A stretch of 64,000 nt of DNA from Echinometra lucunter (Eukaryota; Echinodermata; Echinoidea; Camarodonta; Echinometridae). A program made the translations under genes and the position numbers. Numbering within the stretch: the stretch's first letter is position 1; each line of letters begins with the position of its first letter. Location: assembly GCA_029962745.1 (NCBI GenBank), contig CM057165.1, positions 1,272,593 through 1,336,592 of the forward strand, read 5' to 3'. Below the pieces are notes generated by a model, which was not told where the DNA came from, did no database searches, and saw nothing but the letters and a program-made list of their open reading frames with translations. Below, piece after piece: positions 1 to 64,000 of the stretch.

Positions 1-2395
1 TGACGTCTGATAGAATACCTCGGATTTACAAGAATATATCAACATGCGTATAAATATCCGCAGCCAATTCAGGTATAAATAATTTCTAAACAAAATTATG
101 TTTCGAAAGTCGAAACATGATGCATGAAAAGAGAACAAAAAAATCACCGAAGTTTGTTTGTTTTTCAATTACTTTATTTTTCCTACATTCACGAGATTTT
201 TGTCTGTACATGAATACATCTAGATGGACAAAACTGAGTCTAAATTATTGGCACCCTCTTTATACTAGCACATTTAAATGAGCGATTAGTACTTATTAGT
301 TCACAGATATTACACGTACATTCAGTTTACACAACAAAAGTGCCTCTGCAGAATGTCAAAGTTATATACATGTTACTAACTCATGCTGATCTGATATCGA
401 AGGAAACACCAAAATATGCACATCTGTAAGAAAGTTTCTTGCCATACAGTGTAGAAAATCATGAATTTAACATTAATCATAACAAAATCATGAAAACAAG
501 AAGGGACGGATACAACTTTTCATGTGAATGCTTTGTGAGTTCTATTTCTTTGTATTTCATGTTACGCCCGGTTATATTGTAATGCTATTTACTTTTTTTT
601 TGATATTCTGTCTTTTATCTGTCCTGTCTGTATATATGTGTATCATGAAGATAGAAATAAATGAATTGAATATCTAATTCTTAAATTTCAAAAGCATGAT
701 GGCGTACATGGAGTTACTGTAGAGTAACACATTTCCACAGAATACGCATCAAAATACTGAACACTTAATACAGACCACATAGTGTTACCGGATGTGCACG
801 TATAGGCTATAGCACGAAGGGCTATGTGAAAAAAAAAAATCAACAAGATGTTAATTAAAATATACATCGATCGGTATAGCAACAATATTCAGATTGTGAA
901 GTATAAAAAAATGAATACTGGCAGTCATCACATCATTCTACGAAATTATCTCAATCTGTATGCTATCTGATATTTTCGAATAGGTACAAATTGCACGAAA
1001 AAGTTATAATGCCTACTGCGGAGTTGGAAAAAGAGAAAGAAATAAGACAAATCAATAATGTTTGCAACAACATATCTTTTCAGCCATAACTTAACATGTA
1101 GTACCCTATTCGTCTCTGCATAATCATGATCTATATTCATATTTAAAAAAAAAAACAGATAGTCTTTTCGTATCTCTTTTCGTTACTTGCTTTTAATGTT
1201 CCTGTTTTCAATCCGAGGACCGAGATGTAAAACAGCATGTCACTGGTCTTGTTATCCTGACGAAATATGTTTGAATGAATGAATAAATATATGTTCGAAT
1301 AATAAATCGGCATCAATGTTAGTCAACGAATGGTGTCATTTGAGAACAGCGTCAAAAGTAAATCGAGCAACATATTTCATCACCTCCTGTTATCTCTATA
1401 CCTCTCGCAAAATCTACGCATAACTTTCGTCAGATAATTTTAATCAATGAATAATTATCATGATTATGCGCCCATGTATACGATTAACACAATATGTCCC
1501 CTGTAACGGATCTATACAAAATTAATAATGAAAATAATGTAATTGAATTACAAATGAAGAAATAAAAACAAGAACCATGATATAAGATTTAGTTCAAAAT
1601 AAGAGCATCAAGCAACTTCATTCTGACTTGTCTATCTCCCTGTTAGAATCCTTCTGATTTCTGTCCGTTCACTGCGAATTTACGATCAAGAATCGTTCTG
1701 ATTTCTGTCCTTTCACTGCAAATTTACGATCACCCCTAAGTGTACATGACATTACACGAAATATACAGCTTCTAGCAGAGACAAATACTTGGATGTCCAA
1801 AAGAGGGGGCTTAGCCTTGAATTGCAGAAGAAAAATCAGTTTGCTGTTTAATATTGCAAATATGTGACCTTTGCACAAAAAGAAAATATTACCTCTGTCC
1901 ACGATATACTGTTATGGCGAATACAAAATGATAGAAATCCACCTTGAACAGGGGAGGAACGTTCGTGATGAGCGCATTACAAAGACCAATTCAGAAACTT
2001 CAGAGTCGTCTCTCGAGGGTGGGCGGAATATTCCTGAAATCCTTGGCAGCCCCGTATTTTTTTCATACTTTATCTTCAAACACGGGGGCGTACCACGTTT
2101 TCCCTTTTGGATACGCCATGCAACATTTATACGGATCTATAAACTATGATCAGGGATGATAAAGGAATCCCGAGCCTGAAGTCTGTAGCTGCTTGTTAAT
2201 CTGATCGGGGTTTACATCCATCTGACAGCCCTATGTCATAAGATTTTTTTCCTGGGCTTTCAAAAAGGGGCGTACCCCTGGTTACATTTTTGGCTGGATA
2301 CGCCAAGGTTATACTGATCAATAAAGGAATCCTGAGCCTGATAGGAAAGTCTGTAGCTGCATGTTGATCTGATCGGGGTTGATATCCACCCCTAC
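1..2395. other. Non-coding sequence, probably AK5 intron
   Basis: No conserved coding exon is seen here. It lies downstream of AK5 exon 2 on the minus strand, so it is probably intron. A 40-bp-scale tandem duplication is visible at about 1651-1731, where a block containing ctgatttctgtcc occurs twice. A second, imperfect duplication (about 2080-2245 versus 2262-2420) includes the 3' end of AK5 exon 2 and the intron beside it. A short LINE-like 3' end (AT-rich, ending in aataaatgaattgaat) lies near 545-675. Confidence 0.5.
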
Positions 2396-5300
2396 CCCGG
2401 GCATGCTACCCCCATCAGGCCCATGTTCTATGAAAGTGTTCCATCGCACGGAGAAAATGGCGAGAGGGTCTTCATGGAGTTTCGTGAGACAGGCAATCAG
2501 GTAACCGATATGGTCATCGGGCTTGTGGAATAGGATGCCGGCCATCAAACTCTGAATGAAGATAAAGGGTGGGTGGAGATGAGAGGGAAAAAAAGAAGAA
2601 AAATTAAGTAATCATTTTGTTAACATCATCACAGAGTGTGTTCAACATAGGCCTGCATGCGTATTCCTACCTGGTTGAATCATAAGCTTATAAAAAGAAA
2701 AAAAATAAAACCAATTAATCAACTAATCAATCAACCAACAAATAAATAAACCAATACAACAAACCGCGCATGGGTCGATTTGTTTCTTTTGGCGCTGCCA
2801 ATTTAATATACATCCCAATCCCCTCTCTCTCTCCTCCTCCACCTCCATTTCTTAAGAATATTTATATATTTTACTATTTTTAGCTCGCTACTGTCAGCGC
2901 ACTCTCAAAGGGTGATGCATAATTCAAATGGAAAATCATAATCAACGTCGAATAAAACGCGTGAGATTCCCTCTGAAGCCTCATTTACCCTTTGCATAAT
3001 GATACATGACTGATGACTGTAGTCAATGTATGACAACTCACACGAAAGGCCGAAGTTGGACGATATGCTACCATGTTTACGTGCATTTGAAGTGAGCATA
3101 ATTGTCTCCCTTGGTTCAAATCCTCCTAGTCTGCTTATACATGCTAATAGGGCAGCGCTACAGGGGGCAAGGGTGCGGCCGCCCCCCCCCCCCCCCCCCC
3201 CCGTGATTTTTAAATTGATCAAAATAAGAGGGAAAAGAAGAAAGAAAGACAAACAGACAGACAGACAGACAGAAGGATATGGGGAAGAGAGGACAGAGTC
3301 ATGCCCTATTTGTTCATTTGAAATGTAAATAAACTCACCTGTGGGCCAAGGTTAAAAACAAGAAAAATAATTGTACCCCCTATCAGAATACCCTGGTGCC
3401 GCCCCTGCATGATAATAATAAATCTATCTAAATAGGAAATTTCTCAGCATCTTCGAAACTACGAACCATAATTGCCTTGAAGATAACACAAAATTAATGA
3501 TAGACTTATTATAGCGGCATTTCTGTGGAGTCAAATTTGACTCGGAATGGAGTCGGCTGGGAGTTAACTCTTTGGGGAGATAGAGTGACTAGATTTCCGA
3601 TTAATTTGACTCGGAATGGAGTAACTGACTCAAATTTAGTCAATTCCCAGCTGACGCCATTCCGAGTCAAATTTGACTCCAAGGAAATTAGAGTGTACCA
3701 GCATATATAAGCACAGCAATATTGCCATAATTGTCCAGAGTATATCTAGCAGAAGTAGAAGACAGTATATTAATTGTGATAACAACAGGAGGCTTTGCGC
3801 AGGATCCACACAACTCGTTTCCATGACAACGAGGCACTTCATCCCTGGCAGGATTCATGAATAATGCACAGTTCATTGTCCTGCATAAGTTGGCCGTATA
3901 ATGGGGAAATCTATCAAGGCACACTGGTATGGTACACAAAAAAGAAGAAAGTCGGATGGGCAAGAGAGAACGGGTGAATAATTAGAAGGCTATAATGATT
4001 AAGGTGATGCATCACAGTTAGCCTTCAATCTTACAGACATTTTGTGGGATTCACTTTTCTCTCTAATGCACAAGAGTTGAAATTCATTCATTCAGGAGTC
4101 ATATAGGAATAACAGCACTTTGAGAGGAAAGCAACGCTCAAAATTTTAGAATTCACTTTCAAAGGAGTAAATTGAAAATATACTAAATAGATTCACCTCC
4201 TAAATACAGTGATCCCTATGGCATATGACTTTTTTTAAAGAGCCGATTTCCACTCCTCGAAGATAAAATTAAATTTTGTTGTTGGTGGTTTGAAGTTTAA
4301 TTTTACGACGCTTGTCTACTGAACTATACATAGTGTAGAGTTCAGTGCATGGCGCCTGTCACTCACTTTAACCCATTCGTGACAGAGGTCCACATTTTGT
4401 GGTTTGACCTAATAACTTTTGATGCAGAGCCCTAAAAATTATACCAAATACATGAGCAGAAAGAGTAAAAATTCTACACAAACTGTGCCCATTTTGGTTG
4501 CGTCAATATTCGGTGTTTGATGCTGAAAATTTTTAAAAGGAAAATAAGCATTAAAGTCCTTAAATTGGCAATGTGATAGAGAGTTTAAAATCAACATTTT
4601 CCCCTGCAAACTGGCAACTTTTTGACTTCTCATCATAATTTCTGTCAATTTATATTCATTTCAGATACATGACATTTTATAAGAAAAAATGTAGCAATAA
4701 AATAAAAATGTTGGAGTTGCCAATTTGAAGAATAAAAGCTGATCAAATTAGGCTTTAAATAATTCCTGTCACGAATGGGTTAAAATGTAGATAAAAACAG
4801 CCTTTTCAAATGCATGCTTGTGTTATTATAATATCACTCATAAAATTTGATAATCATACTTGAGTTGCACGATGCATCCGTTTCGGTGGGTTCTTTTTTC
4901 TTTTTCTTTTCTTTTTTTCCTTGTCTACAGATTACCAGTACATGCATTTACGTTAAGCATTGGTCATGCCTTAAGTAGTTTGGCAAATATTACAGCATGT
5001 CAAAGTGCAGACGATCACGTCTTTTTCTTATCTGCCGTTTTATGATGTACAGTCTGTTCAGACTCTAGAGTGCAATTAGACGTATTTGTTCTAGTGTCTA
5101 TCATGTTTTGATTTCTTAATTCCTTCGCTACTATACTCTTTCTAGTTTCATACTTTAATTCATTGTCAGCTAATTCAATAAAGGACCACAGTGTTCCAGT
5201 TTTCACAGACTTTTGTTTTTCCAACAGTAAAAGCCTTTGGAGATAGGCCGCAACACTGACTGATTTAATAGTTTAAAAAGTACAATAACTAATGAAAAGT

Positions 5301-5871
5301 TCTCTCAATAAAGGAGGAAGACTACGTTTCGTATAGAATTCCTCAGAATCATATTATGAAAGATACATTTTTTCAAAGTCTTAAAATATTATTCTTATAT
5401 ACTTTAACCATTATGATTTTCAAAAAGTTGGATTTGTACAAAGATAAACTACTATAATGTTCCCTCAAATGGATCTTTTATAAAGATACTCCTCACCTGA
5501 TTTACAAAGTAAAGTTCCGAACCATACCCTTTTCACAATGATTTACAAGTATAAACTGATATTTCAACGCAAGCCCATTTGATGCATGCTTATGATTTCA
5601 TGATTTCAATGCCATGATGTGACTTAACGTCATACACGTTAAGACATGCGACGAGCCAATACTTTCTTGTCATGGCTAAGGGAAGCCAGGTTGTTGATAG
5701 CAAAATATCTAGCAAACAATGATACACTTTACCTGCACGCAACCGTGTCAAACGAGAATGACAGATACTGATACTAAAGCGAAAAGATATACTTGCGTTG
5801 TAACTTACCTGAAAAAGCTCTCGTATTCTCCTCCTTTTCAGATACTTTTCCGAGTCTTCCTTCTCTCCCAT
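2396..5871 (-). CDS. AK5: Adenylate kinase isoenzyme 5-like, first two coding exons (partial)
   Basis: Two minus-strand exons are visible. Exon 1 (5871-5809) encodes 21 residues from MGEKEDSEKYLKRRRIRELF and ends at a clean GTAAGT donor. Exon 2 begins at 2551 after an AG acceptor in the same phase and continues with SLMAGILFHKPDDHIGYL and VRWNTFIEHG. Together they form a Dpy-30/RIIa-like docking module and match the N-terminus of vertebrate AK5 as remembered: the spacing YLxRRxI..LF.SL..G....KP.D...YL..CL.K and a VRW(N/D)TF(I/V) motif. AK5 is a cytosolic nucleoside-monophosphate kinase with two kinase domains; those domains would lie to the left, outside the window. The 3' limit of exon 2 is uncertain. 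A donor at 2395/2394 keeps phase 0, but the frame stays open to 2318. The alternative is another Dpy-30-motif protein. Confidence 0.7.
3181..3202. repeat. Poly(C) tract
   Basis: An uninterrupted C run of about 22 bases lies in AK5 intron 1. Others with at least about 9 C or G in a row lie near 8323, 8392, 8777, 9010, 9187, 11323, 27468, 27991, 28189, 39477, 39611, 40957, 42141, 43040, 45545, 48359, 50041 and 52065. They are non-coding. Confidence 0.9.
3527..3680. mobile_element. MITE-like foldback element in AK5 intron 1
   Basis: The two ends are near-perfect inverted repeats of about 43 bp. The left end starts ggagtcaaatttgactcgga, and the right end is its reverse complement with a few mismatches. 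The outer 16 bases are themselves palindromic. No coding capacity is seen. The length (154 bp) and structure fit a non-autonomous DNA transposon. The family is not recognised. Confidence 0.65.
4372..4779. mobile_element. piggyBac-like MITE, copy 1
   Basis: The element is 408 bp, begins CCCATTCGTGACAG and ends in the exact reverse complement CTGTCACGAATGGG. It is flanked on both sides by TTAA (4368-4371 and 4780-4783). Terminal CCC/GGG with TTAA target duplications is the signature of piggyBac-superfamily insertions. A second copy lies in inverted orientation at 20735-21141. There is no ORF, so it is non-autonomous. It sits in AK5 intron 1. Confidence 0.8.
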
Positions 5872-6188
5872 TATGAAGCCCGTTCTGAAGTCGACAGTAC
5901 TTCTTCAGATCTCTAGAATTCAATGGCAAGTTTACAGCAAAATGAAATAATTGGTGAAGAACTGGTCGTAATTGTCACTTTGGAGTGATATGTTTCAGGT
6001 AACCAACTGGAGATCCAAAGTAAATATGACACAGAATGAACACAACACCACCGGGCACCGGCGGTCGATCGGTGTTTCCTTTTGTTGTATTTTGTTCGGA
6101 GGCGTGGTGGATTTTTATGTGTTAGCCAATCACTGGATGGGCACCTCGAGATCACGTGATCATTTTACAGGTGTCGTCACTTGGCAAA
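5872..6188. promoter_or_regulatory. Shared divergent promoter of AK5-like and PIGK
   Basis: Only 317 bp separate the minus-strand AK5-like ATG and the plus-strand PIGK ATG, so both promoters and both 5' leaders must lie here. Visible candidate sites are a CCAAT box (6126-6130), a palindromic E-box CACGTG inside GATCACGTGATC (6153-6158) and a GC-rich stretch near 6050-6115. No TATA box is obvious, as is usual for bidirectional housekeeping promoters. The assignment rests on gene geometry; no transcription start can be read from the sequence. Confidence 0.6.
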
Positions 6189-7664
6189 ATGGCGACTTAC
6201 ATGGCAAATATTTTCGTGTGTTTGAGTCTAGTTTTCCTGCTAAACGTACACCAAATCTCTTCTAATACAGTAGAGGTAAGCACTGTTTATGCATATTCTG
6301 TGTGTCTCCTATTCAGTCACCACATTCGAACTAATTAGACGTCTCTTAATTGCTGCCAGTACAAAGAAAAATCGAACGGACTTTTTATTTAAGCTAGCGC
6401 GAGTGAGCTTCCCCCAACTCGAGCACGTTTTTGAGCCGCTGGGCTCGCGATATATTCACGCTGTCTCCCGCTATAAAATCGGGCTTTCCAAAGGCAAAGT
6501 GCTGCACGCTGCGACTGCGTAAATGAGGTGTTTGGCGTGTCGGGTATGTGCCTGTGGCTCTGTATGATGCACGCACATTCAAACATGAAGACCTAGTGTG
6601 TATTTAATTTTTTTTTTTTTAAAGGAGCTGCATGTTTTCATTGTTCTCGGCAGTACATAACACCCAGTCTAGTCTTTGTGTGCAGGATTTCAGACAAAGT
6701 AGAACCATGTGTGAAATTGCCCCAACATGTGTGGCGACAAGGGTATAAAAAAAGAAATTGAGTATACATTCCTAACAGAAATAAATGCCAGAGATTTTTG
6801 GCAATATATTTCAACTACACATGTAAGCCCTGGCTTTGGCCAACATTTTTCAGAAAAACAATCGGGTTCATCGCCATGCTACACGAAACGCTTCTGCATT
6901 TCACTTACCCAAAGTAAGGACAAAGTTTCGTTTTAATACATTGGTTTGTACTGGACCCAGGTTCTGGAACTCTCTTGATTCTAGCGTTAGGCAATCTGTG
7001 AGCCTCTCTTCATTCAAGCGTACACTTAAGGCTGTCAAGGCGCAGGCTAAGGCTTAAGATTGTCAACCTTTTGTTTTTCATTTTCCATGTGTTTCTGTAC
7101 TTGTCCTGTGATGTACCTATTGTCGACGTGCTGTTCTCCTATTTTTATCTTTTCTCATATTTTCTCTCTTCTCGCCCGTCTTGTTATTCATAAATCTATA
7201 GTCCCCCCTCCTCTTTTGTATATAACCTGTGTGTTATTTTCTCTCCATCCCTTAATTTCCCTTTCATATTGTATTCTTAGGTAGTTACAGTATTATAATT
7301 TCATATCATTAATAACACCGCTATGTACAAGCTAAGTTATATGTTGGTTCAGAGGGGACCTTACACCTTACAAGCTCTGCTTTTACCAAGGTCTCCTCAT
7401 CTTTCTTTTAATCCACTTCATTATACTGTTGTTGTGGTTTTGTTTGCATTGTAATATATAACATTGATTGTATGCAAAGTTATATGTAACATATGGAAAG
7501 AAAGATGAATAAATATCTATCTATCTATTTGTCCAGAGACAGACCAGTGTACTCCCCATTAAATAGCTACAATACTCTTAAACTCAGTTGGTAATACATG
7601 TAGGTTGAAGGCTGAAAGAAGCTGTAAAATTTTATGAGTAGGATTTTCCCTCGTGGTCATACAG

Positions 7665-7700
<36 letters not shown>

Positions 7701-10700
7701 GTGAGAGAGGAAAAGAGAGTGAAAGAGGGAGAGAATGTGATGTGGTCACTTGATGTGGTCAGTGAACACATTGCTTACAAATTCTGAACAGGTACCACAT
7801 GTATCCATCCATATGGGTAAAAGTGTACATGGGTAGAAAAATATATGTTAATGTACAGGCTTATTTAATTTCCACTCTCCTGCTCTCCCATGTCTTGTAT
7901 AATATACTGATCTAGGGCTACAGAGCTAGTGGTTCAAGTATCTTCCCTTAGTATAAGTCCCCGCTTCGGGTCACGCTCCCACCCCGGGGTTCGCGCGTGC
8001 GGGAGGGGGAATCCCCCCCACTCACCCCCATCCTTGGGTGTGGCAGCACATGTCTTTTTTCTTTTAGTGGTTCAAGTATCTTCAAGAGAACTGTTTTATT
8101 TAACTGATTTCAATTTTCATTCAACTTAACTTTTCTATCAAACTTATGAATTGTACATGTAGGCCCCTAATGTTAAGTTTACTGCCTGGAAAAAAAATTG
8201 TATTTTGTACACCTGTATTCAGTTTTTATAAAAGCATTGTACTGTATTTTGAAGAATAATTTGGATTGTTTTGATTTAATCAGAATAAAGAAAAACATGA
8301 AAAAAATATTGATGGATTAAGAGGGGGGGGGGGTCATTGGGCTTATGCATTTAGTTTATGCCATCCTTTTGTTTATAAGGGATTTCATTTCCCCCCCCCC
8401 CCCCTCTTTTTTTTTGTTCCTCTGTGCTGAATGTGTAAATGACAAAAAAAATGAGGATTGCTATTTAAATTGATTTGTTTTGATTGATTTACATGTACTG
8501 ATGTATTTTTAATTGAAATCTCAAATAGAAATATATATATATTTTTTTTAAATGTAAGTCAGTAAGTGGTCTGAAATAAGAGTAATAAAATAACACATAG
8601 CACCTGATATGTCTCCAATGTTTCTAAGCAATAATTTGCAAAAGTATTGCAAGTGGTTGAATTGATTGTTGTGAATTTGTAATTATTCAGACTGATATTC
8701 ACTTCAACCTATTAAATGTAAGTGTACATGTACATGTAGTTTGAATGAAAATTTCAAAGAAAAAGGGTATTAGACCCCCCCCCCCCCCCCCCTGTGTACT
8801 ATCTTTTTGTCACACAGACAATGGCTGAATGGAGACAGATTTACAATTACAGTCTGTCTGTAAAAGGCTACATGTGATACAGAATACAGGCAGAATGGCA
8901 GATCCAAGAATTGTATCTAAAAGACGAAGGGACACCATATTCCCAAACTTTTCTGACAAATTCAAAGAAAAATAAAATGTCATCACTTGAGAAAGACACA
9001 GGCCAGCTTCCCCCCCCCCCCCCCCCCCCCCTCCAATCAGCAAGTGGTTTAAAGTCTTTAAAGGATTGTGAATTTTTTACCATTATTTTTAAAATCTAAA
9101 CTTCAAACCTAACCTAATACCAGGTAGACTTTACACTTATGTAATCAAGAAGGATCAGAGGGTGCATGATTTTTTTTTTTTTTTTTGGGGGGGGGGGGGG
9201 GAATTATGTGTCCCTTACATAGTTTGGAAATACATGTATGAAGTGACGTTTCTTCAGAGATTTTTTCTTTTCTTTTCTTGATGAGGTAGTAATAGACCTC
9301 CTGTGAGCTGAATCCTGCCCCGTTGCTTAGTGATATATATATATATATATATATCTTTTTTTTTTCAGAATTAAACTCATAACTGTCTAGTGTTTCTTTT
9401 TGTTTCTGTAGTCTGAGTGTTCAAACACAGATGTCTATTTTTCTTTTCTTTTTTTCCTTTCAATTTCAGAATGAAGCCAACAAGTTCTTCAGCAAAGGTC
9501 ATACTAATAATTGGGCTGTATTGGTAAGTAGTGAACTCTACAAGGAACTTGTTTTAGTTAGATATTTTATATAGACTTTTCCATTCATTTAAGAGGAGCA
9601 CAATCAACATCTACTGCTGGAAGAACCAAGACACCAAAACTCATCCAGATGGTGACATGGCTTGATGAGGGCATATTGTAAGTTTGGAGCCAGAAGGGCG
9701 TTAAATCCTATGCTTATGCTTAAAACATAGTTAATGCCCTTCTGGCTCTGGACAGACGATATTTTCATAGACATTTTGAATTCATTTAGTTGATGTGGAA
9801 TGCGAGTTGGATGCGAAGGTATTATGTAGTATACGTATAGTTAACAGAAAGGATGGGGGCTATCAGGGTGTAAATGGGGCATGAGATTAAAGTTTGAAAT
9901 TTTGTTTATTGAATTTGGTCAAATTCATACATTCTATAATATTTTCGCATCATGTATTTGTATTTTCTAGGTTTGCACATCTCGTTTCTGGTTCAACTAT
10001 CGCCATGTTGCCAACGCCTTGTCCATATATCACAGTGTGAAGCGTCTCGGTATCCCGGATAGTCAGATCATTCTTATGATAGCTGATGATATGGCTTGCA
10101 ATGCTCGAAATCCCAGACCAGGTACTGACATTAGTTTATATTGATTATAATGTTTTACAGGTACATATAATTTATTCATTTTATGAATAGTTCTTTATGC
10201 TGTACAATGTTATCATTTTTGCATGAGTATGCACCATCTCTCTTCAATGTTTATTTTGTAGATATTGCCCAATGCCATCCTTTTGCAGTCTTTTGATACA
10301 CTTAGATTTAGTGGGAAAGCATAATGTTGCACTTCATAATAAACACGGGCTATTCAGTCTGTGACAGCCACTCTTCTATCATGTGCAGGCGATTACAAAG
10401 AAAATGATTTTTAAATTCTTTACCCTGGAATATATAGAAAAACTCGTGGATTTCTAATTCTTTGTTTTTCTTTTAAAAATTCTGTTGATTACAGCTGCAG
10501 TATTCAACAATGCTAACCAGCACATTAATGTTTACGGTGATGACATTGAGGTGGACTATAGAGGTTATGAGGTATAGAGTTTTCTCTTTATTACCAAAGC
10601 TGTGCATGATACACATTTCAATTTTCTCATAACGAACTTGCTGTATTTGCAAGCTGGCCTTGAAAATAGGGAATGTTTTACTGTACTGTAGGTTTAATTA

Positions 10701-13700
10701 GCAAATTTCTGCAATATTTGATGCATGAGATTGAAAGCAACATTTAGAATATTGTATGGATTTTATTGAAAGAAGAAAGCAATATTATTTGCCGCAGATT
10801 TGGTTTCTATGATTCTCTATTGATCTGGATTGTGAATTATAAGTGAAAATTAAGAAAGCCAATACAAAGTTCTTAGTACTATATTTTACAAAATACATAC
10901 AAGGATGCTTCGGCACTATGAATCACATCTCAACTCTCTTTATGACTATTGTTTCTTTCCAAGTGCCCTTGCTTGACAAATGACCTTTGATGGGCATTTG
11001 CATGATATGCATTGCATTAATCTTCAAGTTGATATTTCATTTTAGGTAACAGTGGAGAATTTCATCCGTGTGCTGACTGGGCGCCTGCCTCCGAGTACTC
11101 CACGCTCGAAACGACTCTTGACGGATGATCGCAGCAACGTGCTGGTGTACATGACCGGACACGGCGGGGACGGCTTCCTGAAGTTTCAGGACGCAGAGGA
11201 GATTAGCAGCATCGAGCTTGCGGATGCCTTTCAGCAGATGTGGAAGAAAAGGAGGTAAGCTTCTCTCTCTCTCTATTACAGGTGTATCCTCTCTTATCTT
11301 GAGATTGTCATCCAAAATTTAAGACCCCCCCCCCCCCCCCCAACTATTCCCTTGAACTTTCTCCATATTAACCTTTTGAGCACCATCTCTAGCTTGGTAT
11401 TCAGTGTTTAAATTAAAAACAAAATTTAGTTCTGGTCACTGTCATAAAGGATATTTGAGTTTTCTCAAATCTCACCTTTTTTTCCCCCAAGCGGAAGTAT
11501 ACCATGCTGTAAAGCTTTTGGATCTGTAACTACAAAAAGTGATACTTTGCTTGCAGTTTAGTAATTATCAACCTTTTAATTTTTATTTCCTGTAGATATC
11601 ATGAACTGTTGTTCATTGTGGATACCTGTCAGGCTGTGTCCCTCTACAAATATTTCTACTCTCCAAACATCATTGGAATCGGTAGTAGTCAAGTTGGAGA
11701 AGATTCGTTGTCAGTAAGTACCAATACCAATCAGATGTTTCAACCATATGCAATATATTTTGAGCAGGTGCAGGGCTTATCCTTCCTGTGGGTATTTTTT
11801 ATCATTTGTTGAATAATGGAGCTTTGTAACTAAAATTCCTAAAATATTTACTTACTTTACTTTTACTTTATGCCTTCCACTCCAACGGTGGGTTGAGTGT
11901 TGGCATCCACTCCACGATCTTCCACCAAATATTCCGCCAAATCTTCCGCTCCCTTGCTAAGTAGGAAGCTTTACCCAAGGTATTTGCCCAAAATATTTAA
12001 GGGTAAAACAAAAAGATTAATTTAACATATAGTATCAGTTGACAACCTTCAGCATACAGGTTGCCTTTTCTTAGGATCCAGACCTTAAATATGAATATTT
12101 GAATATAATACAGATTTTTTTTTCCCGAAATCGGTTTACAACTCTTTAACACCCAACTGACTATATACCGGTATTGGTATATTTTGTTAATTTGTTACCA
12201 GTGACTAACCATTGTCTTGATTACTCTCTCTTTTATATCTTTCAGCATCATCATGACCCCACTATAGGAGTATATATCATTGATAGATACACATACTACG
12301 TTCTTGAGTTCTTGGAAAGAATGACACCATCAAGCCAGAAAACAATGGATGAATTCGTAAGAATGTTGTTTCTTATTTTTTTGATATTTATGTTGGACTG
12401 TAATTACTTTAAAAAATGTTAGAAATTAACTTTTCGTTTCAAACCACGATGTATTGCTGTATTGGTTTCATGTCGTAGTGATGGTGCATGGGTAAGTGAC
12501 CAGGAGCATCATATTCATTTAACCCCTGCTTTAGCAATTATTTCATGAAAAATTATAGCATGATCCCCTTGTTTATATAATTTATTATGCCTCCGCCCAC
12601 CATAGGTGGTTGCCGGAGGCATTATTTATTTATATATCAAGTCTTCTTTAAACAGGGAACCCCTTTCAATAATGAATATTCATCTTCCTGGGGAGCATTT
12701 CATGAAGAGTTTTGTCAGTGATTTTCACTGACAACTGTTACAAGCTACTGAAAATCCTCGCATCTGATTGCCTGAGAGCAAATCAGTCAGGTAAAATCGC
12801 CGACAAGACTCTTCATGAAACGCTCCCCTAGGGGCCCTGTGTTGGTTGTGAGCTTCTTAACCCATTTGATTTTAGCGTAACTTGCATTTTCTATACATCC
12901 AATCCTGAGTTATCTTGAGCATAGGATTCAGTGGGTTAAAAGTGTGGTCTGAAGGTATGAGTTCTGTGATATGTATTGTGGTGTTAACTGGAAGACTTTG
13001 AATATAAAGTCTTTCTGCAGATACTTATCACCCTTGTACTTTTCATGTCTTTGGTTCTGCTTAGTTTTTGTCATTACTTTTGCTTTCCCATGTCACAGTG
13101 TGTCCACAGAGAGTCTACAAGTCCCCTCCAGGGGTGGGAGACGACCTCTTAGATCCTTAGAAAATGTTAGTCACGGAATTCATCTTTGTGATTTAATAGT
13201 AGCAAGGGAACTCTATAATTATCTGCCTCATCTTACAATCATTTGTTGTGTTTGTGCAAAAAATGCCCGTAAATGTACTGTATGGTACCCCCAAAACCCT
13301 TAACAAATATGCACTTTAAAGCTCTTCTAATGAAAATCTAGTTGTAACACTGACAATCGTTTGCAGTTACTGTTACCTTTCTTCTGAATAGGTTAGAATG
13401 ATGAGGTGTTTTACAGCAAAATTTTCTTCTTTTTACGATTTATGAAGGGAACACCTTTGGCATCACATAAGGGCCTTTCTGCGCTGATACACTGTTATGG
13501 TCTTGCTTAGTTACAGATATGTTTATTTTGTCAATTTCATATGCTTTCCCATGACACAGTTTAAAGTGTGTCCACAGCGAGTCTGCAAGTCCACACCGGG
13601 GGTTAGAGCCGACCTTTTCCAGAGAGATCCCAAGAAAACCTTAGTTACAGACTTTTTCGGCAGTGTGCGTAATGTGGAAGTCTCCAATGCCCAGGTGAAC

Positions 13701-14042
13701 TTCTCCAGCACAATCTCCGATGATAACAATGATTCAGGCAGTGTAGGTGATAGGAGGAAATGCACCAGAGCAGTTTTGGATTATGTTTCTCAGTTTCCAG
13801 ATGATTCATTGTTAAAACCATCAAATAAAGTAAGCACAATATTTCTGATTTTTATTTTAAATGGGATATGCTGAATTCCTTTTCATGGCAACTGCAATAA
13901 AGGCTTTGGATAATTGTAGTCGGAGCTCTGTGTCTCTAGGAAGAAGCACTATACATATCCAGATTTTTTTGCTTTTGCTATTTTTATCATGATTTATCTT
14001 CCTTGCTTTGTATTACAAGATTTTATATTGACCATAAAGACA

Positions 14043-14102
<60 letters not shown>

Positions 14103-14119
14103 AAGTAGTAGTAGTAGTG

Positions 14120-14196
<77 letters not shown>

Positions 14197-14197
14197 G

Positions 14198-14255
<58 letters not shown>

Positions 14256-14278
14256 TAGTAGAAGTAGTAGTAGTAGTG

Positions 14279-14323
<45 letters not shown>

Positions 14324-15085
14324 AATATTTGGCATCACCTGGGCCTGGGAGGGGAAAAGTGAACTTAATCACTGGGTCTCTTAAACCCTTGGGTCTCTCC
14401 TGATATAACTAACTTCAAGCTTTATAGGGGGAAATATAAATTTCTTGCATGATATTTTTATTAGTTTGTATTTCTAACTGTCATATGGATCATGATTTGT
14501 AATTTTCTCCAATGATAATGCAGGGAGCAATTCTACTTCTTTAGGTAGGGGTTTGAAATGAAATTGTAGGGTCATTAACTATGCATACTATTACTGTGTT
14601 TTGGGGTATGGGGGTCTGGGCCAAGATTTTGGATGCTCATGTGTTGCAGGCCCCTGCTAGTGTTGAGGTCTTGATATCCTCAGCCATAACTAATATTTGA
14701 ATTTTATTTTCATTTTGTTTACATTCTCAGCAGTGTAGTTAAATAAATCCCTGGTTTACACGTACATGTACATGTAGTTCATGTGATCAGCATACAACAC
14801 TGATTTTGATAATATGTTAAAAATAAAGTAAAATACTTGCAAAATCTGGACTAAAGAGAAATGAGTACAGATATTTTGTGTCCAGTTTTCAGTTTACTTC
14901 TGGCAATTTCAGTCTTTGCATTAGTTTGTCACCCTTTCTCACTTATTACCGATTTTCATAAAATTATTTTACTTCCTTCCTTGCAGGACCGTAAAGGTGT
15001 CAAATTTTCGGTACCGTTTGTGATTGCAAGCAGTGTGTTCTTTGGCGTCGCAGGATTGGCTCTTTTTGCTACGACATTTTCATGA
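6189..15085 (+). CDS. PIGK: GPI-anchor transamidase catalytic subunit (PIG-K/GPI8), nine coding exons
   Basis: PIG-K is the caspase-like cysteine protease of the ER GPI-transamidase complex. It cleaves the C-terminal GPI signal of proproteins and transfers them to GPI. Exons read in phase: 6189-6275, 9470-9523, 9971-10121, 10495-10571, 11046-11254, 11596-11713, 12246-12356, 13560-13829 and 14987-15085, giving 391 residues (human about 395). Residues 1-25 are a hydrophobic signal peptide. The legumain/C13 fold carries the catalytic His at about residue 162 ([10 protein letters not shown]) and Cys at about residue 204 ([10 protein letters not shown]). [11 protein letters not shown] and [19 protein letters not shown] follow in family order. 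The last exon encodes the C-terminal membrane helix. All junctions are GT-AG. Introns carry LINE, MITE and microsatellite debris and a decayed copy of exon 8 (see 13099). Confidence 0.95.
6800..7529 (+). mobile_element. 5'-truncated LINE 3' end in PIGK intron 1
   Basis: The reading frame at 6836-7057 carries [29 protein letters not shown] and [10 protein letters not shown]. These match the extreme C-terminus of the non-LTR reverse transcriptase seen intact at 59353-60630 (DFHLPKPRLSSFK, GPQLWNSVSVDIRQS). A stop and a ~470-bp 3' UTR follow, ending in aataaatatctatctatcta. Only the last part of ORF2 survives. The left limit is approximate. Confidence 0.75.
7668..7698. repeat. (GA)n microsatellite
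   Basis: A GA dinucleotide run in PIGK intron 1, followed by further GA-rich sequence to about 7735. It is non-coding. Confidence 0.9.
9684..9752. repeat. Imperfect hairpin in PIGK intron 2
   Basis: The left arm ggagccagaagggcgttaa and the right arm ttaatgcccttctggctctg form a stem of about 19 bp. A ~28-base loop lies between them and has a short inner pairing (cctatg/catag). It could be a very small MITE or simply a structured intronic RNA. No transcript evidence is available. Confidence 0.55.
12584..12625. repeat. Short palindrome (tatgcctccg...cggaggcat) in PIGK intron 7
   Basis: The arms attatgcctccg and ccggaggcattat surround a second nested palindrome (ccacc/ggtgg). This looks like the compact end of a common MITE family or a solo palindromic element. 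No coding content. Confidence 0.55.
12690..12828. mobile_element. MITE in PIGK intron 7
   Basis: A 139-bp element with terminal inverted repeats. The left end is ggggagcatttcatgaagag; the right end is its reverse complement with one or two mismatches, ending cgctcccc. The interior contains a second pairing (cagtgattttcactga). The size and termini fit a non-autonomous DNA element. Confidence 0.65.
13050..13192 (+). pseudogene. Decayed duplicate of PIGK exon 8 inside intron 7
   Basis: This segment copies the 3' end of intron 7 and the start of exon 8. The shared intronic tract is gctttcccatg. The coding part tgtccacagagagtctacaag matches the true exon at 13569 onward. The copy has lost the first few exon bases and six bases further in, and it carries an in-frame TAG where the true exon reads PKKTLVT. 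An AG acceptor survives at 13097-13098, but splicing to it would truncate the protein. Confidence 0.8.
14043..14322. repeat. (AGT)n microsatellite, about 280 bp, in PIGK intron 8
   Basis: A nearly pure AGT/GTA trinucleotide array with scattered GTG and GAA interruptions. The interruptions recur in a similar pattern, which suggests block duplication within the array. The long low-complexity ORFs it produces (polyV, polyY, polyL) are not genes. Confidence 0.95.
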
Positions 15086-15261
15086 CCCAAGGCTGATTAT
15101 CAACTATGGTATAGGTTAGGTTAATGATATTACTGTTATCTGGATTTACAAGGACATGTTCTTTTGCCCAGATGAATGTCCAACTGGAATATAACTGTTG
15201 TTCTAAGGATCAAAAGGATCAAAATGTTTCACCAATGCCATTACATTGGTAAATGGTTGGT

Positions 15262-15480
15262 TGGTTAATTTACCTGAATTCTAAGAAGCATGAGTATGCA
15301 TGTTAGTAAACAACCAGGGTATCGACAGCTTTAAGTCCCCTCTGAAGGACTTGGTAATGAGGATTAATAATTTACCAAAGGGCACTAGGGGAATCAAATT
15401 GGTTTCGAACCTGGGTACTCCCGGTTATGAGACCACTGCTTTATCCACTGAGCCGCAGCATCTCCTCAATATTTAATTAT
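15262..15480 (-). mobile_element. tRNA-headed SINE fragment
   Basis: Read on the minus strand, about 15465-15400 resembles a tRNA 5' region. It has an A-box-like GGCTCAGTGGATAAAG, an anticodon-loop-like segment tctcataac and a B-box-like GGTTCGAAACC. The acceptor stem halves do not pair, so it is not a functional tRNA gene. Downstream (leftward on the plus strand) sequence probably belongs to the SINE body. Ends are approximate. It lies just 3' of PIGK. Confidence 0.5.
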
Positions 15481-16190
15481 CAAAACGGAATAAATAAATT
15501 GCAGTTTCCACCCCTACACTTCCAAAAATTGTGATGAATTGTTGGTAGGTTTTATACACATTGTACTTGCACTATTCATGCCGTGCCTTGTTCCATCTTT
15601 TATTTCATATTCACATGTGACATGTACAGAGGTTTTATATAAAAAGCATTTTTATGTCATGTATGAACTGCAGATGTTGTAGTATCATAGGAAATACTTT
15701 CTGTGGAGTTCTGGTAAGAAGTTATTGGAGAAATGTAGTGATTGTGCATTTTTAATGACTGCAACTTTAGGTAATTTGAATGATATTATAGGTCAATTTC
15801 TTCAGATTTATTTTCAGCATTCAGCATTCTATTGAAAAAAAACAACACAAAACATTAGAAACTATATAAACTATATAAACAATAGCATGTATGCAGGTTT
15901 GAATGTTATGATCCCCTGATTTAACAGACATTGCCATCAGCACTTATGCGCTGAAATTGGTTTATCCTCTTCTTTATGTATTCATGGAGAGAGAAGTTTG
16001 AATTGGTTACCGTTTAGAGGGGTTTGGACAGCTAATCTTTTGAATGCATCAGCATCACCTCCCACTTGTCAGATTTCATCAGAAAGCGAAATCAATATTC
16101 AAATGTAAATTCTACGACAATCGTTCCTCCCGTTATGAAAATTCTCATCTAATAATTTTCTTTTCGTGACTGCAGAAAACGTGTTGCATT

Positions 16191-16472
16191 TCAACTAAAC
16201 TGCACTCGCGCCCAACTTAGCAGGCCTGAAACTTCTCTACTTACTGTTGTGTCTGCTGCACGGTTGCGGCATGGCCGCCTTCTCCAGCAAGAACAGCTCG
16301 CCGTGCAATTCCGGCCACAGCTCTTGCAGTGGCACCTCTTCTTGCCTGTCTGGTACCAACAAGACCCCATGCACATGCAGCTCACGGGGTCTTCACCTTC
16401 ATCCAGTGCTAAGGAAATGTCTGCCAGTGACATATCCGCAAATGACATGAATGACAACTCCTCTGGATCCAT
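16191..16472 (-). CDS. Short cysteine-rich ORF, function unknown
   Basis: A 93-residue frame starting MDPEELSFMSFADMSLADIS, acidic at first. A Cys cluster follows (CMCMGSCW, then CHCKSCGRNCTASCSCW and CRN). The spacing resembles the C-rich tails of some transposase-encoded proteins and CXC/TCR-type zinc-binding segments. It lies 3' of PIGK and on the same strand as the Mutator-like transposase and tandem array to its right, so it may be the C-terminal part of that element. No splice sites were confirmed. It could also be a pseudogene. Confidence 0.35.
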   Translation of the reverse strand: MDPEELSFMSFADMSLADISLALDEGEDPVSCMCMGSCWYQTGKKRCHCKSCGRNCTASCSCWRRRPCRNRAADTTVSREVSGLLSWARVQFS

Positions 16473-16719
16473 TCTATCAGATTAGAAAGTCTTTCTCTTG
16501 CGATAGCCACCCAAATTTGTTGAATAAATTACAAATGAAATAACTCGTCGATTATATCTCTAAGTATATCTTTAATTTAAATGAAAACTAATTTCACTTG
16601 AAGCTGAAATGATAAAGATATTGTTTATTTGAATAAATTTCAATTCATTTTCTATTCACCAGCATTATGAATACATGTACACAGCCTGATAGATGCTGTA
16701 GGGATTAAACTTCAATACC

Positions 16720-19290
16720 TAATAGAAGTTGACTAAAGCATGAAAGTCGGCTATTACAGGCATTAGTCCTTCAAGCATTTGACTTGACATTTCTCTGACC
16801 AAAGCATGAAAGTCGGCTATTACAGGCCTCAGTCCTTCAAGCGTGTGACTTGACATTTCTCTGACTAAAGCATGAAAGTCGGCTATAACAGGCATTAGTC
16901 CTTCAAGCCTTTGACTTGGCATTTCTCTGTTCCTCGATGCAGCTTGATTCTTTCTCACCAATGAGAAGGTCTCCTGCGCTGATGATGGTGGTTGGTTGTG
17001 CTGATGAATTGCCTGGAACATACTGATGCATATGGTGCATTATTTGGAGTATTCCATCAGTGATGTTTTCATTCTCAGTGAGCACACCCAAGTTGACCTA
17101 CATGTGTTGATCTCTTGATAAGAACAAAAAAGGAAGAAAATCTCTTCTCATCTCCTGTATGACCTTTCCCCTCAAACGTGTAAGATCGTCGTTGACGCAG
17201 ACGTGTCGGAGCTCCTTCAATACTTGATAGAAGTTGACTAAAGCATGAAAGTCGGCTATTACAGGCATTAGTCCTTCAAGCGTTTGACTTGACATTTCTC
17301 TGAATAAAGTATGAAAGTCTGCTATTACAGGCATTAGTCCTTCAAGCATTTCACTTGACATTTCTCTGACTAAAGCATGAAAGTCGGCTATTACAGGCAT
17401 TATTCCTTCAAGCCTTTGACTTGGCATTTCTCTGACTAAAGCATGAAAGTCGGCTATTACAGGCATTAGTCCTTCAAGCCTTTGACTTGGCATTTCTCTG
17501 TTACTCGATGCAGCTTGATTCTCTCTCACCAATGAGAAGGTCTCCTGCGCTGATGATGGTGGTTGGTTGTGCTGATGAATGGCCAGGAACATACTGATGC
17601 ATATGGTGCATTATTTTGAGTATGCCATCAGTAGTGTTTTCGTTTTCATTGAGAACACCTAAGTTGCCCTGCATGTGGTGATCCCCAGATGATAGGAAAA
17701 AAAGGAAGAAAATCTCTTCTCATCTCCTGTATGACCTTTCCCCTCAAACGTGTAAGATCGTCGTTGACGTAGACGTATCGGAGCCTCCTTCAATACCTGA
17801 TAGAAGTTGACTAAAGCATGAAAGTCGGCTATTACAGGCATTAGTCCTTCAAGCGTTTGACTTGACATTTCTCTGAATAAAGTATGAAAGTCTGCTATTA
17901 CAGGCATTAGTCCTTCAAGCATTTCACTTGACATTTCTCTGACTAAAGCATGAAAGTCGGCTATTACAGGCATTATTCCTTCAAGCCTTTGACTTGGCAT
18001 TTCTCTGACTAAAGCATGAAAGTCGGCTATTACAGGCATTAGTCCTTCAAGCCTTTGACTTGGCATTTCTCTGTTACTCGATGCAGCTTGATTCTCTCTC
18101 ACCAATGAGAAGGTCTCCTGCGCTGATGATGGTGGTTGGTTGTGCTGATGAATGGCCAGGAACATACTGATGCATATGGTGCATTATTTTGAGTATGCCA
18201 TCAGTAGTGTTTTCGTTTTCATTGAGAACACCTAAGTTGCCCTGCATGTGGTGATCCCCAGATGATAGGAAAAAAAGGAAGAAAATCTCTTCTCATCTCC
18301 TGTATGACCTTTCCCCTCAAACGTGTAAGATCGTCGTTGACGTAGACGTATCGGAGCCTCCTTCAATACCTGATAGAAGTTGACTAAAGCATGAAAGTCG
18401 GCTATTACAGGCATTAGTCCTTCAAGCGTTTGACTTGACATTTCTCTGAATAAAGTATGAAAGTCTGCTATTACAGGCATTAGTCCTTCAAGCATTTCAC
18501 TTGACATTTCTCTGACTAAAGCATGAAAGTCGGCTATTACAGGCATTATTCCTTCAAGCCTTTGACTTGGCATTTCTCTGACTAAAGCATGAAAGTCGGC
18601 TATTACAGGCATTAGTCCTTCAAGCCTTTGACTTGGCATTTCTCTGTTACTCGATGCAGCTTGATTCTCTCTCACCAATGAGAAGGTCTCCTGCGCTGAT
18701 GATGGTGGTTGGTTGTGCTGATGAATGGCCAGGAACATACTGATGCATATGGTGCATTATTTTGAGTATGCCATCAGTAGTGTTTTCGTTTTCATTGAGA
18801 ACACCTAAGTTGCCCTGCATGTGGTGATCCCCAGATGATAGGAAAAAAAGGAAGAAAATCTCTTCTCATCTCCTGTATGACCTTTCCCCTCAAACGTGTA
18901 AGATCGTCGTTGACGTAGACGTATCGGAGCCTCCTTCAATACCTGATAGAAGTTGACTAAAGCATGAAAGTCGGCTATTACAGGCATTAGTCCTTCAAGC
19001 GTTTGACTTGACATTTCTCTGAATAAAGTATGAAAGTCGGCTATTACAGGCATTAGTCCTTCAAGCATTTCACTTGACATTTCTCTGACTAAAGCATGAA
19101 AGTCGGCTATTACAGGCATTAGTCCTTCAAGCATTTGACTTGACATTTCTCTGTTGCTCGATGCAGCTTGATTCTTTCTCACCAATGAGAAGGTCTCCTG
19201 CGCTGATGATGGTGGTTGGTTGTGCTGATGAATGGCCTGGAACAAACTGATGCATATGGTGCATTATTTGGAGTATTCCATCAGTGATGT
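16720..19290 (-). repeat. Nested tandem array: 66-bp units inside ~573-bp higher-order units
   Basis: The basic 66-bp unit encodes a 22-residue repeat on the minus strand (LMPVIADFHALVREMSSQ plus LEG). Three to five units, with a unique spacer, form a 561-573-bp block. Two blocks (17659-18231 and 18232-18804) appear identical. Neighbouring blocks (about 17098-17658 and 18805-19300) and a partial block at 16720-17100 differ slightly. The spacer includes the frame MHQYVPG and NQPPSSAQETFSLV. The array directly continues the broken transposase on its right, so the repeats probably grew out of that element. Frames are interrupted between blocks; no single long protein is encoded. Confidence 0.85.
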
Positions 19291-20234
19291 TTTCATTCTC
19301 AGTGAGCACACCCAAGTTGACTTTCCCATATTTTGCTGACAGCACTGAAGCAACTCCATGCAAAGACGAATGCCCCAAGCCTCATCCAAGTCCCGTCACA
19401 TGTAACAGAGACATCAGTAACATTTTCCTTGTCGCGTAGTGCAGCCGCTGCCCGTTGCATGGATGCAGATGCAACTTTCTTCGTTGCCCTAGTTAACTTT
19501 TTCATGTTCTGTTTCCAGGCCTTGTTTGTCATTGTACAAGGGATGTTCATCATCCCACAAAACATTCTTGCACCTGAAAGTCCCTTTCCAATTGTCCTCA
19601 TTGCTGTGGTGAATCGCAGATTCACATCATAATTATGCCGTCCGCGTCTCGGTGTAGATGTCGACACCTTTTTTGCTGTATTGAAAGTATGCTCTTTTTT
19701 ACAATTAGCACACTGGAAGGCTAGTTTAGCAGCAATGCCACTAGATTTGCTTGTAACTTGTCCTAAATAAACATGTCCTCCACACTGACAGTAACAGAAA
19801 GAATGTAGAGCATTTGCAAGGCAGTCAAGATCAATTATTCTATATCTATGTACATTATGTAAACTTCCAATACATGACATATTCATACTGTCATCAGTAT
19901 CTGAGCAAGAAGATTCTTCCTGGATATGGCTATCCTTATTTCCTTCTAATTTACCTATTTTTGCCTGAAATGATGCATAATCATCTAACTTACGTTTAGA
20001 TGCACTGATTGGAGTTGACATACCTTCACTAGAGTTAGTAGTACTTATACTAACGTTACATGTAGATGTAGATGTAGTGGCAATCGCATTTGAAACAGCT
20101 TCAGTCCCACTCGTTTTCAGCTGTGCTGGCACAGAGCTTTCAGAGTCCACTTCCAACTCTGAAAGGTGTCCTGTATGTTGATTTCCATGAAATCTTCTCT
20201 TTTTACTCTTATAAGGTCCATATTTCTTCCCCAT
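19290..20234 (-). pseudogene. Mutator-like transposase, N-terminal part with frameshift
   Basis: The frame starts MGKKYGPYKSKKRRFHGNQH and runs about 290 residues. It has the layout of metazoan Mutator-like transposase-domain proteins: a basic N-terminus, a Ser/Thr-rich linker, YRIIDLDCL, a Cys4-type motif (CYCQCGGH, then CANCKKEH), YDVNLRFTTAMRTIGKGLSG, and VSVTCDGTWMR near the catalytic region. At the CCCC run 19373-19376 the frame shifts by one base; the continuation HSSLHGVASVLSAKYGKV is in another frame. After that the sequence runs into the 573-bp repeat array and the rest of the transposase is missing. It is therefore non-functional as it stands. Confidence 0.75.
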
Positions 20235-20734
20235 ACTGATGGAATTTTAATAACTAGCACTGAAACTAAGGTACAAATACTCCAGCTCAACTTGGATAGG
20301 TATCAGGGTAGCTGCATTGTATAACACATGGCACTATGCCATGCACAGTTAAAAGCCATTATATCATATCTAAAAATAGCTGCACAGGGACTGTGGGAGG
20401 TTCTATTTGAAGGTAGGGGTATCAACTTCACAGTGATAAAGGAAAAAACTGGATCTTCCAGCTAGAAAGGGTGTAGAAATGGCGAGGTTTTGAAGATGTG
20501 CAGGCTGTTGCCATGGTAACCAAAAGTAAACAAATGTGCATTGGTGATGGAAAAGTGTTATTTTAGCTCTTTTTAATTGTTTTTTTCACATTTTTTTTAA
20601 TGAATCATGTTTCTACACAGCCTAAAGAACAATTTGATGCTAAAATTAAAAAATTGATTTTTCAGTGCTAATAAGGCACTTATAACCTTAAAGAGAATAC
20701 CGGTACCAAAGAGAAACACTTTGATGTGCATTAA

Positions 20735-21141
20735 CCCATTCATGACAGGAATTATTTGAGTCCTGATTTGATCAGCTTTTTTTCTTCAAATTGGCAACAC
20801 CAACATTTTTATTTTATTGCTACATTTTTCTTATAAAACATCATGTATCTGAAATAAAAATAAATTGACAAAAAGTATGATAAGAGGTCAAAAGTTGCCA
20901 ATTTGCAGGGTAAAAGAGTGATTTTAAACTTTCAGTGACATTGCCAATTTAAGGATTATAATGCTTATTTTCCTTTTAAAAATTTTCAGCATCAAACAAC
21001 AAATACTGATGCAACCAAAATGGGCATAGTTTGTGTAGAATTTTTTGCTCTTTCTGCTCATGTATTTGGTATGATTTTTAGAGCTTTGCATCAAAAGTTA
21101 TTAGGCCAAACCACAAAATGTGGACCTCTGTCACGAATGGG
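20735..21141. mobile_element. piggyBac-like MITE, copy 2 (inverted)
   Basis: A 407-bp relative of the element at 4372-4779 in the opposite orientation. It begins CCCATTCATGACAG, ends CTGTCACGAATGGG and is flanked by TTAA at 20731-20734 and 21142-21145. The two copies share the full internal sequence with scattered substitutions. No ORF. Confidence 0.8.
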
Positions 21142-21519
21142 TTAAACTGTAACTATTATCACTACTGTGAGTTTATAATGATGGTTTTGTTTCATTGGTT
21201 AGCAACTGAAACATGATGTATGGTTATAGTAACATCCAGAGTTTATAGCCATTTACTCCACATCCAGTGAAGCCAATCACTACAAAAGCGATGTAGCAAA
21301 GGCTTTCTGATACTGATACAAGTCCATGCACTATTGGGTGTTGTGTCTAAGTGCTATATGTTATTAAAAGCTCTTGATGTTTGAAACCATGGAAGCATTT
21401 ACTCCATTTCGGTCATGGTTCCCAAATTTCCTCTTCTCAATTCTCAGTTTACTTTGATTGAGATGGCAGCTGACATTTTGTCCATTCCGTTATGCGTAAC
21501 TCGTGCAGGATTAGTTGAC

Positions 21520-23200
21520 TGTCAACCAGTCAATGAAGTATGGACTCTCTCACTTCTTTTGCTTAGTCCATTTAGCCCTAGCATTTCTCATTGTCTCCTG
21601 TTCGGGTATGACGTTCTTTGCCCAGCTAGACATAAGATCCTCGAGGATTTGTATGGAATACGACCCTGCCTGCCACAATTTAACTGAGGGATGAGCTCCC
21701 TCAACTCACAACCAGTCAATGAAGTCTGGACTCTTTCACTTCTTTTGCCTAGTCCATTTATCCCTAGCATTTCTCATTGTCTCCTGTTCAGGTATGACGT
21801 TCTTTGCCCAGCTAGACATAAGATCCTCGAGGATTTGTATGGAATACGACCCTGCCTGCCACATTTTAACTGAGGGATGAGCTCCCTCAACTCACAACCA
21901 GTCAATGAAGTCTGGACTCTTTCACTTCTTTTGCCTAGTCAATTTATCCCTAGCATTTCTCATTGTCTTCTGTTTGGGTATGACGTTCTTTGCCCAGCTA
22001 GGCACAAGATCCTTAACAATCTGTATGGAATACAACCCTGCCTGCCATGATTTAACTGTTGCAGTTGTTGGGGGCATAAGGGTGGCTCACCTTTATTAAA
22101 ATGTATCATGGTTTCTGTATCATAACTGTTATGCATTCTTACCACCTCTTTCCTACATGTAGGTGGCGATAAATAATTTTGCCTTTTCGGACATTTAGTT
22201 GGATTATTTAGTTGTGGCTATATATGGCGAGTCGAAATAGAATGCCTTGTAGATGGGGAAATACCAGGGGGGATAAGCTCCCTTAACTCACCACCAGTCA
22301 GTGAAGTCTGTACTTGTGCATTTGTGCACCAACCATAGATGTATCACTATCTGAGAGTAAAAGAAGCTCATCACTTCCTGATTTTTCTTTCTATGATAAC
22401 ACAAAAAGAAAGAAAAATACACAAAATGAAGAAATTCATTCATGCGAATAATTCATATTTATTACAGAAAAAATATATATTTTTTTTTACTGATGCAGAT
22501 GTTGTGGGCATTGGGGTAGCTCACCTTTATTCAAGTGTATCATGGTTTCTGGAATAACTATTATGCCTCCTGACCACCTCTGTCCTAGTTGTCTCAGACA
22601 TTCAGTTGGTTTATTTGATTGTGGCTATTTATGCAGAGTCAAAATGAATGCCTTGTAGACAGGGAAATACCCAGGGGGATGAGCTCCCTCAAATCACCAC
22701 CAGTCAATGAAGTCTGGACTCTTTCACTTCTTTCACCTAGTCTATTTAACCCTAGCATATTTCGTTGCTTCCTGTTCGGGTATGACGTTCTTTGTCCAGC
22801 TAGACATACATGTAAGATTCTCAGAGATCTGTATAGAATACAACCTTGCCTGCCACAATTGAACTGAGGGATGAGCTCCCTCAACTCACCACCAGTCAAT
22901 GAAGTCTGGACTCTTTCACTTCTTTCACCTAGTCTATTTAACCCTAGCATATCTCGTTGCTTCCTGTTCGGGTATGACGTTCTTTGCCCAGCTAGACATA
23001 CATGTAAGATTCTCAGGGATCTGTATAGAATACAACCTTGCCTGCCACAATTGAACTGAGGGATGAGCTCCCTCAACTCACCATCAGTCAATGAAGTCTG
23101 AACTCTTTCAGTTGTTTTTCCTAGCCCTAGCATTTCTCGTTTTCTCCTGTTAGAGTGCAATGTTCTTTGCCTTGCTAGACATAAAATCCTTAAGGACTTT
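21520..23200. repeat. 186/192-bp tandem repeats in two blocks
   Basis: Units beginning atgagctccctcaactca recur at 21691 and 21877 (period 186) and at 22679, 22871 and 23063 (period 192; the extra six bases are an acatgt-type insertion). Each unit contains ctcctgttcgggtatgacgt and a ctgcctgccac tract. Read on the minus strand the units give RVQTSLTGGELRELIPQ-like repeats, which may descend from a transposon protein. I do not recognise the parent family. Confidence 0.8.
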
Positions 23201-23490
23201 TCAAATGTATTACAGTTTCTGGCATAACTATTTGGGGTTCTGATCGCCTCTGTCCTAGTTGGCGATAAATAATTTTGCCTTTTCGGACATTTAGTTGGTT
23301 TATTTAGTTGTGGCTATTTATGGCGAGTCGAAATAGAATGCCTTGTAGATGGGGAAATACCAGGGGGATAAGCTCCCTTAACTCACCACCAGTCAGTGAA
23401 GTCTGTACTTGTGCATTTGTGCACCAACCATAGATGTATCACTATCTGAGAGTAAAAGAAGCTCATCACTTCCTGATTTTTCTTCCTATG
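22164..23490. repeat. Direct duplication, offset about 1.1 kb
   Basis: The segment 22164-22390 (ggcgataaataattttgcct through the cttcctgatttttctt tract) recurs almost unchanged at 23263-23485. The block therefore duplicated in tandem together with the 192-bp repeats between the copies. Non-coding. Confidence 0.75.
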
Positions 23491-24128
23491 ATTACACAAA
23501 AAGAAGAAGAAAAAAAAAGAAGTACAGCAAATCCATAAATTCAATTTTGAGGAGCAAGTTAGCTTTAGGGAAGAAACTTGTGTTTCGTCACTATACATTA
23601 GGCCAACATGTTACAGGTTACAGGGGCGCAATACTGCAAAAATAAACGAACATGCAAATAACACATGAAAAAGACCATTTAGCACGAATTTCTGCTTCAT
23701 TAATAAATAATTTCTCAAACAAAATGTTGGATTCGAATAAAATTCTATTATTCTAACAAATCTCTATTCCCAATTTCCATAATCTAGCATTTGTATGCAT
23801 ACTGTGTATATGGTTACATACAGATATTTATATAGTATTGAATACACCACCAAAGTCACAAAAACATCTTAATGGTGAAAAATATGGTACATACATAAAG
23901 AAATATGTAAGCATAACATGCCTTCAAGTTTGTCACATAAAGCTGGACAAAAGATTCATGTAAGACGTAAGATCATTCAAATGGCGAATCCTTGCTTTCT
24001 CTCCTCCTTCCTTCCGGATGGAATTTACACTGAAATACATAATGTTGAAACTGTCAGAGCAGACTCACCAATAACTGCTCAAGGGCAGAGTCGCTCGTAT
24101 ACTCGGGAAAATCTCGGCAGCAGTCTTG

Positions 24129-24907
24129 TCATGTCTTCCTATTGGCCAGCAGCTGGAATTCTGCCTGCACGCAGTTCGGACCCTTGAGACGTTTTGCTGC
24201 AGCTTTCATCTCTTCGAACTCCAGCTTGCCATTGACAACCTTGGTCAGAAGTGCATACTTATCTTTCTCTTTGAGTCCTTGTAGATTGTAGATGCATACA
24301 TTGCATTACACCAAATTTACTTGTTAGTAGGCATTTTTCACTTGTTGATATTTCAAAACGCACCTAACATAACACCCATTCCACAAATATTCACATAAGA
24401 TATTAGGGGGAAAAAAGGTTTCAATCTAAAGACCTACACATGTGGTAGTTTTATTGGTGCCTAGAACACTGGTAAACAAATATTGCAAAGAAAATTCTCA
24501 TGGTAACTGGTGAGGTATGCATAATATAATCAACAGCTTTTCATTTAGTACTTTTTCCATTTATGATATGACTTCTATATAGCACTTGAAAAACTTGGAC
24601 CATCAAAAATTAAGTGCTGAAGATTATTTTTATTGCTGAAGTAAATGGCAGTGTTTTCAAATGTAATCAATGCAATGGCAAATTCTTCACTTGAAGAAAT
24701 TGCTTCATAATAACAAATAAACAATAGCTAAGATTTCTGCAACTGCATAACATCAAAAGTAACAAGAGTGTATTATGTAAAACTTACAGTTTGCTTCAGC
24801 GCTTTCCCTTTCTTCTCCTCATACAGGGTGAATAGCCTTTCCAATTTGGTATAACATCTTCTGCTGTACAGGGCAATTTGGAAGGTTACCTCCAAATTCT
24901 TTCTATC
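24129..24907 (-). CDS. Unidentified coding fragment, two candidate exons
   Basis: Candidate exon A (24907-24788) is open in one frame only, sits between an AG acceptor and a GTAAGT donor, and encodes 40 residues including VTFQIALYSRRCYTKLERLF and TLYEEKKGKALKQ. Candidate exon B (24277-24129) encodes LKEKDKYALLTKVVNGKLEF and EEMKAAAKRLKGPN, then a stop. Both look like real helical, charged protein. However, A ends in phase 0 while B seems to need phase 1, so an intervening exon is missing from my model or the gene is broken. I do not recognise the family. Confidence 0.4.
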
Positions 24908-24999
24908 CTATGTAAATTTACAAATCAAGATTAATAACAATAATGATAAAAATCCATTTAAAAGCACCTTTTCAATAAAGATACATAGTGCAAAATGGA

Positions 25000-26016
25000 A
25001 GACACATACAAAAAGTTGAAAACGGCATGATACAAACTTACATAATAATCAGAAAGAAAATGAGAATCAGAAAAGTTGTGTTTCTTGGCACCTCTTAAAT
25101 GCTGCAAGAGTTACACAATTCTTTAACTCGAGGGATAATGAAATTCAACACTGTTAGCTGTCTGGCAACAGCTAACTTTAGAACTGAAGATTCTCGTTTG
25201 CAAGGTGCAGGTAACTAATAATAGATTCTATATACAAGAGCAGGCTAAGCTGCTTTAAAAAGAATGAAAAAAAAAGACTTCCAACAATGAAACCCAATTC
25301 AATAGGAATAGCACAAGGACTTTCACTTACTATAAATGACTCATTCATTTATGGTTATTTATTCAATTGGGGAAAAGATGAGCTCTAAAACATTCTGCTT
25401 ATTCAATCATTTCTTTCTCCAAACCCTCTTAATTATTGATAAACACAAATCCCATTAAAAGAAGATCTTAATCAAGTTTCTGTTGTTGTTTTAAGTTTAC
25501 AAAACATATAAGCAGAGCGATACATGGAAATGTACGTTACAAAACTAACCATTCTTCTTCATCAATAAATGTTGTCATCTGCCGTGAAGTAAGATAACAT
25601 AATATTCCATCAGATACATGATTAATATGGAATGGAAGAATCGGTCAATTTACCTTGCTTGAAGTTAGGTACTTTAAGATAAGTTTGAACAGTCAGTGAC
25701 ATCATGGGATGACAGTTTTGGAGTGTCATGTCAGTGAAGTGTACAGCTTCTGATGATATCATTTTATGCCTTGCAAGAGAAGTACAAGTACTTTAAATGG
25801 GGGAAAGGTTGGTCAGTCGTGTCTGCTTAATTTCATATGAAAAGATTTCCCATGAAAAAACATGCTGTCTTTTAAATTATATTGTAGTGTGAACACATGT
25901 TTACCAAGTTCTGTTCCAGCCACATTCTTATCACTAGATCTCCAGTGTGATACATTGAATCTCTTCAATCTCTGATTCTTCTTACCAGAACTCCACACTC
26001 TTTAAAAAAAAACACT
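25000..26016. other. AT-rich spacer, nothing recognised
   Basis: I see no conserved exon, RNA gene or clear element. The ORFs present are short and lack protein-like character. Confidence 0.5.
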
Positions 26017-26357
26017 GGCCAGAATTTACAAAGGAGGTTTACTTCAACCCCTGTAATTCACTTGATTTTTCCTTGTAATTTGATTGATTTTCTCTTGCTG
26101 TTTATGCCATTTGCTTATGCTTAATTGATAATTAATTATATATATAAAGGAGGTTTTTCTTTAAACTGGGGTTTGTGTTAATAGAGTAAACCTAAATAAG
26201 AGTAAATAAGTGTAAATTGGATTACATAAGCGTAAGTAAAAGTGAGTGTATAAAAGCTCATTACTGCCCGTCCATTGGACAAGAGAACAGGCGCATTTTA
26301 GGCTTTTGGAGGCTTAAACCATGGTTTAAATATAAACCTCTTTTGTGAATTTGGGCC
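26017..26357. mobile_element. MITE with aatttacaaaggaggttta-type ends
   Basis: The left terminus (ggccagaatttacaaaggag) and the right terminus (cctcttttgtgaatttgggcc) are inverted repeats of about 22 bp with a few mismatches. The internal sequence is AT-rich with no ORF. It abuts the next MITE with almost no gap. Confidence 0.6.
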
Positions 26358-26358
26358 T

Positions 26359-26693
26359 TTAAAGACGCTAGGTCGTGGGCTTTCATGGGGAATTTGACAC
26401 CATGGTTGCTTACCCAGTAACAGGTGTTGTTCATCACTGTGAGTTTTATGACCAACAGACCTTATGTAATGCTCTATATTTCACCCTTTCCCCATATGGC
26501 AAAGTCATTATCTTACTTTCCCTGGCCCGAGAATGCCCGAAGCAGGCCGAAGAATGTTTGTGATGGGACAGCTTGTTTTGCTGTGCTCCAGAAATGTAGC
26601 ACTATTACAGGTATTTCCAGTGCTTTTCAAAAAGTCTGGTGTCAGCAAATTATGATCCATTCCCAATGAAAACCCACGACCTAGTGTCTTTAA
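26359..26693. mobile_element. MITE with ttaaagacrctaggtcgtgg ends
   Basis: The left end ttaaagacgctaggtcgtgg is matched by the inverted right end cacgacctagtgtctttaa, and the arms continue for about 30 bp. The total is about 335 bp. The short ORFs inside are not conserved coding. A possible TTAA or TA target duplication overlaps the ends, so the superfamily is unclear. Confidence 0.7.
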
Positions 26694-28298
26694 GATGACA
26701 TTTAGATTTGCAAAGCCAAGGGTAAATCCATGCTTGAATGTAGTTTTGGATGAGATTATGTACCGTCTGATTTACATAATTACATGTTTTTTTTATGATT
26801 ATGCTTAAATGAATTCATTTACTTAGAGATCAATGTGCAATTAATGTGTTTATAATGTGTTTTTATATATTTTGTCAACACTGATAAAGAAGCTGATGAA
26901 AAACTGACTTTGAAATTCGAGTTGTTGCCCATCAATGAGAGTAATATTTGGAGTACTATGTGAAGATGATTTCTATGGTGGTGATTGTCGATATCAGAGT
27001 AATAGGGTATAAAATACAGGAAAAGAGAGAGAGAAGCAGCTTGAGAGTGGGAGAAAGAGGGAGTGAGAGAGGAAAATTGAAGAAGTAAAAGATAGGGAGA
27101 GATGTTAGAAAGAGAGAGATATTGTAATAGGTGATTTTTGCGGTAGTTCTTGTCACAGTTATCATTTCAATTCATTTGAATTCATAATGATTTCTAAACT
27201 TTCTCTTGAAAGGAAACAGCTAAAGGCTGAATTGTGCATGTTTACATGAGCTTCACATGAACATGAATGATTAAAAATCCAAGTCTGAAAAATGTGATAT
27301 CGAGCTATCTATCAGAGGGTAAATATTTATTCAGCTGCAAATGCAACAGATCAGGGTATGAGAAAATGGAAAGATTTCTGCGTAGGGTTGCCATATATAC
27401 ACGTATAGTTAGTAGCATGCTCACTCATGCATACTTAAGCGCCCCTGGTATTTATAAAGCTGGCAAAGGGGGGGGGGGGGGGGCGGGAATATGTGGATGG
27501 CACAGGAAGGGTTAATTAATAAATGATAATAATTAGACACATGTAACCGTCCATGGACGTGATCTCAAGCACAACAGAGCTCTTGCAGCGCAGCAGATTA
27601 TATTTGTTTAGTTTTTGCGCTTTATAAATGTTACATTATTATTTTTATTATTAAATGCAGTTTCCTGTAAATGTTTACCACATCTATACTGTAAAAATTG
27701 GTTACAAAAGAAAAAAATGAAACGGTGGAAAAGGATTTCCTTCCTTTCTTCCTGACAGGCACATGTTAGGAAATGTGCAAATCTGTGGGAAATGTATGAA
27801 TTTATTTTTATATCATTTCTTATATTCATACACTGATTCGGTTAAGATTTTCCTCTGATTGATACTTCAAGCTAATTATGATTCAACCACAATGAGCCAA
27901 TATACACAGTAAATTATTGCCATAATTATGTTGGCTATTTACATTTTCCTTTGCAACATACTTTTGATGTAAGAGATGCATGGATCTAGTCCCCCCCCCC
28001 CCCCCCCCCCCCTCTCCATTACCACTTAGTAAAGTTCAAGTTAGGCATTACAATCTATGCCTAACATGACTGTAACGAAGTTCAAATTTTGAAAATTATT
28101 TCCACATTTGGTGCCTTTTCAAGGCAAATTCTGTAATTGACAGCATAAATCATTTCCTCTCCAACTTTAAACAAAATTTGTAATAACCCCCCCCCCCCCC
28201 CAAGTTTAATTTAAGGTGTGCAAGATCGACTGAAAAATACTGCATCACTCTGGCAAGTTTTTTTTATATTTGTATGTTTTATTAAGTCATAAGTCTAC
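26694..28298. other. Intergenic sequence 3' of ARM-TIR-SAM gene 1
   Basis: Simple sequence only: GA-rich stretches near 27020-27120, poly(G) near 27468, and poly(C) near 27991 and 28189. No exon is recognised. The 3' UTR of gene 1 (minus strand) must begin just left of 28406. Confidence 0.5.
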
Positions 28299-28396
28299 CA
28301 GCGAGAGAACATGCCCTAGTTCCTCTTTCGGGGACTTTAGGCCAGATATAGGAGCAAAACCGATTCCGCAGGTTCCTGAGAGAATGATGCTTCGGT
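28299..28396 (-). pseudogene. Partial, decayed duplicate of the SAM exon of gene 1
   Basis: About 100 bp here (gcgagagaacatg, ctagttcctctttcggggac, tttaggccagatata) repeats the stretch at 28430-28525, which encodes the C-terminal half of the gene 1 SAM domain. The copy has substitutions and small deletions that break the frame. It lies immediately downstream of the gene 1 stop codon, so it is a short tandem duplication relic. Confidence 0.65.
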
Positions 28397-28405
28397 CTCC
28401 TTCAA

Positions 28406-31400
28406 TTAGAGTTTCTTTAAAGCATCTATCAGTGAGAGAACATCCCATAAGTCAAGACCTAGTTCTTCCTTCAGGGACTTTAGGCAAAATTCTGGGGCAA
28501 GGCTCAGCAGGTTCTTGATCTGCATCAAGCGAGTGCCATTCACTTTCTTGAAGCGATTCTTGCTCGTATCAACACCATTCGATCTCAGCCATTTGCCCGC
28601 TTCTTCTTCATCCCATGTATCGATATCAACTGATTTCTGCGAGCAAGAGTTTTCCTTGTCTTTGTTGTCTGTTGGTTTGTCATCTTTCATTCCTCCACTG
28701 CAATCTACTTCGTCGTCTGTGCTATTCGCCTGCCTTTGACCATGGCCAGAAGAAAAACCTGTACCTAGAAATATGAATAGACAGTCGGACTTTAGAGTCT
28801 ATGGTTGAAGAGATTTGTATAGGGCCTTGCAGAAGAAGCTTTATAGACATGAAAGAATGAAATTTATTGGGAACACATACTATTCTTTGAAAGTTTATGT
28901 CATTCTGTATCTATTTGGTATAGATTCTTACTGTAGACATGAAACTTCAAGGGACAAGGTGTAATATAAAGTCTTGGACTTATCCTAATCTTGCATCTGG
29001 CATGTTTGTTGACAGCTTGAAATTCTTTCGACTATAGCTAATTGAAACCCTTTACATTGTTACCAACACTGATGAGGTATACAGAAGAGTTCCTTAGCCT
29101 ACCTTTAACTTCCTCAAACACCGGTACAATCAGATCACGTTTGCCTCTATCACCCAGCTCTTTGACAAGGTCGGGTAGACACTGTCTCATGCGCTCGTCT
29201 GAAAACATAGGATACCATTTCTTCATTCCCATGAGGGCACCTAGCCAGTCCTCGGGTGAGAAGTGGTCTTGGAGCATCAGTGGAATGATGTCTTTCTGCA
29301 GAGTGTAGGCGTACGTCGCTTCTGATGAACCCAATGAAAGAATGTGCAGTATATAGGTGAAATATTGGAAATAATGTCCTCGTGGCAAAAAGACAAATGA
29401 CTCCTATTTATGATGATGGCTTAGAACCAGGAGTATACGCCTTCTGCATTTGCTACTTTAACAGCAAGACAGGGAAGAATGGAAGAAATATATATATATA
29501 TATATAAAGAGGAACATGTCCCCTCGCAAAACGTGTGCAGTGCTTAATTTTAGTATACACAGTGAAAGAAAATAGAGAATGAAGCTTCATTCTCTAGTTT
29601 CTTTCACTATGTAAAAAAGATGGGAAGACTCTCACTCAGAACCATTCCCTGACTTGATGGCCTTGTTCTCTCGTGTGTTATCTCCTCCATTCAAAGTTGG
29701 ACCTACCCTACGACACCAATCCAGAAATCTGTTAATATCTGCATACCTGTACGACAGTGTTGGCTCTCTTTGAATTTCCGAGTCATGCAGACCAGGACGA
29801 CTGACGCTCTCTGGACCGCTTTGGCCATGGCATCTAATATATCACCGCCTGTTTACACCAAAGGCATGAAATATGAGTGGTTATAATGGATAAACAAGAG
29901 TAAAAATGACGCTATAGAAGCAAGAGGTTGGAGTGGAGACGGCCAACCCATGAGGATTTTTAGAAGTAGCAATATTCGGACAACTGGCACACTATACTCG
30001 GCAACCATTAGCGCATGTTCAAGTAGCAAGGTGGTGTATTTGTCATCTTTATTTTTTATAAAGATGTAGAAGAGAAGGTTAATTTTTTTGTCGGTTTGTG
30101 GTTTTTGTCGAGGATTTTCGCTCCCTCAAAATATTTAGAAACTGAAAAGTAAATATTCCAGCAAGAGACGTCAACGCCCTGACGAAAGTTTGTCCATACA
30201 CCTAATTAAAGACATTTTCCCTTAGGTGTTCGGACAAAAAAGGGGGCGGTTAGCATGAACAAGAGAGGAAAAGAAATAGAAGTGAAAAAAGAAAAAACTG
30301 AATAAAGATCCAAATGGAAGTATGTGGTCCTTACTCATTTTGTCGACATCCATCCACACGTTGTACCCACATTTCTCCAGGGATCTCTTAACCTGGAGCA
30401 TTCTCTCTTGACTGGCATGCTGGTAGCTGATCATGATATGACCCTCCACACGGCCTGACGAATCCTCACTCTCTCCTGATCTATGACCACGATCTTCACG
30501 ACGAGGGGTATGTCCCTTCTCCTCGTCATCGATGTCCAACACGTCATTGATGACGAAGAGAGCTCCCGAACATGCCTCCAAAACTTCATCGTTTCCAGTC
30601 GTCTCCTTGATTGCCTTCAGGGCTGTAAATATTCAGAGGAATCGTTTCACGTTGTTCATCTTTTTCAAATACTTGATGTCAGTATCTTACATGTACATTA
30701 TCAATGATTACGTCGCAAACAAAATAATGAAAACATCGGGCAGTGTCGGGAGCAACGAGTGAAAATGAAAAAAAAAAAAGAGGAAAACAGATAAAGTTAC
30801 AGGAAGAGATATAGATATCTTTATTCATCTCTATTTTGATCGATGTACTGAAATGTCTTTCAGGGCCAAAGTAATTCTCCTTCACTCGGGCCGACTCGGC
30901 AAACCTATTGACATCGACATAAGAAACAGAGCCTATATCTAAGTTTGCTACGCTAACTGCACCTGATAAACATCGACTTACCATCTAAGAGAGTCATTCG
31001 TTGGCGTATTTTTACTTTATTCCCTTCTTTGAACGCCAGCTGCCAAATTGTTCGTGCAGCCCAAAGCCTCTCATCGTTGGATGATCCTTCCTCCATCAGG
31101 ATGTGTTCCAGTACATCTATCCCACCAAGATTTACAATGAGAAGCTTGTTACTGTCGTTGATAGCAAGCTGGTTCAGGCCTTGCAGGACTTCGAGAGCTG
31201 AGTAGCCATAGACGGGAGATCGCCTGTCTGAGGCACTCATAGCCGACTCCAGAGCCAACAGGAGAAACTTGAGGCACGGCTCATTCAGGGATATCTTGTG
31301 AACTTCTGATTTGTCGACGATGTAGGAAAGCGCCAGAAATGCATCGGCTTGAATCTCAGGGTTCTTAGACTGCGAATATTCCTGGAGGATATCAATGTAC

Positions 31401-31891
31401 TCTCGACAAATGACTCGGTTCTCGGGAACCCTCCAACAGCAGTTGTAGATAATTGTCAGTGCAAAGCTGGTAAGGTCATTGTCAAGGTTACTTGTCCGTA
31501 GATCTCGCATGAAGAGGTTTAGAAGCCCCCTCTCGCCAAAAGCTAGACAAAATTCGTCCGAACCATCCGTCAGATTGCCGATACCGGACGATAGATCCGA
31601 CAGCTTGTTTAAGTGGAGGAAAGTCGAGGCGTTCCGTTTTACCAGACTCCTCCAGACAAGCGTAAATATCTCAAATATCTCATCGCAAGCGACCAGGTAT
31701 CTGATGACAGCCGATTTGATATCTCCTGCATTCATAGTGGTTATCACCTCAAATATGTTGAAACCATCAATGAATGTAACTGCCTTTAATTTGCGGTTGT
31801 CTTTGAATTTTGCAAGAAATTTGTCGATTTTATCACAATAGGCTTTAACAGTCACGTACTGCTCTTCCGTCAAATTTTGTAGGACATCCAT
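28406..31891 (-). CDS. ARM-TIR-SAM protein, gene 1
   Basis: Five minus-strand exons read in phase: 31891-30982, 30622-30335, 29848-29747, 29321-29103 and 28764-28406, giving 625 residues. The ATG was chosen because MDVLQNLTEEQ aligns with the starts of genes 2 and 3; the frame is open 24 codons further upstream. Residues about 1-303 are alpha-helical armadillo-like repeats (CCWRVPENRVICREYIDIL; GGIDVLEHIL followed by RLWAARTIWQLAF). A TIR domain begins near residue 365 (HIMISYQHASQE) and runs through GYNVWMDVDKM, VVLVCMTRKFKESQHCRTE and KDIIPLMLQ. The Glu at residue 434 is at the position of the TIR NADase catalytic residue. The hinge is short, with no 19-residue array. A SAM-like domain occupies about 555-625 (WDEEEAGKWLRSNG, DALKKL end). 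It points away from gene 2. NADase activity is inferred, not shown. Confidence 0.88.
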
Positions 31892-33923
31892 GGTGATTAC
31901 TTGAAGAGTCAATGGTGGCTGATATATCACATCGGTACAATTCATGCGTGACTGTATTTGCAATGTACATGTACGTATTGATCTCGATTCAGACTGACAA
32001 CGTGGACGAAATTAGGTCATTAACAGATTAAACAAACAACATCTGACTCTGCAAAAAGACCGGATCCCACTTATCCGACTAGCTGCTGGAACCGGATGGT
32101 CCCTGCTTTAAGCTTATGGGAATGAAAGGATTCAATAGCTTGTTAGTTTAGCAATAACTGTTGTTTTAATTCCAAGTACTATTTATCTCATCAGGTCTTC
32201 AACGAAATATTCATGCCAATATTGTTATAGAAATGAAAGAAACGAATAATAACAACTTCTAATGATGAACTCCTTGTTCAAATTGCGTTTGGTCTAGTAC
32301 ATGTACATTAATTTTGTTATCCCTCACGAAATACGTGTATGTTTGTTGGGATTTTTAGAGATTGTCAACAGAAGCATATTTCTCAGCACCACGCCCATCA
32401 TTATTTCATTTTTCACGCGAAGAGGGCTTCATCTGTCGAATGTATTCGGTCAAGCTCTCCGTCAAGCCGTATTTAAGTTATTCACGTTACATTTAAACAC
32501 GCTATTCAACATCATTCGTGTATTGCTCAATGTAGATAAACAATAAAGCTTGCCTTTAATCACAAGTTTTGTTTTGATAAAGGTTTTTAGCAGGTGGGAC
32601 CTGGCCCAAATTCTCAAAAAGGAAATCTAAACTGCCGGTATAACATCCGCGATAAAGGCTAATGGTTTACCGCGGATATTGGAAACTCTAAAATTATCAG
32701 AAAGTCGGCCATTAATTCAACCACTGGAGTTTTATTCCCTTTCATTCTTTCTAAAATATTTGATGTAAATTCATGTGTAATGTACCAAAATTAGCAGTGG
32801 ACTGGCGATGGCGAGTTTTGCCCCACGGGCCGTCATGATATCGGTTAAAAAAAGGCCGGTCGATAACAAAAAGTGCCGGTCGTAAAAACACACACACACA
32901 CACACATACACAAAGAAATAAATGGTGGTAAAACAACGAGGAAACGAGGAAAAGAAAACAAAAGACATAATACACAAATGAGAAATAATATTTTCTATAA
33001 ATAAATTCTAACAAAAATTGAGGATGAAGGATTCCAAATGTCTCCATGAAAGAAGCTGTAGAATAACAGTATATTGATTATTCTCCTTGTTGCAAAAAAG
33101 TTGCTGAAAAATTTCATCTCGACAAAATTTATATGCCCCTTAGTGAAAAATTTCGCTTTCACATGTGTACAAGTATGATGTATAGACCAATCCAACAACG
33201 CAAGAGGGCAGCAGACTGTTCGACACACAGTTCGACATACTGCCGCGGTGGGCGCTCCAACTGTTATAGTACACAAGTCAATAGCACGTTATGTACATTC
33301 GTTCGATTTTTTGTCTATTTTGACCAATATATGCAGATTTCTTTTAATATTTGCAATGATAAATTATCAGGGAAGTTCAGGTCGCAGTTGTGCGGTGCTC
33401 AAATGCCACAAGAATTGAAGGAAGTTTAAAAATTGGAAGCTAACTGAGTGCGAAATTCACTCGTTTTTGACTCATGAAGCCTGTTTGCGTGAGAAGCCGT
33501 ACTCCCTACACAAGTTTTCGTAAGCAATGTGAAGGAATTCGTTGCCAGTGGGCAAAAACATCAACAGAAATGACTTTGAAGTCAAGAAACATTATCATTA
33601 TGTACTTTGGCGTAAAATTTAATGAGTGAAAACATGACTTGTAAACAGGGTAAGATTGAGGGCTCCCGTTTACTACGGCTTCTATGCTGCAATCGAACTT
33701 TTACTGACAAAACTAAGTTGAAATACCGTCGGAAGTACAAAAATACATCATACCTTCATCTGTCAGATATGGCCATTGTCTTACCTCATCTTCCCATGTA
33801 TCCATGCTTTATTTCATTGATCTAGAATAAAGTAAGTGGAACAATATCAGGGCATATCTCATTTCTTACATTCGTTTTCTTTCTCCCTTCTCTCTTTCTC
33901 TCTCTATCTCTCTTCATTCTCTC

Positions 33924-33973
<50 letters not shown>

Positions 33974-34772
33974 TGCTTTTCTACTGTACCAGGGTTTTTT
34001 TTTGCACTAGGCCTATGTACTATAAACAGATATGCCGGATATTGTACATGTAGAAATCATTATGATGTCACACACACACCGGCTATTCTAATCAGATTGG
34101 CATGTATTTTTCTCTTTTTCTTTTCATACTGTGCACGTCATTTATCATGTTTATCTTTTGAATATTGTTTTTAACGTGTATATGTTTTGAAAATTGTTTA
34201 TAGAATAATGATGGGTAACCAGAATATATTAAGTATAAATTCACACAACCTTATGACGATGGGTATAATGTAGTCGTGTTTGTGTTTATGACGTGAGATT
34301 GAGTTTCCAAGAATCTTCGTTGCAGCAGGGAAATTTCACTAAGACTTCTTAGTATCATCAGGGAAATGTGACTGGTAAACTTTTCTCTGGTTGCTGTATA
34401 AGAGTATGTCTTATGTGCTTGGAGTTTGCATGTAAGCCAAAGTGGTCAGTATGAGGGCTTGCTTGTGCTGGACTATGTGTAGTACACATTTTCTGATGAT
34501 TGTATTTTCAAATCAGGCACAACCATTGGGCTGCGAAGTTTGATATCAAATAAAACCATTTCACTTCAGTTCATCTTAGTTCAGTTCATTTCAGTTCAGT
34601 TCAGTTCAGTTCAATTCAAGTCATAAATGGACCTTGAACATTAATAGTGCGCAGTACGATTTCCTTTCGACAACCATTCGCATATAACCATACGCATTCA
34701 TACGCGCATAATACGTATACGCATCTTGACTGGATTATACTTTAGAGCCGCATTCATATCAGGGTTGTCATT
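31892..34772. other. Divergent intergenic region between genes 1 and 2
   Basis: This spacer holds the promoters of gene 1 (right to left) and gene 2 (left to right). The gene 1 leader contains gtgatatatcag about 45 bp before its ATG. A stretch near 32726-32790 (ttctttctaaaatatttgatgtaaattcatgtg) recurs at 43362-43441 and 55326-55410, so parts of the spacer are shared among the duplicated blocks. Microsatellites: (AC)n near 32888, (CT)n near 33898-33970 and (CAGTT)n near 34585. No other gene is seen. Confidence 0.6.
34731..34772 (+). promoter_or_regulatory. TATA-like proximal element and leader of gene 2
   Basis: The sequence ggattatacttta lies about 40 bp before the ATG, followed by agccgcattcatatcaggg and gttgtcatt. 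The gene 3 upstream region (about 45691-45738) has the same arrangement: ggtttatatcatact, then agccgcattcacatcaaag and gttgtcaat. Conservation between paralogs in otherwise diverged flanks supports a core promoter with a very short leader. The start site itself is inferred. Confidence 0.45.
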
Positions 34773-37700
34773 ATGGATGCAAGACAGCAATTAACGGAAG
34801 AAGAACACTCCACTCTTAAAGAATTTTGTGATGATATCGATGAGCATTTGGCGAGATTAAAGGAGGAGCAAGATCTCAAGAAATTCGCCAACTCTGACGC
34901 CTTGCATTTATTCGAAAGGATCTTTAAGCTGGAAGAAGGGGGTGTCCGATCGGCTATTACGCGATATTTGGCATCAAGAGAGGAAGTTTACAAGATCTTT
35001 GAGCTCTGTTGGGACATTCTTGTTAAACATAGTATATCCTCTTCACCCGATGAAGACGGTCTATTGTATTCAGAACAATGGATTGCCAAGATTTTGAAGC
35101 TAACCGATTGCTCTGACGACATATGCCTTGCATTCGGACAAAAAGGTCTTTTACGGATGGTTGCAAAATCTCTTAAGATAGGTGGCCTCGAAAAAAATCC
35201 CGAAGAAAAAGTCAGAGCTTATGCAACAGCATTCATGTACAACTGCTGCTGGAGAGTTCCCGAGAACCGAGTCATTTGCCGGGAGTACATTGATATCCTT
35301 CAAGATCTTTCAGGGTCTGGAACACCAGACACTCGGGCCGATGCCTTCTTGGCTCTGTCTTACATCATCGACAAAGACGAGACTCATATGATAACGCTCA
35401 ATAAATTGTGCGTGAAATTCCTACTGTCAATTCTGAAACGGGCCACTATCGCATCAGGTGTGAGGTCTCGTGTCTATTGCTACTCAGCTCTTGAAGTCCT
35501 CCAAGGTATCAATCAGCTTGCTATCAACGACAGCAACAAGATCCTGATAGTAAAACTTGGTGGGATAGATGTACTAGAGCGAATTCTCTTAGAAGAAGGG
35601 TCGAATAACGGCGAGAAGCGTTGGGCTGCCCGGGTGATATGGCAACTCGCATTTAAAGAAGAGAATAAAGTGAAAATACGTCAGCGTACAACTCTCTTAG
35701 GCGGTGAGTCAGCTTGCAGGCAAATGATAATCAATATCGTATTTCAGTAGTATAGTGCGATTTGGTGGTTTAGTGGATAATACGTTGGTAATCAAAGTTT
35801 GTTATCCATTATTTTCAGCACTGAAGAAGATCAAGGAGACGACTGAGAATTGCGATGTTTTGGATGCATGTTCGGGAGCTCTCTTCGTCATCAATGACGT
35901 ATTGGACATCGATGACGTAGAGCAGGTACACACTCCTCCCCATGAAGTTCGCGGTGATAGATCAGGAGAGAAAGAGGCTTCGTCAGGCCGTGCGGAGGGT
36001 CATATCATGATCAGCTATCAGCATGCCAGTCAAAAGAGAATATTACAGGTTAAGAGATATCTTGAGGAATCTGGTTACAACGTGTGGATGGATGTCGACA
36101 AAATGAGTATGAACCTTTCCCTTCCCAATTGATCCATTTAATCCCCTCTCCTCTTTTTTTTTTTGTTTTTTTTTTTGTTTGTTTGTTTGTTTTGGGGGTT
36201 TTTTTTCTCGCTGTATGAGCAATCTGCATACAGGCATAGGGGAAAAATAGCCGCAACCCTCCTCCGCCCTCTTGTGACAAATCTTTTTCAATATCCACAT
36301 TCTCTCCCCCATTTCGGACCATCCTTAATCGTTCTCTACAATTCTTCTCTATTTCTTTCCTTTTGAACAATTACATTCATATATGAAATTACCAATTGTC
36401 TATATCGTTACCTCATTCTTTTGTGGGATTACTCATATCTTATGATTTGTGCATTCTCTTTTATGAAAACAGTGGGTGATATATTGGATACCATGGCCAA
36501 GGCAGTACAAGGAGCATCGGTTGTCCTGGTTTGCATGACTCGAAAATTCAAGGAGAGCCAACACTGCCGCACAGGTGATTACAACACACATTGGTATCGT
36601 CGTAGAAAGAACATGATTCAATATACAATAAAAATCCTGATAAGTCCGACCAACAGTCTAAACATAAAAGAATTTCATACAAGTGAAGTTACTTTGAATT
36701 TTAATTAATGGTAGCATGCTCGTAGATTCCCGGCTGCTTGCATGCGTGCAGAATGTTGTACCATTTTCGTAGTTCCTCCACTTCTCAATTTGCGGACCCT
36801 TCAACGTTGTCGCAATCTATCATTATTTCAGATTGTAACGTTGCAACGTCTGATCAAGAATACTGATATTCGTTGGTCTACTATGTCTTACCTCTTTCCT
36901 CTTTGCTTGTTCTTTGTTTTATCGTAATATTTCGTTCATCAGAAGCCACATACGCCTACACTCTAAACAAAGACATCATTCCTCTGATGCTTCAAGACGA
37001 CTTCTCACCCAAGGATTGGCTAGGTGCCCTCATAGGAATGAAGAAGTGGTACCCTATGCTTTCAGACGACCTCATGAGACAGTGTCTACCCGACCTTGTC
37101 AAAGAGCTGGGTGATAGAGGCAAACGCGATCTGGTCGTACCGGTGATAGAGGAAGTTACAGGTAACCTTATACAGACTCTCCTTCTTATTGATGTACATG
37201 CAATATACAAACCTATTTCATTCTTACAGGTTTGAACTACCTTTTTGATGAAGCGTGAAGAAACTTTTTGTTTTTGTTTTCTTTTGAGTCGATACATTAT
37301 CCTAAAAGAGAAGTCTCAGAATGCTTGATCTATTCAACAGGGTGACCAGATTTTCGATACCGAAATACGGGACTTTGTTGGGCCTCGACTCCAGAGCACA
37401 AGGCACAATATTTAGGGAAATTGCAAGCAAGCGCAGCGAGCGAGCAAAAATCATGAGAATCATCTTCATTGGCGTCCGTCTAAAAGTTGACGCCAAACAA
37501 AACTATTCAGCGGAATCCCATTATGAGAAGGATGATTAAATTAGAGGGAGGGGATTCTCGTATTGATTCTAATTTCTGCACCTCTTCCCATGGATGAGGT
37601 GTTTAATGTAAATCCACAGTCCTGTATTCTTTTCAAACGCATGTGGAGGCCGTGTTCGTTGATAGATTTATGGTTAAGTAATTTTGTAGATATGAAAACA

Positions 37701-39376
37701 ACACCGGATTTGTATTGCAATTTACGCCAGTATACTGAGGTAAGGTTATAAAATTATATTTTCAACATACTTCTCTGTTAGGTTGGTTGACAGAAAATAC
37801 ATCCTGGACACTTATAGTTCCAAGGTGCAGATCAGAATTTTCACATCGACAGGAGAGGGAAAGGGTGCAAAATTTCTAGCTGATTATTTCACTTTTTGCT
37901 TTACCATTCAACGGTTGGCCTCCTCTTGAGAAAAGAGATACTTAAGTTGGTACAGTGATGTTAGACTTCGGTGTTTTTCAGATATTTCGTCCCCACCTTT
38001 TCTAATAAAAAAATAAAGGATCGCTTTCAAAATTGTTAAATTGTTCTCATAATAGGCGCTGAAGATGTCAAGCCATTCATATGGATCTTCATTGAAGTTG
38101 ATATCCAGCTCATGAGTCTTTGTTTAGTGAAATATTGTACTTTAATTGTGCATTTCTACTACCAGTAAAAGCGGGGAGGAGTATTATGTTTGTACAGGTA
38201 ATGAATAATCAAAACTAAACGAGCGAGCGAAGCGAGCGAGCAAAGAAATATTGAAATTTTCTACTTCTGCATGATCATTTTATGAATATAGTATATCTAA
38301 TCTTCTAATCTACTTTGGGCTAAATATTCCATTATTTCAACAGTAAGTTTGAAATACGGGACAAAACGGCGTCCCGGGAAGGGTCTTAGGGGACGCGGGA
38401 CAGATGGATCACATACGGGACTGTCCCTTAAAATCCTGGACGTCCGGTCACCCTGCTATTCAAAGGCATGAAAAGGACCCTAAAAATCTTCTTTCAATAA
38501 ACATGATAGAAGATGGTCAGGAATGGTGATCATATATGAGTGAAGCAGATTGTACAGCAAATGCACATATCTTAAACTGTAAACTCTCATTTCGTGCCTT
38601 TTCCTATATCTCAAGGTACAAACCCTCCCACTTCTGGTCAAAGGCAAAAGGATAAGACAGCTTTAGATGAAGTCAGTGGACATGGTGGAGGAATGAAAGT
38701 ACATGACGCAGCTGTAGATGAAGTTGACTTCAGTGGACACGGCGAAGGAATGAAAGTACATGACGCAGCTGCAGATGAAGTTGGCATCAGTGGACATGGT
38801 GGAGGAATGAAAGTACATGACGCAGCTGCAGATGAAGTTGGCATCAGTGGACATGGTGGAGGAATGAAAGTACATGACGCAGCTGTAGATGAAGTTGGCA
38901 TCAGTGGACATGGTGGAGGAATGAAAGTACATGACGCAGCTGCAGATGAAGTTGACTTCAGTGGACATGGCGAAGGAATGAAAGTACATGACGCAGCTGT
39001 AGATGAAGTTGGCATCAGTGGACATGGTGGAGGAATGAAAGTACATGACGCAGCTGTAGATGAAGCAGACTTCAGTGGACACGGTGAAGGAATTGCAGGT
39101 GACAAACCAACAGACAAGGAAGACATGGAAAACTCTCGCTCAGAGAAATCAGTTGATGTCGATTCATGGGATGAAGAAGAAGCGGGCGAATGGCTGAGAT
39201 CAAATGGTATTGATACGAGCAAGGATGTCTTCAGGCAAGTGAATGGCACTCGCCTGATGCAAATCAAGAACCTTCTGAACCTTGCCCCTGAATTTTGCCT
39301 GAAATCTCTGAGGAAGGATCTAGGTATTGACTTCTGGGATGTGCTCTCACTGGTAGATGCGTTAAAGAAAATCTGA
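34773..39376 (+). CDS. ARM-TIR-SAM protein with expanded hinge repeats, gene 2
   Basis: Five exons: 34773-35703, 35819-36106, 36473-36574, 36943-37161 and 38616-39376, all phase 1 and GT-AG, giving 766 residues. Start MDARQQLTEEEHST. Residues 1-310 are ARM-like helices (CCWRVPENRVICREYIDIL; GGIDVLERILLEEG; RWAARVIWQLAF). TIR about 372-490: HIMISYQHAS, GYNVWMDVDKM, VVLVCMTRKFKESQHC, putative catalytic Glu 441 (CRTEATYAY) and KDIIPLMLQ. The Glu codon is split by intron 3. The hinge has about seven copies of a 19-residue repeat (VGISGHGGGMKVHDAAADE). SAM-like domain 696-766. SARM1, by contrast, is ARM-SAM-TIR. Intron 4 holds an 1118-bp hAT element. The likely role is NAD-cleaving immune or cell-death signalling, by inference. 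Confidence 0.9.
37338..38455. mobile_element. Non-autonomous hAT-like element in intron 4 of gene 2
   Basis: Termini CAGGGTGACC...GGTCACCCTG are perfect 10-bp inverted repeats. The 8-bp target duplication CTATTCAA flanks both sides (37330-37337 and 38456-38463). The corresponding intron of gene 3 reads atattcaaaggcat with no insertion, giving an empty site. An 8-bp duplication with CAGGG ends is typical of hAT elements. No transposase ORF is present. Confidence 0.88.
38645..39090 (+). repeat. 57-bp coding minisatellite (hinge repeats) in gene 2
   Basis: A 57-bp unit encoding a 19-residue motif (GHGGGMKVHDAA core) is repeated about seven times plus a partial eighth, in frame in exon 5. Units alternate between GIS and DFS versions and between GGG and GEG versions, which suggests unequal exchange. 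Gene 3 has about four units (49230-49490); gene 1 has none. Confidence 0.92.
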
Positions 39377-39889
39377 ACTTGATGAAAAGAAGCGTTATTC
39401 ACTCTAAACATTGCATGACCATAATGGAAGGCAGGGGCGGCACTGCAAGGGGCGCTCCCTATATTTTCAAGTGATCCCCCCCCCCAAAAAAAAAGAGAGA
39501 GAGAAAGAGGAGAAAGAGGAAGAAAGAAGAATATGGGAAAGAGAGGGCTTGGTCATGCAATAAACTCCTTCATTTAAAACGTAAATAAGATTTGCCCATG
39601 GATCATCTCCCCCCCCCCCCATCAAAATACCCTGGCGCCGCCCCTGATGGAAGGGCATGATTGACCATAATTAATAGACCATGTTTCCTTTGAGGGACAA
39701 ATGTTGTGATCGCATATATGCACTATTGGGCTTATTAGTCTGAAAATGAAAGATCGCGTATTTGCGAATGTCATTTTTATTTGTATATGATAATATCATG
39801 TGCTCAATATTCATTTCAACAATTTATTCACGTATTTTATTGATATTTGCGAGTAATAATGAGGGGAAACATTTACTTTTTACAGGTGT

Positions 39890-40260
39890 ATTATTCATGA
39901 AGCACACACCATTCATTCGTTTTGGTTTAAGAGCCTTGAAACGTAAGAGCAGTGTTTGTCTCTACAGGGCTTTACACTTGGCGCCATCTTATCTTATTGA
40001 CTTGTTAACTCCGTCTGTATAAACCAGAAAGAATGCTAGCTACATTCCAGTGGCAAGTTCTTTGCTTCATGTTCCACAAACCATGCAAAAGACATACGGG
40101 GAAAGGTAATTTTCACACCCAGCCATTATTTTGAGGAACAAGTTGCCAAAACATTTAAAAATTATTGGAACATATGACAGCTTCATCGGTACATTGATAA
40201 CACATTTATTCACCACTCCCTAAAAATTCAGAATTATGAACCAAGTGCACCTTTTCTGGT
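39890..40260 (+). mobile_element. LINE C-terminal relic, copy 1
   Basis: A degenerate frame reads RALHLAPSYLIDLLTPSV, then, across stops, LLHVPQTMQKTYGER and a GTSCQNI-like segment. This is the pattern of non-LTR reverse-transcriptase C-termini (LAPSYLSDLL...VPRTxxKTYGERxF). The duplicate copy is at 50330-50700. Dead element. Confidence 0.6.
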
Positions 40261-40312
40261 TAAATACTTCTTTTTTAACTCAATTCTTTAAAACCAGAGT
40301 AATATCTATTGT

Positions 40313-40487
40313 AGGAAAATAAACGTAAGGGGAACTTCCTGGAAATTATTGAGGAAACCCCGATTTTCCGTAATAAATCAGGAAATATTAAAAAAAAAAT
40401 ATCCCCCGAATCAGGTTTTCCTAGTGGGATATAGGAAATCGTGGTTTCCTCAGTAATTTTCAGGAATTTCCCTTAAGTCTATTTTCT
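40313..40487. mobile_element. Foldback MITE, copy 1
   Basis: The arms of about 45 bp (aggaaaataaacgtaagggg, then cttcctggaaattattgagg) are mirrored by the right half in reverse complement. The copy in the gene 3 flank is at 50742-50916. There is no ORF. Confidence 0.65.
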
Positions 40488-40546
40488 GAAAATGCAGAGA
40501 CAAGAAATTATGCCTAGTTATGCGCTATACAAGAATGTACAATTAG

Positions 40547-40679
40547 TAGTAGCAGCAGCAGTAGTAGTAGTAGTAGTAGTAGTTGTAGTAGTAGGAGGAG
40601 GAGGAGGAGGAGGAGGAGCGGTATTATTATCATTATCATTATTATTACTATTATAATCATTATAACTATTATTATAATT

Positions 40680-40720
<41 letters not shown>

Positions 40721-40770
40721 TATCATCATCATTATCACCACATCATCATCACCATCATCATCATGATTAT
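40547..40770. repeat. Compound trinucleotide microsatellite (AGT/GGA/ATC)
   Basis: Successive AGT, GGA, ATT and ATC arrays. A shorter version lies at 50973-51165 in the duplicated flank, so the array changed length after duplication. Not coding. Confidence 0.9.
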
Positions 40771-41521
40771 CATTACACCTTGGAGGAAAATTAATATGTG
40801 TTTTCCCGTTCTATTTTTTCACGGCGGACTTATACCCTAAAATCACTGTTTTGAGAAATTTTTGAAAAATATAAATCATTAATCCTTGCATTTACATCAT
40901 TTCAAAATGGCAATTTAAGTTGATTTTTTTTTCCAAGGGAAGGGGGAGCCGCTGCCCCCCCCCCCCTCCTGTAGTGGTCATATTACATGTACTTTGTAGG
41001 GAAGATAGTTTTAATCTCTAGAGTCAAATTATCTCTAAGGAGTCAATCTCTAACCCAACGAATTTGTATTAGTAGTTAGTAAAGTAATTGATAATAACTT
41101 AGTACAAGACCAGTAATATTGATTATCCTGCACAAAACATATTTTGAACACGTTTTCATGACGCTTTAAACTTAAAATAATTCCTTATTGCCGATTGATA
41201 TAGTTGAATTTGTTTAAACCTGGTCTATGTCTGATTGTAAATTCTCATTTGGAATAATGTACTTATTATGTTTTTGTAACCCATGTACAATTCAACCTCT
41301 GGTTGCGATGCATGAGATTTTTCATAAAGACCATTTTATCTATCTGTCTATCTATCTATCTATGTAACAGTCTTGGTTCTCTTAGGTTTTTTTCAATGCT
41401 GAGTTACCATTCGAATGCAGATATTTTATCAAACTATATTCATTGCAATAATAATTGCTACCATTTTTTCATCTATCTCTATATAAGTGTAAATGTCCGA
41501 CTGGTCTTCATTCATCTAAAG

Positions 41522-41983
41522 CAGTGCTTCGCAACCTTTTTTACCTCGAGGCCCACTTTGGCAACTAATTTTTTTTTCGCGGCTCACCTTCATTCTTAAA
41601 ATATTTTGAGGCCCACCTCAAATAATCTCGAAGAGAAAAAAAACATCAATAAAACATGACAAAAGAAAATAGCGAATTGTGTGGTAATTATCTGGACCAC
41701 TACCTACATTACATTACAAAATCCAACCTACAAGTATGGTTGTAATAAATGAAAGATTGATATAATACCCCCAACCCCAAATGTACAGATATTTTCGAAA
41801 ATTTTTAGCACATTGCATTGACGATAATCCTCAACCGTTGGTGTTATTTTGATATGTTTAATAAATTCAGTTCACTTTGATGTTAACTGGAAAGCTGAAT
41901 TCAAGAATTTTTTTCCAAAAAATTTAGACTGACTTCGCGGCCCACCTAAGAAAGCTTCGCGGCCCACCGGTTGAGAAGCGCTG
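41522..41983. mobile_element. hAT-Charlie-like MITE
   Basis: A 462-bp element with ends CAGTGCTTCGCAACC and GGTTGAGAAGCGCTG, and an 8-bp target duplication ATCTAAAG (41514-41521, 41984-41991). The interior has aaggcccac-type subterminal motifs (gcggcccacc). The duplicated flank at about 51905-51915 reads straight through the empty target (cattcatctaaagcatc). The insertion therefore came after the segmental duplication. Confidence 0.9.
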
Positions 41984-41997
41984 ATCTAAAGCATCAA

Positions 41998-43321
41998 TTA
42001 CTTTGCAGATGGATCCTGGCCCTCTGGGAGCCCGCATCCCATCCAGTTCTTAGACCGCGACTTAGGGTAATCTTTAGCGGCCGCCACCTTGCCATCATTA
42101 AACCTCCAATCACTGGCGTAGACAGGAATTTTCAACAGGGAGGGGGGGGGGGGGGGGGGCAAGGCGAGGGAGCGAATCGACCGAGCGGGGGAGGGTTTGG
42201 GAGGGGGTATTCCCCCTCCTACGGTAGGGAGATTTTGAAAATTCGTGCATGAAAATAGCATTTTCTGCACACTAAAATTCAGTATTAGGGATAGCTTATA
42301 ATTATGAGAAATGGCATATAGGGGGGGGGGTGTGGGAGGGGGTCCCCACTCCCAAGCTAGAGAGATTTTTGAAAATTCGTGCAAAATTCAAATTCAAATT
42401 CAAAATTTATTGCATGAAAATGGCATTTTCTGCACTCTAAAATTCAGTATTATGGATAACTTATATGAGAAGTGGCATATGGGGGGAGGGTGTGGAGGGG
42501 GTTCCCCCCCCCCTCCCACGGTAGCGATATTTTTGAAAATTTGTGAATAAAAAATGGCATTTTCTGCACACTAAAATTAGTATTAGGAAAAATTAGGGAT
42601 AACTTATGTGAAAAGTGGCATATAGGGGGCCAAGGCGAGGGAGCGAAGCGACCGAGCGGGGGAGGGTGTGGGAGAGGGTATCCCCCCTTCCACGGTAGGG
42701 AGATCTTTTTTAAAATTCGTGCACACTAAAATTCAGTATTAGGGGTAACTTATGTGAGAAGTGGCATATAGGGGGAGGATGTAGGAGGGGGTCCCCCTCC
42801 CACGGTAGGGAGATTTTCGAAAATTTTTGCATGAAAATGGCATTTTCTGCACGCTTAAATCCAGTATTAGGGGTAACTTATATGAGAAGTGGCATATTTA
42901 CTTTTAATTTCTTCTCACAGGGTAGGGGTAGGGTAAGTTATGTGAAGTGGACTCGAAAGTTTTTCATATGAATATATATTTTTAATTTTTTTAAATATTT
43001 ATTTTGGTTTTTTGCTCGCCGATCAACAGGGGGGCCATGTCCCCCCCCCCCCTTAACTACGCCAGTGCCTCCAATACTTATTCCTGAAGAAGTACGTCTT
43101 GCTGTTCCTCCACTTCAAGGCAGCATCCAGCATGCTTGGTATTCCTCTCCAGTGCTGGCTGATATCCCTGGACTCGAAAAAGCGAGCGCCTTTGAAGATA
43201 TAGATCCTGCCGTCGTCACCGCAATTTACAGCTGCATCAGGCACAGTAGGGAAACCCTTAGGCTTTGGACGGGGAAAGTCTGCTTCAAGCTGCTTCCCGT
43301 AATAGCGCCATATTTTCTTGC
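41998..43321 (-). pseudogene. Hemopexin-domain (MMP-like) exon interrupted by a transposon, copy 1
   Basis: Minus-strand reading from 43321 gives KKIWRYYGKQLEADFPRP, DAAVNCGDDGRIYIFKG, HWRGIPSMLDAALKWRN and KTYFFRNKYW. After a 957-bp insertion it continues WRFNDGKVAAAKDYPKSRSK and NWMGCG. These are hemopexin repeats with the WR(F/Y), DAA and WMGC landmarks of matrix metalloproteinase C-terminal domains. There is an AG acceptor before 43321. No catalytic domain or other MMP exon is seen nearby, and the insertion breaks the frame, so this is a stranded exon. Copy 2 is at 51916-55273. Confidence 0.85.
42111..43067. mobile_element. hAT-like element inside the hemopexin exon, copy 1
   Basis: Ends CACTGGCGTAG and CTACGCCAGTG are inverted repeats. 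The 8-bp target duplication CCTCCAAT flanks it (42103-42110, 43068-43075). The interior is a tandem array of ~150-bp units containing cattttctgcacactaaaat, aagtggcatatagggg and gagcgaagcgaccgagcggg. Copy 2 shares the same insertion point, so this event predates the segmental duplication. Confidence 0.88.
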
Positions 43322-43475
43322 CTAAATAATAAAGAGGAAAAGACTGAAAATTCTACAACATCACTGGAGTTTATTAGTTTATACTCTTCCATTCTTTCTG
43401 AAATATTTGATGTAAATTCATGTGTAATGTACCAAACATCATATACTATAAGTGCTCCTGACACAACCTTCTTCT

Positions 43476-43735
43476 TCTGCTCCTTTTCTTTCCTTTTTTA
43501 ACGTTTTTTTTCTTTTCTTTTTCTGTTCTTTCTTTTTTTTTCTCTTAATCTTTGTTCTTCTTTTTCCTTTTCATTTCTTTTCACTATTTTTCCTTTTTTC
43601 CTTTTTTTTGTTTATCTTTCTTTCCTTTCTTTTTGTCTTCCTTTTTTTTGTTGTTCTCTTCATTTTTTTCTCTCTTTCTCTTTGTTTTTCTTCTTTTCTT
43701 TCTTTTTTTCTCTTTCTTCTTTCTTTTTGCCTAAA
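43476..43735. repeat. Polypyrimidine tract (T/C), about 260 bp
   Basis: An almost pure TTTC/TTTT tract on the plus strand, just upstream of the dead ARM exon. It may adopt unusual DNA structure. It is low complexity, not coding. Confidence 0.85.
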
Positions 43736-43892
43736 TTTGTAGAATAAAGGACAGCGCTTTTGTTGCTGGAGGGTTTCCAAGAACCGAGTAATAAGTCGGG
43801 AATACATGAAAACCCTTTAACGTGTTTAAAATCTTTCAGAATCTAAAACCCTGGATATTTAGGCTGATGCCTTCTTGACTCTCTCTTACATA

Positions 43893-44304
43893 ATGGTGGC
43901 CCTGAAGTACGCTCGACAACAGGTGATGTGCGACGTGAATTTCGCATGCCAGGTCCTGAACTTCGCATCCGAGGTCATGAAATTCATGACCCGTGGCGCA
44001 AACTTTGCATTCCAAGTCGTGAAACTCATAAGGACTGGGATGCAAAGTTCGCGCCACGGGTCCTGAATTTCGCACCGCGGGTCGTGAATTTCGCGACTTG
44101 GGATACAAAGTTTGCGCCACGGGTCCTGAATTTCGCACCGCGAGTCGTGGATTTCACGACTTGGGATGCAAAGTTTGCGCCACGGGTCATGAATTTCGCA
44201 TCGCGGGTCGTGAATTTCACGACTTGGGATGCAAAGTTCAGGACCTGGGATGCGAAATTCACGTCGCACATGACCTGTTGTCGAGCGTACTTCAGGGCCA
44301 CCAT
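43893..44304. mobile_element. Foldback element inside the dead ARM exon
   Basis: The ends atggtggccctgaagtacgc and gcgtacttcagggccaccat are inverted repeats extending over 70 bp (gctcgacaacaggt, cgtgaatttcgcat). The interior is built from short repeats alternating aagtttgcgccacgggtc and ctgaatttcgcaccgcgagtc. A CTTACA duplication is visible at the flanks. The element splits SYI from the following DK codons of the ARM frame. Confidence 0.8.
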
Positions 44305-44529
44305 GCTTACACGATTGACAAGTCATATGAAAACGTTCAATAAACTTTGCGTGGAATTCCTGCCTGGAATTCTTTTCGCACCTTTGAAATCGGCCATGAA
44401 GAGTTTTCCCCGTACTTCCTTCTCACTTCTCCAGATCCTTCAGGGTATCAATGGGTTTCCATACCAACGACAGCAACCGTGAAGCTCTCCTCGTTGATTT
44501 CGGTGGCCTTGATAATATTCGAACAACTG

Positions 44530-44700
44530 CTAAAGGAAGAAGAAGCAAAAGAAGGAGAAGAAGAAGAAGAAGAAGCAAAAGAAGAAGAAGAAGGAGAAGA
44601 AGGAGAAGAAGGAGAAGAAGGAGAAGAAGGAGGAGGAGGAGGAGAAGAAGAAGAAGAAGAAGAAGAAGAAGAAGAAGAAGAAGAAGAAGAAGAAGAAGAA
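44530..44700. repeat. (GAA)n/(GAG)n microsatellite in the dead ARM exon
   Basis: A purine-only array at the site where live paralogs encode a short acidic loop (LLEEGSNN). It probably grew from glutamate codons after the copy lost function. Frames through it are polyE or polyR and are not genes. Confidence 0.9.
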
Positions 44701-45738
44701 TGGCCTTAGAATGAGAAGGCTGTAAACTGCACAACTGCACGCGTGATACGGCATCCAGCACCAAACATGAGAACAAAGCAATACGTCAACAAATGACCCT
44801 CGTAGACGGTAAATCGGCGTATATAGGCCAGTTATATTGATGTATTTTCATTTCAAAAGGATATTGTATTTCACTGTTTTATGCGGAAGGTTCTGAAATT
44901 TCAACGTCTTCTTGGAGGAAGCTGTTTAATCATGTTAATGACAGTAATTAATAGTGATGAACCAAAGTTTAATGATCTGTAACATTTTTGTCTTTTTCCC
45001 TTGCCTTCAACTCTTCTCTCTTCTCCCATCATTATTCTCATTGTTGAAAAAAAAGTTGTTGGAAATTTTGACAAAATTGATATGACGCCTTATAGTTATG
45101 GAAATTTCTCTTTAAATTGCGTAGGCCCTACAAGTATTGTGTGTACTGTGTATGTGTATACAAAGTGTATATGGGTGTCTACATAATATAAATATATAGT
45201 ATAAACAGTATAAATTGTAAAAAGGTATAACGTTAAATGAATATAATTATTTAGACAATTGATCTTCAAAATAGAAGCTTTCTTTTACTATACTTATCCA
45301 CGTTTGTTTCTTTCAATATTCATGCATTACACTTATATACACAGAACCGGATTTAATATTTGTTTGTGTTTTCCCCCTTCAGATTCAATGATTTGTAAGA
45401 ATGATTTGTTTTAACCTCTGCATAATTTGCTTGTTTGCATGAAATTTGGCATACCTGACATTTAGTAGCGTCTGAACCGTGACAGAGACCACAAAATGCG
45501 AGGGACTTGCAGAACATTGTTCGCTTACAAATTAATGCTCTGTCCCCCCCCCCCCCCCATCCTTTGTCCTCTCGCCGTTCCGACGCGACTGCTTACATTC
45601 CTTCAACATATCGAAATATACGGACTTTGAGCATTCACTTTTTATTATTGCCTTTTAGTCAACCCTACATCATACAAATACGAATCTCGGTTGGTTTATA
45701 TCATACTTCATAGCCGCATTCACATCAAAGTTGTCAAT

Positions 45739-48146
45739 ATGAATCCTGAACAACCATTAACGGAAGAAGAACACTATACTGTTCGAGTCTTTTGTGATGA
45801 TATCGATGAATATTTGTCTAAATTCAAGCAGTGTCCAAGTATCAAGGAAGATGAAAACTTCAGTATCTTGCCTTTATTGGGCGAAATTGTTTCTTTGGAA
45901 GGAGTTGTAAAGTCAACTATTACAAAGTATATTGCATCTAAAGAGGAAGTATTTGACATATTTCTACTCCACTGGGAAACTGTTGTTAAACGCAACATTT
46001 CCTCTTTACCCATAGAGGATATGTTGTCTCTGGAAAATAGCTTTGTGAATTTCACCCATTGCTCGGACGACATTTGTCTTACATTGGGACGAAATGGTTT
46101 GTTACAGGTGCTTGCTGAATCCCTTAGGATAGAGAACCTCGACGAATATATCACAAAAATAGCACTAACAATTATTTACAACTGCTGCTGGAGGGTTCCC
46201 GAGAACCGAGTCATTTGTCGCGAGTACATTGATATCCTCCAGGAATGTTCGCAGTCTAAGAACGCTGAGATTCAGGCCGAAGCATTCCTGGCGCTTTCCT
46301 ACATCGTTGATAAATCAGAAGTTCACAAGATATCCCTCAATGAGCCGTGCCTGAAGTTCCTACTCTTGGCTCTAGAGTCCGCCGTGAGTGTCCCAGATAG
46401 GGAATCTCCCGTCTATGGCTACTCAGCGATTGAAGTCCTGCAAGGCCTGAACCAGCTTGCTATCAATGACAACAACAAGCTTCTCATTGTAAACCATGGT
46501 GGGATAGATGTACTGGAACACATCCTGATGGAGGAAGAATCATCCAACGATGAGAGGCTTTGGGCTGCACGAGCAATTTGGCAGCTGGCGTTCAAAGAAG
46601 AGAATAAAGCAAAAATACGCCAACGTCTGACCCTCCTAGACGGTAATTGATCATGTCACTATTTAGAAGGTTAACCAAAATAGACATTCACTTTGATGTT
46701 AATTAGTTTGGCGAGTGAGAGAAAGTTAGATTTGTCTAGAAAAGACAAGGGAAACCGTATGGTTTCTCTTCTTAGTCTGTGAGAATAAGGGAATCTTGTT
46801 GACAACGGGTTACCGATCAAATAATGTAGAGAAATGAGATACCCATATCCCTCCCTACTCCATGTACTCCTGCCTCTTTTCTTCCTCTCTTATCTTCTCG
46901 GTAAGCTTTCTTCATTGTTTGTAGTATATCATGTCCGTTCATTAAAGCGGACTCGTAACTGCAAGATAAACTTGAATAGATTTAAATCAGATTTTTTAAA
47001 AAGTAGATCCGTCTACTAGTACATAAAATAATATAAAGGGATTCGTCTGTTCATTATTTATAGCACTGAAGAAGATCAAGGAGACGAGTGAGAATTGTGA
47101 TGTTTTAGAGGCATGTTCGGGAGCTCTCTTCGTCATCAATGACGTATTGGACATCGATGACGTGGAGCAGGTACACACTCCTCCCCATGAAGTTCGCGGT
47201 GATAGATCAGGAGAGAGTGAGGATTCGTCAGGCCGTGTGGAGGGTCATATCATGATCAGTTACCAGCATGCCAGTCGAGAGAGAATGCTTCAGGTTAAGA
47301 GATATCTTGAGGAATCTGGATACGACGTGTGGATGGATGTTGACAAAATGAGTAAAAATAAATTCTTCCTCTCCAGTTCATCACCTTTCTCCTATACTCC
47401 TTTTATCTTTATACCCCAGTGCATTGCCGGATATCAACATAGGGTAGAAAAAATGCTACCCCTTCGCCTCATGGTGCTTTCCACAAAAATTTTCCTACTC
47501 GGTTCCCCCATCCCTTCCCTAATGGGCAACTGTAGATCCGACTTTGCGCTACTTCTGTGCTTTGTTACTTTTACATTAGTATTATTATATTTTTTCTGTC
47601 TTGCTCTTAACATCCATTGTCTGTCTCTACTTCAAATTCAAATTCATATTTATTAATTTCCAAAAGAAAGAAAAGAAATACACTGATATTTGATAGGTAT
47701 AATTACAGACAAATATGAAATAAAGTATATATGCAGTTTCATTTTTTTTCTTGATAAGTATACATATAAAAAAAATAAACAAAAGAAATTCTTAGATTTT
47801 GCGGAAATGGAGGGATCCACTAAAAAGCGTTGTTTGTAGTTTGTGAATCCCCCATCCCTTGGGTTTGCGACATATATTTTGTGTTCGTCTTGTTCTCTTT
47901 CATGGTAACAGAGGGTGACATACTGGATGGTATGGCCAAGGCAGTCCAGGAAGCTTCACTCGTCCTGGTTTGCATGACTCGTAAATTCAAAGAGAGCCAA
48001 CACTGTCGTACAGGTAAGTGAAATACAATACATTTTTATATCACCACCAGTCTGAAAAAAAAAAACAAGAAAGAAAGTTGTAACCGGTGTTATTCTTGAG
48101 AGTACTGTATATCTGACCCAAGCAGTCGAGGGAGTTTCGGTTATTC

Positions 48147-48178
<32 letters not shown>

Positions 48179-49778
48179 TTTTTTTGACTCATAAATTCAA
48201 ATAGGGCCGACACTGCCGAACAAGCGATTAGAAGACACTTTTGTAGCATCGTCGAAAGACTATGATTCAATATACCATAAGATCCTAAAAAAGCCAACTT
48301 GCCCTAAGATAACAAACCTTGTCATACCATGCATACGACAGGGTTATTTCTTAAATTGGGGGGGGGGGGGTCTTCTTTTTCTTTTCTCTCTTTTTTTTTT
48401 TCTTCTTCTTGATGACCGCATTGTTGTAATTCCATGCCGCTTGCATGCGTGCAGAATGTTGGATCATTTTCGTCTTCGTCCCTCTAGGGCCCTCTATATC
48501 AATTTGCGGACTCGTCAGTGCTGTCGCAGTCTCATCATTTTGGATTATAACACTGCAACGTCTGATCCTTGATCATGCCTCTTTGCTTGCCTTATAATAA
48601 CATTTTGGTTCATCAGAAGCCACATACGCCTACACCTTAAAGAAAGACATCATACCTCTGATGCTTCAAGACAACTTCTCACCCGAGGACTGGCTAGGTG
48701 CCCTCACAGGAATGAAGAAGTGGTACCCTATGTTTTCAGAAGATCTAATGGGCCAGAGCCTTCCTGATCTAGTCAAAGAGCTGGGTGATCGAGGAAAACG
48801 TCGTCAGGTCGTACCGGTGTTAGAGGAAGTTACAGGTAACCTTACAGGCTCTCCTTCTTATTGATGTACATGCAATATACAAACCTATTTCATTCTCCAG
48901 TTCTTACAGGTTTGAACTACTTTTTGGATGAAGTGTGAGGAATATTTGTTTTCTTTTCTTTTTTTCCTTTTAGTCGATACATTATCCTAAAAAAAGACGT
49001 CTCAGAATGTCTCAGATATATTCAAAGGCATAAAAAAGAACCTTACAACTCTTCTTGCAATAAACATGATAGTAGATGGTCAGGAATAGGAGATCAAATT
49101 AGTGAAGCAGATTCTGCAGCAAGATTCTGTGGTATGGACATATCTTAAAATGTAAACTCTGATTATTTTCCTATATCTAAAGGTACAAGCCCTCCCACTT
49201 CTGGTCAAAGGCAAAAGGATGAGAGAGCTGCAGCTGAAGCAGACTTCAGTGGACATGGTGGAGCAATGGAAGTACATGAGACAGCTGCAGATGAAGCAGA
49301 CTTCAGTGGACATGGTGGAGGAATGAAAGTACATGGCACAGCTGCAGATGAAGTAGGCTTCAGTGGACATGGGGGAGGAATGAAAGTACATGACGCAGCT
49401 GCAGATGAAGCAGACTTCAGTGGACATGGGGGAGGAATGAAAGTACATGACGCAGCTGCAGATGAAGTAGGCTACAGTGGACACAGTGAAGGAATTACAG
49501 GTGACAAACCAACAGACAAGGAAGACATGAAAAACTCTCGCTCAGAGAAATCAGTTGATGTCGATTCATGGGATGAAGAAGAAGCGGGCGAATGGCTGAG
49601 ATCGAATGGTATTGATACGAGCAAGGATGTCTTCAAGAAAGTGAATGGCACTCGCCTGATGCAAATCAAGAACCTTCTGAACCTTGCCCCAGAATTTTGC
49701 CTGAAATCTCTGAGGAAGGATCTAGGTCTTGACTTCTGGGATGTGCTCTCACTGGTAGATGCGTTAAAGAAAATCTGA
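45739..49778 (+). CDS. ARM-TIR-SAM protein, gene 3
   Basis: Five exons: 45739-46642, 47064-47351, 47912-48013, 48617-48835 and 49183-49778, giving 702 residues. Exons 2-4 have exactly the lengths of genes 1 and 2 (288, 102, 219). Start MNPEQPLTEEEHYT; the frame is open 16 codons upstream, but only this Met aligns with the paralogs. ARM-like region 1-301 (CCWRVPENRVICREYIDIL; GGIDVLEHILMEEE). TIR begins near residue 363 (HIMISYQHASRE), with GYDVWMDVDKM, VLVCMTRKFKESQHC and the putative catalytic Glu 432 (split codon). The hinge has about four 19-residue repeats. SAM-like 632-702. Intron 3 contains a decayed copy of exon 3. Function as for gene 2, inferred. Confidence 0.9.
48086..48224 (+). pseudogene. 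Decayed duplicate TIR exon 3 in intron 3 of gene 3
   Basis: The frame reads GVILEST, TQAVEGVSVIL, then a (TTC)n/poly(T) tract, then THKFK and RHCRT. It parallels the live exon (GDILDGMA, KAVQEASLVLVCMTRKFK, QHCRT). The ~70 bp after it resemble the start of gene 2's intron 3 (catgattcaatatac), so exon and intron duplicated together. Expansion of TTC has destroyed the core beta-strand codons. Confidence 0.8.
49230..49490 (+). repeat. 57-bp coding minisatellite in gene 3
   Basis: About four in-frame units of the same 19-residue hinge motif as gene 2 (FSGHGGGMKVHDAAADEA), followed by a degenerate unit (YSGHSEGITGDKPTD) leading into the SAM domain. Confidence 0.9.
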
Positions 49779-51082
49779 ACTTGATGAAAAGAAGCGTTAT
49801 TCACTCTAAACATTGCATGACCATAATGGAAGGCAGGGGCGGCACTGCAAGGGGCGCTCCCTATATTTTCAAGTGATCCCCCCCCAAAAAAAAAAAAAAA
49901 AAAAGAGAGAGAGAAAGAGGAGAAAGAGAAGAAAAGGAGAAAGAGGAAGAAAGAATAATATGGGAAAGAGAGGGCTTGGTCATGCAATAAACTCCTTCAT
50001 TTAAAACGTAAATAAGATTTGCCCATGGATCATCTCTCTCCCCCCCCCCCCCCCAATCCAAATACCCTGGGGCCGCCCCTGATGGAAGGGCATGATTAAC
50101 CATAATTGATAGACCATGTTTCCTTTGAGGGACATATGATGTGATCGCATATATGCACTATTGGGCTTATTAGTCTGAAAATGAAAGATCGCGTATTTGC
50201 GAATGTCATTTTTATTTGGATATGATAATATCATGTGCTCAATATTCATTTCAGCAATTTATTCACGTATTTTATTGATATTTATGAGTAATGATGAGGG
50301 AAAACATTTACTTTTTACAGGTGTATTATTCATGAAGCACGCACCATTCATTTGTTTTGGTTCAAGAGCCTTGAAACGTAAGAGCAGTGTTTGTCTCTAC
50401 AGGGCTTTACACTTGGCGCCATCTTATCTTATTGACTTGTTAACTCCGTCTGTATAAACCAGAAAGAATGCTACATTCCAGTGGCAAGTTCTTTGCTTCA
50501 TGTTCCACAAACCATGAAAAGACATACGGGGAAAGGTAATTTTCACACCCAGCCATTATTTTGAGGTACAAGTTGCCAAAACATTTAAAAATTATTGGAA
50601 CATATGACAGCTTCATTGGTACATTGATAACACATTTATTCACCACTCCCTAAAAAGTCAGAATTATTAACCAAGTGCACCTTTTCTGGTTAAATACTTC
50701 ATTTTTACTCAATTCTTTAAAACCAGAGTAATATCTATTGTAGGAAAATAAACTTAAGGGGAACTTCCTGGAAATTATTGAGGAAACCCCGATTTTCCGT
50801 AATAAATCAGGAAATATTAAATAAAAATATCCCCCGAATCAGGTTTTCCTAGTGGAATATAGGAAATCGTGGTTTCCTCAGTAATTTTCAGGAATTTCCC
50901 TTAAGTCTATTTTCTGAAAATGCAGAGACATAAAATTATGCCTAGTTATGCGCTATACAAGAATGTACAATTAGTAGTAGCAGTAGTAGTAGTAGTAGTT
51001 GTAGTAGGAGGAGGAGGAGGTCGGAGGAGGAGGAGGAGGAGGAGCAGTATTATTATAATTATCATCATCATCATCATCATCG

Positions 51083-51113
<31 letters not shown>

Positions 51114-51724
51114 TATCATCATCATTATCACCACATCATCATCACCATCATCATCATGATTATCATTACACCTATGAGGAAAATTAATATGTGTTTTCCC
51201 GTTCTATTTTTGACAGCGGACTTCTACCCTAAAATCACTGTTTTGAGAAATTTTTGAAAAATATAAATCATTAATCCTTGCATTTACATCATTTCAAAAT
51301 GTCAATTTAAGTTCATTTTTTTTCAAGGGAAGGGGGAGCCGCTTGCCCCCCCCCCCTCCCGTAGTGGTCATATTACATGTACTTTGTAGGGAAGATAGTT
51401 TTAATCTCTAGAGTCAATCTCTAACCCAACGAATTTGTATTACTAGTTAGTAAAGTAATTGATAATAACTTAGTACAAGTAGTAGGTTTAGTAACTTAGT
51501 AATATTGATTATCCTGCACAAAACATATTTTGAACACGTTTTCATGACGCTTTAAACTTAAAATAATTCCTTATTGCCGATTGATATAGTTGAATTTTTT
51601 TAAACCTAGTCTATGTCTGATTGTAAATTCTCATTTGTAACTATAATGTACTTATTATGTTTTTGTAACCCATGTACAATTCAACCTCTGGTTGAGATGC
51701 ATGAGATTTTTAATAAAGACCATG

Positions 51725-51756
<32 letters not shown>

Positions 51757-51905
51757 GGAACAGTCTTGGTTCTCTTAGGTTTTTTCAATGCTAAATTACC
51801 ATTCGAATGCAGATATTTTATCAAACTATATTCATTGCAATAATAATTGCTACCATTTTCTCATCTATCTCTATATAAGTGTAACTGTCCGACTGGTCTT
51901 CATTC
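49779..51905. repeat. 3' flank of gene 3, duplicate of 39377-41510
   Basis: Contains the second copies of the LINE relic (about 50330-50700), the foldback MITE (50742-50916), the trinucleotide microsatellite (50973-51165) and the tctatc array. It differs from copy 1 by scattered substitutions, microsatellite length and small indels. Confidence 0.85.
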
Positions 51906-52257
51906 ATCTAAAGCATCAATTACTTTGTGCAACAGATGGATCCTGGCCCTCTGGAAGCCCACATCCCATCCAGTTCTTAGACCGCGACTTAGGGTAATCT
52001 TTAGCGGCCGCCACCTTGCCATCGTTAAACCTCCAATCACTGGCATAGACAGGAATTTTCAACAGGGGGGGGGGGGGGTGGGGAGCCAAGGCGAGGGAGC
52101 GAATCGACCGAGCAGGGGAGGATTTGGGGGAGGGTTTGGGGGAGGGTTTGGGAGGGGGTATTCCCCCTCCTACGGTAGGGAGATTTCTGAAAATTCGTGC
52201 ATGAAAATAGCATTTTCTGCACACTAAAATTCAGTATTAGGGATAGCTTTTAATTAT

Positions 52258-53858
52258 TTGAAGCTATCTGATAGCTGTATCAAACCAATTGCTTTATATT
52301 GTTCTGAAGTTTGGATAATGGATATCATCAAGATTTTAAAAGGGAATATGGAAAAAAGATACAACTCTGTCACACCTGCAAAAATGCATGTAAAGTATTT
52401 AAAGAATATGCTCGAGCTGAACAGAGGAGCAGTTAACAGTGCTGTTCTATCGGAATTAAGACGTTACCCTTTATACATCTCAAGTTTGAAATTAATGATT
52501 GGCTTCTGGATACGTGGAAGCGTCGTGGTCTGGTGGTTCTGACTCTCGTCTTTCAATCAGAGGGTCGTGGGTTCGAATCCCAGCCATGGCGTTAATTTCC
52601 TTCAGCAAGAAATTCATCCACATCGTGCTGCACTCAACCCAGGTGAGGTGAATGGGTACCTGGCAGGAATTCATTCCTTGAAATGCTTGCGCGCTGTAAA
52701 CGGCTGCCGGGCTAAAGCCAGGGTAATAATATCCAAGTCCTTTGGAAGCGCATAGAGACGTTATATCATAATGTGATATGCGCTATACAAGAACTGTATA
52801 TTATTATTATTATTATTATTACATATCATAAATTCAAATGCTAACAGCCTAATCAATATTGCATATAACGCAAACATGTTGATTAAGAATGGGTTTTGCC
52901 AACAGCTAGAAGTATTTTTGAAAGACATCGGTTTTCATCATGTATGGGACAATCAAAATACATTCTCGAAACGACAGCTCATAAAATCTATTGGCAACAA
53001 ACACCAGGAAAGATATATCAGACATTGGAAGAGAACTCTAGATGAAAACAGTGAGGTGTATTGTAGCAAACTTAGAACCTATAAGGACCTAAAACATTCA
53101 CACGATTTTGAAAAATATCTGTTATTAGATGTAAATAAATCACACATTAAAGACTTTATAGAAATAAGAATTAGTAACAGTAAATTAATGATAGAACAGG
53201 GAAGACACAAAAACTTGGAAATAAATAAACGCTTATGTCCCATGTGCCACATAGATGTAGAAACAGAATTTCATTTTATTATGTGCTGCCCATACCTTAA
53301 ACAAGAAAGAGAAACCCTATTCCAAAACATAAACAATGTAGTGCCCACCTTTAAGGATAAAAACGAACACGAAAAATTCATATATTTACTAAAATCTAAC
53401 GACTATGATATAACAAAAATATGTGTATCCTCCATTAGTAATATGTATAGGGAAAGATTGAGCAGGTTGGACCATAATATTTAGACTTTTTGATTTTTGT
53501 TGTATTTCTTTTTCAGAATAAGGGAGGAATACGGCAGGAGCCGCACGTGTTTATGTATATATATTATGTCTTGCAGTTATAGAAAATACACCACGATTAT
53601 ATTATTTTTGTACACTTGTACACTTTTTTTTTGGGGGGGGGTTGTTTTTGTTTGATTTTGGTTCCACTTATTCAATGAGTTTGCCGAATATGTATACTTT
53701 TGCCTCAATTATGTATATGATTATGTATATCCTTTGTTTGTTTTGCATCAATTATGTATATGATTATGTATATCCTTTGTTTGTTTTGCATTGTTCATAT
53801 TGATGATAATCCAAAATTGTGGATTGAATATCAATAGAATTTGATTTGATTTGATTTA
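52258..53858 (+). mobile_element. 5'-truncated LINE fragment
   Basis: The reading frames carry the C-terminal part of a non-LTR ORF2. LCPMCHIDVETEFHFIMCCP (a Cys/His motif typical of the RT tail) lies within 52876-53484. The 3' tail is (TTGAT)n. A 7-bp duplication TAATTAT flanks it (52251-52257, 53859-53865). Copy 1 of the host element (42285-42305) shows the empty site. It belongs to a different LINE family from the one at 56162-60926. Confidence 0.85.
52507..52822 (+). mobile_element. tRNA-derived SINE nested in the LINE fragment
   Basis: The head has an A-box-like tggtctggtggttctgact and a B-box gggttcgaatccc. A body about 200 bp long follows, and an (ATT)n tail. It separates two parts of the LINE frame (LMIGFWI and the later SLINIAYNANML), so it inserted into the LINE. 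The acceptor arms do not pair; it is not a functional tRNA. Confidence 0.8.
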
Positions 53859-55569
53859 TAATTATGAGAAATGGCATATGGGGGGTGGTGGGAGGGGATC
53901 TCCACTCCCACGGTAGGGAGATTTTTGAAAATTCGTGCAAAATTCAAATTCAAATTCAAATTGATTGCATGGAAATGGCATTTTCTGCATTCTAAAGTTC
54001 AGTATTATGGATAACTTATATGAAAAGTGGCATATAGGGGGTGTGAGAGGGGTACCCTCCTCCACGGTAGGGAGATTTTTTGAAAATTCATGAGTGAAAA
54101 TGGCATTTTCTGCACACTAAAATTCAGTATTAGGGATAACTTATGTTAGAAGTGGCATATAGGGGGGCCAAGGCGAGGGAGCGAAGGGACCGAGCGAGGG
54201 AGGGTGTGGGAGGGGGTATCCCCCCTCCCACGGTAGGGAGATCTTTTTGAAAATTCGTGCACACTAAAATTCAGTATTAGGGGTAACGTGTGAGAAGTGG
54301 CATATAGGGGGAGGGGAGGTCCCCCCCCCCCTCCCACGATAGGGAGATTTTTGAAAGTTAGTGTATGAAAACGGCATTTTCTGCACACTAAAACTGAGTG
54401 TTATTGATAACTTATATGAGAAGTGGCATATAGGGGGAGGGTGTGGAGGGGGTGCCCCTCCCCCTCCCACGTTAGGGAGGGGAGATTTTTGAAAATTTGT
54501 GAATGAAAATGGCATTTTCTGCACACTGAAATTCAGTATTAGGGATAACTTATGTGAGAAGTGGCATATAGGGGGCCAAGGCGAGAGAGTGAAGCGACCG
54601 AGCGGGGGGTAGGTGTGGGAGGGGGGTATTCCCTTCCCCCCCCCTTCCCCGGTAGGGAAATCTTTTTGAAATTTCGTGCACACTAAAATTCAGTATTAGG
54701 GGGTAACTTATGTGAGAAGTGGCATATAGGGGGAGGGTGTAGGAGGGGGTCCCCCTCCAACGGTAGGGAGATTTTTGAATTTTTTTTACATGAAAATGGC
54801 ATTTTCTGCACGCTTAAATCCAATATTAGGGGTAACTAATATGAGAAGTGGTATATTTACTTTTAATTTCATTTCACAGGGTAGGGGTAGGGTAAGTTAT
54901 GTGAAGTGGACTCGAAAGTTTTTTATATCAATTATTTTTAAATTTTTTATATTCATTTTGGTTTTTTGCTCGCCGATTAACAAGGGGGCCATGTCCCTCC
55001 CCCCTTAGCTACGCCAGTGCCTCCAATACTTATTCCTGAAGAAGTACGTCTTGCCGTTCCTCCACTTCAAGGCAGCATCCAGCATGCTTGGTATTCCTCT
55101 CCAGTGCTTGCTGATATACCTGGACTCGAAAGAGCGAGTGCCTTTGAAGATATAGATCCTGCCGTCGTCACCGCAATTTACAGCAGCATCAGGCACAGCA
55201 GGGAAACCATTCGGCTTTGGACGTGGAAAGCCTGCTTCAAGCTGCTTCCCGTAATAGCGCCATATTTTCTTGCCTAAATAATAAATAGGAAAAGACTGAA
55301 CATTCTACGTAGTCCGACAACATCACTGGAGTTTATCAGTTTATATTCTTCCATTCTTTCTGAAATATTTGATGTAAATTCATGTGTAATGTACCAAACA
55401 TCATATACTGCTCCTGACACAGCCTTCTTCTTCTTCTTCTTCTTCTGCTCCTTTTCTTCCCTTTTTATAGTACAGTCAAAATATGAAAGAACCCAGAACT
55501 AATTGCAACAGAAACGATTCCACTTGCATATAATCTGGAATAGCCATAAAAACAACTTACTAAAAATTA

Positions 55570-56161
55570 ACAAAAATTGAAGTGGTGGATCAATGCCTAA
55601 TTTGCATAAATTCAAAATGGCCGCCATATCAGACTTTAGTAGACATAACATGGTGAGACACGTAGAACCTATTTTAGCCTATATCTCTAGATATGAGACA
55701 CGTAGAGATCTAATTTTAGTGTCTTTACTTATGTTTTCGGCGTCAAGAAACATGATTATGGCATTATTACCAGCTTACAACTACTCCTTAACACCTAATT
55801 TGCATAAATTTGCATAAAATTAGTCTTTTTAAAAATTCAAAAAGGCTCCCAAGTTGCATTTTAAAAACTAAATCTCATCTGATACTCATGGAAAGTTAAT
55901 TTCAATGTCCTTATATCCATCGTTTGGGGATAAAGAAGATCTATAAGCATTACTAGCAAGTTATACCTATCCACTGACTCTTAATTTGCATAAATTTACA
56001 TACAATTAACCCCTTTCCACATCTAAATGGCGGCCATTTCAGACCACATTAAACACGCAGAACATACTTTAGCCTATATCTTTACGTCCTAGACACGTAG
56101 AAAGCTAATCTTAGTGTCTTTACCTATGTTTCTGGGGTCAAGGAACATGATTATGGCATTA
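55570..56161. repeat. ~185-bp tandem repeat with octamer-like motifs, left part
   Basis: Units contain cctaatttgcataaatttgc, a ttcaaaatggccgcc tract, tatctctagatatgagacac and catgattatggcatta. The array continues at 60927-61745 on the far side of the LINE. ATTTGCAT (an octamer core) occurs once or twice per unit. Non-coding. Confidence 0.8.
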
Positions 56162-56640
56162 ATCATTATTAAAAAAAACCGGATCCTTGTGTGTTGAATC
56201 TCTAGTGTGTGTTGAATCTCTCTTTATTTTCGATATTTTCAACTGAATTTTGGACTTAATTCGCCCCATTGATATATGGATTGTGAGTATCACCTTTGTG
56301 AGTTTGACTTTTATTAACCATGTAACATTTTCCTTTCATCATTGGAGTGTAAACCAGGAAAAATCATGTGGAAGCAAAACCTTCTGATCTGTTGAATTTG
56401 ATCTACAGTCCCATGTATATGATCTAGTGATGTTCCAGTAAACTTTATCCCTTCTTGTTTGTCCTGAAGGTGATCTTCAAGTTCATTGCTCTTTTCCTCA
56501 TTTGAATATCACCACTTGCGTGTAATAGCCATTGTTATTATTATCTGTGCTGAACAAGATTAGTTGAGAGTGAAAGCCTAATAGTGTATTCATCCCAACA
56601 CCTTGTTGAATAGAAAGTACTACGGGCTTTATTCTGAACA

Positions 56641-57395
56641 ATGGCTGGTCCAGCTCCTGCTCCAGGCTCAATGAATACCAGACAAACAGCAGCTGTAACA
56701 TGCCAAGTGATTAAAGACCTATTACAAAATGAAGAGTTCCTTAAGATTCTTGACTCGGCTGTCAGTAGAGCTGTGGATAAAAAAATGTCAGAGTTAATTG
56801 AACGCTTGGACAAACTGCAGAGCTCCATCTACGACCTGCAAATGGAAATGGATTCCAAGAATAGAGAGATTCAGAATCTAACAATAGTCACCACAACACA
56901 AAAATCCCAAATCGAAATGCTTGATCGAAGTGTTAACAGTCTAGAGCAATATTCTCGTAGGTCATGTATCCGAATCCTAGGTAAAAATGAAACACAAGGA
57001 GAAAACACAGACAACATTGTTTCAGACATCTGTCAGTCAAAGCTAGGAATTCAGATTGATGTAACCAGAGATATTGACAGATCGCACCGTACAGGAAGAG
57101 CAAGGCCCCAGTCCTCAGATCATCCGCTGTCTCCGCGTCCAATAATCGTGAAACTTACTTCATATAGGAAAAGGAAAGAAATACTCCAAAAGAGAAGGCT
57201 TCTGAAGGGGTCCGGCATCATCATCGTGGAGGATCTTACTGTGAGAAATCAGAAACTGTTGAAAAAAAACACGTGAACACAGTAAAGTTGTGCAGTGCTG
57301 GTCATCCGATGGTCGCATCATCGCCCTGCTACCAGCCCAAGGAGGGAAGACCATGACTAAGCTGATTACCTGTGAAGAAGATTTGAATAAACTAT
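56641..57395 (+). CDS. LINE ORF1 protein (coiled-coil nucleic-acid-binding), frameshifted near the end
   Basis: Starts MAGPAPAPGSMNTRQTAAV. A long coiled coil (about residues 40-105) precedes an RRM-like ORF1 segment (RSCIRILGKNE, DIDRSHRTGR, RPIIVKLTSYRKRKEIL). The main frame stops at 57276 in an A-run (gttgaaaaaaaacacg). Without one A, the frame continues as HSKVVQCWSSDGRIIALLPA and ends near 57395. This is the retrotransposon's RNA-binding particle protein. The single homopolymer indel may be a sequencing error. Confidence 0.8.
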
Positions 57396-57628
57396 AAATT
57401 TGAAACAAACAGAACACGAACAGAACAATACAAAAAGAAATGCATGTAATAAACATTTGTCTTCACTTCTTAAATGAATTATTATGTGGGTAATACCACA
57501 CCGAACATATCTTTTACCCCGGTGAACTCCATGCATGTTTTAATGATATTGCCTTTTTTCACATTCTTATGTACTTTTATGAATATTGATGTTTTTTTTA
57601 TTTATTTTTTTTTGTTTGTTGTTGTTAA

Positions 57629-60600
57629 ATGTCTACGTGTTATTTTTTTAGAGAATGCCTAAACAATTGCAACCATGACTTAAACATCTTGCATGAATTT
57701 CTATCGCTTGATAATTTTGAATTTTCTCCTTGTAAGAAATATTTCTCTCCTGATGAGTTTAACACATATATTGAGAGTAGAGCAAAATCTACAAATCCCT
57801 TTTCATGTATCCACTTGAATTCAAGAAGTCTACTCAATAATTTTGATAATATAATTTTATTTTTAAACAGTGTGAAACTTAAACCTACAGTAATTTGTGT
57901 CACGGAAACCTGGTTCCGGGAGCACACTATACACCCTTTGTGTAATATAGATGGATATAGTTTTGAAGGTGTTAGCCGTTTATCAAGAAGAGGGGGAGGA
58001 GTTGGAATTTTTGTAAATAATAGTGTGCAATACATAAGACGCTCCGACTTAGAACACAATGATAGTTGTATCGAAAGTGTATTTGTGGAAATCGTCAATA
58101 ATAATTCTGGTATTATTGTTGGTTCAATCTATAGGCCCCCAGATCAGTCAATTGATGATTTTTTTGAGAGATGCTCAAATGTTTTAAGTATTGTAAATAA
58201 TGAAAATAAAATAGTTTATTTATTAGGTGATTACAGTATCAATTTATTAAATGTGGGTAAAGTGCAATATGTTGATAATTTCATTAATTTATTATTATCA
58301 CATCATATGTATCCATTGATTGACCATCCTACCAGAATCACGGATGACACAATCTCTTTACTTGATAATATAATCACCAATGATATACATGCAGACAAAG
58401 TTGAATCGGGAATACTAATAACTGACATCAGTGATCATTTACCTGTATACTCTATTAGCTGGAACGACATCAACACAGAGCAAAATTTGGATAAACCGCT
58501 TCGAATAATCAATGACAATAGTATTAAGTGTTTTTTAAGATCTCTTCTAATGGTCAATTGGTCTTGCCACAATAATAATCCAAATGCAAATTACGTGCAA
58601 TTTTTAGGTAAGTTTTTAAATGTATATAATTCATGTTTCCCCTTGGAATATTTGAAGAAAAAACCTAAAAAGAATAAACCATGGATTAATTTTGATATTC
58701 GAAAGTTGTCAAAGAAAAAATGTCGTTTATATCGACTTTATCTAAAAAATCCATCACCATATCGAAAAGAAGTGTACAGAAAATGTAGAAATAAAGTCAG
58801 TAATATGATTAAAGAAGCTAAAAAACATTATTTCTTGGAAAGTTTTGCAAATTCCAAAGGAAATATGAAAAAAACTTGGAATACTGTTAATTGTGCAATG
58901 GGTCGTGCAAATAAAAAGTGCAATATTGATTTTTTGAAATGTAATAATCAAGTATTATATGATACCTCTGATATTTGTAATGTATTCAATGAATATTTTA
59001 TCAATATTGTAACTGAAATGAATTTTCCTGTTGATCAGGGTAATAATTTAAATTTGAACTTTTGTAGATATTTGGATAGAAATCCAAGGACTTGTTTTTT
59101 CAAACCAATCACTTGTACTGAGATAATTGATATTGTGTCAAACATAAAAAGTGATTGCAGTCCTGGGTATGATGATATAAGTATCAAGGTTATAAAAAAT
59201 CAATACATATTATATGTCAACCCCTTTGTGCAATATTCAATCAATGTTTAGATCTCGGTATATTTCCCGATGAATTAAAGATTGCTCGTGTTGTTCCTGT
59301 ATATAAAAATGGTCCAAGTGAAAACGTTTCAAATTACAGACCCATATCAGTCTTGCCAATTTTTTCTAAGATTTTAGAAAAGTGTATATATAATAGATTA
59401 TTTGATTTTATTAACAAGTGCAATATATTATCTCTCCATCAATACGGTTTTCGTGCTGGTCATTCAACATCTTCGGCTCTTATTGATTTTGTCCATACTG
59501 TTACCAACGCACTTGATGATAAGAAATATTTGATAGCAATGTTTTTAGATTTGAAAAAGGCTTTCGATACAGTTGATCACGCTATTTTATTGAAAAAACT
59601 CGAATTGTATGGCATAAGAGGTAATGTACTTAAATTATTTAAAAGTTATCTATCTAACAGAAAACAATATGTTGAAATATCCAAATGCAAATCACAGCTT
59701 CAGATTATCTCATGTGGGGTTCCTCAAGGTTCTATTTTAGGACCGCTGTTGTTTCTCCTCTTTATTAATGATCTTAGTAAAGTATCCAACTTGTTACATT
59801 GTATTATGTTTGCTGACGACACTAGTCTGTTTTTATCTCACACAAACTATCATGTTTTACACAATTTATTCAATTCTGAACTTGAATTAATATCTGAGTG
59901 GTTTTATGCAAACAGAATGATAATTAATCTTGCCAAAACCAATTATATGATATTTAGTAATTCATGTTTACCAGATAGTCTTTCAATTAGAATGTGCAAT
60001 ACAGATATTAAGTGTGTATCGTCAGTAAAATTTTTAGGAATAACAATAGATAATAAGTTTACATGGAAAAATCATATTGATAATCTGTGCAATAAGCTTG
60101 CCAAAAATATAGGGATTATGTATAGATTAAGATCATTTCCCAAGGAGATATTAAAACTGATGTATTATACTATTATATATCCATACCTCAATTATGGTAT
60201 TCTAGCCTGGGGAAGTGCAAGTAGCATTCACATTTATAGATTATATATTTTACAAAAACGTGCAATAAGAATTATGTCTCATGCTCCTTATCTTGCCCAT
60301 ACGAATCCTCTATTTGTCGAATTGAATGTATTAAAATTCTGTGATATTCATGCATTTCAAATTCTTATATTTATGTATTTATGTAACAATAACCTCTTGC
60401 CAGATTATATCAAAACATTTTTTAAGTTCAATAGTGATTTCCATGGATACAACATAAGAAATGCAAAGGATTTTCATCTACCTAAGCCAAGACTCTCATC
60501 TTTTAAAAACTCTATTTTATATCAAGGACCACAACTCTGGAATTCTGTTTCTGTAGATATCAGGCAATCAGTTTCATTAAATGTTTTTAAGTCAAAATCA

Positions 60601-60630
60601 AGGCAAATTATTTTAAATAGTTATTCATAA
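57629..60630 (+). CDS. LINE ORF2: endonuclease plus reverse transcriptase, one frameshift
   Basis: The first part (to 59251) begins in the window with an apurinic-type endonuclease domain: IHLNSRSLLNNFDNI, VTETWFREH, GGGVGIFVNN, GSIYRPPDQS and a SDHLPVY motif. The RT follows in the next frame (to 60630): NYRPISVLPIFSKILEKCIY, HQYGFRAGHSTSSAL, FLDLKKAFDTVDHAIL, GVPQGSILGPLLFLLFINDL, MFADDTSLF and the C-terminal GPQLWNSVSVDIRQS. The catalytic FADD is intact. The frames join at an A-run near 59195 (gttataaaaaatcaa), where one A appears lost. Otherwise the protein looks intact. The start codon is uncertain. Confidence 0.88.
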
Positions 60631-60926
60631 AGTTTGTTTGTATAAATTTAATTTAGGCATATTAGGCAACCCCCCCCCCCTTTTTATGTTGTAGTTTAGT
60701 GATTTTTTTTTTCTCTTTGTTATTAAAGTCTTTGTATGATTATTATGTTATAGGGTCAGCTAATCACAAGGCTCGTTCCTTTCTTGCTGTCCCTCTCATA
60801 TTCAATCCAATGTTTATTTCTATTTGTTGTTGTTGTTTTTCTATTTTGTTAATACGATGCTTTGTATATGTTGTGTTTTTGTATGGATTTTTATGAGAAA
60901 ATAAATTGAAATTGAATTGAAATTGA

Positions 60927-61745
60927 ATTATTACCAACTTACAACTACTCCTTAACTCCTAATTAGCATAAATTTACATAAAATTAGCCTTTTTGAAATT
61001 CAAAATAGCCGCCAAGTTGCATTTTAGCCTATATCTCTAGATCTGAGACACGTATAGAGCTAGTTTTAGTGCCTTTACCTATGTTTTCGGGGTCAGGGAA
61101 GATGATTATGACATCATTACCAGCTTACAACTACTCTTTAACTCCTAATTTGCATAAATTTGCATAACATTAACTTTTTGAAACTCAAAATGGCTCCCGA
61201 ATTACATTTTAAAACTCTAACTCAATTGATACGCATGGAAAGTTAATTTCAGTATCCTTACCCAAGTTTAGGGGATGAAAGAGATTTATCATGGGATTGA
61301 GAGCAATTTGTAACTATCCACTGATTCTCAATTTACATAAATTTGCATACAATTAACCCCTTTGCACTTCTAAATGGCGGCCATATCAGAGTAAACTTTA
61401 TATCTCTAGATAGGAGACACGTAGAAAGCTAATTCTAGTGTCTTTACCTATGTCTTGGGGGTCAAGGAACACGATTATGGCATTATTACCAGCCAACAAC
61501 TACTCCTTAACTCCTAATCTGCATAAATTTGCCTAAAATTATTTTTTTTAATTCAAAATAGCTGCCAGGTTGCATTTTAAAACTCTTCCTCAATTGATAC
61601 TCATGGAAAGTTAATTTCAGTGTCCTTATATCCGTGCGTAGGGGATGAAGAAAATTTATCAGCGTTACTAGCAAGTTACAACTATCCACTGACTCTTAAT
61701 TTGCATAAATTTGCATAAAAATTAACCCCCTTTCACTTCTAAATG
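60927..61745. repeat. ~185-bp tandem repeat, right part
   Basis: A continuation of the array interrupted by the LINE. Units start near 60955, 61142, 61325, 61508 and 61693 with cctaatttgcataaatttgc-like sequence and carry an aaatggcggcca tract in alternate units, so the true period may be a ~370-bp dimer. Confidence 0.8.
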
Positions 61746-62510
61746 GCCGCCATTGCAGCATTTTGGGATTTTTTTCGTTTTCGTTGTTTGTTTTGTTTGT
61801 TGTTGTTGTTTTTTTGTTTTTTTGGGGGGGGGGGTAGCTCGTTTCGCTAGTTCGTTTAAAGAGTATGCTTTAGACGAAAAAAAACAAAAAAAAAACACTA
61901 TTTTCATGAAAAACTAGCATTTTGTCTTGAATGGTATAATCGGCCTCCCTTTCAAATATAACTCTATTCTAACACCTCAATGGTCCAATTATTTTTTCCT
62001 GTTCAATATAACCCCGATTAGAAATATGACGAGCGAGCCAAGCAAGCGAGGAAATAATTTTTGTCTTCAAAATGCACCATAGGCCTGTCTGAATACGTGT
62101 AGTATATGATCACCTAATTGCCAAATATGTGGCTATTTGGGTAATTGTTTGGCACCCGAAACTATTAGTTTTCATGTTTTATTAGCGATAGAAACGATCT
62201 TCTACCAAAATAAACTAGATGACTGTATGACTATGATGACGCACTCCTGCCACAGAATTCGAGAATACTTGCACACCTCTGCAAAATTACTGTAATATCC
62301 GGACATCTTGCTGAGGGAACAGGAGTGCCTGGTGTTCGACCATATTTATACTTTAAGAGCGAGCAGAACGAGGAAAAAATTGGTTTCCAAATAATGAGAA
62401 CAGGTTATAGTGTATTGCTACTTCATTCTCATTATCTTAGTAATGTATTTTTACCTTCCTTTCTCATATTTGGTATGACATTAATAGGCAATTAAGTATA
62501 AGCGATAATC
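61746..62510. other. Low-information spacer
   Basis: T-rich and G-rich simple sequence (61770-61850), gagcgagccaagcaagcgag-type fragments and AT-rich sequence. No gene is seen. Confidence 0.5.
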
Positions 62511-62559
62511 TCTTGAATTTTTTTTTTTCTGTTTTAGGTCATGCCCTTCGACTTCTTGC

Positions 62560-62915
62560 ACTAAGAAAAAACGGGTTCAATTTTGCACCCTTCAAATGGA
62601 ACAGTGGGAGCTCCTTTATGGGTACAACTTTGCACCCTAAAGCACTTTGCAGCTTTAAGGGTACAACCATACACCCTTACGGATGCAAAATTTACCTTTA
62701 AGGTGCAGTGGCTAGAGTTGAACCCTTCAGGAAAGGTGCAAATTTGTACCCTTTTGAATGCAAAAAAATCTGCATTCTTAAAGGCACGAAGTTGCATCTT
62801 TAAGGGTGCAGACGGGCATTTCCTGGAGCAAACAAGTACAAAATGACGCATCTTTGCACCTTTTGCATGAAAGGTGCTGCAAGTGTTGCATTTAGGGTGC
62901 AACACTTAACTTTTC
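62560..62915. repeat. Diverged short repeats of a gggtgcaa / ttgcaccc motif
   Basis: About a dozen occurrences of gggtgcaa-like or ttgcaccc-like words at irregular spacing of about 20-40 bp on both orientations (for example ttttgcacccttcaa, aactttgcaccctaaag, tttagggtgcaacac). This creates many small palindromes. The frames across it are Cys/Thr-rich by-products. Confidence 0.65.
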
Positions 62916-64000
62916 TTTGTAAGTGTGTGCAATTATTTGACAAACATTTTATGAGTAGAAGGATAGTATAACCAGGGAGGTCTCCCCTTCCACCTCCCTA
63001 GTATAACATTAGAAAGACAAGATGTGTACTGATTTCCTTTCATTAGGATCATAACCGGCATTTGTTGAGATACGTGAAATGAAAGCGAGCAAAACGAGCG
63101 AGCGCTCCCAGGGTTTTCTGTTTTCTTCATTATGTTTTCTTAACTGTTTACCCATTTTCTTTCTTTATTTCGCCTTTTGAGGGGATTAAAAAGGGCCATG
63201 TCATATTTAATCGTGAATCATTGGGGGATGATAATACAGGCCATTCCCCTGCCCAAAATAATGGTACTTATACAGCAAATCCGCGCCAACCAAATTTAAC
63301 GGCTGTCAACAATATTGCGAGGGGACGCATTAGTTATTTGGAGGGATCACAAAAGTTATTAGGAAAGACAGTGATGTTGGGAGGGAGTGAAATGATCATT
63401 TAGAGTGAACAAAATGATTATTTTGAGGGAATACAATAATCCATGGAGAATTTATTCTCCTAATGTCACCTGGTGGGCTCCATATCATGTCGCTCAGTTT
63501 ACTGTAGCTCCAAAATATATCATATTGGTTGTTGTGCGTATACTGTTTACGTGAGTGTACTGCGCACTGTCTATTATTGTAGAATATAATTTGCTAGCAA
63601 CATGTGTATACTTGATTCATTATTTCTAGGTACAAATTGCAATTACTACAAAATAGTTATTAGAGTACAAAATCATAATATGTCTCCTTATAGTCCATAT
63701 ACAAATCGGCATATAATGTATGCACCAAATCACATAATTTCATAATGAAAAAGAAAAAAGCTTCACACCGTGGGCATGGTGGAAGGGGACTTCCTTATGA
63801 TTAAAGAAATATATTTGAAATTCATAGGCCTCAACAAAACTCATATTTTATGGAAGTATCATACATGAAGTTACCTTGTTACGTTTCATCACAGGCTGAA
63901 TTCACTATAGATGAACAGCACTATTAAGTTAGATTAAAATGCTGTATCACCGCACTTACACAATTAACATACAGGGATCATTTTACACATTCTGTATATA
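62916..64000. other. Non-coding right end of the window
   Basis: AT-rich sequence with one gcgagcaaaacgagcgagcg tract near 63083. No exon, RNA gene or complete element is recognised. Confidence 0.5.

Follow-up and report, generated by a model that had tools for sequence, protein, structure and literature searches.

The cluster described here raises a double question: do genes that carry the same kinds of domain as SARM1 in another order derive from SARM1, and what could their products do? SARM1, an enzyme of nerve death, has hitherto been read as the animal solution joining a sensing ARM domain, oligomerizing SAM domains and a NAD-cleaving TIR domain. The window, i.e. the whole 64-kb stretch of Echinometra lucunter DNA that was analyzed, contains three genes of interest, referred to as A, B, and C.

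Gene organization of the cluster

Genes A, B, and C share a common five-exon layout, located where the first-pass annotation had placed it, and each encodes, from the N- to the C-terminus, ARM, TIR, a hinge, and SAM. The 12 introns are uniformly bounded by GT/AG and in phase 1. The initial description of three five-exon ARM-TIR-hinge-SAM genes is thus borne out by the gene models, Pfam, profiles, and structure models. The elements of the cluster are the following:

31891-28406, minus strand: gene A, spliced frame open, 625 aa
30982..31891, minus strand: gene A exon 1, bulk of the ARM domain (profile search and homologue model)
30335..30622, minus strand: gene A exon 2, ARM end, linker, and TIR start (gene model and Pfam)
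29747..29848, minus strand: gene A exon 3, TIR middle (gene model)
29103..29321, minus strand: gene A exon 4, remainder of TIR (gene model and alignment)
28406..28764, minus strand: gene A exon 5, repeat-free hinge, then SAM (animal-only profile and exon 5 model)
34773-39376, plus strand: gene B, spliced frame open, 766 aa
34773..35703, plus strand: gene B exon 1, bulk of the ARM domain (gene model)
35819..36106, plus strand: gene B exon 2, ARM end, linker, and TIR start (gene model)
36473..36574, plus strand: gene B exon 3, TIR middle (gene model)
36943..37161, plus strand: gene B exon 4, remainder of TIR, catalytic Glu at residue 441 (gene model and alignment)
38616..39376, plus strand: gene B exon 5, hinge containing 57-bp repeats at 38673-39093, followed by SAM
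45739-49778, plus strand: gene C, spliced frame open, 702 aa
45739..46642, plus strand: gene C exon 1, bulk of the ARM domain (gene model)
47064..47351, plus strand: gene C exon 2, ARM end, linker, and TIR start (gene model)
47912..48013, plus strand: gene C exon 3, TIR middle (gene model)
48617..48835, plus strand: gene C exon 4, remainder of TIR, catalytic Glu at residue 432 (gene model and alignment)
49183..49778, plus strand: gene C exon 5, hinge containing 57-bp repeats at 49219-49495, followed by SAM

In gene A, which has a full-length homologue (72%), the codon of the catalytic Glu (residue 434) is divided between exons 3 and 4. Hinge length differs among the three paralogues. An Rfam search returned no matches.

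Identification of the ARM, TIR, and SAM domains

The first-pass annotation had proposed an HMM search and structure prediction as checks; its domain assignment is supported by profiles and structure models. TIR_2 (PF13676) is found in proteins A, B, and C with 70, 67.8, and 69.8 bits, respectively (Pfam cut-off 28). Neither Arm nor SAM exceeds its Pfam cut-off in these proteins, and both domains were instead identified by profiles and structure models. For the ARM part, the family profile searched against the PDB gave a best E-value of 1e-34, and the structure model of the nearest homologue supports an ARM solenoid at the N-terminus. In this search, the ARM sequence is closest to general ARM proteins (designed ARM, Vac8, and beta-catenin), and the best-scoring stretch of the SARM1 chains is their SAM rather than their ARM.

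Pfam alone gave a weak Ish1 match at the C-terminus, which was set aside because SAM structures, including those of SARM1, are matched by an animal-only profile and also by a structure model built from exon 5 of the window itself. A single SAM is seen in the homologue model as well as in the exon 5 model. Foldseek with the whole homologue model returned SARM1 and TIR-1 as top matches, and the whole-model VIA alignment, being filled by ARM chains, carries little information on TIR or SAM. Searched as single sequences against the PDB, the SAM piece yielded nothing useful and the TIR only a match to TIR-1 with an E-value of 0.15.

Catalytic and interface residues

Conservation was analyzed in an alignment of 82 homologues chosen from 107. 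The catalytic Glu, kept in A, B, and C, is present in 81 of the 82, the remaining one having a gap, and a motif search recovers the Glu motif in 97/107 homologues. In the search of the TIR profile against the PDB, this residue lines up with its counterpart in SARM1, TIR-1, and bacterial Cat1. Such a Glu is necessary, but not sufficient, for NADase activity. At an E-value of 0.01, the 20 matching PDB sequences comprise 17 SARM1 or TIR-1, one Cat1, and two SEFIR sequences, with no TLR or MyD88 TIR among them; the scores are 27.9 bits for Cat1, 26.0 for TIR-1, and 24.7 for SARM1. The SARM1 TIR-TIR interface involves D594, E596, and G601 (PMC8635717), and the corresponding positions of the family, mapped via the PDB profile alignment, hold D (82/82), D or E (79/82), and G (79/82).

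Since the catalytic Glu and the SARM1-type interface residues are kept and the nearest solved relatives are NADases, a SARM1-like NADase is the likeliest reading of genes A, B, and C on sequence grounds, as the first-pass annotation had suggested. They could instead encode non-enzymatic adaptors, with a TIR that brings in further TIR proteins from the Toll pathway and with ARM and SAM as scaffolds. Many animal TIR proteins indeed serve as scaffolds, two reports describe the TLR4 and MyD88 TIRs as devoid of NADase activity (PMC7282519) and ARM-TIR proteins among the Aplysia TIR adaptors (PMC9334734), and the at least 86 TIR_2 matches in the genome imply that candidate TIR partners exist. Against such a role, the catalytic and pairing residues are retained nearly without exception, and the closest TIRs of solved structure are NADases rather than TLR or MyD88 TIRs. 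We therefore regard adaptors as rather unlikely.

Distribution of the family and its relation to SARM1

Using a profile at an E-value of 1e-3, SAM is detected in 75/107 homologues, invariably after TIR (75/75), across a range of taxa that includes echinoderms, molluscs, and lampreys and extends to green algae. This count was preferred to that of a text pattern for SAM tails (59/82), which misses W-F and W-I variants. SAM was not found at this threshold in 32/107 homologues, so that it may be dispensable in some relatives, or else their gene models may be partial. One distant homologue (P0099) was also used to scan GTDB, with a reach of close relatives only; of the 106 pattern matches obtained, none was confirmed as a relative, so that bacterial ARM-TIR-SAM proteins may still exist. 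The recurrent SAM-after-TIR order points to an old ARM-TIR-SAM family. By taxa alone, the homologues can be likened to group 18 of a TIR survey (PMC7075850). In a TIR atlas, the eukaryote-only clades 3 and 9-13 are uncharacterized to date (PMC13142454), and the family may belong among them.

The first-pass annotation had compared the genes to SARM1 with its parts in a different order. The comparison holds for the kinds of domain and their reordering, and the C-terminal SAM is supported by profile and model. However, A, B, and C have neither the ARM-SAM-SAM-TIR order nor, in the models, the tandem SAM pair of SARM1. Descent from SARM1, with SAM moved behind TIR in reordered paralogues, would account for the three shared domain kinds, for the lead of SARM1 and TIR-1 in the Foldseek list and their 17/20 share of the PDB matches, and for introns near the catalytic Glu lying only one base apart in the family genes and in a SARM1-type TIR exon. 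Yet that exon exists separately, on another contig of the same genome (one place in a search with the TIR-1 segment), and the ARM-TIR-SAM order is common to green algae and many animal groups, which together make a SARM1 origin unlikely. Moreover, there is one SAM instead of two, the ARM sequence is not particularly SARM1-like, and bacterial Cat1 scores slightly above TIR-1 and SARM1 (27.9 versus 26.0 bits for the better of the two). When segments of TIR-1 and Cat1 are added as outgroups to a TIR tree, their branches are very long (8.2 and 7.4), and the tree leaves the family unrooted. Overall, the family is probably distinct from SARM1, and reordered SARM1 paralogues are an improbable reading of A, B, and C.

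It is very hard to believe that the exons come from different genes and that modeling created the three-domain protein: exon joining in A, B, and C is predicted from genomic DNA, but exon order, phase, and splice sites are identical in the three genes, homologue gene models from several phyla have all parts in a single chain, and single algal proteins contain ARM, TIR, and SAM in order by Pfam.

Paralogue evolution

The first-pass annotation also proposed a family under turnover with dead copies. Within the window there is one such copy, not several, located between B and C:

43761..44452, plus strand: remains of a decayed exon 1, interrupted by stops and split into 43761-43895 and 44303-44452

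Just beyond the window is a fourth gene copy, whose SAM exon carries a frame shift. The paralogues are mosaics, in which approximately the first 143 residues are the most divergent and later parts are locally homogenized. Positive selection was not found by dN/dS, which is below 0.5 in each computable region and below 1 in 40-codon windows. These data support a family under turnover; the evidence for it consequently consists of the number of copies, the exon-1 remnant, the disrupted fourth gene, and the mosaicism of the paralogues.

Proposed mechanism

We favor, with modest confidence, a model in which the three genes act as switchable NAD-cleaving immune proteins made of a predicted ARM solenoid, a Glu-bearing TIR, a hinge, and one predicted C-terminal SAM. 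In this model, ARM would both keep the TIR switched off and detect a trigger. SAM would assemble several chains, so that the TIRs could pair and thereby cleave NAD, and the hinge would allow the TIR to be driven from its C-terminal side. More tentatively, ARM-TIR-SAM proteins might be an ancient eukaryotic class of immune switches that cleave NAD, separate in origin from SARM1 and retained in lineages from green algae to lampreys, with SAM driving the TIR from the C-terminal side, the diverging N-terminal half of ARM providing recognition specificity, and gene conversion diversifying the sea urchin copies around a conserved effector core.

A second widespread family with the same parts reordered offers a natural test of whether SAM position, SAM number, or ARM contact is essential in SARM1 control, and yields simple predictions open to experiment.

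Comparison with known systems

SARM1/TIR-1, a NAD+ hydrolase, resembles the family in its ARM, SAM, and TIR domains, the aligned Glu, the kept BE-interface residues, and the top Foldseek ranks. It differs by its ARM-SAM-SAM-TIR order and two SAM domains, and the ARM of the family is not specifically SARM1-like by sequence. Cat1, a bacterial CRISPR-associated TIR protein, is the best PDB match of the family TIR profile, with its Glu aligned. It is switched by cyclic oligoadenylate and is not known to have ARM or SAM. Genes A, B, and C form a multigene cluster, whereas SARM1 is typically present once per genome (PMC7075850).

ARM-TIR proteins and TIR-SAM proteins are already on record in invertebrates; among the matches listed in the open-access literature, we found no description of the three-part order. 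Mollusc ARM-TIR proteins (PMC4346834, PMC9334734) and ecTIR-DC proteins, of which family 6 comprises ARM, a Death domain, and two TIRs (PMC6836662), likewise combine ARM and TIR in one invertebrate protein, but their descriptions, as far as excerpted, mention no C-terminal SAM. Similarly, the amphioxus TIR-SAM hybrid gene, whose transcript was recovered, shares TIR and SAM with the family, while the excerpted description mentions no ARM (PMC2575513). For plant TIRs, two papers indicate that SAM fused at either end enables NADase activity (PMC7282519, where the C-terminal case is cited as unpublished; PMC10242710); two of three TIR-SAM fusions in the SADR1 group caused no cell death, the protein not being detected (PMC10242710). 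In both papers, SAM activates the TIR of the engineered fusions and the TIR-then-SAM order is reported to be functional (PMC10242710, PMC7282519). Those fusions are artificial, whereas in the present family this order is natural, with ARM in front.

Gene models and domain order

The three genes of the cluster, A (minus strand), B and C (both plus strand), each consist of five exons separated by phase-1 introns, all 12 of them bounded by GT and AG. Splicing gives proteins of 625, 766 and 702 residues, respectively; upstream of the chosen ATG, the frame stays open for 40, 9 and 36 codons before a stop. Searching the conceptual proteins with Pfam profiles upheld the TIR part of the ARM-TIR-SAM assignment made in the first-pass annotation, with TIR_2 scores of 70, 67.8 and 69.8 bits for A, B and C (cut-off 28), with no call above the cut-off for the flanking domains: Arm fell slightly under the cut-off in A and C and had no match in B, while SAM was called in none of the three.

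A search with A of 5.8 billion proteins, in which the 7,993 candidates with most words in common were scored, yielded 107 homologues at E 1e-3 among those scored. The top homologue is a Strongylocentrotus purpuratus protein (72% identity over 100% of the query). Others come from further echinoderms (Lytechinus, Diadema, brittle stars, sea stars, crinoids and a sea cucumber) and from molluscs, Lingula, coral, lampreys, a hemichordate and green algae. In the TIR tree, A, B and C group with S. purpuratus and Lytechinus (support 97/91); together with the closest homologues, this grouping suggests that the source is probably a sea urchin. Local profiles detected a TIR in 106 of the 107 homologues and a SAM in 75 (E 1e-3, search space 107), the SAM profile having been made from family members, some of them among the 107. 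The SAM follows the TIR in every one of these 75 proteins. Among the 32 without a SAM match are short models as well as paralogues whose tails differ (P0011 and P0012, for example).

Most of the hinge between TIR and SAM in B and C is an in-frame 57-bp minisatellite encoding 19 residues per unit, the unit being repeated in full seven times in B and four times in C and absent from A:
38673-39093, plus strand, hinge repeats of B
49219-49495, plus strand, hinge repeats of C

Other repeats and frames were observed in the window:
16730-19153, minus-strand open frames of 170-174 aa, 66-bp repeats nested within units about 573 bp apart
21523-23124, 186- and 192-bp tandem repeats, part of a 224-aa minus-strand open frame
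56638-60630, three long frames resembling, by eye, a non-LTR retrotransposon (endonuclease and reverse transcriptase)

Properties of the TIR domain

We aligned 82 of the 107 homologues, omitting 25 as near-copies or distant. The catalytic Glu column contains E in 81 of the 82 and a gap in one; a motif search over all homologues found the Glu motif in 97 of 107, the 10 misses being mainly short or distant rows. In the TIR profile, the family Glu aligns with those of Cat1, TIR-1 and SARM1; E642 is required for NAD hydrolysis by SARM1 (PMC7282519). SARM1 TIR pairing is described in part of PMC8635717 as depending on D594, E596 and G601. Mapped through the TIR-profile alignment onto the homologue P0001, these positions correspond to D393 (D in 82/82), 395 (D or E in 79/82) and G399 (G in 79/82). 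Twenty PDB sequences match the profile at E 0.01: 17 SARM1 or TIR-1, one Cat1 and two SEFIR, the best being Cat1 (27.9 bits versus 26.0 for TIR-1). This result favours an NADase-type TIR, which may or may not be a distant relative of the SARM1 TIR.

A search of the genome with a TIR-1 segment gave one match, on contig C4 (58% identity over 66 residues), in a TIR exon with a DWVH motif that is followed by an exon starting at the Glu. The intron here lies directly before the Glu codon, in phase 0, whereas intron 3 of A, B and C splits the Glu codon after the first base (phase 1):
A, minus strand, 29747/29321, intron 3 borders
B, plus strand, 36574/36943, intron 3 borders
C, plus strand, 48013/48617, intron 3 borders
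Genomic piece L025, about 3625 and 5850, intron of the C4 SARM1-type TIR

This one-base offset may reflect chance or be a trace of shared TIR ancestry.

Mosaic history of the paralogues

Over reference residues 1-135, A is closest to S. purpuratus (57%, versus 39% with B and 36% with C), while over residues 136-302 it is 89% identical to C and 80% to S. purpuratus. The SAM domains of B and C are 96% identical. Regional dS follows the same pattern, falling for A-C from 2.3 in the N-terminal part to 0.34 across the remaining ARM, and reaching 0.04 for B-C in the SAM. Within exon 1, the A-C DNA similarity ends at 31462 (about residue 143). B and C are carried by a segmental duplication, 91.8% identical over 2.7 kb outward from exon 5:
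34707-42882, block carrying B
45668-52257, block carrying C

Gene conversion or unequal exchange would be the simplest reading of this mosaic. Regional dN/dS values are 0.14-0.46 where computable, one comparison being saturated, and no 40-codon window reaches 1.

Copies elsewhere in the genome

Counting matches as lower bounds, exon 1 of A has at least 13 in the genome (G000). C15, the contig of the cluster, has the four copies A, B, C and D as well as a decayed remnant; C18 has five matches, one of which contains stops; the small contig C2021 has two and C2 has one. The SAM exon has at least 12 (C15 four, C18 five, and one each on C2, C2021 and C19).
G000:C15:1338426-1353303, copy D, outside the window, 1.8 kb past its end (pieces L023 and L028)
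G000:C18:15107444-15170662, second family cluster
G000:C2:22491975-22499624, single family member

In D, part of exon 2 is duplicated, the third intron is very long and the SAM exon carries a frame shift that may be genuine or due to misassembly. One examined C18 copy resembles P0022 (S. purpuratus LOC100893943). Over exon 1, the C2 gene and a Lytechinus protein share 86.7% identity; for the cluster genes, the best homologue identity among the 107 rows is 72%. Across the whole genome, TIR_2 has 86 or more matches (E 1e-3), many within open frames of about 900 aa.

Proposed mechanism and comparison with known systems

Passages of PMC7282519 report that a SAM fused to the N-terminus of plant TIRs, or to the C-terminus (unpublished data there), enables NADase activity or cell death. 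In part of PMC10242710, a SADR1 TIR-SAM fusion is active; two other TIR-SAM fusions were inactive, their protein not being detected. Since SAM fusions activate plant TIRs, the C-terminal SAM would be the gathering part, the ARM would, by analogy with SARM1, restrain the TIR and sense a trigger, and the output would be NAD cleavage. The 19-residue hinge repeats would set the TIR-to-SAM reach.

ARM-TIR-SAM as a single architecture was not found in the open-access literature searched, which included portions of PMC7075850, PMC6836662, PMC9153377, PMC9806590 and PMC13142454. ARM-TIR and TIR-SAM architectures are already on record in passages of earlier work (PMC4346834, PMC9334734; PMC2575513).
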